This document shows positions 1-46,482 of a stretch of DNA of 46,482 nt, piece by piece. This DNA comes from Prevotella sp. GTDB taxonomy: Bacteria > Bacteroidota > Bacteroidia > Bacteroidales > Bacteroidaceae. The notes below the pieces were generated by a model. It was not told the DNA's origin, did no database searches, and saw only the letters and a program-made list of their open reading frames with translations. Made by a program: the position numbers and the translations under genes. Numbering within the stretch: the stretch's first letter is position 1; the number at the start of each line of letters is the position of its first letter. The stretch is taken from positions 1 to 46,482 of the forward strand of contig JAFZIL010000033.1 in assembly GCA_017554385.1 (NCBI GenBank). The letters are read 5' to 3'.

Positions 1-1
1 C

Positions 2-85
2 TATGACCACACCTTAGGCATCCATCACATCATGAAGGGAGCCAGTGAGGGAATGAAGGAACTGTGTGAAATGTTGGATTCTTAG
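2..85 (+). CDS. 3' end of an unrecognised gene (27 codons)
   Basis: An open frame runs in from the window edge and ends at TAG (83-85). The visible residues start YDHTLGIHHIMKG and end KELCEMLDS. It lies 37 bases before recG on the same strand, separated by a T/C-rich short-word tract, so it is probably the preceding gene. The fragment is too short for a family call and I do not recognise it. That it is coding rests only on the clean frame and position. Confidence 0.4.
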   Translation, partial: YDHTLGIHHIMKGASEGMKELCEMLDS

Positions 86-87
86 GT

Positions 88-118
88 TTTTCACTTTTCA
101 TTTTTCACTTTTCACTTA
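88..118. repeat. Short-word filler tract upstream of recG
   Basis: The words tttttcac, ttttcat and ttttcac repeat in tandem. This is one of several AT- or G-rich short-word tracts in the window that sit between genes (see also 10265-10346, 12025-12054, 32353-32463, 38521-38550, 43125-43165). No Shine-Dalgarno site is visible for recG; the tract runs almost to its start codon. Confidence 0.6.
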
Positions 119-122
119 ATTA

Positions 123-2258
123 ATGGACATACTGCAACAGGACATCATGTATTTGCCGGGCGTAGGGCCCAATCGCAAGAAGTTGCTGAAAGAAGAACTT
201 GGTATTGAGTCTTTCGGTGACCTGTTGGAGTATTATCCATATAAATATGTAGATCGTAGTAAGGTCTATGAGATCCGTGAACTCACGGGCGACATGCCTT
301 TTGTGCAAGTGGTGGGACGCATCCTGAGCTTTGAGACCTTCGACATGGGACCGCGCCGTGAGCGTGTCGTTGCCCATTTCACCGATGGTACTGGTATCAT
401 GGATTTGGTATGGTTCAATGGCGGCAAGTATGCCAAGCAGAACTACAAGACAGGCCAGGACTATCTGGTCTTCGGACGCCCGTCGGTGTTCAACAACCGC
501 ATACAGGTGCAGCATCCGGAGATGGAGAGTGGGGAGTGTAGAGTGGAGAGTGCACAAAAGATGCGTCCTTACTACAACACCACGGAGAAGATGAAGAAGT
601 ACGGGCTGACATCTAAGGCAATAGAACGGCTGACGTATACGCTGATGGAAAAGCTGAAGGAGCCGTTGCCCGAGACGATTACGCCCGATATCTTAAACTC
701 CCGACATCTGATGGGACGTGACGAAGCCTTGCGAACTATCCACTATCCACAGGACACCCGTAAGCTGGAGCAGGCTCGTGTACGGCTGAAGTTCGAGGAA
801 CTGTTCTTCGTGCAATTAAATATATTAAGGTACGCGAGCGACCAGCGTCGGAAGTTTGGCGGCTATGTGTTCAACCGAATCGGTGACACGTTCAATACTT
901 TCTTTCATCGTAACCTGCCGTTTGAGTTGACCCGTGCACAGAAACGCGTGATGCATGAGATACGTGCCGACATGTGTTCTGGCCGTCAGATGAACCGTTT
1001 GCTACAAGGCGACGTAGGTTCGGGCAAGACGCTTGTGGCGCTCATGGCTATGCTCATCGCCGTAGACAACGGTTTTCAGGCCTGTATGATGGCTCCTACT
1101 GAGATTCTCGCTGAACAGCATCTTCAGACCATTCAGCTGTTCCTGCACGGGATGAACGTGCGTGTGGAGCTGCTTACGGGCATTGTCAAGGGCAAACGTC
1201 GTAAGGAGGTGCTTGAGGGACTGGAGAATGGTGAGGTGCAGATTCTCGTAGGTACGCATGCAGTCATTGAGGACACTGTGCAGTTTCAGCGACTGGGTAT
1301 CGTCATCGTCGATGAACAGCACCGCTTCGGTGTGGCACAGCGTGCAAAACTGTGGAGGAAAGGTATTGAAAGGGTAGTGAAAGGTAGTGAAGGGGGAGCG
1401 ACCCTCTCGCTTCCCCATGTATTAGTGATGACTGCAACGCCTATCCCACGAACGTTGGCGATGACACTTTACGGTGATTTGGATGTGAGCGTCATCGACG
1501 AGTTGCCGCCCGGTCGCAAGCCCATCCGTACTACCCATGTGTTTGAGAGTCGCATGACGTCGCTCTATGACGGCATACGTCGGCAGATTCGCGAGGGACG
1601 ACAGGTATATATCGTGTTTCCCCTGATTGAGGAAAGCGAGAAGATCGACCTGAAGAACTTGGAACAGGGGTTCGAAGTGCTGGTACAGGCCTTCCCCGAA
1701 TTCCGCCTGAGCAAGGTTCATGGACGGATGAAGCCTGCTGAGAAAGAAGAGGAAATGCGGCGTTTTGTCATTGGCGAGACGCAGATCCTTGTGGCTACAA
1801 CAGTTATCGAGGTGGGTGTCAACGTGCCCAACGCCTCAGTCATGGTCATCCTCGATGCCCAGCGATTCGGTCTCTCACAGCTGCACCAGCTACGGGGTAG
1901 GGTGGGGCGCGGAGCCGACCAGTCGTTCTGCATCCTTGTCACGCCCTTTAAGCTCAGTGACGATACCCGCAAGCGTATCGACATCATGTGTGAGACCAAC
2001 GATGGCTTCCGCATTGCCGAAGCCGACCTGAAATTGCGCGGTCCTGGCGACCTCGAAGGTACACAGCAGAGTGGCATGGCCTTCGACCTGAAGATTGCCG
2101 ATATTGCCCGTGACGGACAGCTTGTGCAGATGGCCCGCGACGAGGCCCAGCGCATCATTGCTGACGATCCGCAGTGCCAGTCAGAGACCTATCAGCGGCT
2201 CTGGAACCGACTACGTGAACTACGTAAAACAAATATTAATTGGGGTGTAATCTCTTGA
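123..2258 (+). CDS. recG: ATP-dependent DNA helicase RecG
   Basis: RecG is a superfamily 2 double-stranded DNA translocase that remodels stalled forks and branch-migrates Holliday junctions in the cytoplasm. The N-terminal wedge/OB region lies at about residues 60-165. The helicase core shows Walker A GDVGSGKT (about 296-303), DEQHRFG (motif II, DEQH rather than DEAH, as usual in RecG), TATPIPRT (motif III) and QLHQLRGRVGRG (motif VI). The protein is 711 aa, slightly longer than most RecG. The excess is explained by two low-complexity in-frame insertions: about residues 135-143 (bases 523-551, gagagtgg-type words) and about residues 413-427 (bases 1359-1400, ggtagtgaa-type words). The second falls between the DEQH block and TATPIPRT, where homologues as I recall have only a short loop. 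The frame stays open, so the gene is probably functional. The start is the ATG after the filler tract; no better start is seen. Confidence 0.97.
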   Translation: MDILQQDIMYLPGVGPNRKKLLKEELGIESFGDLLEYYPYKYVDRSKVYEIRELTGDMPFVQVVGRILSFETFDMGPRRERVVAHFTDGTGIMDLVWFNGGKYAKQNYKTGQDYLVFGRPSVFNNRIQVQHPEMESGECRVESAQKMRPYYNTTEKMKKYGLTSKAIERLTYTLMEKLKEPLPETITPDILNSRHLMGRDEALRTIHYPQDTRKLEQARVRLKFEELFFVQLNILRYASDQRRKFGGYVFNRIGDTFNTFFHRNLPFELTRAQKRVMHEIRADMCSGRQMNRLLQGDVGSGKTLVALMAMLIAVDNGFQACMMAPTEILAEQHLQTIQLFLHGMNVRVELLTGIVKGKRRKEVLEGLENGEVQILVGTHAVIEDTVQFQRLGIVIVDEQHRFGVAQRAKLWRKGIERVVKGSEGGATLSLPHVLVMTATPIPRTLAMTLYGDLDVSVIDELPPGRKPIRTTHVFESRMTSLYDGIRRQIREGRQVYIVFPLIEESEKIDLKNLEQGFEVLVQAFPEFRLSKVHGRMKPAEKEEEMRRFVIGETQILVATTVIEVGVNVPNASVMVILDAQRFGLSQLHQLRGRVGRGADQSFCILVTPFKLSDDTRKRIDIMCETNDGFRIAEADLKLRGPGDLEGTQQSGMAFDLKIADIARDGQLVQMARDEAQRIIADDPQCQSETYQRLWNRLRELRKTNINWGVIS

Positions 2259-2318
2259 ATTAGTGTTAAAAGACCCCAAAAAGAAATACAAATGTTTTCC
2301 CGACTCGGATATTTTTCG

Positions 2319-2326
2319 TAACTTTG
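2319..2326 (+). promoter_or_regulatory. Bacteroidota-type -7 element (TAACTTTG)
   Basis: This matches TAnnTTTG, the -7 box of the Bacteroidota primary sigma factor, with a TTTT run 20 bases upstream at the -33 position. It sits 70 bases before the M23 peptidase start, so that gene probably has its own promoter. Confidence 0.55.
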
Positions 2327-2396
2327 CCGACGTATTTTTGTTTTTCCTGTGATTCGTACACTTGTTATGAAACGCTGAGCGAAGGACATTGTATTT

Positions 2397-3365
2397 ATGA
2401 ATAATAACAAAGACCGAATGAAGATTTTCAAAAGAATTAGAAAAATAGCCCTTATGGCCCTTGCTACCGTTGCTGTCGTTCCTGCAACCGCACAAGATCT
2501 GTTGGCCAGCCAGGCACCCATCGATCGTAAAATGAAATCCGTTGACTCTATCGCCCTTCAGCGACTTCTTGAGTTTGAAGAGTGGGAGTCACCTGCCTCT
2601 GCCCTTTATGAGGACTGGGACAATATCTATGCCCATCGCCCGACTGAGCTTCCCGACTCGTTCCGCATTGACCTTCGCGACTTCTGCATGCCTACCCCGA
2701 GCCGTGTCATTACCTCGAACTTCGGACCGCGCTGGGGTCGTCAGCACAAGGGACTCGACGTCAAAGTATATATTGGCGACACTATCCGCTCGGCATTCAG
2801 TGGCAAGGTGCGTATCGTGCGCTATGAGCCTAAGGGCTATGGTAAGTATGTCGTGATTCGTCACAACAACGGACTGGAGACCATCTATGGTCACATGTCG
2901 AAGCAACTGGTGCATGAGAATCAGGAAGTGCGTGCCGGTGAGCCAATCGGACTGGGTGGCAACACAGGTCGCAGCACGGGTTCGCATCTGCACTTCGAGA
3001 CTCGTCTCTGTGGTGTGGCACTCAATCCGGCTGTGCTCTTTGACTTCCGTAACCAGGATGTCATAGGCGACGAATATATCTATCGCAAGAGCACCTACAA
3101 CCGCGATGCAGCTCAGGCCAACCGCCTGCGTGGTGCCAACGGCTTGTATGGTTATGATCCTGCCGACGTGAACAGTCCTAATCAGGGCAAGTCGTATGAC
3201 AAGAGCTCTGCTTCGGCTAATACCCGTTATCACAAGGTGAAGAAGGGTGAGACCCTCTCGGCTATTGCACGCAAACATAAGACCAGCGTTAGCGAGTTGT
3301 GCAAGCTCAACCGCATCAGCAAGAACGTGCGTCTGCGTCCGGGACAGATTCTGAAATACAATTAA
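2397..3365 (+). CDS. Secreted M23 peptidase with C-terminal LysM domain
   Basis: This is a probable peptidoglycan endopeptidase or septation-associated LytM factor acting in the periplasm. A basic N terminus followed by a hydrophobic stretch (IALMALATVAVVPATAQ) looks like a signal peptide. The M23 zinc ligands are visible as HKGLD (first His/Asp) and SHLHFE (HxH), with the glycine-rich GNTGRSTG between. The last ~45 residues form a LysM module (YHKVKKGETLSAIARKH ... RPGQILKYN) that should bind glycan strands. An alternative start at the in-frame ATG at 2418 would put the basic MKIFKRIRK first and give a more typical signal peptide. A hairpin terminator follows at 3390-3430. The fold is clear; whether it cleaves peptidoglycan itself or activates amidases is open. 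Confidence 0.93.
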   Translation: MNNNKDRMKIFKRIRKIALMALATVAVVPATAQDLLASQAPIDRKMKSVDSIALQRLLEFEEWESPASALYEDWDNIYAHRPTELPDSFRIDLRDFCMPTPSRVITSNFGPRWGRQHKGLDVKVYIGDTIRSAFSGKVRIVRYEPKGYGKYVVIRHNNGLETIYGHMSKQLVHENQEVRAGEPIGLGGNTGRSTGSHLHFETRLCGVALNPAVLFDFRNQDVIGDEYIYRKSTYNRDAAQANRLRGANGLYGYDPADVNSPNQGKSYDKSSASANTRYHKVKKGETLSAIARKHKTSVSELCKLNRISKNVRLRPGQILKYN

Positions 3366-3389
3366 ATCTATTCATATCTACATGTTTGG

Positions 3390-3430
3390 GCAGTGGTGCT
3401 ATACTTTTTGGCATCACTGCTTTTTTCTTT
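3390..3430 (+). terminator. Rho-independent terminator after the M23 peptidase
   Basis: A hairpin with arms GCAGTGGTGC and GCATCACTGC (one G-T pair) and a 10-11 base loop is followed directly by TTTTTTCTTTTCT. It lies 25 bases after the peptidase stop. Confidence 0.8.
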
Positions 3431-3433
3431 TCT

Positions 3434-3628
3434 AACGGAGCATCCGTAATAATTCAACGGAGTATCCCTGACAACTCAACGTATTCGTGATAACTCAACG
3501 GAGCATCCGTGACGACTCAACGGAGCATCCGTTGAAGAGCAACGGAGTATTCGTTACAAGTGAATGGAGCAACCGTCTCAAGTCAACAAAGGCTCTCTCT
3601 CAAATCAACAGAGCGGACATAACAAAAG
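3434..3628. repeat. Array of 22-bp repeats, each with a mini-hairpin
   Basis: Eight or nine units of 22 bp run head to tail from 3434 (unit starts 3434, 3456, 3478, 3497, 3519, 3541, 3563, 3585, 3607). The third unit lacks 3 bases. The core is ACGGAGCATCCGT, a 5-bp inverted repeat around a 3-base loop, followed by a variable 5-6 base spacer and CTCA. Units decay toward the 3' end. The period is not a multiple of three and no gene covers the array, so it is not coding. The stretch 3366-3677 otherwise holds only the two flanking terminators. Confidence 0.85.
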
Positions 3629-3662
3629 AGGCTGTACCAAAAACGATTGGCACAGCCTCTTT
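3625..3662 (-). terminator. Strong hairpin terminator, convergent side
   Basis: Arms AAAGAGGCTGT and ACAGCCTCTTT pair perfectly, and the stem extends inward past one mismatch with CCA/TGG. The A- and T-rich ends make it usable in both directions. It lies 16 bases beyond the stop of the minus-strand lipoprotein gene and probably ends the TonB receptor-lipoprotein transcript. Confidence 0.8.
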
Positions 3663-3677
3663 CAGGGATTCTGGGGG

Positions 3678-5462
3678 CTACTCCGTCTTGCCGTTGATAG
3701 AGTAGATGTAAGCTTTCTTGGAAGCCGTCTCGTAGGTAGCCTTATCGTTCTTTATATACTTCGTGAGCTTGCCACAGAGCACCACCTTGTCGCCTACAGC
3801 CACCTGGCCGTTGCCTTCAACCCACGACTTGTTTCCGAGCCAGTAGACACTGTAGGCCTCGAAGTCCTTGGTGAGGTCATCGTTGAACACACCGTCGCTG
3901 GAAATCCAGAACGTGCCTGTGCCGTAGTTAGCGCTGAATGTATAGACAATCTTCGAGACAATTCCCTCTACATAGACATCATCTTCACCGCCTTTGTCAA
4001 TGTAGCTGAAAGCCTCGGCTACGGTGAAGGGCTTTTCAGCAGTTCCGGCTTCAGCCGTGTTGTTGCTGCCCTTCTTCAAGGAATAGATGTAGACGTTGCC
4101 CGAGAACTCGGGAGTGACCTGATCGCCCTTTGTGTAGTTGACCAGCTTTCCTACGATAACTACCTCGTCGCCCACGCCAATCTGATCCTCTGCCGTGAAC
4201 TTCTCATTGTTCAGGAAGAATGAGCGGTAGACGGTGAGCGCGTTGGCATCGGTTCCGTCGTCAGAGATATTGAACGTTGCATTGCCATAGCTGGTGGATA
4301 CCTCCTTGATGCTTGAGATCTTGCCCTTAGCATAGTAGAGCTCACCATCGCTGGTAGAACCGATCTCGTTGCACTTGGCGATAGCCTCGGCTACGGTAAA
4401 CGGATCTTCAGGGTTCTTACCATGAGGCAGGACGTAGGCTTCTTGAGCAACTGTGTAGACAATTTCGGAAACGTTCTTGCCACTGTTAGAGCTGAACTTG
4501 ATAATGCCGTTACGGCTATCACCTGTGTTGGCAGCAACATTGAATTTGAATACTGCTGTATCGGCAGGAGCGGTCTCAAAGATGGTCTTGATACCAGGGA
4601 TGTAAGCTACAGACTCGTAGGTCAGCCAGCTCTTGGCGTTGTCGTCGATAGCGAAGAAGGCTCCGCTGCCCTTATAGGCAACCTTTACCTCGACCTCACC
4701 ACCGTTGACACCAATCTTAGCATCGGGCGTGACAACTTTAAGTAGCGACTTCACGACCTTGATAACTGTTACGTCGACAAGCTCGACAGTAGTGCCGTAA
4801 GTGGTCTTTGGACCCTCGATGGTGACAACATCACCAACCTCGAACTTCCATCCATCGGTACCGTCGATAGGATTGTTGCCCTTCTTGCCGTTCTTGTCGT
4901 TCGTACCATAGACATAGACATCGGTATCGCTGGTGCCGTCGTTGATGTACCAGTTACCGTATGTAGTATTGGCAATCTTCATTACGGTACCTGTCACGCG
5001 GTAGTTCTTGTTGTCGGGACCGGCCATCACTTCAGCGCAAGTAGCAGTAGAAGCCTCGAGCGATCCCTGACGGATAACCAGGAATTGCTTGTTTACCCCC
5101 GAGCCAATACGAATTTCAGCCTCGCGGCCGCCTTCCGTAGCTGTAGCGGTGAAGGTAATTGTAGTCTCACCAGCCGTACCCGAAAGCTGGGATGCGGTAA
5201 GCCATTCCGGAGAGTTTGGCAGCGGTGTATACGTTGTATCACGAGTGCCGTCGGCATTCTTGGTGATCTTTTGGTAGGTGCCGTCAATCTGCCAGTCAGC
5301 ATTTGCGCTAACCTTTACGGTCACCGAGCCGCCCTCCATTGGAATAGAAACGAACGACTTGTCGAGCTTAATTGCATCGAGCGTTCCGATAGGGTCATCT
5401 TCTGAACAAGCGGTGAACAGTAATGCTGAGAGGGCTAAACCCAAAATATTTCTAATTTTCAT
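3678..5462 (-). CDS. Lipoprotein with BACON and OB-fold-like domains
   Basis: This is a 594-aa outer-surface or periplasmic lipoprotein. The signal peptide ends in a lipobox (LLFTACSEDD, acylated Cys19). A BACON domain (about 30-135, ending FLVIRQG) is followed by an OB-like domain (about 138-240; VTGTVMKI ... VGDVVTIEGP), a second BACON-like domain (about 245-345) and two further OB-like domains that share FTVAEA, a VxGxVSxI/KGKISSI strand and VGDxVVxxGKL (about 350-465 and 475-594). BACON domains are common in Bacteroidota carbohydrate and mucin-binding proteins; the OB-like parts resemble domains often attached to secreted nucleases, but no catalytic motif is seen. It follows the TonB receptor by 20 bases, so it is probably its partner lipoprotein. 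It is not SusD-like. The ligand is unknown. Confidence 0.8.
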   Translation of the reverse strand: MKIRNILGLALSALLFTACSEDDPIGTLDAIKLDKSFVSIPMEGGSVTVKVSANADWQIDGTYQKITKNADGTRDTTYTPLPNSPEWLTASQLSGTAGETTITFTATATEGGREAEIRIGSGVNKQFLVIRQGSLEASTATCAEVMAGPDNKNYRVTGTVMKIANTTYGNWYINDGTSDTDVYVYGTNDKNGKKGNNPIDGTDGWKFEVGDVVTIEGPKTTYGTTVELVDVTVIKVVKSLLKVVTPDAKIGVNGGEVEVKVAYKGSGAFFAIDDNAKSWLTYESVAYIPGIKTIFETAPADTAVFKFNVAANTGDSRNGIIKFSSNSGKNVSEIVYTVAQEAYVLPHGKNPEDPFTVAEAIAKCNEIGSTSDGELYYAKGKISSIKEVSTSYGNATFNISDDGTDANALTVYRSFFLNNEKFTAEDQIGVGDEVVIVGKLVNYTKGDQVTPEFSGNVYIYSLKKGSNNTAEAGTAEKPFTVAEAFSYIDKGGEDDVYVEGIVSKIVYTFSANYGTGTFWISSDGVFNDDLTKDFEAYSVYWLGNKSWVEGNGQVAVGDKVVLCGKLTKYIKNDKATYETASKKAYIYSINGKTE

Positions 5463-5471
5463 ACGTTAGTT

Positions 5472-5478
5472 CCTCCTT
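5472..5478 (-). promoter_or_regulatory. Unusually good Shine-Dalgarno site
   Basis: On the minus strand AAGGAGG sits about 9 bases before the ATG of the BACON lipoprotein. Most other starts in this window have no such motif, as is normal in Bacteroidota. It supports the start at 5462 and suggests efficient reinitiation after the upstream receptor gene. Confidence 0.6.
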
Positions 5479-5482
5479 TTTG

Positions 5483-8400
5483 TTAGTTGAAAATGTACTT
5501 GATTCCCACAGAAGCATACCAGCACTGTCCGATGGTGTGGTTAAGCACCCACGTATCGGTGCCGTTGTTGACAGCCTTCGGTGTAGAGAATACGGGATAG
5601 CCCTCAGCATCTGTGTGCTCATACTTCAGAATGCGACCCTCATTAAGACTGGGGTTCATGTACTTGCTCACGCCCCATGCAGAATTAAACAGGTTCAGCA
5701 CGTTCTTGATGTCACAGCTGAGCTGCAGGTTGTGCTTCGTCTTGCCAACGCTCACTCTGAAGTCGTGCTTGTAGGCGAAATCGAGACGGTGTACCCAAGG
5801 CGAATAAACACTGTAGGCCTCGGCATATTCACCCTGATGGTTGCTCAGGTAGTCGTCGTTGTGCACATACTCCATGAAGCGCGACTTGTCGTCCTCAGAT
5901 GCAAAGCGGAACTGGTTGCCAGCCACCTCGTTGTCGGTGGGGATATAAAGGGCATCGTAGCTGTAGCCATCGCCGTTCATGTCGTTCGACAGCATGTAGG
6001 AATACTTGTAGCCACCGCGCCATGTCTCGTAGATAAACGAGTAGTGGTTGCCGCTCTTGTCGTTCAGCGTAGCGCTGGCCACGAAGCGGTCGGGTGTCAG
6101 GTTGGTGGCGTTGTGCAGCATGATATTGTTCGGACCCTGATAGGTGGGGATGTAGGTGAAGGCAGACTCGGCAGCAGAACCGGGCAGCGAGGTCACTTCC
6201 TTGGCAACACTGTGGGTGTAGGCTGCCATCAGGTTCATCCACTCAAACGGCTGGGCATTCAGCTGGAGGCTGGCTTGCCAGTTGTAGCCGCGGCTGGTGT
6301 TTTCAAGCATAAAGGCCTTAGTGCGGTCAGCGCGGAAGTCGGCAGGATAGATGGGACGATTGTCGGCACCGTTCCAACGTGCAAAGCCCTCAGCGGGAAG
6401 CATGCTCCAGTCAGAGATACATACGTCGTTAACCATCTTGTTGAAGATACCCTCGAGGGTTACGGTGAAGGGGAACGACACAGGAATCTGGTAGTCGATA
6501 GCCAGTGATGTCTTCCATACCTGCGGCAGTTTGAAGTCGGGATCGACAGCAGAGATAGAAGAGGGGACGGTACCGTTCTCAGGCGAGATGTTCTGGGGAT
6601 AGCCCATGTTGAAAAGCTTCTGTTGCAGAGCGTCAATCGTAGCATGTCCGTTAGCGTCGGTAACGAGGCCTCCGGCAAACTGACTCATATCGATATAGTA
6701 ATTACCCTTTGAGTCGGTGGTGTACTTGCCGCTATATCCAGGAACAGACCATGTACCCTTTGCTGCATCGTAAACCTTCTTGTTGGCGTTGAGCTGTGCC
6801 TGATACTGCACCATACCGCTGTTGGTGGGCATGTTGGTGAAGAATACCAAGGGCAGACGGCCCATGAACAGACCGGTACCACCACGAACCTTCAGCGACT
6901 TGTCGCCGAAGACATCGTAGGTGAAGCCAACGCGTGGCGAAATCATGATGGCGTTGCTGGGCCAGGTGCCGGTGTCGATGTGGCGTCCGTCGTAGTCAAG
7001 ATCGTAGATAGCCTTGTTGGTCATCAGGTCACCGTTGTTAAAGAACAGACCATCGAGACGCAGACCATAGGTCAGCTTCAGGTTGTCGAGTACGTTCCAG
7101 TCGTCCTGCAGGTAGAAGCCGGCCTTGTTGTACTGCACACGGGCAGCAGGCTTCGACTCGCCACCATAGCCGTAGGTCAGACAGACGACCTCGGGTGTGG
7201 CTCCGTTCAGGAAGTCGTTTACGCTCAGGTAGCGGTAGTAGCCCGTACCGTTACGCATGTACTGGTTGTCGGCCATCTGGTGCTCGTAGCTCAGGCCAGC
7301 CATGATCTTGTGCTTTCCCATGTAGTAGGTCACGTCGTCCTTAACGTTCCAAACGGTGTTGTGAACGGCATTGTTCCATGTGAAGAGCTCATAGCCCAGT
7401 GCCATGTAGTTGGCGGTGTTGCCTGATCCGTCAAGGATGTCGATGAAGGGGAACTCGTCAGAGTCTGAGCCGCGCACGTCGTCCTTCTTGGAATAGGTGG
7501 CAAGGAATTGGTTCGACAGGTTCTCGGTCAGACGGCTGTTCAGGTCGATAGAGAATGAGTGAACAATATTCTCCATCGAGTACATCGAGTTGGCAAAGGC
7601 CATCGAATACATTGACAGACGGTTGTATGCCGAACGGGTACCACCATCCATCGACGAACCGTTGGTGTTGTTCCAGATATTGTTCTTCGTGTAGTTGTAG
7701 CGCAATGCCAGGTGGTGCTTGTCGGTGATGTTCCAGTCTACGCGGGCCAGGATCTTGTAGTTGTCCTCGTCAGCAGGGAAGTCGGTCCACGAACCGGTGT
7801 CGTAGCCGTACTTATCCTTTACGTGCTGTGAGACGGCAGCCATGTCGGCCAGCGTGGTGCGCGACAGGTAGTCGTTGGCGTTGTACGAGCCGTCCTCACT
7901 GGCGCGCCAGCGGTTGACGATGGTAGGAATCTTCACCATCTCAGCGTTGACGAAGAAGAAGAGTTTGTCCTTCAGGATCGGGCCACCGAGAGTGAAACCG
8001 TAGGTAGTCTTAGAATCCTTGGCACGTGCTCCGCTGATGGTCTCGCGATCTATGGCGTCGCCACGCAGGTTCTCGTTCTGGTGATACATGTAGGCACTAC
8101 CCTTGTAGGTGTTGGTACCCGACTTCGTGATGGCGTTCACACCACCACCGATGAAGTCAGTCTGGCGCACGTCGAACGGCGAGATGACCACCTGCAGCTC
8201 CTCGATAGCTTCGATCGAGATGGGGTTGCCACCGCCGGGGAGCTTGTCGCTCAGACCGAAGTCGTTGTTGAAGTTGGCACCGTCGACGGTGAAGTTAGCT
8301 GTACGGCCGTCACGACCACCGAAGGTCATGCCGTTTCCACCGTAGGGTGAGAGACGCGTGACGTCGGTGATGGCACGGCTCACCGTGGGCAGATTGGTAA

Positions 8401-8830
8401 TCTGGGCAGCTGTGATGTTGGTGGAAGCACCGGTCTTCTCGGCAGCGAACTTCGATGCCTTGCCGCTGATGATAACCTCTGTCAGCTCAGTGGCGTTCTC
8501 CGAGAGCCATACGTCCAGCTGATAGGTCTCACCCAGCTGAAGGATGATGTTCTTCAGCGTCTTGGGTTGGAAACCTACGTAACTGACGGTCACGGCATAC
8601 GGGCCACCCGTACGCATACCCTGAATAGAGAAGCGACCGTTGACGTTGGTCACTGCGGCATAGCGTGTACCCGAGGGCTCATGCACAGCCTGCACCGTAG
8701 CTCCGATAATAGCCTCTTCGCTACCCTCGAAAGTTACCTTACCTGCCAAACTTGATGTGGTAATTTGCGCTATAGCTGTCAGCGAAAGCGTCAACAGCAT
8801 AGCAATCAGAAAGATAAATCTTTTCTGCAT
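5483..8830 (-). CDS. Oar-like TonB-dependent outer-membrane receptor
   Basis: This 1115-aa outer-membrane protein has a signal peptide (MQKRFIFLIAMLLTLSLTAIAQ), an N-terminal carboxypeptidase-regulatory-like beta domain (about 28-110; GKVTFEGSEEAIIGATV ... VNGRFSIQG), a plug domain (about 125-235; VDGANFNN, EAIEELQVVISPFDVRQTDFIGG, GVNAITKSGTN) and a long beta-barrel ending in KYIFN with an aromatic residue near the C terminus. The plug wording and length fit the Oar (Myxococcus/OmpA-like) branch of TonB receptors rather than SusC. It would take up or bind a large ligand using TonB energy. The gene starts an operon with the BACON/OB lipoprotein 20 bases downstream. No SusD, glycoside hydrolase or regulator lies nearby, so I infer no substrate. 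Confidence 0.9.
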   Translation of the reverse strand: MQKRFIFLIAMLLTLSLTAIAQITTSSLAGKVTFEGSEEAIIGATVQAVHEPSGTRYAAVTNVNGRFSIQGMRTGGPYAVTVSYVGFQPKTLKNIILQLGETYQLDVWLSENATELTEVIISGKASKFAAEKTGASTNITAAQITNLPTVSRAITDVTRLSPYGGNGMTFGGRDGRTANFTVDGANFNNDFGLSDKLPGGGNPISIEAIEELQVVISPFDVRQTDFIGGGVNAITKSGTNTYKGSAYMYHQNENLRGDAIDRETISGARAKDSKTTYGFTLGGPILKDKLFFFVNAEMVKIPTIVNRWRASEDGSYNANDYLSRTTLADMAAVSQHVKDKYGYDTGSWTDFPADEDNYKILARVDWNITDKHHLALRYNYTKNNIWNNTNGSSMDGGTRSAYNRLSMYSMAFANSMYSMENIVHSFSIDLNSRLTENLSNQFLATYSKKDDVRGSDSDEFPFIDILDGSGNTANYMALGYELFTWNNAVHNTVWNVKDDVTYYMGKHKIMAGLSYEHQMADNQYMRNGTGYYRYLSVNDFLNGATPEVVCLTYGYGGESKPAARVQYNKAGFYLQDDWNVLDNLKLTYGLRLDGLFFNNGDLMTNKAIYDLDYDGRHIDTGTWPSNAIMISPRVGFTYDVFGDKSLKVRGGTGLFMGRLPLVFFTNMPTNSGMVQYQAQLNANKKVYDAAKGTWSVPGYSGKYTTDSKGNYYIDMSQFAGGLVTDANGHATIDALQQKLFNMGYPQNISPENGTVPSSISAVDPDFKLPQVWKTSLAIDYQIPVSFPFTVTLEGIFNKMVNDVCISDWSMLPAEGFARWNGADNRPIYPADFRADRTKAFMLENTSRGYNWQASLQLNAQPFEWMNLMAAYTHSVAKEVTSLPGSAAESAFTYIPTYQGPNNIMLHNATNLTPDRFVASATLNDKSGNHYSFIYETWRGGYKYSYMLSNDMNGDGYSYDALYIPTDNEVAGNQFRFASEDDKSRFMEYVHNDDYLSNHQGEYAEAYSVYSPWVHRLDFAYKHDFRVSVGKTKHNLQLSCDIKNVLNLFNSAWGVSKYMNPSLNEGRILKYEHTDAEGYPVFSTPKAVNNGTDTWVLNHTIGQCWYASVGIKYIFN

Positions 8831-8900
8831 AGAGATAAGAAATGTTTAATAAATTAATGTCTCCAGAAGCCATTATGGCTCCTTTCTTTGATTTTCGGTG

Positions 8901-8908
8901 CAAAATTA
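8901..8908 (-). promoter_or_regulatory. -7 element for the TonB receptor operon
   Basis: TAATTTTG on the minus strand, about 70 bases upstream of the receptor start, matches TAnnTTTG. No clear TTTG -33 box is seen at the right distance. Confidence 0.45.
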
Positions 8909-8981
8909 ATTAAAATTACTGAGAAAATGTTGTTTTCCCAGTACTTTTTTCTTGATAATGCTAAAAAATCAACTTGGTATG

Positions 8982-9073
8982 AATGTTGTCCCTTGTTGTC
9001 CGAGTTGTCTTCCATTAAAAAACAACGGAATGGGTTTTATTTGAAGACAACTCGGACAACGATGGACAACATT
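8982..9073. repeat. Long palindrome (two 31-bp arms) behind obg
   Basis: The left arm is 8982-9012 and the right arm 9043-9073. The arms are reverse complements with only two mismatches, around a 30-base AT-rich centre. Inside each arm the word GTTGTCC (or its complement) recurs about every 9-10 bases. There is no open reading frame and no T-run typical of an intrinsic terminator. It lies 12 bases beyond the obg stop. It could be a transcript end structure or a small non-autonomous mobile repeat. Confidence 0.8.
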
Positions 9074-9085
9074 TCAAACTGGGGT

Positions 9086-10255
9086 TTATTCGTCCTCTTC
9101 GTATTCGAAGTCGTCGAGGTCCTCAATATCCTCAATGTCATCGTTGTCGATGTATTCGATATCGTCGTCCTCGCCCTCTTCCTCCAGTTCCTGTGCAAAG
9201 AGGGTCATGTCCTTGTCGCGGTGTACCAGCGTGTCCTCGGCCATGGCTGCCTGTAGCTTGTTGCTCTCGGCATTCAGCTCTCGCCAGAGCACGTCCTTCA
9301 GCTCTTCGAGTCCGAAGCCAGTGACAGCCGAAATGAACACCACCGGCAGATCCTGTGGCAGCGTCTCGCGCAGCATGTCGATGAGCTCATTGTCGAGCAG
9401 GTCGCACTTTGTCACGGCTAGTACGCGGTGCTTATCGAGCATCTCAGGATTGAACTGTCGCAGTTCGTTGAGCAACACCTCATATTCGTGTTTGATGTCA
9501 TCGGTGTCGCCGGGCACCAAGAACAGCAGCAGCGAGTTGCGCTCAATGTGGCGCAGGAAGCGCAATCCCAGACCGCGACCCTCGCTCGCTCCCTCGATAA
9601 TGCCGGGGATGTCGGCCATGACAAACGATTTACCATCGCGGTAGCCAACGATGCCTAAGCTCGGTTCCATCGTGGTGAAGGGGTAGTTGGCAATCTTCGG
9701 CTTCGCGTTCGACAGGGCCGATACCAGTGTCGATTTGCCCGCGTTGGGAAAGCCCACGAGTCCCACGTCGGCCAGTAGTTTCAACTCCAGGATGACGGTC
9801 ATCTCCTGCATCGGCTCGCCGGGCTGGGCATAGCGAGGTGCCTGGTTCGTAGCCGTGCGGAACTGGAAGTTGCCCAAACCGCCGCGACCACCTTTTAATA
9901 ATAATACCTCCTGACCGTCGTAGGCCACATCGCATACGAACTTTCCCGTCTCGGCGTTGTAGACCACCGTGCCCGGCGGCACGTCGATGTAGACGTCCTT
10001 GCCGTCTGTGCCGTGACACTTGTCCTTACCGCCGTTGCCGCCATGCTCGGCAAAGATGTGGCGCTCGTATTTCAGGTGGAGCAGTGTCCAGAAGTTATGG
10101 TTGCCGCGCAGGATGATGCTGCCGCCCTTGCCACCGTCGCCCCCGTCGGGACCGCCATTGGGGTTGTATTTCACATGGCGCAGGTGCATGCTGCCCCTGC
10201 CACCCTTGCCCGAGCGGCACAAGATCTTTACATAGTCAACGAAATTGCTTTCCAT
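9086..10255 (-). CDS. obg: Obg/CgtA family ribosome-assembly GTPase
   Basis: Obg is an essential GTPase that helps 50S ribosome maturation and links it to stress signalling. Residues 1-158 form the glycine-rich Obg fold ([11 protein letters not shown] and [11 protein letters not shown] are visible). The G domain has G1 GFPNAGKST (about 167-175), G3 DIPG, a variant G4 TKCD instead of NKxD, and G5 SAV. The C-terminal ~35 residues are almost entirely acidic (Asp/Glu/Tyr/Ile), a tail that varies between phyla. It is the last gene of hpt-adk-obg, 101 bases after adk; that gap is short-word filler. Confidence 0.97.
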
Positions 10256-10264
10256 AAATTATCT

Positions 10265-10346
10265 GATGAGGCTAATGGGGCCAATGGGGCTAATGGGGCC
10301 AATGGGATCTATGAGCTTCATTAGTCTCATGGACCCCGTTAGCCCA
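10265..10346. repeat. Filler tract between adk and obg
   Basis: The word ggggctaat/ggggccaat is repeated four times (10267-10306), then shorter variants (atctatgag, cattagtctcatgg, gttagccc). The same words recur at 12025-12054 behind the Crp-type gene. No gene or promoter is seen. Confidence 0.7.
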
Positions 10347-10356
10347 ATATGCTGCT

Positions 10357-10929
10357 CTAAAGGTTGTCAACCACCTCGCAGATGTCGGCGAAGATGCGGT
10401 CGAGCTCACCCAGGCCGTTGATGTGGTGATGCACGCCCTCCAGCTTGTACCACTCGATGAGGGGTTGCGTCTGCGAGTGGTAGACCACGAGGCGCTTCTT
10501 GATAGTATCCTCGTTGTCGTCGGCACGGCCGCTCTGCTGGCCGCGCAGCAGCAGACGTTTCATCAGCTCGTCCTCGGGAACGTCGAGCTCGAGCATGGCT
10601 GCCACCTGATCACCACGCTCTGCCAGCATCTGCTTCAAGGCTTCAGCCTGCGGAATGGTGCGGGGGAACCCGTCGAAGATCACGCCCTTGTGCTCGCGTC
10701 CGAACGAGTCGTAGACGCTGGCGAGGATGCTCACCATCAGCTCGTCGGGGATGAGCTGTCCCTGGTCAATAAACTGCTTGGCGGTGTTGCCAAGTTCCGA
10801 ACCTTTCTTGATTTCGGCGCGCAGCACGTCGCCGGTCGAGATGTGGTTCAGTCCGTACTTCTCAATGAGCTTGTCGCTCTGTGTGCCCTTGCCTGAGCCG
10901 GGGGCACCGAATATCACGATATTCTTCAT
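10357..10929 (-). CDS. adk: Adenylate kinase (short type)
   Basis: Adenylate kinase interconverts ATP + AMP and 2 ADP in the cytosol. The P-loop GAPGSGKGT is at residues 8-16, with TGDVLRAEI (AMP site), GFPRTIPQAE and the LID-side LLLRGQQSGRADDNEDTIKKRL. At 190 aa it is the short-LID form without a zinc-binding insertion. It follows hpt by 27 bases, which fits a purine nucleotide supply operon. Confidence 0.97.
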   Translation of the reverse strand: MKNIVIFGAPGSGKGTQSDKLIEKYGLNHISTGDVLRAEIKKGSELGNTAKQFIDQGQLIPDELMVSILASVYDSFGREHKGVIFDGFPRTIPQAEALKQMLAERGDQVAAMLELDVPEDELMKRLLLRGQQSGRADDNEDTIKKRLVVYHSQTQPLIEWYKLEGVHHHINGLGELDRIFADICEVVDNL

Positions 10930-10956
10930 GTGTTATTGAGTTTATGAGTTGTTGGG

Positions 10957-11499
10957 TTAGGGGGTACTTACCAGCGTGTACAAGTCCTTCAGTCCGCGGC
11001 CTTGCTGGTCGTAGTCCAGACCGTAGCCGAGGATAAAATCGTTGGGGATGCTGAATGCCACATAGTCCAGCTGTAGGTCTTCCTGTAGTCGTTCGGGTTT
11101 GAAGAAAAGGGTACACACGTGGACAGAAGCAGGATTGCGCGTGCCCAGCGACTCAATCATCTGCTTGATGGTCAGTCCAGTCTCCACGATGTCCTCGAGG
11201 ATGATGACCGTGCGACCGGTCAGGTCTTCATTGATGCCGAAGACTTCCTTAATCTTGCCCGTCGACGTTGTGCCCTGATAGCTGGCCAGCTTGACGAACG
11301 ATATTTCGCAGGGGATAGTCATCTCGCGCATCAGGTCGGCTGCGAAGATAAAGGCTCCGTTGAGCACTGCGAGAAACAGCGGGTTACGTCCCTCCATGTC
11401 GTGGCTTATCTGTTGAGCTACTTCGCGAATGCGCTGTTTGATTTGTTCTTCCGACATCGATACCTCGAATGTCTTGTCCTTGATGGTTACTCTGCTCAT
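10957..11499 (-). CDS. hpt: Hypoxanthine phosphoribosyltransferase
   Basis: This enzyme transfers phosphoribose from PRPP to hypoxanthine (and usually guanine) for purine salvage. The PRPP-binding motif VIILEDIVETGLT is clear, and FILGYGLDYDQQGRGLKDLY near the C terminus fits the family. I place the start at the ATG at 11499 (MSRVTIKDK, 180 aa). The frame is open six codons further to a TTG, but the shorter form matches the usual length. It is first in the hpt-adk-obg operon, with a -7-like box about 30 bases upstream. Confidence 0.95.
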   Translation of the reverse strand: MSRVTIKDKTFEVSMSEEQIKQRIREVAQQISHDMEGRNPLFLAVLNGAFIFAADLMREMTIPCEISFVKLASYQGTTSTGKIKEVFGINEDLTGRTVIILEDIVETGLTIKQMIESLGTRNPASVHVCTLFFKPERLQEDLQLDYVAFSIPNDFILGYGLDYDQQGRGLKDLYTLVSTP

Positions 11500-11525
11500 T
11501 TTACTTACATTTTGCAATTTTGGTG

Positions 11526-11533
11526 CGAAGATA
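11526..11533 (-). promoter_or_regulatory. -7-like element for hpt-adk-obg
   Basis: TATCTTCG on the minus strand differs from TAnnTTTG at one base and lies 27-34 bases before the hpt start. No convincing -33 box is seen. Confidence 0.4.
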
Positions 11534-11654
11534 CGAAAAAAAACGCAAATAGCCTTGTTTCTCTCCCACTTTTTTTAGGTTTAACTGAAAAATTACCGAT
11601 TCTGTCACCTAACAGTTACATGTCGCAGACAACAGATCGGCGGCTCCATGAAAA

Positions 11655-11702
11655 AGCAAGGAGGCATCGGTTGCGTCGTAACGGATGCTTTATGGCCTTG
11701 CT
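11655..11702. repeat. Imperfect palindrome next to the second 22-bp array
   Basis: AGCAAGG (11655-11661) pairs with CCTTGCT (11696-11702). Inside, GCATCGGTT and AACGGATGC are near-complements. The structure abuts the first 22-bp unit at 11701. Confidence 0.5.
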
Positions 11703-11766
11703 GGCAGGGGCTGTTAGGTATCCTGACAGGGGCTGTTTGACACCCTGACAGGGGCTGTTTGCAGGG
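11701..11766. repeat. Three 22-bp tandem repeats with ACAG-GGG-CTGT core
   Basis: Units are 11701-11722, 11723-11744 and 11745-11766. Each holds (A/G)CAGGGGCTGT, a 4-bp inverted repeat around a GGG loop. The period equals that of the array at 3434-3628 although the sequence differs. The surrounding gene-free stretch 11534-12054 also holds a palindrome and a hairpin listed separately, and otherwise nothing I can name. Confidence 0.8.
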
Positions 11767-11774
11767 CTACTACT

Positions 11775-11788
11775 TTACGCGCGCGTAA
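11775..11788. repeat. Perfect 14-bp palindrome TTACGCGCGCGTAA
   Basis: This alternating CG palindrome stands in an AT-rich gene-free region. It could be a dimeric protein site; nothing else identifies its role. Confidence 0.5.
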
Positions 11789-11808
11789 TAGTTAATGTAT
11801 TAACAACT

Positions 11809-11841
11809 GGGCGTTGCCCGATCTCACATCGACCAACGCCC
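11809..11841. terminator. Hairpin in the gene-free stretch before the Crp-type gene
   Basis: GGGCGTTG (11809-11816) and CAACGCCC (11834-11841) pair perfectly, with GAT/ATC inside the loop. There is no T-run on either side. It may be the transcript end of the minus-strand Crp-type gene, whose stop is at 12055, but the distance makes that uncertain. Confidence 0.35.
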
Positions 11842-12054
11842 TACATCATGTACTAAAAGCAAACAATAACCTAAAACAAATCTAACTAAAAACCGAAAAA
11901 TCGTCTTTTTGCTTCTTTTGAAAGACATTGCAAAAGTAGCAAGAAAACTGGGTTGACACAAATGATTTTCCCTAAACCGCAGGGGGATTTTCCCTAAATC
12001 AATGGGGGAAAACCCGCAGGGAAGGGCCTATGGGGCTAATCAGGTCCATGGGGC

Positions 12055-12732
12055 CTACATTAGCAGACGTTCGAGCGACGGCACTTCGATGCGTCCGCGG
12101 TGCAGCTGTAGCAGTCCGCTTGCCTGCATGGCATTTAGGGCACGCGACACGTTCAGGCGGCTGTCGTTCAACTCCTGGGCCAGCCGCTCCATGAGGATAT
12201 AGACCGTCTTCGCCCCAGCAGGATAGACGGCATGGTCTATTAGAAAACGCACGATGCGGGCTTCGAGTGTCATCGGACAGCTGCGCCACGGTTGGTGTCC
12301 GCGCCGCTGGCTTTGGGTGGCCAGCACGTTCAGCAGGTTCAGACGGATAATCAGGAAATCATCGAGCAGACGCAGCACTTCGTCCTTCGACAATGTGATG
12401 AAGTGAGCCTCGCTGAGCGTGCGGATGGTGATAACATAGCGTGTGGAGGCACCAAACAGCGCCTCGGGTTGTAGCATCCAAGGAGCCTGTAGCTGTTCCT
12501 CTATGCGGTAGGAACCATCGTCGCTCACAGAGTTTGCGGCCAATTGTCCGTTGATAAGGAATTGAAGCTGTGTGCATTGTTCGCCCTCGCGCACCAACGT
12601 TTTCCCCGCAGACATTTTCACGAAGCCGAACTTCGTGTTGCCCGCCATCTGGAGCAGTTCGGTGCGGCTCAGTCCTTGGAACAGCGTGAACTGCTGCAGC
12701 TGTTCGTAAATTTTCAGTTCTGTCTGTATCAT
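12055..12732 (-). CDS. Crp/Fnr family transcription regulator
   Basis: A 225-aa regulator. The N-terminal beta-roll (about 15-120; FTLFQGLSRTELLQMA, GKTLVREGEQCTQLQFLINGQLAA) resembles the cyclic-nucleotide-binding fold. No cysteine cluster for an Fe-S centre is seen. The C-terminal winged helix (about 150-220) has the recognition region LAQELNDSRLNVSRALNAM. The start is the ATG at 12732, just downstream of a full promoter; the frame stays open for 52 more codons upstream but that part crosses the promoter. The gene is divergent from the giant surface-protein block, so it may control it, but that is inference from position only. Its last codons (LLM, stop) and the region behind are filler words. 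Confidence 0.88.
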   Translation of the reverse strand: MIQTELKIYEQLQQFTLFQGLSRTELLQMAGNTKFGFVKMSAGKTLVREGEQCTQLQFLINGQLAANSVSDDGSYRIEEQLQAPWMLQPEALFGASTRYVITIRTLSEAHFITLSKDEVLRLLDDFLIIRLNLLNVLATQSQRRGHQPWRSCPMTLEARIVRFLIDHAVYPAGAKTVYILMERLAQELNDSRLNVSRALNAMQASGLLQLHRGRIEVPSLERLLM

Positions 12733-12760
12733 TGCTTCTGGTTTATCGAATAGTTTGCTG

Positions 12761-12792
12761 CAAAAGTAGCGAATCTCTGTGAAACCAGCAAA
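12761..12792 (-). promoter_or_regulatory. Full sigma-AB-type promoter for the Crp-type gene
   Basis: On the minus strand TTTG (12792-12789), 20 bases, TACTTTTG (12768-12761): an exact match to TTTG-N19-21-TAnnTTTG. It places the transcription start about 20-25 bases before the ATG at 12732 and supports that start codon. Confidence 0.75.
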
Positions 12793-12909
12793 TAAATACA
12801 GAAAAAATGACGGCGAGACAACCCTCCTGACTCCTCTGTCCGACCACTGGAAAACCCTTCGGGAATCGCCAAAGTGTCGATGAAACACGCAAAAATAGTT
12901 TGCTGAATA

Positions 12910-12941
12910 TTTGGCTAATTAGATAATTTTATGTAATTTTG
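12910..12941 (+). promoter_or_regulatory. Full sigma-AB-type promoter for the giant-protein block
   Basis: TTTG (12910-12913), 20 bases, TAATTTTG (12934-12941). The first large gene starts at 13190, so the 5' leader would be about 240 bases. Confidence 0.75.
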
Positions 12942-13039
12942 CCACGATTATGCCCTAAAGCGTAACTCTGACTATTCAATATTCACAATAATTATTAACA
13001 AAAAGCAAAACGAAAAAACTACACATGTTAAAGTAAGAC

Positions 13040-13175
13040 AACACTATGCAGAAAGACAAGTGTCGCGGCTGGTCTCACCACTAAGACTGGGAGGCTGTAA
13101 AGAGGTTCGCAGCCGGACACAGACGAAACAACAAAACTATTCTTGCGCTAACGGACCGGAAGGCGCAAAAACCTA
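13040..13175 (+). ncRNA. Structured 5' leader of the giant-protein block
   Basis: Two hairpins are visible. The first pairs GTGTCGCGGCTG (13060-13071) with CAGCCGGACAC (13110-13120) through 11 base pairs and one bulge, enclosing a smaller GTCT/AGAC stem. The second pairs TTGCGC (13143-13148) with GCGCAA (13163-13168). A 12-codon reading frame (13046-13084, MQKDKCRGWSHH) overlaps the left arm of the first hairpin. This could be a cis-regulatory RNA or attenuator; I recognise no known riboswitch. Confidence 0.45.
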
Positions 13176-13189
13176 AAACATAACTAATA

Positions 13190-16100
13190 ATGAACAAGAA
13201 AATACGTTTTTCATTGCTCACACTGTTGGTGATGCTATGCGGGACGGTGTTTGCTGACTATCAAAAGGTCACTGCCACTTCCGACATCACTGATGGTGAT
13301 TATCTGATTGTTTATGAAGCTGAGAATGTAGCTTTCAATGGTGCATTGGAGACTTTAGATGCTGCTGGTAATACAGTTGCTGTGACCATCAGTGATGGCA
13401 TTATTTCCTCAACAGATGCCATTGATGCCGCAGTGTTCACTTTCGACACAACAGACAAGAGCATTAAGAGTGCTTCTGGCTTCTATGTTGGAGCAGGAAA
13501 GTCTTATAGCAATGGCTTAAAGCAGTCGGCTACTCTTACTGATCAGTTTAAGCATACAAGTTTTGCCATTGTAGATGGTAATGTCATTATCACCAAAACC
13601 CTTTCTGATGGTGATATGATTTTGAATTACAATTCTAATAGTAGTGACAAGCGATTCCGCTATTACAAAGCAGGTAGCCAGAAGAAAATTCAGCTTTACA
13701 AGAAGATTACTTCTGGTGGTGGCAATGACAACACCGTTGCCAACTACGCTATTGACTTCAACACAAGGATTGCCACGAGCGCAAAGGACTTTGCTGTGGC
13801 TTCAAACTGGGGGCATGTTTCCGGTTACGATGCTGCGTATGACAGCAACATGTCGTACAGTTGGAGCGAGACTGCAGGCGTCGACAGGAGTGGCGCTCTG
13901 CTGGCCTATCGTCAGTTCAAGTATGACTGGGGACAGAGCAGTAGCGGCGTAGACGTCTACGACCTGCTTGTTACCCCAGAAGTGAAGGGCGCTGTGAGCG
14001 TAGCCGTGAAGCTGTATTCAGGCTCGAACTCCTATATTGAATTCTATAAGATGACCGATAATGGCGACGGCACTTTCACCCGTGGTGACAAAATTGAATA
14101 TACCTTAGGTGAGGAAGAGACGCTGAGCCAGTCGGCCTACTGCAATGCAACCATCAATGTCGAGGACTTTACCCGCATTGGTATTCGTGCTTCTTACATG
14201 TATCTTGACAACTTCGTTGCCGAGCAGGCCAATATCGTTCCGGAGAAGGCTATCACCATTGCTTCGGCCGATCCTACCGCTACCACTGGAACTATCTACT
14301 GGGATCAGCAGGCCAACGGCAAGGTGCTGGTGAAGTACACTGTTACTGTGAAGAACACCGGCGATGTCGATTTGACTCAGGGAACCGAGGGCTACAGCGT
14401 GTCTATCTTCAACCGCGATGACAATGTGGTTTATGCCACGACAGCCGTTCCTCAAAATCTGGCTGTCGGTGAAACATCCGACCCGTTTGACGTTCAGGCA
14501 GAGGTTGAGACCAGCGTCTGGCCTAACAGCTATTCCTATCACTCCATGGACCTGAAGGAGAATCTGAAGGGCAGCGTCTTACAGCGTGCCCAGTCTCACT
14601 ATAATGCCTATCAGTCGAAGTTCGTGTTCCGTGCTGCTGAGAGCACCGCTACCAGCAGCATCACTACTTCTGAGGCTTGGGGCACCATCACTGAGAGCAC
14701 CACGAAGAGTTTCGAAATCTTCAACAACGGACTGGCTCCGCTCACCATCACCGCTATCACCCTGCCTGAGGGCTTCACCAGTGCCGATGCACCCGTGATT
14801 CCTGCTGAGGGTCTCGTAGTCAACAGTAAGGAGAGCGTGACGCTGAGCATCACGCAGGATGCCGCCACTGCTGGCACCTTCGCTGGTACTTTGACCATCA
14901 GCTATCAGAGCTATGGTAGCGAGGAGGCAACCAACTATACCTTGGACTTCTCGGCCACTATCATCGATGCTAATACTTGGGCGGTTGACTTCAACAATAC
15001 GAAGTCGGGTATCGTTTATCCCGCTGGTTCTATCGCCGAGAATGGAATTAGCAGCGATTATGATTACAATAGTGGTACATATAACTACTGGATCACAGGT
15101 CGTACTCAGAGTAGTTATGCTACGGAGAACAACAAGTTCATCACTCCGAAGCTGCACGCCAATGCAGGCGATGCCCTGGCCTACGACGTGAAGGGTGCCT
15201 ATGGCTCTTCTTACTATGCCAAAGTATATGTATCTACCGATCGTCAGAATTGGACACAGGTAGCCTATTATACCCAGAACGAGACTGAAGGTGCCGAGGC
15301 AATCGGCTACGCCAACTGGTACACCAAGCAGGTGACCTTTACTGAAGCTGGTGACTATTACGTTGCCTTTGCACTATACGGAACCTTTAAGATTGACAAT
15401 CTTGTAGGTCTGGAGAAGGTTGACGTGGCCCACGACCTCTACATCAAGAGTGTCAACTGGCCCGATGCTTCTGTAAAGAGCGGCACGTCGCTCTCGAAGC
15501 CCAGCGTGGATATTATCCCGTTGACCGACGAGACTGCCGACGCCTACACCGTGAAGTACGTCTGCGGCGAGACCGTACTGGCCGAGGGAACACCCGTTGC
15601 CCTGACCGCCAGCGCCAACAGCTCGAAGACATTCTCGTTCGCTTGGACACCCAATGTGGAGAACACCACCACATATCCTGGAACAAAGGTTGTGTTTGAG
15701 TTCACCGACGACACGAAGTTCGAGACCGAGGGCTTCGACCTCACCGTGGCCAACGAGGCTATCTTCCACTTCCTGAGCGCACTGCCTTCGAGCAAATGGT
15801 ATGAACCCACCGACGTATCGGCTCCTATCGCATTTGGTAAGAGCAATACGGCTGACGTGAAGACCTACTACATCTACAACTGGGGTTCTGCTCCTCTGAC
15901 GGTCAACAGCATCTCGTTGCCCGAGGGATTCACTGCTGATGTCGAGTTCCCGATTACCGTTCCTGCTTTCGACGAGAACGACCTCGCCGCTGCTTCTAAA
16001 GCTCTTGCCATCACCTTCTCGGCTACCGAGGCCGGAGAGTATAGTGGTGACATGGTCATCACCTACAGCGGCGAAAAGACCTTCACGCTCGCCATCAGCG

Positions 16101-19100
16101 GTGTGAAGCTTGACGCTTCGAAGTTCTATGCTAACTTCGACGATGGTGGCTGGCCTGCAGGCTCGGTCTATCAGAGCAATATCAGCTCCAGCAATGGTGG
16201 CACCAATAGTGTTCCCAACTACTATATCACCTCTTCGAGCACAACCGATAACCTCTTCATTACTCCGAAGCTGATGGCTGCCGACGGCGACAAGCTGCTG
16301 TTCGACGCCAAGCTCTACAGCTCTTACTGGAGCGAGGGTACTGTGAAGGTATATGCCGCCGCTACCCGCGAGGAGGTGCTGAACGCTGAGGAGGGTACTA
16401 CTCGCACGCTGCTCTTCACCGCCAGCGGTGCCGAGGAATCAGAGAACCTGCTCACCACCGACTATCAGACCTTCGAGGTGTCCGCTGTCGCTGGTGACTA
16501 CTTCTATGGCTTCGAAATCAGTAATCGTCCTTATGTTGACGAGATCTATGGACTGAGCGTGGCCGCCGTGGCCCACGACCTGATGCTCGTGTCGAGCAAC
16601 ATTCCTGCCGAGGCTATGCAGAACATTCCTGTCAACGCTACGCTGAACGTGCTGAACGTTGGCCTGCAGGATGAGACTGAATACGACATCGTGCTCCACA
16701 TCGGCGACGATGCAACCCCCATCGCTGGCACCGAGACCATTCCCATGAAGCACAAGCTGACCGAGAGCACCGCCATAAGCGTGCCCATGCAGAGCCCGAA
16801 GGCAGGCACCCTCCCCGTCTACATCGAGCTGAAGGCCGGCGACCTCGTGCTGACTACTGATGCCGTCGACGTGACCTTCGCTGAGGAGGTGGCTGTGGCC
16901 GACGCTATCCAGGTGGGAACCAAGACCAACACGGGCCGTGACTATGGCTTCGTTGACTGGTACAACAACGACGGTAGTACTACCCTTTACACCGACATCC
17001 TCTATCCCGCTGCCAAGATTTCGGCTGCTGGCATCAAGGCCGGTGACAAGATTGTATCTATCACATACCAAGGCACGAACAGTGCCAAGACCTTAAAAGC
17101 ACAGGTCACCTCGTGGGTGGGCACATCTACTGGCGACATCACCTACGGCTCGCCCGTCAAGGAGAACATGGCCGAGGTAGTGGTCTACGACGGCAGCTCT
17201 TATGACTTCGAGGCCAACTTCAAGTCAGTGATCACCCTGCCCCAGCCAATCGTATGGGACGGCACCTCTGACATCCGCGTCTACACCGAGGCTGTAGGTC
17301 AGGGCTCAGGTAACTGGGTGAGCGTACAATATCCCTATGACAATGAGCTGACCATGTCGTACAATGGTACCAACAAGTATGGCACCGTGGCCTACTTTAC
17401 ACTCTCTGCCGAGCCTGCTACCTTCGCCGGTACGGTGAAGAACGATGCCGACGAGGCTGTCGAAGGCGCAACAATTACGCTGATAAGCAACGACGGCGAC
17501 AACGTACAGTACAGCGGTACGACCGACGCACAGGGCGCATTCAGCTTCAACGTCATACAGACCGCACGCACCTACATTGCCACGGTCACAGCCGAGGGCT
17601 TTGAGGATGCTACCGAGGAGAACATCAGCTTCGCCGAGGGCAACCAGACGAAGGACTTCGTTTTGGTGAAGTGGGTTGAACCGAATCCTCTTAATGATTA
17701 CTTCGTAAACACTGACTTTGCTTCAACAGAAGGTTGGACGGCTGTCACTTCTGATAGTTTCAAGGAGATTGGTAATGGTAAGATTGGTGAGTTTAAGGTC
17801 TACAACAACATACCTGCTACCGTAGATGACACTCACCTTGCTACTGAATATTGCTTCGGTTTCGAGGCTCGTTGGTCTTCTAATTTCTCTTCTTACACTC
17901 AGGAATCTAAGGTTGCCCTGCCCGCTGGTACTTATACACTGACCTTCGACGTGGAGAACGTCAATGGTTCTACGACGAAGGCTTCTTATGAGAATCGCTT
18001 TAAGGTTACTGTAGGAGATAATGTGTTCACCGATCAAGCAACTGAATGGATGAACGGAAAGAGCAGTTGGACGAAACATACCATTGTCTTCAATGTTGAT
18101 GAGGATGCCAAGGCTACTTTGAGCTTCGGTTATGGTACTGGTTCGAACAATATTGGTTCTGCCAATACGCCAATCGTCTATGTGAGCCACTTGGATATGA
18201 CATTCAAGTCGCTGGCTGCTGGTGCCATTGAGGTGCTGCAGGCTGAGATTGATAAGGCTGAGGCTCTGAAGACTGCAACCCGCACCGAGGGACTTGACGA
18301 CTTTAACGCAGCTATCCAAGCAGCAAAGGCACTGCTTACTTCTTCTGATGTAGCTGCTATCAACGCAGGCGTTGAGGCACTGAAGGCTGCCGAGGAGGCA
18401 TTCCTCACGGCTAACCTGCCTGTGGCCGAGGGTACCTACTACGTCTACAACCCGCTGACGGAGAAGTTCCTGAGCCGCGGTAATGCATGGGGTACCAGTG
18501 CTGTGGTCGATGACTATGGTGTGGCCATAAAGGTCAATGTAACGCTGGCCGATGGTAAGTACACGTTGACAGGCTTCGACAATAACACTACTTATGGCGA
18601 TGACACCTGGATGTTTGCTGATGCTGGTGGCGACCGTGCCCGCTCTTATATTATTAATAAGGTAGAAGGCGGTGTGACCCTGACCAATACTGGCAACAAC
18701 ATGCTCGTCTATGTCTATACGAACGAAGGCGGTGACAAGTATCGAGTGGCTGGCAATGCCATCAAGGGCGACAACTACACCGACGATGCTCAGACCGTTT
18801 GGCAGTTCATTACTCCTGCTGAGCGTGACCGGATGGTGGCAAGCCGCGAGGCTGCAGCCAAGACAGCAGCCTACACTGCCGCCGGCCTCTCAGAGGACGA
18901 TGAGTTAGAACTTGGCGAGGCTACTGAGGTGAGCTTCACCACTGGTCACGCATGGACGCAGACGGTTGTCCGCACACAGAACAACCAACCTGCTACCAAT
19001 GCCAATGGTACGGAGATGTGGCAGGCTACGGGTAACTATACCCAGACCATCAGCGACCTGCCTGCAGGTCTCTACAAGGTGACCATCCAGGCCTTCTACC

Positions 19101-20113
19101 GCAATGGTGGTCCTGATGAGGACCAGGTACGCGTGGCTACTGGCTACAACACCGTATTGGCTTACCTTGAGGCCAACGGCAATAAGGTACAGGTGAAGAG
19201 CTGGACCAGCGACAAGGGCGAAGGCAATGATCCTAACTCAATGGATCAGGCCAAGGCTAAGTTCGAGGCCGGCAAATACCTCAGCGAGGTCTATACTTGC
19301 GTCGGTGCCGATGGCAAGCTCAACCTGATGGTGAACAACCCTGCCTTTATCGGTAACGGCTGGTTCATCGTTGGCAACGTGAAGTATGCCAAGGTCGAGG
19401 AAAACAATGTCATTGCAGGTGATGTCTCTGGCGACGGTGAGGTGACTACCAACGACGCTGTGGCTGTTATCCCGTTCGTTCTTGAGCAGGCTGAACCTAC
19501 GCCTGAGCAGTTCAAGGCTGCCGACGTGAACAAGTCGAACACCATCACCATTTCCGATGCAGTGGGTATCGTGAATATCGCACTGAATGTGCCTGCCGAT
19601 TCTGAACCCGTTGATGGAGCACGTGGTATGGTCGACGATACCAACGACTACGTTGTTCTCAACAGCAGCGAGGTGGGTCTGGTGAACACCACTACCTTCG
19701 TAGGCTTCCAGATGGATATCACGCTCAGCGAGGGTGCACAGTTCAACGGTGTACAGCTTACGAGTCGTACCATGGGCCATCAGGTGGCTTGGAACCGTAT
19801 CGCTGACCGCACCTACCGTGTTGTCGTCTTCTCGGCAGCCAACGAGGCCATCACCTCTACTGAGGGTGCCCTGTTGCAGCTGAACATCAGTGGCAACCAG
19901 CAGGTATCGCTTGGCAAGATTGAGTTCACCGATGCCAGTGCTCGTGCATACGCTCTCGGCGTGGCCGATCCTACGGGTATCCGTGGCATCACTGCCGACC
20001 AGCTCGATGCTCAGATCTACACCGTGGGTGGTGTCAGGAGCGACAAGGTGCGTAAGGGCATGAACGTCATCCGCCAGAACAATGGCAAGGTGACCAAGCG
20101 CTTCGTGAAGTAA
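13190..20113 (+). CDS. Giant modular surface protein 1, dockerin- and cohesin-like C terminus
   Basis: A 2307-aa exported protein. Reading in order: signal peptide (1-22); a beta domain ending RFRYYKAGSQKKIQLYKK (about 23-170); three cleaved-adhesin-like jelly rolls (about 184-350, 597-744, 978-1124; the last two share FITPKL); Ig-like spacer domains between them (two starting VAHDL, at about 745 and 1126); another beta domain (1236-1409); a carboxypeptidase-regulatory-like domain (1410-1494); a carbohydrate-binding-like domain (1497-1674); a helical segment (1676-1744); a beta-rich block (1745-2075); a dockerin-like pair (GDVSGDGEVTTND and ADVNKSNTITISD, about 2077-2137); a cohesin-like domain (2152-2258); and a basic C-terminal tail ending KRFVK. 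No protease or glycosidase motif is seen, so the role is probably adhesion or scaffolding. The tail resembles, loosely, a type IX secretion C-terminal signal. The second dockerin repeat has Ser where the third calcium ligand is usually Asp. Confidence 0.82.
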   Translation: MNKKIRFSLLTLLVMLCGTVFADYQKVTATSDITDGDYLIVYEAENVAFNGALETLDAAGNTVAVTISDGIISSTDAIDAAVFTFDTTDKSIKSASGFYVGAGKSYSNGLKQSATLTDQFKHTSFAIVDGNVIITKTLSDGDMILNYNSNSSDKRFRYYKAGSQKKIQLYKKITSGGGNDNTVANYAIDFNTRIATSAKDFAVASNWGHVSGYDAAYDSNMSYSWSETAGVDRSGALLAYRQFKYDWGQSSSGVDVYDLLVTPEVKGAVSVAVKLYSGSNSYIEFYKMTDNGDGTFTRGDKIEYTLGEEETLSQSAYCNATINVEDFTRIGIRASYMYLDNFVAEQANIVPEKAITIASADPTATTGTIYWDQQANGKVLVKYTVTVKNTGDVDLTQGTEGYSVSIFNRDDNVVYATTAVPQNLAVGETSDPFDVQAEVETSVWPNSYSYHSMDLKENLKGSVLQRAQSHYNAYQSKFVFRAAESTATSSITTSEAWGTITESTTKSFEIFNNGLAPLTITAITLPEGFTSADAPVIPAEGLVVNSKESVTLSITQDAATAGTFAGTLTISYQSYGSEEATNYTLDFSATIIDANTWAVDFNNTKSGIVYPAGSIAENGISSDYDYNSGTYNYWITGRTQSSYATENNKFITPKLHANAGDALAYDVKGAYGSSYYAKVYVSTDRQNWTQVAYYTQNETEGAEAIGYANWYTKQVTFTEAGDYYVAFALYGTFKIDNLVGLEKVDVAHDLYIKSVNWPDASVKSGTSLSKPSVDIIPLTDETADAYTVKYVCGETVLAEGTPVALTASANSSKTFSFAWTPNVENTTTYPGTKVVFEFTDDTKFETEGFDLTVANEAIFHFLSALPSSKWYEPTDVSAPIAFGKSNTADVKTYYIYNWGSAPLTVNSISLPEGFTADVEFPITVPAFDENDLAAASKALAITFSATEAGEYSGDMVITYSGEKTFTLAISGVKLDASKFYANFDDGGWPAGSVYQSNISSSNGGTNSVPNYYITSSSTTDNLFITPKLMAADGDKLLFDAKLYSSYWSEGTVKVYAAATREEVLNAEEGTTRTLLFTASGAEESENLLTTDYQTFEVSAVAGDYFYGFEISNRPYVDEIYGLSVAAVAHDLMLVSSNIPAEAMQNIPVNATLNVLNVGLQDETEYDIVLHIGDDATPIAGTETIPMKHKLTESTAISVPMQSPKAGTLPVYIELKAGDLVLTTDAVDVTFAEEVAVADAIQVGTKTNTGRDYGFVDWYNNDGSTTLYTDILYPAAKISAAGIKAGDKIVSITYQGTNSAKTLKAQVTSWVGTSTGDITYGSPVKENMAEVVVYDGSSYDFEANFKSVITLPQPIVWDGTSDIRVYTEAVGQGSGNWVSVQYPYDNELTMSYNGTNKYGTVAYFTLSAEPATFAGTVKNDADEAVEGATITLISNDGDNVQYSGTTDAQGAFSFNVIQTARTYIATVTAEGFEDATEENISFAEGNQTKDFVLVKWVEPNPLNDYFVNTDFASTEGWTAVTSDSFKEIGNGKIGEFKVYNNIPATVDDTHLATEYCFGFEARWSSNFSSYTQESKVALPAGTYTLTFDVENVNGSTTKASYENRFKVTVGDNVFTDQATEWMNGKSSWTKHTIVFNVDEDAKATLSFGYGTGSNNIGSANTPIVYVSHLDMTFKSLAAGAIEVLQAEIDKAEALKTATRTEGLDDFNAAIQAAKALLTSSDVAAINAGVEALKAAEEAFLTANLPVAEGTYYVYNPLTEKFLSRGNAWGTSAVVDDYGVAIKVNVTLADGKYTLTGFDNNTTYGDDTWMFADAGGDRARSYIINKVEGGVTLTNTGNNMLVYVYTNEGGDKYRVAGNAIKGDNYTDDAQTVWQFITPAERDRMVASREAAAKTAAYTAAGLSEDDELELGEATEVSFTTGHAWTQTVVRTQNNQPATNANGTEMWQATGNYTQTISDLPAGLYKVTIQAFYRNGGPDEDQVRVATGYNTVLAYLEANGNKVQVKSWTSDKGEGNDPNSMDQAKAKFEAGKYLSEVYTCVGADGKLNLMVNNPAFIGNGWFIVGNVKYAKVEENNVIAGDVSGDGEVTTNDAVAVIPFVLEQAEPTPEQFKAADVNKSNTITISDAVGIVNIALNVPADSEPVDGARGMVDDTNDYVVLNSSEVGLVNTTTFVGFQMDITLSEGAQFNGVQLTSRTMGHQVAWNRIADRTYRVVVFSAANEAITSTEGALLQLNISGNQQVSLGKIEFTDASARAYALGVADPTGIRGITADQLDAQIYTVGGVRSDKVRKGMNVIRQNNGKVTKRFVK

Positions 20114-20122
20114 ATACCATGA

Positions 20123-20162
20123 TGTGCTGTGGCGCGTCTGAAACATGACGCGCCACGGCGCA
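20123..20162 (+). terminator. 16-bp hairpin between giant genes 1 and 2
   Basis: Arms 20123-20138 and 20147-20162 pair over 16 bp (two G-U pairs, no mismatch) around an 8-base loop. The core is GTGGCGCGTC/GACGCGCCAC. No T-run follows; the 3' flank is CACCAAA. It could be a partial terminator, an RNase barrier that sets different levels for the two genes, or a processing site. Confidence 0.75.
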
Positions 20163-20199
20163 CCAAACATTGAAAAGTAATCAATTAACCAATAACAAT

Positions 20200-23100
20200 A
20201 TGAACAGAAAGAATGTCTTTAAATGGTTGTTCGTTTATGTCCTGCTCTGCGTGGCGGGCATTACGACTGCCGTAGCACAGTCGCTCTCCATCGCCGACTT
20301 CTCTATACGCTACGGAGAGACAAAGACCTTGACCATCACGATGGACAAGGGCAATCTGGCTGCCGTCTATGGCGTGCAGACCGACCTGACGCTGCCTGCA
20401 GGCCTGCAGCTCGTTGACAACAACGTTGCGGCTGTAGCTAATATCATACAGTATCCGGGTGAGCCCACGTTGAACTTCAATCCCGACAACGGGCGCATCA
20501 CTATCTTCTCGCTGTCAGGCAAGCCGTTTGGCGAGGGCGTAACTGGCATTGTCACTTTTACCGTGAAGGCTGGTGCCGACTTTGCCGGTGGTGAAGTAAA
20601 GCTTGCCAACTCGCTGTTTACTACCAGTCCTGAAGGTGCAGAAGTAAGCGGTACCGACGTGACGGCTACGGCCACACTCGACACCAGCTACCTCGTAGAC
20701 TTCAACAAGTCTATTGCCACGGGCAGTCATGACTTCAAGGTGGCCTCGAACTGGGGGCACATCGTGGGTTCTGGCAACTACGACGGTTACGGCCCCTACT
20801 ACATGACTTATAGCTACAAGGCTGAAGAAGGCTTTGATGGCACGGGCGCTCTCTATGCAGCCCGCCAGTATGCCGGCGACAACTGGGGCGGCAGTGTGGT
20901 CAACGACCTGCTCGTCACTCCTTTGGTTTCTGGCGCTATTACCATGAAGGTGAAGGTCAGTGGCGCTTCCTCTTCCAATCCCTCGTTTGTTGAGATTTAT
21001 AAGATCAATGACGACGGCACTCAGGGCGACCTGATCCAGAAGTTTACTGCCGACGAAGGCTATACCGATATTGAAGGTCAGGAAGACTGGAAGCTCATTT
21101 CGCTGACGCTCACTGAGGAGCAGCGCATCGGTATCCGTGCACAGTATGTCATCATGGATGACTTCACGGCCGAGAATGTTACCATCGTTCCTGAGAAGTC
21201 GCTTACCGTGACAGGTGTGATGAATCAGGACAAGCAGAATGGTACCTCCGGCACTAACCCCGTCTTCGAGCAGCAGCCCGACGGCACGTTGAAGGTGGTG
21301 CTGAAAGTGGCACTCGAGAATACAGGCGATGTCGACTTCACCGCAGGTATGGAAGGCTTCTCGCTGACTCCTGCCAGTTCATCCCTTTCGTCAGGTTCTA
21401 AGACCTACTATGAGGATGCTACCGTGGCTCTCACCCGCGACCTTGCTGCAGGTGCTGTCGACACAGTTGATGTGGAGTTCTATACAACCATGCCTACCTC
21501 TACTTGGCTGTATTGGTTCGTTCGTGAGAATATCGGTGGTACTACTTCATCGCAGTATCGCTATGCCAGCACTGCTGCCTATGAGCCTAAGTTCGTGTTC
21601 CGCGTAGCTGAGGCTACCTCAACGTCGAGCCTCACTGCTGCTCAGGCCTACGGCACTATCTCCGAGGAGACGACCAAGCAGTTCGAGATTGTGAACCTCG
21701 GTGTGGCTCCGCTGACCATTAAGAGCATCACTTTGCCTGAGGGCTTCACCTCGGCCAATGCTCCCACTGCCGAGTTCACGCTGCAGAAGAATGCTTCGCA
21801 GGCTATCGATATCACGCTGCCCGTCACTACTACGGGTGCCTACAGTGGTAACCTGACCATTGTCTATCTCGACAAGACTGGTGCTGAGCAGACCTACACG
21901 CTCGCCTTCTCGGGTAACGTACTCGCAGCAGGCACATGGTTTGCCGACTTTGGCACGTCGAGAGACCAGTATCCCGAAGGCAGTGTTGCTGAAAACGGCA
22001 TCTCGACAGACTACACCTATTCGAATGGTGCCTACGACTACTACATCAAGTCGACCTCCGTCAACAGCAGCTATGCTACGGAGAACAATAAGTTCATCAC
22101 CCCGAAGCTTCATGCTAATGCTGGCGACCAGATGACGTTCGAGGCCAAACAGGGCACCTACACTTCACAGAATGCCTACTTCGTGAAAGTCTACAAGTCG
22201 ACCGACCGTAAGACCTGGGGTGAGCCCATTGCTGAATACTACTATAACGACCTGACCGACAAGTTCGAGAAGAAGAGCATCAGCTTTGCTGAGGAAGGCG
22301 ACTACTATGTGGCCTTCGCTATCTTCGGTGTGTATGTTGACAATATCATCGGCTTGACGAAGGTTGACGTAGCCCACGACCTCTATGTGAAGAAGGTCAG
22401 CTGGCCCGATGCATCGGTGAAGAGTGGCACGTCGCTCTCGAAGCCCAGCGTGGAGTTCATCCCGCTGACCACTGAGGCTGCCGACGCCTACACCGTGAAG
22501 TACGTGTGTGGTGAGACCGTTCTGGCCGAGGGTACACCTGTTGAGCTGACTGCTTCTGCCAAAAGCAGCAATACCATCGCCTTCTCGTGGACGCCCACCG
22601 TTGAGCAGACCACGGTTTATGAAGGAACCAAGGTGGTGTTCGCATTTGTCGACGGCACAACATTTGAGACCGAGACCTTCGACCTTACCGTGACCAACGA
22701 GCCGAAGTTCCACTTCATCAGCTCGCTGCCTTCGAGCAAGTGGTACGAGCCTACCGACGTGAGCACGCCTATCGCCTTCCCCAAGACCAACACGGCCGAT
22801 AAGCAGACCTTCTACGTCTACAACTGGGGTTCGGCTCCGCTGACGGTGAAGAGCATCGCCATGCCGAATGGCTTTACCGCTACGCCTGCTGAGCAGTTTG
22901 TTGTGGCTTCCTTCGACGAGAACGACATGAGCGTGGCTGCACAGGCTGTCGAGATTACCTTCTCCGCTGCCGAGGCTGGCGAATACAGTGGCGACATGGT
23001 GATTACCTACGTCAACGGTGCCGGCGAGGATGCCACCTTCACCCTGGGTGTGAGTGGCACGAAGCTCGACCCATCGAAGTTCTATGCCAACTTCGACGGT

Positions 23101-25347
23101 GAAGGCGACGGATGGCCTGCCGGTTCTGTCTATCAGAAGAATATCAGCACCAGCAACGGTGGCACCTACAGTGCTCCCAACTACAGCATCTATTCTACAA
23201 GCACGACCGACAACCTCTTCATCACGCCGAAGCTCACGGCTGCTACTGGCGACAAGCTCGTGTTCGATGCCAAGCTCTATAGCACCTACTGGAGCGAGGG
23301 TAAGGTGGTGGTCTATGCCGCTGCTACCCGCGAAGAGGTGATGAACGCCGAGGAAGGCACCACACGCACACAGATGTTCAGCGTGAGCGGACAGGACGAG
23401 ACAGCTCCGATGACCACTGACTGGCAGACCTTCGAGGTGCCCGCTCTTGCTGGCGACAACTACTACGCCTTTGAGATCAGCAACCGTGCATACGTCGACG
23501 AGATCTACGGTCTGACCGTGGCCGACGTCGCCCACGACTGGATGATTGCTTCGAGCAACATTCCCGTTGAGGCTATGCAGAACGTGGCTGCTACCGCTAC
23601 CGTGAACCTGCTGAATGTGGGTCTGGCTGCTGAAGAGGCCGATGCTTATACCGTTACGCTGTATATCGACGGTGAGGCTGCCGCAACTGGTGAGGCCGTC
23701 GCACTGCCTATGACGCATAAGCTTAGCGATGCAGGCACCGCTATCTCTATGGAGTTCCGTTCACCGAAGGTTGGCACCTTCCCAGTCTACATCGAGGTGA
23801 AAGCTGGTGACTACAGCGTCGCTACCGAACCCGTCGATGTGACGTTCACCGAGGAAGTTGCACTGGCCGATGCTATTGAGGTGGGTGATGGTACCATTGC
23901 GAGCTATAATTACGCTCCTATTGACTTCTATAACTTCGAGCAGGCAAGAACTTCTGATATTGTTTATACTGCTGCACAGCTCAGTGAGTTCGGTATCAAG
24001 TCGGGCGACAAGATGACTAAGCTCGCATTCAAGGGTACGCTGACTACTGCAAAGACACTTGCTAACAGCTCATTGAAGGCATGGGTGGCTTTGAAGACTG
24101 GTGACATTGAGTGGAACGCTCCCGACAAGACCACTATGACAGAGGTCACGGTGTTCAATGCAGGTGAAATGGTATTTACTTCTGGCGACAACTGGATCAA
24201 CATTAACCTGCCTGAGGGCATTGTCTACGACGGCACTTCCGACCTGCGCATATATCTGGAAGGCGGCGGTGGCGGCGAATGGGTTTCCATGAACTTCACT
24301 TACGACACTGACTACCAGAACATGAAGTGGAGCAACAACTCAAACATGAAGTACAACCCGACGCTCTTTGTGACGCTGGCTGCTGAGGCTGCTACCTTCT
24401 CCGGTACGGTGAAGGATGCTGACGGCAATGCCATCGAGAACGCTACGGTGACGCTCGTCAGTGCTGACAACGACAATGTGCAGTACACGGGTACGACCGA
24501 TGCCCAGGGTGCTTATAGCTTCAACGTGATCCAGACGGGTCGCACCTACAACGCTACTGCTTCTGCCGAGGGCTTCGAGGATGCTACCGAGGAGAACATC
24601 AGCTTCGCTGAGGGCAACCAGACGAAGGACTTCGTACTGACAGCGATGGTAACTGTAGTGAAGGGTGATATCAATAACGACGGCAAGATTACAACTGCCG
24701 ACGCTGTGGCTATCGTTAATATCGCATTGGGCGAGGCTGCTCCTACCGCTGACCAGCTTGCTGTGGCCGATATGAACGGTGACGGCCTGATTACTACTGC
24801 CGATGCTGTGGCCGTGGTACAGCTGGCACTGGCCGAGGAGGCTCCTGCAGGAGCACCCCGTGTAGACCTGAGCGCACAGAACCGCCTGTCGGTCAATGCC
24901 GGCAAGGTGATGCTGAGTAATGCCGACGAGTTTGTGGCCTTCCAGATGGATGTCACGCTGGCCGACGACGCACAGCTCCAGGGTGTGAATCTCTCTAACC
25001 GTATGACGACTCACGAGGCTACCTATGCTCGCGTTGATGCTAATACTTGGCGTATTATCGTCATCTCTATGCAGAACGATGCCATCATGAACAACAGTGG
25101 TTCACTGATGCAGCTGAACATCAGCGGTAATCAGGAGATTTCGCTTTCGAACGTTGAGTTCGTCGATGCTGCTGCCCGTGCCTGTGCCGTAGGTCTCGGC
25201 GAGACCACTGGCATTGTCGGTGTGGATGCTGACCAGAGCGATGCTTCCTACTACAACGTGGGTGGCGTGCGCAACGACAACGTGCGTAAGGGCATGAACA
25301 TCGTGCGCTCTGCCGACGGTAAGGTCAAGAAAGTGTTCGTGAAGTAA
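20200..25347 (+). CDS. Giant modular surface protein 2, cohesin-like at both ends plus dockerin-like pair
   Basis: A 1715-aa exported paralogue of protein 1. Signal peptide (1-27, ending TAVAQ); cohesin-like domain (about 28-160; IRYGETKTLTITMDKG ... GVTGIVTFTVKAG); three cleaved-adhesin-like jelly rolls (164-331, 580-722, 961-1107) with Ig-like spacers; a domain starting DAIEVGDG (1224-1396); a carboxypeptidase-regulatory-like domain (1398-1481); a dockerin-like pair with complete ligand sets (GDINNDGKITTAD, ADMNGDGLITTAD; about 1488-1546); a second cohesin-like domain (1561-1667); and a tail ending KKVFVK. It matches protein 1 module by module but lacks the ~580-aa carbohydrate-binding block. 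I start at the ATG at 20200, which opens a clean signal peptide; a TTG ten codons upstream is less likely. No catalytic motif is seen. Role as scaffold or adhesin is inferred. Confidence 0.82.
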   Translation: MNRKNVFKWLFVYVLLCVAGITTAVAQSLSIADFSIRYGETKTLTITMDKGNLAAVYGVQTDLTLPAGLQLVDNNVAAVANIIQYPGEPTLNFNPDNGRITIFSLSGKPFGEGVTGIVTFTVKAGADFAGGEVKLANSLFTTSPEGAEVSGTDVTATATLDTSYLVDFNKSIATGSHDFKVASNWGHIVGSGNYDGYGPYYMTYSYKAEEGFDGTGALYAARQYAGDNWGGSVVNDLLVTPLVSGAITMKVKVSGASSSNPSFVEIYKINDDGTQGDLIQKFTADEGYTDIEGQEDWKLISLTLTEEQRIGIRAQYVIMDDFTAENVTIVPEKSLTVTGVMNQDKQNGTSGTNPVFEQQPDGTLKVVLKVALENTGDVDFTAGMEGFSLTPASSSLSSGSKTYYEDATVALTRDLAAGAVDTVDVEFYTTMPTSTWLYWFVRENIGGTTSSQYRYASTAAYEPKFVFRVAEATSTSSLTAAQAYGTISEETTKQFEIVNLGVAPLTIKSITLPEGFTSANAPTAEFTLQKNASQAIDITLPVTTTGAYSGNLTIVYLDKTGAEQTYTLAFSGNVLAAGTWFADFGTSRDQYPEGSVAENGISTDYTYSNGAYDYYIKSTSVNSSYATENNKFITPKLHANAGDQMTFEAKQGTYTSQNAYFVKVYKSTDRKTWGEPIAEYYYNDLTDKFEKKSISFAEEGDYYVAFAIFGVYVDNIIGLTKVDVAHDLYVKKVSWPDASVKSGTSLSKPSVEFIPLTTEAADAYTVKYVCGETVLAEGTPVELTASAKSSNTIAFSWTPTVEQTTVYEGTKVVFAFVDGTTFETETFDLTVTNEPKFHFISSLPSSKWYEPTDVSTPIAFPKTNTADKQTFYVYNWGSAPLTVKSIAMPNGFTATPAEQFVVASFDENDMSVAAQAVEITFSAAEAGEYSGDMVITYVNGAGEDATFTLGVSGTKLDPSKFYANFDGEGDGWPAGSVYQKNISTSNGGTYSAPNYSIYSTSTTDNLFITPKLTAATGDKLVFDAKLYSTYWSEGKVVVYAAATREEVMNAEEGTTRTQMFSVSGQDETAPMTTDWQTFEVPALAGDNYYAFEISNRAYVDEIYGLTVADVAHDWMIASSNIPVEAMQNVAATATVNLLNVGLAAEEADAYTVTLYIDGEAAATGEAVALPMTHKLSDAGTAISMEFRSPKVGTFPVYIEVKAGDYSVATEPVDVTFTEEVALADAIEVGDGTIASYNYAPIDFYNFEQARTSDIVYTAAQLSEFGIKSGDKMTKLAFKGTLTTAKTLANSSLKAWVALKTGDIEWNAPDKTTMTEVTVFNAGEMVFTSGDNWININLPEGIVYDGTSDLRIYLEGGGGGEWVSMNFTYDTDYQNMKWSNNSNMKYNPTLFVTLAAEAATFSGTVKDADGNAIENATVTLVSADNDNVQYTGTTDAQGAYSFNVIQTGRTYNATASAEGFEDATEENISFAEGNQTKDFVLTAMVTVVKGDINNDGKITTADAVAIVNIALGEAAPTADQLAVADMNGDGLITTADAVAVVQLALAEEAPAGAPRVDLSAQNRLSVNAGKVMLSNADEFVAFQMDVTLADDAQLQGVNLSNRMTTHEATYARVDANTWRIIVISMQNDAIMNNSGSLMQLNISGNQEISLSNVEFVDAAARACAVGLGETTGIVGVDADQSDASYYNVGGVRNDNVRKGMNIVRSADGKVKKVFVK

Positions 25348-25374
25348 TAGTAATCAATTAAAATCATTAATGAT

Positions 25375-28011
25375 ATGAACAAAAAGAATATTTTCAAATG
25401 GTTATTCGTGTACGTCCTGCTCTTGGTAGCAGGCGTCACGAGTGCCGTGGCGCAGTCGCTCACCATTGCTGACTTCCAGATCAAGGCCGGAGAGACAAAG
25501 ACGGTTACCATCAAGTTGGACAAGGGCAGTCTTGCTGATGTCTATAGCGTGCAGGCCGACATAGCTTTCTCTGATGGGCTGTCGCTTGATGGTGATCCTG
25601 AACTCATCAGTGGTGTGCTTTCTGGAGGTACGTTGGCTTTTAACACATTTACCAGTGGTGTCACTCGTATCTCTGCCCTGTCAATGAGTGGTAAGACCTT
25701 CACGGCCGAAGAGATTATCAACCTTCCCGTGAAGGCTGCTGAGAACTTTGAGCGTGGTACCATCACACTCTCTAACATCGAGTTCGCTATCACCAACACC
25801 GGACAGACCTTCAAGCCTGAGAACAGTACTACTGCTGTGACGAAGGAGGAAGAGCAGCAAGGTGAAGAGGTAGAGGCTCAGTGGGTTGCTAAGGATAAGG
25901 GATATAGCAATGGAGACGAAGTTACTGAATCTGTCATTGACAATAATGTCTCTGTTACTTTCAATAAAGGCACAGGCAGCAACGCCCCAAAATACTACAC
26001 AACTGGTGAAGCCGTTCGTGTCTATGGAGGTGGAAACTTTACCATTGCAAGTACCACAGCAACGATTGTGAAAATTGAACTGACGTTCGGAACTGGTGAT
26101 GGAAATAATGAAATCACTACAGATGTTGCGTCTTACGAGAATGGTACATGGACTGGAGAGGCTCAGAGTGTTAAGTTTACTGTAGGTGGCACATCTGGCA
26201 ATCGCCGTATCGCTGGCATTACCGTAACTTATAAGGGTGGGAGCGACGTTCCTCCCACGCCTATCACCGTGGCTGCTCCTACGTTCAGCGTTCCCGAGGG
26301 AACCTATACTGAGGCACAGACCGTGACGTTGGCTTGCGAGACCGAGGGCGCTGCCATCTACTACACCCTTGACGGTACTGATCCTACTGCAGAGAGCACG
26401 CTCTATGAGGCTCCTATCACTATCTCGACCACTACGACGGTGAAGGCCATCGCCATCAAGGACGACGTGCTGAGTGCTGTGGCTACTGCCACCTACACCT
26501 TCCCTGTAGTTGCTGAGAACATCGCTGCCTTCAAGGCTCTTGATGTGAATGCCGAGGCTGTGCTGACGCTGACCGATGCCATTGTTTCCCATGCCAATGG
26601 CGACAATGTCTTCGTCGAGGATGCAACTGGTGGTATCTGCTTCTATAAGTCTGGAGCAGGATTGGTCAAAGGCAATAAGCTCAGTGGTACTATCTATGGT
26701 AAGTACGCTGAGTATAAGAGCCTGCCCGAGCTGGCTGTTGTCACTGGCAAGACCTCGCTCGACAACGTCGTTATTGCCAATGAGGTGGCTACCGTTACCC
26801 CTGCCGTGCTCTCTATCACAGAGGCCAGCGCTGCTGCCTATGCTGCACGCATGGTGAAGATTGAGGATGTCACCGTGACTGTCGACGGAAACAAGACCTA
26901 CATCACTGATGCTGCTGGCGCACAGTTGCAGATCTATATCACTTATGGTTCAACAGCAGAGCTTCCTGCTGCCGACACGAAGCTGAAGAGCATCACCGGT
27001 CTGTTGATTCCTTTCAACACCTCGTTCGAGATTGTTCCTCTGACACAGGACGACATCGTGGTGGACAATGGTGAGGAAGAGACTTTGAAGGAGGTGACCA
27101 TCGACCATGAGCGTACGGTTGGCTTAGGCTATGGTGTTACTACGGCTACTGTCGACCTGACTGAGGCTGCTGAGTTCCTCGGTGTCGATGCTATCACCAC
27201 TGATATGCTGTACGTTGAGAATCCCGATGGTACGCTTATCAGCAACTATGGCGCTTATGACGGTTGGTTCGATGGTGATGGTGTTGCTACCACATGGGGC
27301 AGTACGACCAAGGTCTGTGTGAAGTTCTTCGAGGCTATCCCTGATGGTGTGTTCAGTATCTGCGACATGAACGGTGCCGACGTGGTCGGTGAGACTTATA
27401 CCGTTCGCTGGCAGCTTGTCAGCGGCGAGAAGGCCGTTCGCTACACCATCAACGTGACGTTCGTCGCGGCTGAGCAGCCCGAACCTGAGGTGATCCAGAC
27501 AATCAACGTGCCTGTGACCATGAAGCCCGCAACGGCTTATGAGGCTATCAGCGCTACCTTCGATGCAGCTGCTGTGGCTGAGGCTCTGGGTCTTGAGAGC
27601 CTGGCCACGGCCAAGGCCTACATCGTGAACGTGACCGACGGTTCGTTCGTGCTGAATGGTACCGACGGCTGGCGCGATGCTAATGGTGATGCTGCTGCAT
27701 GGGGCTCTGGAGCCGGTATGGTCTGCGTGAAGATCAATAATCCTGCTTCTGGTGTCATCGATTACCTCGGTGCCATCGACGAAACCTATGCCGAAGGTTC
27801 TACCTACACAGCCAAGTGGGGCTTCGTGAACGAAGCTACCAACAAGGCAGTTGTACTTAACATCAACATCACCTTCACCTCTGCTACTGGCATCGATGCT
27901 ATCAACGCTGCTCTCAGCGCTGGCAAGGTCTACAACCTTAGCGGTCAGCAGGTGCAGAAGGCCCAGAAGGGCATCTACATCATTGGTGGCAAGAAGATGG
28001 TGGTGAAGTAA
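25375..28011 (+). CDS. Modular surface protein 3, N-terminal cohesin-like, two DUF4859-like domains
   Basis: An 878-aa exported protein whose signal peptide and first domain closely match protein 2 (FKWLFVYVLL, AVAQSL, IADF). Order: signal (1-27); cohesin-like domain (28-155); a domain with APKYYTTGEAVRVYGGG (about 167-286), common in Bacteroidota surface proteins; a chitobiase/hexosaminidase C-terminal-like Ig domain (299-376; YYTLDGTDPT is diagnostic); an OB-fold-like domain (377-562); two domains resembling DUF4859 (about 571-699 and 706-832, each with a WGS motif); and a tail with VYNLSGQQV and GIYIIGGKKMVVK. There is no dockerin-like pair. It follows protein 2 by 27 bases with no hairpin between, so they are probably cotranscribed. 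Ligand unknown. Confidence 0.82.
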   Translation: MNKKNIFKWLFVYVLLLVAGVTSAVAQSLTIADFQIKAGETKTVTIKLDKGSLADVYSVQADIAFSDGLSLDGDPELISGVLSGGTLAFNTFTSGVTRISALSMSGKTFTAEEIINLPVKAAENFERGTITLSNIEFAITNTGQTFKPENSTTAVTKEEEQQGEEVEAQWVAKDKGYSNGDEVTESVIDNNVSVTFNKGTGSNAPKYYTTGEAVRVYGGGNFTIASTTATIVKIELTFGTGDGNNEITTDVASYENGTWTGEAQSVKFTVGGTSGNRRIAGITVTYKGGSDVPPTPITVAAPTFSVPEGTYTEAQTVTLACETEGAAIYYTLDGTDPTAESTLYEAPITISTTTTVKAIAIKDDVLSAVATATYTFPVVAENIAAFKALDVNAEAVLTLTDAIVSHANGDNVFVEDATGGICFYKSGAGLVKGNKLSGTIYGKYAEYKSLPELAVVTGKTSLDNVVIANEVATVTPAVLSITEASAAAYAARMVKIEDVTVTVDGNKTYITDAAGAQLQIYITYGSTAELPAADTKLKSITGLLIPFNTSFEIVPLTQDDIVVDNGEEETLKEVTIDHERTVGLGYGVTTATVDLTEAAEFLGVDAITTDMLYVENPDGTLISNYGAYDGWFDGDGVATTWGSTTKVCVKFFEAIPDGVFSICDMNGADVVGETYTVRWQLVSGEKAVRYTINVTFVAAEQPEPEVIQTINVPVTMKPATAYEAISATFDAAAVAEALGLESLATAKAYIVNVTDGSFVLNGTDGWRDANGDAAAWGSGAGMVCVKINNPASGVIDYLGAIDETYAEGSTYTAKWGFVNEATNKAVVLNINITFTSATGIDAINAALSAGKVYNLSGQQVQKAQKGIYIIGGKKMVVK

Positions 28012-28012
28012 T

Positions 28013-28100
28013 TGAGAATTGTAAATTGAATATCGAGAATCAGGCGGCACCCACCGCTATGGTGCGGTGGGTGTCACCAAAAAACAGTAACAAAGTAAAT
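28013..28100 (+). terminator. Filler words and a 12-bp hairpin after giant gene 3
   Basis: Filler (gagaattgtaaattgaatatcgagaat, 28013-28040) is followed by a hairpin, arms 28046-28057 and 28064-28075 (GGCACCCACCGC with GCGGTGGGTGTC, one G-U pair), a 6-base loop, then ACCAAAAAACAG. As at 20123-20162 the 3' flank is CACCAAA and lacks a T-run. Confidence 0.65.
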
Positions 28101-28105
28101 AGATA

Positions 28106-29023
28106 ATGAAACCAACTCTTTTCCTTCTCGCAGCTGGCATGGGCAGCCGTTATGGCGGTCTGAAGCAGCTCGACGGTCTGGGCCCCAACGGCGAGACCAT
28201 TATGGACTATAGTATCTACGATGCCATACAGGCCGGCTTCGGCAAGATTGTGTGGGTCATCCGTAAGGACTTCGAAGAGCAGTTCCGCACCCAGATCCTC
28301 TCCAAGTACGAGGGACAGGTGCCCTGTGAACTCTGTTTCCAGGCACTCGATGCACTGCCCGAGGGCTTCAGCGTTCCCGAAGGTCGTGTGAAGCCTTGGG
28401 GCACCAACCACGCTGTGCTCATGGGTAAGGATGTCATCAAGGAGCCGTTCTGTGTCATTAACTGCGACGACTTCTATGGCCGTGATGCTTTCATGCAGAT
28501 TGGCAAGTTCCTCAGCAACCTGCCCGAGGGTTCAAAGAACGAGTATGCTATGGTGGGCTTCCGCTGCTGCAACACGCTCTCTGAGAATGGTTCTGTGGCA
28601 CGTGGCGTTTGTGCCTACAACGAGAAACGCCATCTGACCGACGTTGTTGAGCGTACCGAGATCATGCGTATTGCCGATAAGGGCAATGCCATCTGCTATA
28701 AGGATGGCGACGAATGGTTCCCATTGGAGGAGAACGTACCCGTGTCGATGAACATGTGGGGCTTCACACCCGACTATTTCGAGCACTCTGAGGCTTACTT
28801 CAAGTCGTTCCTCAGCGACCCGAAGAACATGGAGAACCTGAAGGCAGAGTTCTTCATTCCTCTGATGGTCAATAAGCTCATCAACGATGGCACGTCAACG
28901 GTAGAAGTGCTCGACACCACTTCCAAGTGGTTCGGTGTGACCTATGCTGCCGACCGCGATGCCACCGTAGAACGCATCAAGAAGTTGGTCGACGAGGGCG
29001 TCTATCCTAACAAGCTCTTCTAA
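28106..29023 (+). CDS. Sugar-phosphate nucleotidyltransferase family protein
   Basis: A 305-aa cytosolic protein of the MobA/GlmU/RfbA-like nucleotidyltransferase fold. The nucleotide loop is LAAGMGSRYGGLKQL (residues 7-21), and the metal-site Asp pair is in VINCDDFYG. It would join a sugar phosphate to an NTP to give an activated sugar; the substrate cannot be read from sequence. In Bacteroidota such genes are often next to sugar kinases or phosphotransferases, but here none is adjacent. It may be read through from the giant-protein block or have its own start after the hairpin at 28046-28075. Confidence 0.82.
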   Translation: MKPTLFLLAAGMGSRYGGLKQLDGLGPNGETIMDYSIYDAIQAGFGKIVWVIRKDFEEQFRTQILSKYEGQVPCELCFQALDALPEGFSVPEGRVKPWGTNHAVLMGKDVIKEPFCVINCDDFYGRDAFMQIGKFLSNLPEGSKNEYAMVGFRCCNTLSENGSVARGVCAYNEKRHLTDVVERTEIMRIADKGNAICYKDGDEWFPLEENVPVSMNMWGFTPDYFEHSEAYFKSFLSDPKNMENLKAEFFIPLMVNKLINDGTSTVEVLDTTSKWFGVTYAADRDATVERIKKLVDEGVYPNKLF

Positions 29024-29039
29024 CCATCCTTGTCAGATA

Positions 29040-29081
29040 AAAGAAAAGTGGAGAACGGAATGCCGTTCTCCACTTTTCTTT
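29040..29081. terminator. Bidirectional terminator, 19-bp perfect stem
   Basis: Arms 29040-29058 and 29063-29081 pair perfectly around the loop AATG. The outer ends are AAAGAAAAG and CTTTTCTTT, giving a T-rich tail on either strand. It lies between the convergent nucleotidyltransferase and apbE genes. A second stem, TGGCAGCAT (29081-29089) with ATGCTGCCA (29111-29119), follows at once. Confidence 0.9.
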
Positions 29082-29161
29082 GGCAGCATGAAAAGGGGGC
29101 GACGAAAGCGATGCTGCCACACAGTCGTTTGCATTCGAACGAATACACCTTATAGGTAAGC

Positions 29162-30193
29162 TTACTTCTCTACTTCTAACGATGGGGAGTACCAGACGGC
29201 AAGCTGGCCGTTGGCATCGGTATAGATAAAGTAGGCCATCAGCTCTGGGTGTCTGTCAAGCAACTCTTTCGCTTTTTCAAATCCCATCACCATGAACGAG
29301 GTGGCGTAGGCATCGGCTGTGGCACAGCTGGAAGCGAGCACCGTGGCCGACAGGATGTTGTGCTGAACGGGGTAGCCCGTGCGGGGGTCGATGGTATGGG
29401 CGTATTTGCGTCCTCCTTTATAATAGAAGTTGCGGTAGTTGCCGCTGGTGGCCATAGCCCGGTCGGTGACGTTGAGCACTGTTTGCAGCTCACCTTCGCT
29501 GGCAGCCAGCGAGTCTTCTGTAGGCTTGGTCACTCCGATGCGCCAAGGCATGCGGTTGGGACTGATGCCTTGTGTGACCACCTCGCCCCCGATCTCGACC
29601 ATCAGGTTCTCTACGCCTTTCTTCTTCAGCATACGTGCCACTACGTCGCTGCCGTAGCCTTTGGCAATGGCGCTGAAGTCGAGCGTCACGCGCCGGTCGC
29701 GCTTTGTGAGCATCATGCCTTCGCTGTCTAATGACAGCAGTTTCATACCTATGAACTGGCGCAGGCTGTCTACCTGTCGTCTCGTAGGCATCTGCTCGTT
29801 CTTGAAGCCGAAGCCCCACGCGTTGACCAGTGGCCCTACGGTAATGTCGAAGGCACCCTCGGTATCGTTGGATACTGTTGTTGCTAGGTCGTAGACCTCA
29901 AGGAACATGGGAGTGAGCATCACCGGCTTGTCACCTCGGTTCAGCAGTGACACGAGCGATTGCTCGTTGAACATCGAGAAGGTTTCGTCAACCTTCTTCA
30001 GCTCTGCTTCTATCTCGTCCTGCAGGTCGTCGGGCCACTGATAGGTGACGTTATATACCGTGCCGAAGACAAAGCCCGAGTTCTTCTGATAGGGCGTCTG
30101 CCGTTGCTGCCGGACGATGAATATTGTACCTGCTATGAGTAATAGCAGGAAGGGCAGTTGCCAACGTAGTTGCTTTTTTCTTTTCTCGTCCAT
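29162..30193 (-). CDS. apbE: FAD:protein FMN transferase (ApbE)
   Basis: ApbE attaches FMN from FAD to a threonine of target proteins such as Rnf/Nqr subunits, outside the cytoplasmic membrane. The start at 30193 gives 343 aa with a basic N terminus and one membrane anchor (about 11-28). It shares one base with the stop of the upstream gene (TGATG), which suggests coupled translation. Visible motifs are GTVYNVTY, DFSAIAKGYGSDVVARML, ENLMVEIGGEV and HTIDPRTGYPVQ, all typical. No lipobox is present, so it is a membrane-anchored rather than lipid-anchored form. It ends the minus-strand envelope operon. No Rnf or Nqr gene is in the window. Confidence 0.93.
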   Translation of the reverse strand: MDEKRKKQLRWQLPFLLLLIAGTIFIVRQQRQTPYQKNSGFVFGTVYNVTYQWPDDLQDEIEAELKKVDETFSMFNEQSLVSLLNRGDKPVMLTPMFLEVYDLATTVSNDTEGAFDITVGPLVNAWGFGFKNEQMPTRRQVDSLRQFIGMKLLSLDSEGMMLTKRDRRVTLDFSAIAKGYGSDVVARMLKKKGVENLMVEIGGEVVTQGISPNRMPWRIGVTKPTEDSLAASEGELQTVLNVTDRAMATSGNYRNFYYKGGRKYAHTIDPRTGYPVQHNILSATVLASSCATADAYATSFMVMGFEKAKELLDRHPELMAYFIYTDANGQLAVWYSPSLEVEK

Positions 30194-30888
30194 CAAATGT
30201 CCACAATTACATTGAACGTTGCTCCGAGCGATGAAGTGTCCTGTATGCCGTAGCCAGGCACGTACCATGTCTTGCCGATGCGGCCGTCATCATGGCTCAG
30301 GCGGAACTTGTAGCGTGCACTCCATCCTAAGTGTAGGGGACCGAACACCTTGGCATCAAGGCCGAAGAGCACCTCGGCCCAGCTTTGCGAGCAAGGCTCC
30401 TGCCTGACACCAAACGAGGTGTCCCATAACCAAGTAGGGTCGGGGAAGGGTCGGCTGTTGATGTCGACCTTATACTTGGTGTAGCCGTAGCGTGCTCCTA
30501 TATAGACACGGTTGCCCGTATGCTTTTTCTTCATTACGTTCACGTCGACACCCACGCGGAAGTAGGGTGCCGAGGTTTTGTAAGTGATGCCCGTCACTAC
30601 GTCGTCTTCGTGGTTGGCCTTGCCGTAGCCCACTTCGACGATGGGGAAGTACTGGTCGTGTAGGTTCAGCCTGAAGGTTCCTTCGTACTGTCCGTGGTCG
30701 CTGAGCAACATCTCTGCTGCTCCTACGAGGTCGAACGACACGGCGAAGCCCCTGAACAGTGGTATGCTGTCCTCTTGGAATTTCAGGAAACCCTGTGCTG
30801 AGGCAGTGACTGCCGACAGCAGGAGGCACATGGCTAATCCTACAGTCTTCAGCCATTGGTTCTTGGCCTTGTGAGTTCTTCTGTTCAT
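30193..30888 (-). CDS. DUF6048-like outer-membrane protein
   Basis: A 231-aa predicted beta-barrel with a signal peptide (VGLAMCLLLSAVTASAQ). Alternating aromatic strands (YFRVGVDVNVM, YIGARYGYTKYKV, HLGWSARYKFRL) and a C-terminal strand ending NVIVDI support an outer-membrane location. The pairing with the small lipoprotein upstream fits the DUF6048/DUF6452 pair I recall from Bacteroidales. Function unknown. It starts 9 bases after the lipoprotein gene. Confidence 0.75.
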   Translation of the reverse strand: MNRRTHKAKNQWLKTVGLAMCLLLSAVTASAQGFLKFQEDSIPLFRGFAVSFDLVGAAEMLLSDHGQYEGTFRLNLHDQYFPIVEVGYGKANHEDDVVTGITYKTSAPYFRVGVDVNVMKKKHTGNRVYIGARYGYTKYKVDINSRPFPDPTWLWDTSFGVRQEPCSQSWAEVLFGLDAKVFGPLHLGWSARYKFRLSHDDGRIGKTWYVPGYGIQDTSSLGATFNVIVDI

Positions 30889-30897
30889 GGCGGCTCC

Positions 30898-31383
30898 TTA
30901 TTTAAACGAGATGTGGAAATGCTCGGTCGATGATTCGTAATCTACCTGTGAGTGGTTGATGACGATGGTATCGATGCGGTGATGGGTGCTGCGCACGCCC
31001 GTGAGCTGATGGAAGAAGGTGGGGGTGCAGTCTACTGACTCGAAGTGGGGAATGTCGTCTTTCTTGATCCACACCGTGTCTGTCGTGCTCACTTTCGTAG
31101 TGTCGGTAATACAGAAGTAAAGGGTGTCCTCGGGATGCTGGTAGCTGATGGGCAGTTCGAACGACGAACTGTTGGTTCTCTTGTTCAGCAGAAGCGTGTC
31201 CTTACACTTGACGGTCCTTGTCCAGATGGTGAGCGTATCGTGCAAGGTGTCGAGCTTTTCGCCTCTGTACACATGGTAGATGGTACGTACCCTGTTCTCC
31301 ACCGGACACTCGATGGAGGAGCAGGCACAGATGAAGACGAATAGCTGTGAGAGCAGCAAGACGGGTAATGCTGTTTTTTTCAT
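30898..31383 (-). CDS. DUF6452-like small lipoprotein
   Basis: A 161-aa protein with signal peptide and lipobox (FVFICACSS). A Cys in SIECPVENRV follows the anchor and another is in CKDTLLL. I chose the ATG at 31383, which opens the signal peptide; the frame runs further upstream into the glycosyltransferase gene but that part is its shadow. It probably works with the DUF6048-like barrel encoded next. Role unknown. Confidence 0.75.
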   Translation of the reverse strand: MKKTALPVLLLSQLFVFICACSSIECPVENRVRTIYHVYRGEKLDTLHDTLTIWTRTVKCKDTLLLNKRTNSSSFELPISYQHPEDTLYFCITDTTKVSTTDTVWIKKDDIPHFESVDCTPTFFHQLTGVRSTHHRIDTIVINHSQVDYESSTEHFHISFK

Positions 31384-31397
31384 ATACACTTCTTTGC

Positions 31398-32354
31398 TCA
31401 GACTTTCTTTTCTATCTGGTAGTCGTTGCGGTTCTGCGACGAGCGGCTGATCAGGTCGCCCAGGAATCCTGTGAGGAAGAGCTGCGTGCCCAGTATCATC
31501 ATGGTCAGCGCGATATAGAAAAAGGGTGAGTCGGTGACCAGTCGCTGGGGAATGCCGACGGCCAGACAGTAGAGCTTGCCGGCACCTATGACGAAGGCAG
31601 CCACGAAGCCGATGAAGAACATGAGTGAGCCAAGGAAGCCGAACACGTGCATGGGCTTCTTGCCAAAGGTCGAGAGGAACCACAGCGTGATGAGGTCCAG
31701 ATAGCCATTGACAAAGCGGTTCCATCCCATGAACTTCGACTCGCCATACTTGCGTGCCTGATGGTGAACGACCTTCTCGCCAATCTTGTCGAAGCCGGCA
31801 TTCTTTGCCAAGTAGGGAATGTAGCGGTGCATCTCGCCGTAGACCTCGATGTTCTTCACCACGTCACGGCGGTAGGCCTTCAGTCCGCAGTTGAAGTCGT
31901 GCAGGTTCTTGATGCCGCTCACCTTGCGTGCAGTGGCGTTGAAGAGCTTCGTGGGCAACGTCTTCGACAGTGGGTCATAACGTTTCTGTTTGTAGCCGCT
32001 CACCAGGTCGTAGCCTTCCTCTCGAATCATGTGGTAGAGTTCGGGAATCTCGTCGGGCGAGTCCTGCAGGTCGGCATCCATGGTGATGACCACGTCGCCC
32101 TTGGCTTCGGCAAAGCCGCAATACAGTGCAGGGCTCTTGCCGTAGTTGCGGCGGAACTTGATGCCGTGAACATGGTCGGGCGACTGCTGTTGCAGCTCCT
32201 CGATGATGGGCCACGAGCGGTCGGTCGAGCCGTCGCTGATGAAGATTACTTCATAGCTGTAGCCATGTTCGTTCATTACACGTTCTATCCAGGCAAACAA
32301 CTCTGGTATCGACTCTTCCTCATTATAAAGAGGTATAATAACTGATATATCCAT
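31398..32354 (-). CDS. Family 2 glycosyltransferase, DPM1/GtrB-like
   Basis: A 318-aa membrane enzyme. Residues 1-225 are a GT-A domain: SVIIPLYNEEESIPEL at the start, DGSTDRSW, the metal-binding DADLQDSPDEIP, and NCGLKAYRRDV. Two transmembrane helices follow (about 237-262 and 280-305). This layout is that of enzymes that move a sugar from a nucleotide sugar to polyprenyl phosphate at the inner face of the membrane. It follows the DUF4199 gene after an 89-base filler tract, and precedes DUF6452-DUF6048-apbE by 14 bases. Confidence 0.92.
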   Translation of the reverse strand: MDISVIIPLYNEEESIPELFAWIERVMNEHGYSYEVIFISDGSTDRSWPIIEELQQQSPDHVHGIKFRRNYGKSPALYCGFAEAKGDVVITMDADLQDSPDEIPELYHMIREEGYDLVSGYKQKRYDPLSKTLPTKLFNATARKVSGIKNLHDFNCGLKAYRRDVVKNIEVYGEMHRYIPYLAKNAGFDKIGEKVVHHQARKYGESKFMGWNRFVNGYLDLITLWFLSTFGKKPMHVFGFLGSLMFFIGFVAAFVIGAGKLYCLAVGIPQRLVTDSPFFYIALTMMILGTQLFLTGFLGDLISRSSQNRNDYQIEKKV

Positions 32355-32463
32355 GATTCAATGCTTAATGCTTTATGCTCAACGCTTAAGAAACAATGCA
32401 AAATGCTCCATGCGGAGCCTTAATATTTTAATTCTATAATTTTTCAATTTTTCAATTTTTCAA
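32353..32463. repeat. Filler tract that also forms the end of the DUF4199 gene
   Basis: Two kinds of words are seen: tgcttaatgctttatgctcaacgctt (32361-32388) and tttttcaat repeated three times (32436-32463). The second encodes the last residues of the minus-strand gene (IEKLKN and stop), so this gene's C terminus is built from filler. Confidence 0.7.
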
Positions 32464-32983
32464 TTCTCTTCATGCTCGCCGCGATGGGCAGTCCCAGCAC
32501 CATGCCAATCAGGATGTTGGTGGTCAGCACGTTCAGCGCAATGTCTATCGGGCGCATGGCCTGTAGCTGTGCAAGGTTCTCCTCGATGCTCTCTTTCATT
32601 CCAGCCTGCTTCAACATCTGTTCAGCCTCGGGCGAGTGGAGCATCTTCTCGATGGTGTCCATTAGGAACCCGTGGTCCAAGAAAGCGAAGTAGGCATACT
32701 GGGCGATGGCCAGCAACAGACTGGCGTAGAAAAATATCAGGACGACAAAGGCCCAGCCGCGTCGCATCGAGATGATTCCCTCAAGGCCGAAGTCGCGGAA
32801 GTGGCGCAGTCGCCGGGCAGCAAAGAAGGGCGTCGCCACCGCCAGCATCACGGCTATCATGCCGTAGATAGGGTGTCCCAGTCCTGCTATGTAACAGCCG
32901 AAGCTGCCTATCCACAGCAGTGCCATCAGTGCACCGTCCTGGCGTGCAAAAGCCTTCAATTGAATGTATTCTGCAGGTGTCAT
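32444..32983 (-). CDS. DUF4199 family membrane protein
   Basis: A 179-aa inner-membrane protein with four likely helices (about 18-36, 38-55, 74-100, 150-170) and a soluble loop with HSPEAEQMLKQAG between helices 3 and 4. This layout and pairing with a GT2 gene fit DUF4199. It is first in the five-gene envelope operon 32983-29162. Function unknown. The C terminus after about SMKR is encoded by the tttttcaat filler. Confidence 0.8.
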   Translation of the reverse strand: MTPAEYIQLKAFARQDGALMALLWIGSFGCYIAGLGHPIYGMIAVMLAVATPFFAARRLRHFRDFGLEGIISMRRGWAFVVLIFFYASLLLAIAQYAYFAFLDHGFLMDTIEKMLHSPEAEQMLKQAGMKESIEENLAQLQAMRPIDIALNVLTTNILIGMVLGLPIAASMKRIEKLKN

Positions 32984-33011
32984 GTACGTACCGTTGTTTC
33001 AATAACGGATG

Positions 33012-33019
33012 CAAAATTA
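33012..33019 (-). promoter_or_regulatory. -7 element for the DUF4199-GT2-apbE operon
   Basis: TAATTTTG on the minus strand about 30 bases before the start. A small CCGTT/AACGG hairpin lies between it and the gene. Confidence 0.5.
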
Positions 33020-33115
33020 CGCATTTTCCCGCATATACGGCTCTTTTGGGCACAAGAAAAATATAAAGAACATTAAAAAAGCACCTATTCGTGACTGCTT
33101 TCCGAATAAAAGCAT

Positions 33116-33123
33116 TAAATTTG
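33116..33123 (+). promoter_or_regulatory. -7 element for tRNA-Ser
   Basis: TAAATTTG lies 17 bases before the tRNA. No TTTG -33 box at standard spacing is seen. Confidence 0.5.
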
Positions 33124-33140
33124 CACCCGCTTAAACGCAA

Positions 33141-33228
33141 GGAGAGATGCTCGAGTGGCTGAAGAGGCACGCCTGGAAAGCGTGTGACCGGCAAAACTGG
33201 TTCGCGAGTTCGAATCTCGCTCTCTCCG
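33141..33228 (+). tRNA. tRNA-Ser (anticodon GGA)
   Basis: Acceptor GGAGAGA pairs with TCTCTCC, discriminator G. The anticodon arm is CACGC-CTGGAAA-GCGTG (anticodon GGA), there is a long variable arm as expected for serine, and the T arm is GCGAG-TTCGAAT-CTCGC. CCA is not encoded. The T-arm/acceptor 3' half is repeated downstream. Confidence 0.96.
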
Positions 33229-33347
33229 CAACAGAGGGCGAGATTCAAAGCGAAATAGGCAAAAGCCTACGAGTTCGAATCTCGCTCTCTCCGCAACAGA
33301 GGGCGAGATTCAAAGCTTCCAAGGCAACAGAATCTCGCTCTCTTCGC
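33205..33347 (+). repeat. Duplicated tRNA-Ser 3' end with inverted copies
   Basis: A perfect 47-bp direct repeat, 33205-33251 and 33270-33316, starts inside the tRNA T arm and runs past its end. A third partial copy (GAATCTCGCTCTCTTCGC) lies at 33330-33347. Within each copy GAATCTCGCTCTCT pairs with the following AGAGGGCGAGATTC (one G-U) around the loop CCGCAAC, so the mature tRNA's 3' half can form a competing hairpin (33212-33246, 33277-33311). No integrase is nearby. Confidence 0.85.
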
Positions 33348-33352
33348 TTAAT

Positions 33353-33826
33353 TTATTTGAACGTATAGGTCTTGATGGTCTCCCTCTTATTTCCGTTGAC
33401 CGATCTGTATACTTCGAACTTTCCCGTGATAATACCCTTATACGTTTCAGTTTGGAATTCCCCCAGTGCTTGATCGTACCACATGATCACTTCCTTGTCG
33501 CGGTCTGAAACATTAGCAGCCGTATTACCAGCCGACTCTATTTTCCTTTCCACAAGACCGATGTTGTAATTGATGACATAGGCTATTTTCTCCAGGACGG
33601 TAATCTCTCCTTCCTTTTGGGCCAACTATTTCAGATCATACATGGATAACTGATACTCCAGGGTCTGACCTGCGATGTAAATCTCCTGTGTGTGATCCGA
33701 ATGAGAATAATAGGCAAACTGTGGCATAATGTCGTCAATGTCATTGCCACATGAACTGAATAACGCAGTCATTGTCATGGTGCACAGCATCGCAAGTGCT
33801 ACCAGGAAGTAATTCTTTTCTTTCAT
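33353..33826 (-). pseudogene. Small lipoprotein gene interrupted by one in-frame amber codon
   Basis: From the ATG at 33826 the frame encodes a lipoprotein signal (LFSSCGNDIDDIM) and 66 residues to TAG at 33626-33628 (read on the minus strand). The same frame continues without a gap (LAQKEGEITVLEKIAYVI ...) for 90 codons to TAA at 33353. Removing the one stop gives a coherent 157-aa protein ending in a beta-rich part (GKFEVYRSV, KTYTFK). One base change from CAG, AAG, GAG, TGG, TAC or TAT would make the TAG. The start overlaps the stop of the permease gene by 4 bases (ATGA). I recognise no family. It is either a recent nonsense mutation or a truncated 66-aa lipoprotein. Confidence 0.72.
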
Positions 33827-34917
33827 GATTGATTTATTTGTTTGTTTGTCGTTTTTTCTTTGATAACGTATCGTTGATAGTAGGTGAGGAGCAGTGTGGT
33901 CATCGGCAGCGCGATAATCATGCCGAGAATACCCAACAGCGAGCCCCAGATGGAGAGCGAAAGCAGGATGATGGCCGAGTTGAGGCCCATCACCTTGCCC
34001 ATGATCCTCGGTGTGAGAATCGAGTCCTGAATCGCCTGTACTACAGCAAACACGGCAATAGCCATAAGCATGACTATCCAGAAGTTCTGCCCTGAGTCGG
34101 CCGAATGGACGATGGCCAGCAGGATGGTGGGAATGAAGCCTACGAGTTGAAGGTAAGGAACCATGTTGAGTAGTCCGATGAACATGCCCAGGCCCACGGC
34201 CATGGGGAACCCGATGATGAGGAATCCGATACTGAACAGTACACCCACGAGGAAAGCCACCATGGCCTGACCACGGAAATACTTGTTCATGCCCTGCTCT
34301 ACATCGCTCACCAGCTGAGTGGCAAACCTGCGCCAGCGGTCGGGTAATAGGTCTGGCCAGCCATTCGTAAACCGCTCGTAGTCAAGGAGAATGAACACGG
34401 TATAGAGGACTACCATCGTCAGTGAGAGCAGGCTGGAAAGCACACTGAACGACTGTGCCACCACGTCCCATATCCTCGGGATTGCCTGTTTCACGCTGTC
34501 GATGAAGCCTTCGTGGGTGACGATGGCCTTGATGTCGAGGTTGTTGCGCACAAACTCCTGCAGCTTCTGCGGGATGCTCGCTATGCGCACGTCGTTCTGA
34601 ACATAGTCGATGAGCAGGTCTTTCACGCGTATGCCCTCGTCGATCATCGGAGGTACGATGAGCATGAAGCCTCCCCACAGCACCAGCCCCGTCACGATGA
34701 AGGCGCATAGGATGCCCACTATGCGGTATTTGAGCCGGCACTTGTACTGGAAGAACTTGACCAGCGGGAACAGCAGGTAGGCGATGAGCCAGGCAAGGAA
34801 GAAGGGCGTGAGCACGCTGCTGAGCCGTCCCAGCATATAGAGGATAAACACGGTGAGTGCTATGGCCATGACACCCCGCACAAAAGTGTCGAAAGTGATT
34901 TGCTTGCGTTCAGACAT
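33823..34917 (-). CDS. AI-2E family (PerM/YdiK-like) membrane permease
   Basis: A 364-aa inner-membrane protein with about seven or eight helices in the family pattern: two pairs at the N terminus (LTVFILYMLGRL, IVGILCAFIVTGLVLWGG), a soluble helical segment (about 95-165) and a C-terminal block with GMFIGLLNMVPYLQLVGFIPTI and a PMTTLLLTYY end. Members export AI-2 in some species or act as ion antiporters in others; sequence alone does not decide. luxS is 3 kb away and not in the same operon. The gene is followed by the broken lipoprotein gene with a 4-base overlap. Confidence 0.9.
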   Translation of the reverse strand: MSERKQITFDTFVRGVMAIALTVFILYMLGRLSSVLTPFFLAWLIAYLLFPLVKFFQYKCRLKYRIVGILCAFIVTGLVLWGGFMLIVPPMIDEGIRVKDLLIDYVQNDVRIASIPQKLQEFVRNNLDIKAIVTHEGFIDSVKQAIPRIWDVVAQSFSVLSSLLSLTMVVLYTVFILLDYERFTNGWPDLLPDRWRRFATQLVSDVEQGMNKYFRGQAMVAFLVGVLFSIGFLIIGFPMAVGLGMFIGLLNMVPYLQLVGFIPTILLAIVHSADSGQNFWIVMLMAIAVFAVVQAIQDSILTPRIMGKVMGLNSAIILLSLSIWGSLLGILGMIIALPMTTLLLTYYQRYVIKEKTTNKQINQS

Positions 34918-34943
34918 AGTGGTGCTTTTTCGTTATGACGCGA

Positions 34944-34951
34944 CAAAGATA
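34944..34951 (-). promoter_or_regulatory. -7 element for the AI-2E-family gene
   Basis: TATCTTTG on the minus strand 27-34 bases before the start, matching TAnnTTTG. It is 62 bases from the divergent M6 protease -33 box. Confidence 0.5.
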
Positions 34952-35012
34952 ATTAAAATTCGTGAAATGGCCCTGCTTTCGTCGAAAAAAAGAAGTAAAA
35001 GAGGCATCTTTT

Positions 35013-35043
35013 TTTGCCATATAGAAAATAATGTGTACCTTTG
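35013..35043 (+). promoter_or_regulatory. Full sigma-AB-type promoter for the M6 protease
   Basis: TTTG (35013-35016), 19 bases, TACCTTTG (35036-35043), followed 49 bases later by the ATG at 35093. It supports that start. Confidence 0.78.
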
Positions 35044-35092
35044 CATCCCATTTTCGGAAAAATTACACATTAGTTTTATTAAAAATCAACGA

Positions 35093-37291
35093 ATGAGAAA
35101 AATCTTTTTAACCTTATCGCTTTTGGTGATAGCAACAGCCGTGATGGCTGTTCCCGCCAAGCCCGGTCAGTGGAAGACCATTAAGCTAACCGATGGTACT
35201 GAAGTACGTGCCCAGCTTTCGGGCGATGAACATGTGCATTTCTGGGTAGCAGAAGATGGATCCAAATATGTCAAGGACGGTGATAGCGAGACCTATGTCG
35301 TCTTTGACGATGAGACCATTGCCGCACGCTCTGTTGCCCGTCGTTCAAAGATGAAGACCAACAGCCGTCTTCGTGCTCCACGCAAGACCACGATAGGCGA
35401 GCGTACCCATTTTTTTGGTCAGAAAAAGGGTATTGTGATTCTGGTACAGTTTACCGACGTGAAGTATAAGTCGGGCAATAACCTTGCGAAATACAAGCGC
35501 ATCCTGAACGAGGCGGGTTATAGTGAGGGCAACTTCAAAGGCTCCGTGGCCGATTACTTCAAGGATCAGAGTGCCAATCAGTTTGAGCTGGATTTTGATG
35601 TGGTGGGTCCCTATACGCTGCAGAATAACCAGAGCTACTATGGCAGGAACGACTCGCAGGGCAATGACATGAACGCAGAGGATATGATTGTTGAAGCATG
35701 CAAAAAGGCCGATGCTGAGGTGAACTTTGCCGACTACGACTGGGACGGCGATGGCGAGGTGGATCAGGTGTTCGTGGTTTATGCAGGAAAAGGCGAGGCC
35801 GACGGTGGTTCTTCGAACACTATCTGGCCCCACATGTGGATGCTTGAAGAAGCCAATAAAAGCCTCACGCTCGACGCTATTAAGATCAATACCTACGCAT
35901 GCAGCAGTGAGCTTAGCGGCAGTGGCTTTATTGACGGCATCGGCACGTTCTGCCACGAGTTCAGCCACTGTATGGGCTTCCCCGATTTCTATGACATTAC
36001 TTATAATAGTGGATGGATGGCCATGGACAACTTCGACCTGATGTGTGGCGGCAGCTACTTAGGTGATGGCTTCGTTCCTTGTGGCTACACTGCCTACGAG
36101 AAGATGATGTGCTCATGGCAGGAGCCTATTGTGCTGGCCGACAACGACACCATCGTGCAGAACATACAGCCCATGAGCAACCACGGTGAGACCTTCATCA
36201 TCTTCAACGATGCCCACCCCGACGAGTACTACATGCTTGAGAACCGTCAGAAGACTGGCTGGGATGCTGATTATCCCTCGTCTGGTCTGATGATTACCCA
36301 TGTTGACTTCGACTTTGATATCTGGCAGGCCAATGTTCCCAACACGAAGATTACGAACAGTGAGGCTGCCCAATACGGACTGCCTGCAGGCAAGGGCAAC
36401 GACCATCAGCGCATGAGCATGGTCTGTGCCGACAACCGTGCCACCAAATACACCACTTCAAACGACCTCTATCCCTATAATTATAACGACAGTCTGACAG
36501 CTACCTCGAAGCCTGCTGCCACATTGTTCAACAAGAACTCGAAGGGTACGAAGGTGCTGCAGGGTGCCATCCTCGACATTACGAAGAATGCTAACGGCAC
36601 GATGAACTTCGTCTATCGTTCAGGCGTAAAGAGCGATGATCCTGGCAATGATGATCCTGGCAATGACGATCCCGGTAACGATGATCCGGGCAACGATCAT
36701 CCTGTTGATGGTGTTGTGTTCCTTGAGACCTTCGACCAGTGTGCCGGTACCGGAGGCAACGACGGTTTGTGGAGTGGAGGCGTAGCTGCGTCTGCGTTCA
36801 ATCCCGACAACGAAGGATGGACGATGCCGTTGGAAACCCCGAAGTGGTATGGCGGTAGCCAGTGTGCGAAGTTCGGCACCACGTCTGTTATGGGCATCGT
36901 CACCACACCTGCATTTAACCTTAGCGGTGAGGCCACGCTGACCTTCAAGGCTGGTGCATGGAATGCCAGTGTCGATGGAACGTCACTTCAGCTGGAAGCC
37001 GATGGTGCTACCGTCACACCTAGCGAGTTTGAGATTGCGAAGGGCAACTGGACCGAGTGCACGGCCACTCTTAAAGGCACTGGAGCCGTGAAGGTGACGT
37101 TTATACCCGTGAAGCGCTTCTTCCTGGATGAGGTCTCGGTAACCGAAGCTACTACCACTGCCATCCAGAACGTCAACCGCACACTACAGTCAGACCGCAT
37201 CTATACCATAGACGGACGCTATGTGGGCACCGACAAGAGCACGCTCATCCGTGGCATCTATATCGTCAATGGCAAAAAGTTTGTGAAATAA
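35093..37291 (+). CDS. Secreted M6 family metalloprotease with C-terminal sorting-like tail
   Basis: A 732-aa exported zinc protease (immune inhibitor A-like). Signal peptide MRKIFLTLSLLVIATAVMA; a propeptide-like part to about residue 95; an M6 catalytic domain with HEFSHCMGFPD at 288-298 (zinc ligands His288, His292 and the third ligand Asp298, catalytic Glu289); a linker of four DDPGN repeats (bases 36635-36694); a jelly-roll carbohydrate-binding-like domain (about 540-685; LETFDQC, FFLDEVSV); and a tail with IYTIDGRYV and GIYIVNGKKFVK like type IX secretion signals. It would degrade host or dietary protein outside the cell. An open frame extends 80 codons upstream but crosses the promoter, so I use the ATG at 35093. 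Confidence 0.94.
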   Translation: MRKIFLTLSLLVIATAVMAVPAKPGQWKTIKLTDGTEVRAQLSGDEHVHFWVAEDGSKYVKDGDSETYVVFDDETIAARSVARRSKMKTNSRLRAPRKTTIGERTHFFGQKKGIVILVQFTDVKYKSGNNLAKYKRILNEAGYSEGNFKGSVADYFKDQSANQFELDFDVVGPYTLQNNQSYYGRNDSQGNDMNAEDMIVEACKKADAEVNFADYDWDGDGEVDQVFVVYAGKGEADGGSSNTIWPHMWMLEEANKSLTLDAIKINTYACSSELSGSGFIDGIGTFCHEFSHCMGFPDFYDITYNSGWMAMDNFDLMCGGSYLGDGFVPCGYTAYEKMMCSWQEPIVLADNDTIVQNIQPMSNHGETFIIFNDAHPDEYYMLENRQKTGWDADYPSSGLMITHVDFDFDIWQANVPNTKITNSEAAQYGLPAGKGNDHQRMSMVCADNRATKYTTSNDLYPYNYNDSLTATSKPAATLFNKNSKGTKVLQGAILDITKNANGTMNFVYRSGVKSDDPGNDDPGNDDPGNDDPGNDHPVDGVVFLETFDQCAGTGGNDGLWSGGVAASAFNPDNEGWTMPLETPKWYGGSQCAKFGTTSVMGIVTTPAFNLSGEATLTFKAGAWNASVDGTSLQLEADGATVTPSEFEIAKGNWTECTATLKGTGAVKVTFIPVKRFFLDEVSVTEATTTAIQNVNRTLQSDRIYTIDGRYVGTDKSTLIRGIYIVNGKKFVK

Positions 37292-37295
37292 TCGT

Positions 37296-38063
37296 ATGAA
37301 GAACCTGCTTACTCGACGCAGCATACGCAAGTATGCCCAGCGCGAGGTAACCGAACAGCTGCTGGGCCGTCTCCTCACCGAGGCGGCCCGCACGCAGACT
37401 ATGGGTAACCTGCAACTCTACAGCGTCGTTATCACACGCTCGGAAGAGAAGAAACGGCAGTTGGCTCCCGCCCACTTCAACCAGCCCATGGTCACCGAGG
37501 CACCTGTCGTGCTCACCATCTGTGCCGACTTTAACCGCACGACGCAGTGGGCACTCAACCGCAAGGCGGAGCCAGGCTACGACAATCTGCTTAGCTATCA
37601 GAATGCGGCTACCGATGCGCTGCTCTATACGCAGACGCTCTGCTGCCTGATGGACGAAGAGGGATTGGGCTACTGCTTCCTCGGTACCACTGTCTATCAG
37701 CCACAGCTGATTATCGACGTGCTCGAGCTGCCCCGTCTGGTGATGCCCGTTGCTACGCTCACCGTGGGTTGGCCTGCCGAAGAGCCTCAGCAGAGCGACC
37801 GCCTGCCACTCGAAAGCTTCGTACACGAAGAAACCTACCGCGACTATACGCCGCAGGCTATCGACACCTATTATAATAATAAGGAAAACCTGCCCGAGAA
37901 CCGGCACTTCGTCGAGCTGAATAACAAGGAAACACTGGCACAGGTGTTTACTGATATCCGTTATACCAAGAACGATAACGAAGCCATGTCGGCTACGCTC
38001 CTTGAAACGCTTTGTCGACAGGGATTTATGCGTCAGCAAAGACCTTGCCGTCGTCAAGAGTAA
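37296..38063 (+). CDS. Nitroreductase family flavoprotein
   Basis: A 255-aa cytosolic FMN/NAD(P)H oxidoreductase of the NfsA/FRP type. RRSIRKY at the start binds FMN phosphate, EAARTQTMGNLQLYSVVI is the usual second FMN segment, and GLGYCFLGTTVYQPQLI and PVATLTVGWP fit the family. It starts 4 bases after the M6 gene and is probably cotranscribed. Its last 38 bases overlap the 3' end of luxS on the opposite strand. The natural substrate is unknown. Confidence 0.92.
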   Translation: MKNLLTRRSIRKYAQREVTEQLLGRLLTEAARTQTMGNLQLYSVVITRSEEKKRQLAPAHFNQPMVTEAPVVLTICADFNRTTQWALNRKAEPGYDNLLSYQNAATDALLYTQTLCCLMDEEGLGYCFLGTTVYQPQLIIDVLELPRLVMPVATLTVGWPAEEPQQSDRLPLESFVHEETYRDYTPQAIDTYYNNKENLPENRHFVELNNKETLAQVFTDIRYTKNDNEAMSATLLETLCRQGFMRQQRPCRRQE

Positions 38064-38520
38064 TCTTCAGTTTGGTGTACTCGCTGTGGAAGTCGTGCTC
38101 CAGGCGGTCGAGATAACGGGCGCTTTCCCACTTACACATCGGCAGATCGTGAAGCAGGTAGTTGCCGCATGCTTCCGGACGCGTTGCGGGCACCTCTGTC
38201 TGCGTGATAATCCAACGGAGACACTCTATCGTCAGGCGTCGCATATCCTCTACGGTGTAGGATCCCGTCATAATAATATACATGCCGGTAAGGCAGCCCA
38301 TAGGACCTACATATACTACATCTTCTTTCACCTCGCTGTTGCGGAACCAGGTGGCCATCAGATGTTCCATGCTGTGCATGGCTGCAGGTGCCACTGCAGG
38401 TTCCTTGTTTGGCTCAGTGATGCGAAGATCGAAAGTGGTGAAGCCCTTGTCCTCTCGCGAGACGTAAATACCGGGCTTCAGACGGGTGTGGTCGATTGTG
38501 AAACTTTGTATGACTTCCAT
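38026..38520 (-). CDS. luxS: S-ribosylhomocysteine lyase LuxS
   Basis: LuxS splits S-ribosylhomocysteine into homocysteine and DPD, the AI-2 precursor, in the cytosol. The protein is 164 aa as usual. Metal ligands His49 and His53 (HSMEH) and Cys118 (EACGNYLLHDL) are present, with Glu52 and Cys76 (GPMGCLTG) as catalytic residues. It follows mtnN after 49 bases of filler, giving consecutive steps of S-adenosylhomocysteine recycling. Confidence 0.97.
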   Translation of the reverse strand: MEVIQSFTIDHTRLKPGIYVSREDKGFTTFDLRITEPNKEPAVAPAAMHSMEHLMATWFRNSEVKEDVVYVGPMGCLTGMYIIMTGSYTVEDMRRLTIECLRWIITQTEVPATRPEACGNYLLHDLPMCKWESARYLDRLEHDFHSEYTKLKITLDDGKVFADA

Positions 38521-38550
38521 TGGAGTTATGGGGAGTTAAGGGGAGTTAGG
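38521..38550. repeat. Filler tract between mtnN and luxS
   Basis: Three copies of ggggagtta/gggagttag words lie between the two genes. No terminator or promoter is seen, so cotranscription is likely. Confidence 0.65.
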
Positions 38551-38569
38551 GGACAATACCTTTTACCTT

Positions 38570-39208
38570 TCACAGACTTTCTACGAAGGTATGTGTGACT
38601 TGAAAGGAGCGGTCTGCTATTGTGTTCCAGAAATCGTGATACTGCGACGCATCGGTATCTATGAGGGGAAGGTCGCTGATAACGCGAAACGAGATGAACG
38701 GCACCTTGTTGATGTAACATGCCTGGGCAATGGCTGCCGACTCCATGTCTACGGCTCGCGCCTCGGGGAAGTGGCCAATAATCTCGCGCATCTTCTCCTT
38801 CGAGTCCACGAACCAGTCGCCTGTAACGATAAGTCCCTTGTGGAGTGAAGGGAGATTTGATTCTTCACTCTTGCTAAGCAAGTACGGGTCGGCCTTGAAA
38901 CGGGCGGGTAAACCCTGTACTTGACCATAGACGGTACTGTTGTCAATAGCCGTGCCGCAATACACGTCGTGATAGCACAGCTCGGTGCTCACCACCACAT
39001 CCTGTATCTGCACGTTATCGCCATGACCTCCGGCACAGCCGCTGGAGATGATGGCATCAGGATGAAACTCGTTGATCATTCGCTGGGCACCCAGCGCTGC
39101 GTTCACCTTACCTATACCGCATTTCTCCACTCGTACGTTTCCGTTTGAAAACAATGACTGAAGCTGCTTCAGCTCCTTGTCCATTGCGACGATAATTCCT
39201 ATCTTCAT
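38570..39208 (-). CDS. mtnN: 5'-methylthioadenosine/S-adenosylhomocysteine nucleosidase
   Basis: The enzyme removes adenine from methylthioadenosine and S-adenosylhomocysteine; the latter product feeds LuxS, encoded next. The start at 39208 (MKIGIIVAMDKEL) gives 212 aa; the frame is open further upstream but reads through unrelated sequence. Visible are ISSGCAGG, VVSTELCYHDV, the active-site AVDMESAAIAQACY and FISFRVISDLP (catalytic Asp). A stretch at about residues 112-124 (SKSEESNLPSLHK, bases 38840-38878) looks like in-frame filler: its DNA is gagtgaag-type words with an 8-bp inverted repeat (38843-38850, 38863-38870). Confidence 0.96.
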   Translation of the reverse strand: MKIGIIVAMDKELKQLQSLFSNGNVRVEKCGIGKVNAALGAQRMINEFHPDAIISSGCAGGHGDNVQIQDVVVSTELCYHDVYCGTAIDNSTVYGQVQGLPARFKADPYLLSKSEESNLPSLHKGLIVTGDWFVDSKEKMREIIGHFPEARAVDMESAAIAQACYINKVPFISFRVISDLPLIDTDASQYHDFWNTIADRSFQVTHTFVESL

Positions 39209-39283
39209 GTTGTAACTGGTGATTGTACCACAAAGGGATATTATATGTTTCTTTGTTTTTGTCGGGATAAGAATGAAGCCAAA

Positions 39284-39316
39284 CAAAAAAGACCGAGAAT
39301 CGAATGATTCCCGGCC
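39284..39316 (-). terminator. Rho-independent terminator after tRNA-Pro
   Basis: On the minus strand GGCCGGGAATC and GATTCTCGGTC form an 11-bp stem (two G-U pairs) around ATTC, followed by TTTTTT. It begins 13 bases after the tRNA. Confidence 0.85.
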
Positions 39317-39328
39317 TTTTCTTTTCTG

Positions 39329-39401
39329 TCGGGATTACTGGACTCGAACCAGCGACCTCGCGCCCCCCAGACGTGTGCGCTACCAACTGCGCTAAATCCC
39401 G
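39329..39401 (-). tRNA. tRNA-Pro (anticodon GGG)
   Basis: Acceptor CGGGATT/AATCCCG with discriminator A; D arm GCGC...GCGC; anticodon loop CTGGGGG (anticodon GGG); T arm CTGG-TTCGAGT-CCAG. CCA is not encoded. The anticodon stem CACGT/GCGCG contains one A-C mismatch (second pair). Confidence 0.92.
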
Positions 39402-39436
39402 AACACTTGCTCTTGCATGTTTTGCAATTGCGGGTG

Positions 39437-39468
39437 CAAAGGTACGCAGTATTTATGAAATATGCAAA
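39437..39468 (-). promoter_or_regulatory. Full sigma-AB-type promoter for tRNA-Pro
   Basis: On the minus strand TTTG (39468-39465), 20 bases, TACCTTTG (39444-39437), 36 bases before the tRNA. The sequence supports a tRNA transcript read leftward. Confidence 0.72.
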
Positions 39469-39538
39469 TTTTTAGGCAAGTTTTTTCGTTTCTTGATAAA
39501 AAAAGTCGATTTTATGATGTTTGTTCAAAAAAAATCAC

Positions 39539-39546
39539 TATATTTG
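39539..39546 (+). promoter_or_regulatory. -7 element for the ConA-like protein gene
   Basis: TATATTTG 25 bases before the ATG at 39571. A TTTG lies upstream but only 15 bases away, so the -33 box is doubtful. Confidence 0.45.
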
Positions 39547-39570
39547 CATAGTGAAAAACAAGCAGATAGA

Positions 39571-40266
39571 ATGAATTTGCCTGAGTGTAAGAGTAGAAAA
39601 GCTTTGAAGCGGCTGTTGTTGGTTTGTTGTGCGTGGATATTCGTCACGTGCTTGTCAGCGCAGCGTCATTATACTTTTGAAAGCTGTCAGTTAGGGCCTG
39701 AGTGGCGCTATGTCGGTAGGCCAGACCTTTCAAAGTACCTGTTTGTCGACGGGAAGTTGCGCCTCAAGGGCTCTGTCTTCGAACTCCGCGAAGAGAAACC
39801 CAGCACGTTTGTAGGTTTGGAACAGACAACAGAGAGGTTTGTGGCCGAAACAAAACTAACCTTGTTCGACGCTGAGAGCGGTGATGAGGCCGGTTTGTGT
39901 GTGTTCAAGTCGCGTGAGGGATATGTACAATGTTGTCTGAACAATTATCAGGGAAGCCGTCGCCTCAAGGTCAGACTACAGCTGCTGAGCCACCGTCTGC
40001 TACTGGTTGACAGACATGTGGGCCTGCTGTCGGAAGTGTGGCTCCGTGTCTCGTCAGACGGTAGCAAGTTGAAGTTCTACTATTCCACCGACGGTGAGAA
40101 GTACCAGTGGCTTGAGGACGTGGATCTGCGGCTGTTGAGGTCAGATCTCGTCGGTGGCGAGGATCAGGCTCTTGTAGGGATGTATGCCTTCATGGGCAGT
40201 ACGAAGTACCAGTCAGGCTATACGTTTGGCGACTTCAGTTACTTTGATTATCAAGAGAATCCTTAA
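39571..40266 (+). CDS. Secreted ConA-like protein resembling the GH43 C-terminal beta-sandwich
   Basis: A 231-aa protein with a basic N terminus and signal peptide (LLLVCCAWIFVTCLSAQ). The rest resembles the concanavalin-A-like domain found at the C terminus of family 43 beta-xylosidases: AGLCVFKSREGYVQCCLNN, the EVWLRVSSDGSKLKFYYSTDG strand pair and ALVGMYAFMGS...YTFGDFSYFDY. No catalytic domain is attached. It could be a free carbohydrate-binding protein. I use the ATG at 39571, which opens the signal peptide; the frame extends upstream through the tRNA-Pro locus on the other strand, which is not coding. Confidence 0.78.
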   Translation: MNLPECKSRKALKRLLLVCCAWIFVTCLSAQRHYTFESCQLGPEWRYVGRPDLSKYLFVDGKLRLKGSVFELREEKPSTFVGLEQTTERFVAETKLTLFDAESGDEAGLCVFKSREGYVQCCLNNYQGSRRLKVRLQLLSHRLLLVDRHVGLLSEVWLRVSSDGSKLKFYYSTDGEKYQWLEDVDLRLLRSDLVGGEDQALVGMYAFMGSTKYQSGYTFGDFSYFDYQENP

Positions 40267-40304
40267 TACAATTAATCTTTAATCAACTTAAAACATTTGT
40301 GACT

Positions 40305-40979
40305 ATGAAAAAGTATTTAGCAGAAATGGTGGGCACGATGGTGCTCGTGTTGATGGGTTGCGGCGTGGCTGTGAGCCTGGGTTGTGATCCTGTGAATAAC
40401 ATTCCCGCTGTGGTAGGTACGGCTTTTGCCTTCGGTCTGGCTGTCGTGGCGATGGCCTACACCATTGGCGGTATCTCAGGCTGCCACATCAATCCGGCCA
40501 TTACGCTGGGTTGCTGGCTTACAGGACGCATGAGTGGCAAGGATGCCTGCGGCTATGTGTGCGGACAGGTGGTGGGTGCCTTCATCGGCTCGGCCCTGCT
40601 GGCTTTGCTTACTGCCAATGTTCCCGGACTTGAAGGTACTGGTGCCAACGACCTACAGGCCAACGTGACTGTCGTGGGTGGACTGCTGGCTGAGATTATC
40701 TTCACCTGCGTCTTCGTGTTGGTAGTGCTGGGTGCTACGGCAAAGACCAACGGTGCCACAAACAACTTTGCTGGCTTGGCCATCGGTCTCTCGCTAATCC
40801 TTGTCCATCTGGTCTGCATCCGTTATACCGGCACTTCGGTGAATCCCGCCCGTTCACTGGCTCCCGCCATCTTCCAGGGTGGTACAGCATTGGCTAATCT
40901 CTGGATCTTCATCGTTGGCCCGCTGGTGGGTGCTGCCTGTGCCGCTGGCATCTGGAAGATGATTGATACAGACAAGTAA
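40305..40979 (+). CDS. aqpZ: Aquaporin of the MIP family
   Basis: A 224-aa inner-membrane channel with six helices and the two half-helix motifs: HINPAITLG (first NPA) and SVNPARSLAPA (second NPA, with the selectivity-filter Arg). The short loop lengths and the His in LVHLVCI point to a water channel (AqpZ-like) rather than a glycerol facilitator. A GTG two codons upstream is in frame; the ATG at 40305 gives the usual MKKYLAEMVGT start. A 14-bp hairpin follows. Confidence 0.94.
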   Translation: MKKYLAEMVGTMVLVLMGCGVAVSLGCDPVNNIPAVVGTAFAFGLAVVAMAYTIGGISGCHINPAITLGCWLTGRMSGKDACGYVCGQVVGAFIGSALLALLTANVPGLEGTGANDLQANVTVVGGLLAEIIFTCVFVLVVLGATAKTNGATNNFAGLAIGLSLILVHLVCIRYTGTSVNPARSLAPAIFQGGTALANLWIFIVGPLVGAACAAGIWKMIDTDK

Positions 40980-41006
40980 GCGTGCATTATATATCTAAAT
41001 AGGTGT

Positions 41007-41040
41007 AATTTCGGCAGAAAAGTAACTTTCTGCCGAAATT
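41007..41040 (+). terminator. 14-bp hairpin after aqpZ
   Basis: AATTTCGGCAGAAA (41007-41020) and TTTCTGCCGAAATT (41027-41040) pair perfectly around AGTAAC. Only a weak T-run (GCTGCTTTATT) follows. Confidence 0.75.
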
Positions 41041-41065
41041 GCTGCTTTATTCCAGAAAATATTAC

Positions 41066-41073
41066 TACCTTTG
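41066..41073 (+). promoter_or_regulatory. -7 element for the lipid head-group operon
   Basis: TACCTTTG 31 bases before the start at 41105, after the aqpZ hairpin. No TTTG at proper spacing. Confidence 0.5.
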
Positions 41074-41104
41074 CTGCCCCAAAGCGAAAGTAGAGTAATA
41101 AATA

Positions 41105-42091
41105 ATGAACAAAGACTTTTCAAAGACACTGAAATCAACCGAGACTGAGGACTGGCTCGACTTCCATGTGATACGCCCGTTCTGCTATCTTCTGGCGAAA
41201 GTGTTCGCACGTTTCGACGTGCATCCCAACACGGTGACCATCTGGTCGATGATCATCGGTGCAGTCAGCTGTGTGCTCTTTGCCCATGGCTGTTTCTATT
41301 ATGAAGGTGTGACCGGACTGGTCTGTAACTTAGGTGGCATCGTGCTGCTGATGATAGGCGACATCCTTGACTGTACCGACGGGCAGCTGGCTCGCATGAC
41401 AGGCAAGAAGAGCCGCTTGGGTCGCATACTCGACGGCCTTGCCGGCTATGCCTGGTTCATCCCCATCTACTCGGCCCTTGTGTGGCGATTCTATCACAAG
41501 CACGACATCGAGTTCGGGTTTTTAGGCATCAGCGACACGGAACAGAACGCTATGATTGCAACCATTGTGGTCTTCGTGCTCGCGCTCATCTCGGGCTTGC
41601 ACGGCCTTGCCGGTCAGCAGCGTATTGCCGACTACTACATCCAGGTGCACCTTTTCTTCCAGAAAGGCGAGAAGAGCAGTGAGCTGGACAACTCGGTGAA
41701 GCAGAAGGAGATCTACGACCAGATGACCAGCGACACCCCATGGTATGAGCGGTTGTTCCAGAAGTCGTACATCGACTACACCAAAGAGCAGGAGAAGAAG
41801 ACGCCCCAGTTCCAGCTGCTGATGAAAGAGCTGATGGAAAAGTACGGTAGCATAGACAACGTGCCGCAGGAACTGCGTGAGCAGATACGTCAGGACTCGC
41901 TGAAACTGATGCCTTGGAACGGTCTGTTGACGTTCAACTTCCGCGCGTTCTGGCTATTCCTGTTCTGCTTGCTCGACGTTCCCGCCATGCACTTCTTGTT
42001 CGAGGCTGTGGCTATGGGATTGCTGCTCATGTACGTCAACCACCGTCATGAGGCGTTCTGCAAGCGTGCAAGGATGAAAATCACGGACTAA
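41105..42091 (+). CDS. CDP-alcohol phosphotransferase family protein, last motif Asp replaced
   Basis: A 328-aa inner-membrane enzyme of the family that moves a phospho-alcohol from a CDP-alcohol to a lipid acceptor (or the reverse partner set). The motif D-x2-D-G-x2-A-R-x8-G-x3-D-x3-D is visible as Asp89, Asp92-Gly93, Ala96-Arg97, Gly106 and Asp110, but the fourth Asp position (114) is Gly (LDGLAGYAW). In known members that Asp is the proposed base. About six helices surround the motif, with a long soluble loop (about 185-265) rich in charged residues before the last two. The stop (42089-42091) touches the next start. The substrate is not readable; the operon suggests an activated amino-alcohol. 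Confidence 0.88.
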   Translation: MNKDFSKTLKSTETEDWLDFHVIRPFCYLLAKVFARFDVHPNTVTIWSMIIGAVSCVLFAHGCFYYEGVTGLVCNLGGIVLLMIGDILDCTDGQLARMTGKKSRLGRILDGLAGYAWFIPIYSALVWRFYHKHDIEFGFLGISDTEQNAMIATIVVFVLALISGLHGLAGQQRIADYYIQVHLFFQKGEKSSELDNSVKQKEIYDQMTSDTPWYERLFQKSYIDYTKEQEKKTPQFQLLMKELMEKYGSIDNVPQELREQIRQDSLKLMPWNGLLTFNFRAFWLFLFCLLDVPAMHFLFEAVAMGLLLMYVNHRHEAFCKRARMKITD

Positions 42092-43132
42092 ATGAAGTGG
42101 ACCAAGCAGCGGCTCAACAACCTCTTCTTTGTCATCGGTGTGGTGGCGGTGGTGGTGATGATGCTGACCTTTGATGTCAGCTTCATTGAGCTGTGGCAAC
42201 ACCTTTGTCATGCAGGCTATTGGCTCATACCCATCGTGGGCGTGTGGCTCTTCATCTATGGCATGAACGCCCTGTCGTGGCGAACGATAATCAAGAGCAA
42301 GTGCCGCGTTGATGGCCATGTGCCGGGCTTCTGGCACATCTACCGGCTCACCATTACGGGCTACGCCTTGAACTATGCCACGCCCGTGGGAGGACTGGGA
42401 GGCGAGCCCTACCGCATCGTAGAGCTGTCGAAGAGCGTAGGCAGCGAGAAGGCCACATCGTCGGTCATCCTCTACGCCATGATGCACTTCTTCGCCCATT
42501 TCTGGTACTGGTTCACAAGCATCTTTATCTACCTGGCCCTTGCTATCGTGGGCGACCTGCCCATCAACGTGGCCATAGGCACGCTGTTAGGCATCGTCAT
42601 CGTGTTCTGTCTCGTGGCTTTCTACGTCCTGTCTCGTGGCTATCGAAAGGGGCTGGTGGTGAAGACCATCCGTTGGGCAGGTCACATACCGGGTTTGAAG
42701 GGCTGGAGTGCCCGTTTTCAGGAACGGCATGGCGACAAGCTGCACAACATCGACGAACAGATAACGGCTCTCTATACCGACGACAAGCGGGCGTTCTACA
42801 AGAGTCTGGTGCTCGAGTATTTCTCTCGCGTGGTGCAGAGCAGTGAGGTGATGTTCATGCTGCTGCTCTTCGGCATTGACTGCGGAGGTGGCTTTACGGG
42901 AATCGTACTGACGTTCCTGCACAGCTTCCTTATCGTGTCGTTCACTACGCTCTTTGCCAACCTCATAGGCTTCCTACCCATGCAGCTTGGCGTGCAGGAG
43001 GGTGGTTTCGTGCTCTCGATTGCCGCATTGGGCCTTTCAGCTGCGTTAGGCATTTTCGTGAGCATTATCTGTCGCGTGAGAGAGATTATCTGGATACTCA
43101 TTGGGCTGCTGCTGATGAAATTGAAAGAATAA
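42092..43132 (+). CDS. LPG-synthase-like (UPF0104) membrane protein
   Basis: A 346-aa inner-membrane protein with about eight helices. NALSWRTIIKSK, the ITGYALNYATPVGGLGGEPYR signature and FIGFLPMQLGVQEGG are the conserved parts of the lysylphosphatidylglycerol-synthase transmembrane family, whose members move lipids or lipid-linked products across the membrane. It starts at the base after the preceding stop, so it is cotranscribed and probably cotranslated. It would fit a flippase for the lipid made by the neighbour. Confidence 0.88.
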   Translation: MKWTKQRLNNLFFVIGVVAVVVMMLTFDVSFIELWQHLCHAGYWLIPIVGVWLFIYGMNALSWRTIIKSKCRVDGHVPGFWHIYRLTITGYALNYATPVGGLGGEPYRIVELSKSVGSEKATSSVILYAMMHFFAHFWYWFTSIFIYLALAIVGDLPINVAIGTLLGIVIVFCLVAFYVLSRGYRKGLVVKTIRWAGHIPGLKGWSARFQERHGDKLHNIDEQITALYTDDKRAFYKSLVLEYFSRVVQSSEVMFMLLLFGIDCGGGFTGIVLTFLHSFLIVSFTTLFANLIGFLPMQLGVQEGGFVLSIAALGLSAALGIFVSIICRVREIIWILIGLLLMKLKE

Positions 43133-43165
43133 AGAAATTAAAGAATACAAGAATAAAGAAAGATA
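43125..43165. repeat. Filler tract with aaagaat words
   Basis: The words aaagaataaagaaattaaagaat, acaagaataaag bridge the two genes. Its first bases encode the last residues of the upstream protein (LKE and stop). No terminator is present. Confidence 0.55.
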
Positions 43166-43168
43166 AGC

Positions 43169-44218
43169 ATGAAAGAAGAAATGAATTTCCTTGACAGGAA
43201 CGAGTTCAATTTTGAACCCAGTCAGGAGGTGGTCGACGCCATCAAGAGCTTCGACCCCAAGACCTTGTGTTTCTATACCCGCATCTACGACCAGGGCAAG
43301 AAGAGCGTCATCTCTGTGCGCCTGAGCGAGATCTATGGCGTACCTGAGGAGCAGGTGCTGCTGACATACGGTGGTGAGGATATGCTGAAGAATGCCATCC
43401 ACTACTTCTTGATGGTGGGCGACAACAAGAAAATCCTCATCCCAGAGTTCTCCTGGTGGTACTATAACCGTGTGGCCAGTGAGTGTGGCGGTACGTTTGA
43501 GATGTATCCCCTGCATGAGCAGGAAGACACCTTCGCCTACGATGTTGAGGAGGTTATCGAGTACACCAACCGCGTGCATCCCCGCATGCTGCTCCTTGCC
43601 TCGCCCAACAACCCCACTGGCAACTGCCTTACCAGCGAGGAGATAGGCCATATCATGGAGAACATACCCAGCGACACGATGGTGCTCATCGACGAGGCCT
43701 ATGCCAGCTTCATCACCTCCGACACCGATTACATCGCTCCGTTGGTGAACAAGTATGATAACCTTATTATCTCGCGCACGCTCTCAAAATTCTATGGACT
43801 GCCCGGCCTGCGCGTAGGCTTTGGCTTCATCGGCAAGGGTCACGACCAGTTCATCAGCTACGTCAACAAGTACCTGGGCTACAACCGCTTCTCTGAGGCT
43901 GTGGCACTGGCTGCCCTGTCGAGCGACAAGCACTACCGTCAGGTGGCCGACGACATGGACTGGGGACGCCAGCTCTACAAGCGCGAGCTTGACCCGCTGC
44001 CCGGCTTCAAGGTATACAAGTCAGTGGCCAACTTCATCCTTATCAAGTATCCCGTCGAGCTGAAGGAGCAGTTGCAGCAGGCCTTGGCTGCCGAGAAGTA
44101 CAAGATTAAGTTCATGAGTGACAAGGGACTGGAGTCGTGTGTCCGTATCACCCTCGGTCGTAAAGAACAGACCAAGGCCGTCTGCGATACGATCCTTAAG
44201 GTAGTGAATGGGAAATGA
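43169..44218 (+). CDS. PLP-dependent HisC/CobD-like aminotransferase or decarboxylase
   Basis: A 349-aa cytosolic fold-type I enzyme. The PLP lysine is Lys207 in SRTLSKFYGLPGLRVGF; LASPNNPTGN and LIDEAYASF supply the cofactor-binding Asn and Asp; CVRITLGRKEQ has the substrate-carboxylate or phosphate Arg. It resembles histidinol-phosphate aminotransferase, but no other histidine gene is near. HisC relatives include CobD and SerP/ThrP decarboxylases that make amino-alcohol phosphates, which would fit the neighbours (nucleotidyltransferase and CDP-alcohol enzyme). It overlaps the next gene by 4 bases (ATGA). Confidence 0.9.
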   Translation: MKEEMNFLDRNEFNFEPSQEVVDAIKSFDPKTLCFYTRIYDQGKKSVISVRLSEIYGVPEEQVLLTYGGEDMLKNAIHYFLMVGDNKKILIPEFSWWYYNRVASECGGTFEMYPLHEQEDTFAYDVEEVIEYTNRVHPRMLLLASPNNPTGNCLTSEEIGHIMENIPSDTMVLIDEAYASFITSDTDYIAPLVNKYDNLIISRTLSKFYGLPGLRVGFGFIGKGHDQFISYVNKYLGYNRFSEAVALAALSSDKHYRQVADDMDWGRQLYKRELDPLPGFKVYKSVANFILIKYPVELKEQLQQALAAEKYKIKFMSDKGLESCVRITLGRKEQTKAVCDTILKVVNGK

Positions 44219-44970
44219 TTGGAGTCATTCTTGCTGCGGGCATGGCCAAAAGGCTGCGCCCGCTCACCGATACCAAACCGAAGTGCCTGCTCGAAGTGAA
44301 CGGGCGCACCCTCTTGGAGCGTACCGTTGACGCCATGCAGCAGGCAGGCATCAGCGAGTTTGTCGTCGTCACCGGCTATCGTGGTGACATGATACGTGAT
44401 TATCTCACAAATCTTAAACCTCAAACCTCAAATCTCAAACCTCAATTCTCTTTTCTCCACAACGCCGACTACGAGCACAACAACAACATCTATTCCCTGT
44501 GGATGGCAGGTGAGAAAGTGCGCGGCAAGGACTTCCTGCTGATGGATAGCGACATCCTCTGCGACCCCGCAGCCGTGGTGTGCATTGCTCAACAGCAAGG
44601 CTCGGCACTGGCAGTAAACCGTCATGAGTTAGGTGAGGAAGAGATGAAGGTGGTGGTCGATGCCGACATGCGCATTACTGAGATCAGCAAGACCTGTAGC
44701 CCCGAGGCTGCTATGGGTGAGTCGGTGGGCATCGAGCGTATCACTGCCGACTACGGCGAAGCCCTGTTCCGTGAGCTCGACCAGATGATCTTAAAGGAAG
44801 GACTCATCGACATCTTCTATGAGAGGGCCTTCGAACGGCTCATCCCCCAAGGGCACACCTTCCGTGTGGTCGACACAACCGACTTCTTCTCATACGAGAT
44901 AGACACTCCCGAGGACTACGAACGGGCTAACGATCTGTTCGCTCGTTTCGGTAACCCTCAGCGTAGTTAA
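44215..44970 (+). CDS. LicC-like phospho-alcohol/sugar nucleotidyltransferase
   Basis: A 251-aa cytosolic enzyme. The nucleotide loop LAAGMAKRLRPLTDTKPKCL (residues 6-25), LHNADYEHNNNIYSL, the metal-site LLMDSDILCD and the late DTTDFFSYEIDTPEDYERA (choline-phosphate cytidylyltransferase-like spacing) are visible. It would make CDP- or similar activated head group for the first gene of the operon. Residues about 64-78 (NLKPQTSNLKPQ, bases 44406-44450) are encoded by repeated caaacct/caaatct words, in-frame filler that leaves the frame open. The 3' end overlaps the convergent gene by 44 bases. Confidence 0.88.
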   Translation: MIGVILAAGMAKRLRPLTDTKPKCLLEVNGRTLLERTVDAMQQAGISEFVVVTGYRGDMIRDYLTNLKPQTSNLKPQFSFLHNADYEHNNNIYSLWMAGEKVRGKDFLLMDSDILCDPAAVVCIAQQQGSALAVNRHELGEEEMKVVVDADMRITEISKTCSPEAAMGESVGIERITADYGEALFRELDQMILKEGLIDIFYERAFERLIPQGHTFRVVDTTDFFSYEIDTPEDYERANDLFARFGNPQRS

Positions 44971-45868
44971 TCAGTCGCCACCAGTCGCGCAGCCAGCCTT
45001 TTTGGCGGTTTTGCGAGTCGGCCACGAGCAGTAGCCAGCCAGGCAACGGGGCACAAAGACCCTCGTAGTTAGCAAAGCGACGACTCACGAGGTTGATATG
45101 TGTGGTGAACTCTACAAGCATCCGCTTCTGCAAGGTATCGCTCTCAGCGGGCGTTACCTCGTAGAGGCGGATGATTGTTTTTGCACCGATTTTCAGCCGT
45201 GGCACGCGTATCTGTCGTTCCAGTACAATCAGACGTCCGTCGCCCAAGGCGCACAGTTCGGCCACACCATGAAAGTATTTCCTCGAAACAGGCTCGTCTG
45301 GACGATAGAGATACTGTCGAGCGGGTTGCAGGTCGTCGCCGAACGACTGTATGCGCAACAGTTCCTCGCCAGGCAGCGGTCTTTCAGTAGTAGTGTAGAA
45401 ACAATGGCGCAGTGTGTCGTAGGCCAGTGATTCCAACCCGAAATTGCGACTGGCCCGCTTGAAACAGTCGGGCGTCTGTAGTCGTCGCCCTGTGCGCTGT
45501 CCGTCAAGCCGATACTCATAGACCTCGTTGTCAGCCTCACCACTAATAAATAAGGTATTCGAAGTTGGGCAGTAGACGATGCCCTCCATGTCGCGGTTCT
45601 TCAGTCCGCTGGAGCGGAAACCCTCGTTGACGACCTCGCTGATGCGTCCACTCGCACTGTCGATGTGCAGGTGGAACACGAAGAAGCCGTCTTCGGCCGA
45701 CTTGTCGCTCACTACGGCATAGCGCTCACCGCCAAGAGGAGCCACGCCGCTGTAGTTGCCCGCAGGCAGTTCGTGCTTGAAATGCTGTGGCTTTCTCAGC
45801 TTGACGGCCTGCACACCAAGCAACTGATACAATAGGACAACTATAATCAAGAAACGCCTTCTATTCAT
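44927..45868 (-). CDS. Secreted esterase-like protein (phytase-type beta-propeller)
   Basis: A 313-aa exported protein. Signal peptide MNRRRFLIIVVLLYQLLGVQA, then repeated blades with GVAPLGGERYAVVSDKS, NRDMEGIVYCPTSNTLFISGE, GLESLAYDTLRHCFYTTTE and ANYEGLCAPLPGWLLLVADSQN. This wording matches the 'esterase-like activity of phytase' family. Catalytic activity is not proven by the sequence. The last 44 bases overlap the nucleotidyltransferase gene on the other strand. No clear promoter is seen. Confidence 0.82.
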   Translation of the reverse strand: MNRRRFLIIVVLLYQLLGVQAVKLRKPQHFKHELPAGNYSGVAPLGGERYAVVSDKSAEDGFFVFHLHIDSASGRISEVVNEGFRSSGLKNRDMEGIVYCPTSNTLFISGEADNEVYEYRLDGQRTGRRLQTPDCFKRASRNFGLESLAYDTLRHCFYTTTERPLPGEELLRIQSFGDDLQPARQYLYRPDEPVSRKYFHGVAELCALGDGRLIVLERQIRVPRLKIGAKTIIRLYEVTPAESDTLQKRMLVEFTTHINLVSRRFANYEGLCAPLPGWLLLVADSQNRQKGWLRDWWRLINYAEGYRNERTDR

Positions 45869-46077
45869 GTTTGATTTCGTTTAACAGGAAAGTGCGCTGC
45901 AAATTTATAAAGAATTTTGGAATAAACGGCAAATAACACTATATTGTTCGTTGCAATTGCCAACTGCGTGTTACATTTTCTGTCCAAGGGCATGCGTAAA
46001 ACGACAGATTAGGTAAAAAATACAGGTAAAAGCAATAAAATCATCGAAGGGGTGACCATTTTCTCAAAAGAATTGCG

Positions 46078-46085
46078 TAATTTTG
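46078..46085 (+). promoter_or_regulatory. -7 element for fba
   Basis: TAATTTTG lies 50-57 bases before the aldolase start. No clear TTTG -33 box. The rest of 45869-46135 is AT-rich and holds nothing else I can name. Confidence 0.5.
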
Positions 46086-46135
46086 CGCTCAGAAAAAAAA
46101 GCAGGATATTAAATCATTTAATTCTTAAATTAATT

Positions 46136-46482
46136 ATGGTAAATTACAAGGATTTGGGTCTCGTGAATACCCGCGAGATGTTTAAGAGAGCAGTAGCCGG
46201 TGGCTATGCCATCCCCGCTTTCAACTTCAACACAATGGAGCAGATGCAGGCCATCGTCATGGCTGCCGTCGAGACAAAGTCGCCCGTCATCATGCAGGTG
46301 TCGAAGGGTGCTCGCAACTATGCCAACGCCTCTATCCTCCGCTACATGGCCGAGGGTGCCGTGGCTTACGCCAAGGAGCTGGGTTGCGCTCATCCTGAGA
46401 TCGTGCTTCACCTCGACCACGGTGACAGCTTCGAGCTCTGTAAGGACTGTATCGACATGGGCTTCTCTTCAGTGATGATCGA
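46136..46482 (+). CDS. fba: Class II fructose-bisphosphate aldolase, 5' part
   Basis: Zinc-dependent aldolase that joins or splits fructose 1,6-bisphosphate in glycolysis and gluconeogenesis. The first 115 residues are present and the window ends within a codon. AGGYAIPAFNFNTMEQMQAIV, SPVIMQVSKGA and LHLDHGDSFE (with the zinc/catalytic Asp-His) are visible. The ATG at 46136 follows an AT-rich leader; no Shine-Dalgarno site is seen. Confidence 0.95.
   Translation, partial: MVNYKDLGLVNTREMFKRAVAGGYAIPAFNFNTMEQMQAIVMAAVETKSPVIMQVSKGARNYANASILRYMAEGAVAYAKELGCAHPEIVLHLDHGDSFELCKDCIDMGFSSVMI

Follow-up and report, generated by a model that had tools for sequence, protein, structure and literature searches.

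Cohesin and dockerin are textbook folds, and the cohesin-dockerin pairs of clostridial and ruminococcal cellulosomes are classed as types I to III. Non-cellulosomal cohesins are also known from Clostridium perfringens, in NagJ (GH84C) and in the GH33 sialidase, where the modules are carried by glycoside hydrolases that are encoded apart. Among rumen Bacteroidetes, dockerins are described in Prevotella genomes and in PULs, and the excerpted text of that study gives their functional role as 'not defined yet' (PMC7480376). According to the excerpts of another study, cohesins, tandem ones included, occur in some Bacteroidetes bins, and one tabulated Bacteroidetes bin holds 11 dockerins and 0 cohesins (PMC6071333). 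This zero may reflect Pfam missing such cohesins. Paired dockerin and cohesin genes, as found here, are not described in the excerpts of these two studies, and the open-licence literature, as far as its excerpts extend, yielded no report of paired dockerin/cohesin genes in Bacteroidales, of a compact cohesin behind a dockerin, or of three-gene chains so ordered.

In the window, that is, the whole 46,482-nucleotide stretch of Prevotella DNA that was analysed, three adjacent genes encode giant proteins carrying dockerin and cohesin modules (P1, P2 and P3), an observation of the first-pass annotation that was confirmed as real. The genes and their modules are as follows.

13190..20113, forward strand: P1, the first link of the proposed chain (open reading frame, Pfam, local HMM search)
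19409..19585, forward strand: dockerin of P1, aa 2074-2132 (PF00404 at 32.5 bits, local HMM search)
19637..19993, forward strand: compact C-terminal cohesin of P1, aa 2150-2268 (profile A2 of N-terminal cohesins, local HMM search)
20200..25347, forward strand: P2, the middle link (open reading frame with an ATG start, Pfam, local HMM search)
20269..20682, forward strand: N-terminal cohesin of P2, aa 24-161 (local HMM search; member of profile A2)
24655..24831, forward strand: dockerin of P2, aa 1486-1544
24871..25227, forward strand: compact C-terminal cohesin of P2, aa 1558-1676
25375..28011, forward strand: P3, the last link (open reading frame, Pfam, local HMM search)
25444..25857, forward strand: N-terminal cohesin of P3, aa 24-161

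The intergenic gaps are short, with 86 bases between P1 and P2 and 27 between P2 and P3. By Pfam and local HMM search, P1 consists of a signal peptide, Ig-like and CarboxypepD_reg domains and a C-terminal block of dockerin, compact cohesin and tail, and the local search found no N-terminal cohesin in it. The same C-terminal block closes P2, which opens with a cohesin, and P3 runs from a single N-terminal cohesin through CHB_HEX_C_1/Fn3_assoc and DUF4859 to its tail, with no dockerin. CarboxypepD_reg and an Ig-like family were matched by Pfam in both P1 and P2. Elsewhere in the window, a BACON-domain protein (3678-5462, reverse strand) lies next to an outer-membrane barrel protein with a carboxypeptidase-regulatory-like domain (5483-8830, reverse strand).

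The absence of an enzyme motif was borne out, as neither Pfam nor NCBIfam placed any enzyme family over cut-off in P1-P3. Carbohydrate-binding matches in Pfam stayed below cut-off (CBM77 in P1, E 0.0042; CBM_5_12_2 in P2, E 0.059), and NCBIfam gave weak choice-of-anchor and other lines for P1 and P2, all under cut-off, and no match for P3. The window proteins therefore differ from the clostridial and ruminococcal cellulosomes in lacking an enzyme. They also differ in that dockerin gene and cohesin gene stand side by side, a compact cohesin follows the dockerin, and the genome encodes a type IX system. Neither in the window's genome (G000; 98 contigs, 81% complete) nor in Prevotella communis was a scaffoldin gathering enzymes encoded apart found; in G000, a multi-cohesin scaffoldin over dispersed dockerins was not detected, the sole multi-cohesin protein seen being that of contig C86, with three cohesins. 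No glycoside hydrolase or cellulose-binding module was found on P1-P3, and the dockerin protein of C86 is a subtilase. The system is not a cellulosome. In contrast to C. perfringens, the modules here are carried by non-enzymatic giants encoded side by side, and the middle protein has both.

The module assignments differ in how they were reached. Dockerin_1 (PF00404) lies above its curated cut-off in both P1 and P2, with two tandem loop-helix repeats, which upholds the dockerin-like pair proposed for these proteins. The cohesin side of the suggested profile search gave nothing in P1-P3: PF00963 had zero matches even at E up to 1, and NCBIfam likewise returned no cohesin. Siblings in the same genome do pass PF00963 (cut-off 24.1), with 25.0 bits at C28 and 25.1 bits at C86. 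Profile A2, built from seven N-terminal cohesin sequences, retrieves solved cohesins from the PDB, whereas a PDB search with single N-terminal domain sequences found no relevant structure. The beta domains of P1-P3, first annotated as cohesin-like, are thus cohesins by fold, with the cohesin jelly-roll, and the claim that P2 and P3 both begin with such a domain also held, at the same residue positions (24-161). The compact domain behind the dockerin is matched by A2 in P1 (19679-19930, E 1.6e-12), while its own profile, A4, found no solved cohesin; it is assigned to the cohesins by fold on the basis of a predicted model.

Taken in gene order, these modules suggest a dedicated cohesin-dockerin cassette whose products join head-to-tail on the cell surface, a reading that we hold to be somewhat more probable than its negation. 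We infer the binding, its stoichiometry and the surface location. All three proteins, each with a C-terminal tail, would be exported; the dockerin in the C-terminal region of P1 would plug into the N-terminal cohesin of P2, and that of P2 into the N-terminal cohesin of P3. The result would be a chain of long Ig-like/adhesin-like proteins, ordered as their genes. The compact cohesin behind each dockerin would probably stabilise or mask it.

The first-pass annotation had described three giant proteins, a frame that proved too narrow, since the same genome contains several cassettes. PF00404 gave 14 matches in G000, nine over cut-off; a tenth dockerin, at C87 (19.2 bits), is genuine by context, and the remaining four, all below cut-off, are fragments that cover 18-29 model positions and lie in open frames 816-1146 residues long. 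When the proteins themselves were scanned, C86, C77 and C87 had dockerins that did not reach the Pfam threshold (20.9, 20.0 and 14.6 bits, respectively). Nine dockerin genes are directly followed by a cohesin gene (P1 and P2 of the window, two at C28, and one each at C40, C77, C86, C87 and C96), and at C49 the tenth convincing dockerin shares one frame with a cohesin, so that all ten adjoin, or sit in, a cohesin-bearing gene. The upstream partners outside the window are BspA-type LRR proteins (first C28 pair, C40, C87), an LRR protein (C77), the C86 subtilase and small proteins (second C28 pair, C96). Downstream frames exceed 1700 residues in five of nine cases, and Ig-like, CARDB or InlB-type repeat domains were seen in the ones scanned; the cohesin immediately follows the protein start in eight of nine, the three cohesins of C86 being internal. 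PF00963 found two cohesin places in G000, and A2 found 14 among the matches listed. Of 11 cohesin-bearing frames among those matches, nine are preceded by a dockerin frame at no more than 2 kb, none is followed by one at that distance, three hold a dockerin inside and none is without either. Several of the nine cassettes look like mutual duplicates, so they do not amount to nine independent observations.

The arrangement recurs in relatives. Across 60 genomes of the genus, G000 included, A2 matched 28 (among the matches listed) and PF00404 matched 38. With a neighbour search distance of 2 kb, and with the dockerin-rich genomes G001, G036, G040, G047 and G049 set aside, of 70 cohesin frames among the matches listed in 22 relatives, 31 had a dockerin frame upstream, six had one downstream and 30 contained a dockerin themselves; the 15 frames that had a dockerin neither inside nor within 2 kb count against the chain reading. 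Pooled with G000, again among the matches listed, the dockerin lies upstream of the cohesin frame 40 times and downstream six times. The two-sequence profile A3 returned three named loci, in an uncultured Prevotella, in P. communis E15-14 and in a yak-rumen Prevotella; all three show the pair of dockerin gene and cohesin gene, which agrees with the first-pass view of a Prevotella-like cell, the host being most likely a Prevotella. The complete chromosome of P. communis E15-14 contains three dockerin and seven cohesin matches at E up to 0.001, which by position and frame group into three cassettes. In each, the first frame carries a dockerin and a compact cohesin, and the next carries one or two cohesins. 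All three dockerins are beside a cohesin gene, and no dockerin or cohesin was found outside the three cassettes at the thresholds used.

The local HMM search covered 33 loci, leaving aside L039-L043 (G000 stretches around weaker matches), and the pair count used 31 of these, L031 and L032 being dropped as duplicates of L044. In this set, 34 of 40 adjacent pairs fit the order of a dockerin gene followed by an N-terminal-cohesin gene, a biased rate insofar as the loci of relatives were picked for their cohesin matches. The six misfits comprise L033 and the first pairs of L048 and L049, where the cohesin is not N-terminal, the second pair of L059 (cohesin then cohesin), and L044 and L063, where the end of one cassette meets the start of the next. 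Longer chains with the same polarity were also observed; with D for dockerin, C for cohesin and c for compact cohesin, they read D, CD, C at L050, Dc, CCCCD, C at L060 and D, CD, C at L063.

Dockerin-rich genomes and more distant relatives gave a more varied picture. At 20 loci from four dockerin-rich Prevotella genomes, cohesins were found at eight and pairs at six (L068, L077, L080, L085, L086, L087), and at L073 and L084 cohesin and dockerin share one frame. Several dockerins in such genomes stand away from any cohesin gene, G040 alone having 41 dockerin matches; ten of its dockerin proteins, when scanned, included one C10 peptidase, three M6 peptidases, two BspA-type LRR proteins and one protein with GH88 and pectate lyase, the dockerin being C-terminal in the four peptidases and in the GH88 protein. 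Four G040 dockerin proteins continue past the dockerin into a common short tail of the type RAYL..HGFI (L068 4684-4962; L069 2591-3967; L073 473-3811; L076 2592-5999). At the level of the order, A2 matched at E up to 1e-6 in six of 98 genomes, one per genus and G000 included. One locus from each of the five other genomes and a second from G104, all chosen for their matches, were searched; a gene with dockerin and compact cohesin directly precedes a cohesin gene at five of these six (G104:C85, G062, G077, G130, G114), while L091 (G104:C41) encodes a one-cohesin protein with no preceding dockerin gene. In the first of them (L088 and L089, G104:C85:1-27854, from another Bacteroidales family), six consecutive genes, the first truncated at the start of the contig, share a C-terminal series of dockerin, compact cohesin and PF18962. 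Their products are two C25 peptidases of the gingipain family, a subtilase and, below cut-off, an Omp28-like protein, besides two others. Behind them is encoded a protein with at least ten cohesins, none listed by PF00963 at E up to 0.001. Judged from its domain content, this stretch is a protease-carrying, cellulosome-like cluster in Bacteroidales. Similarly, at L090 (G062:C25:205001-224000), neighbours with eight and five cohesins, scaffoldin-like, lie behind a dockerin-compact cohesin gene in a genome with 38 dockerin matches.

The middle protein P2 holds exactly both modules required of a middle link, and its composition points to how it may have arisen. Its residues 1-146 match P3 at 48%, its residues 163-1484 match P1 at 54%, and its end matches that of P1 at 47%, while P1 and P3 have no match to each other. 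As the head matches P3, and the body and end match P1, P2 looks like a mosaic in which a P3-like head was fused to a P1-like body. P. communis has a two-gene form, whose first product aligns with P2 from residue 164 onwards (60%) and with P1 (52%), and whose second matches the heads of P2 and P3 and parts of P3. The fusion making P2 would have turned a two-protein pair, as in P. communis, into a three-protein chain. We infer this direction of change, from pair to chain.

The head-to-tail linkage put forward by the first-pass annotation is suggested by gene and domain order in the window and in relatives, whereas the structure prediction did not add to it: when the P2 dockerin and the P3 cohesin were co-folded as one chain, with five sequences and a score that lacks an interface measure, the pTM reached 0.34 and no sign of docking was seen. 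This result fits the strongest rival, in which the dockerin could instead bind the adjoining compact cohesin in cis, as a closing or anti-aggregation module near the tail, leaving the N-terminal cohesins to bind something else. In line with such a latch, a cohesin-like or compact domain lies behind the dockerin in the same chain in 25 of 43 gene pairs examined, and five other genera show the dockerin-compact cohesin arrangement, each at one locus. However, such a domain is missing from 18 of the 43 upstream dockerin proteins, and a cohesin gene comes next all the same (e.g. L037, the second pair of L044, L059, L061, L065, L067), and a latch leaves the gene polarity unexplained. Distance correlations over the 24 pairs with all parts can be read both ways: the dockerin correlates with its same-chain compact cohesin (r 0.49), as a latch would have it, but no worse with the cohesin of the next gene (r 0.56). 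Controls of the dockerin against tails and signal peptide gave 0.16-0.27 with short, noisy segments, the compact cohesin correlated with its own tail at 0.41, and the highest value of all, 0.59, was between downstream and compact cohesins, not between dockerin and cohesin. With one pair per genome, the dockerin-cohesin correlation was 0.37 (n=22; 0 of 2000 permutations as high), and within G000 it was 0.86 (n=9); these tests include shared ancestry, and co-inheritance could produce the correlation. On balance, the latch is considered unlikely, if worth serious attention.

Two further explanations appear less probable still. The cohesins of P2 and P3 might gather dockerin enzymes encoded elsewhere, in the manner of a cellulosomal scaffold, as the dockerin-rich relatives would allow, the scanned G040 proteins including four peptidases and one GH88/pectate lyase, and as the six dockerin genes beside a many-cohesin protein in G104 illustrate. 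Against this, the dockerins of G000 (10/10 convincing) and P. communis (3/3) adjoin or sit in a cohesin-bearing gene, and in G000, an 81% complete genome, this leaves no unattached dockerin enzyme for such a scaffold to gather; this reading is therefore quite improbable. It is equally improbable that the modules are decayed or repurposed, with both folds serving as structural, calcium-binding spacers in large adhesins with no mutual recognition. The divergence of the P1-P3 cohesins, which PF00963 misses, and the further Ig-like domains in P1 and P2 would suit spacers, but spacers require neither the polarity of 40 against six frames seen, among the matches listed, in G000 and 22 relatives nor the one-to-one count in a complete genome.

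If the products do form a chain, their genes need not be expressed as one unit. Two RNA elements lie beside the genes:

20120..20165, forward strand: stem-loop between P1 and P2 (fold z -7.3, equalled by none of 200 shuffles; 16 consecutive pairs, no T-run)
28043..28078, forward strand: hairpin after P3 (fold z -5.0)

The strong stem-loop between P1 and P2, a partial terminator or a stabiliser, argues against a plain single operon, and for this reason P2 and P3 may be expressed separately from P1; the hairpin behind P3 is perhaps the transcript end. Rfam returned two tRNAs and nothing else, and promoter-like sites (17, against 11.3 expected, sd 2.9) and terminator-like sites (13, against 10.9, sd 3.1) were counted but given no weight.

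Each protein ends in a tail of about 45 residues:

19964-20110, forward strand: C-terminal tail of P1 (tail profile A11)
25198..25344, forward strand: C-terminal tail of P2, ...VRKGMN...KVFVK (tail profile A11)
27877..28008, forward strand: C-terminal tail of P3, GIYIIGGKKMVVK (tail profile A11)

The two kinds of tail had been suggested to mark different anchoring, a claim that found no support, since the single profile A11, built from both kinds, matches 109 places in G000; its top three matches are the tails of P3, P2 and P1, which were in the A11 alignment. The 109 places point to a sizeable class of proteins that are secreted or displayed on the surface. PF18962 and the NCBIfam sorting-domain models had no match in P1-P3, and an identification of the tails as PF18962 was not borne out, as the tail profile does not align with PF18962-bearing tails (4.3%). 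The tails thus differ from type IX cargo in this respect. The secretion machine is present in that SprA is encoded in G000 (SprA_N, 694.9 bits at C21). Mainly because the six G104 proteins with the same order of dockerin and compact cohesin end in PF18962, the P1-P3 tail is most likely a type IX secretion system sorting signal, as predicted by analogy. With a simple letter pattern at 31 loci, the tail was found in 0 of 21 frames ending in a dockerin, partly by construction, in 23 of 25 dockerin frames that extend further and in 19 of 26 cohesin-only frames. A broader scheme, speculative and in our estimate rather doubtful, would make this a gene-order-coded self-assembly of Bacteroidales, in which a dockerin gene precedes the gene of its own cohesin partner, chains grow by head-swapping fusions such as P2, tail-less proteins ending in a dockerin exit through the type IX channel on their cohesin partner, if that next protein is tailed, and the dockerin stays masked by the compact cohesin up to export.

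In G000 and P. communis, every convincing dockerin now has a neighbouring cohesin, a partner that in G000 is mostly missed by the standard model PF00963. These findings offer a testable partner for dockerins of undefined role, and the finished isolate genome of P. communis E15-14, with its three cassettes, constitutes a clean test case. If the binding is true, the cassettes would represent a system of surface assembly separate from cellulosomes, with the pairing built in, and would provide a new supply of plug-and-socket modules.
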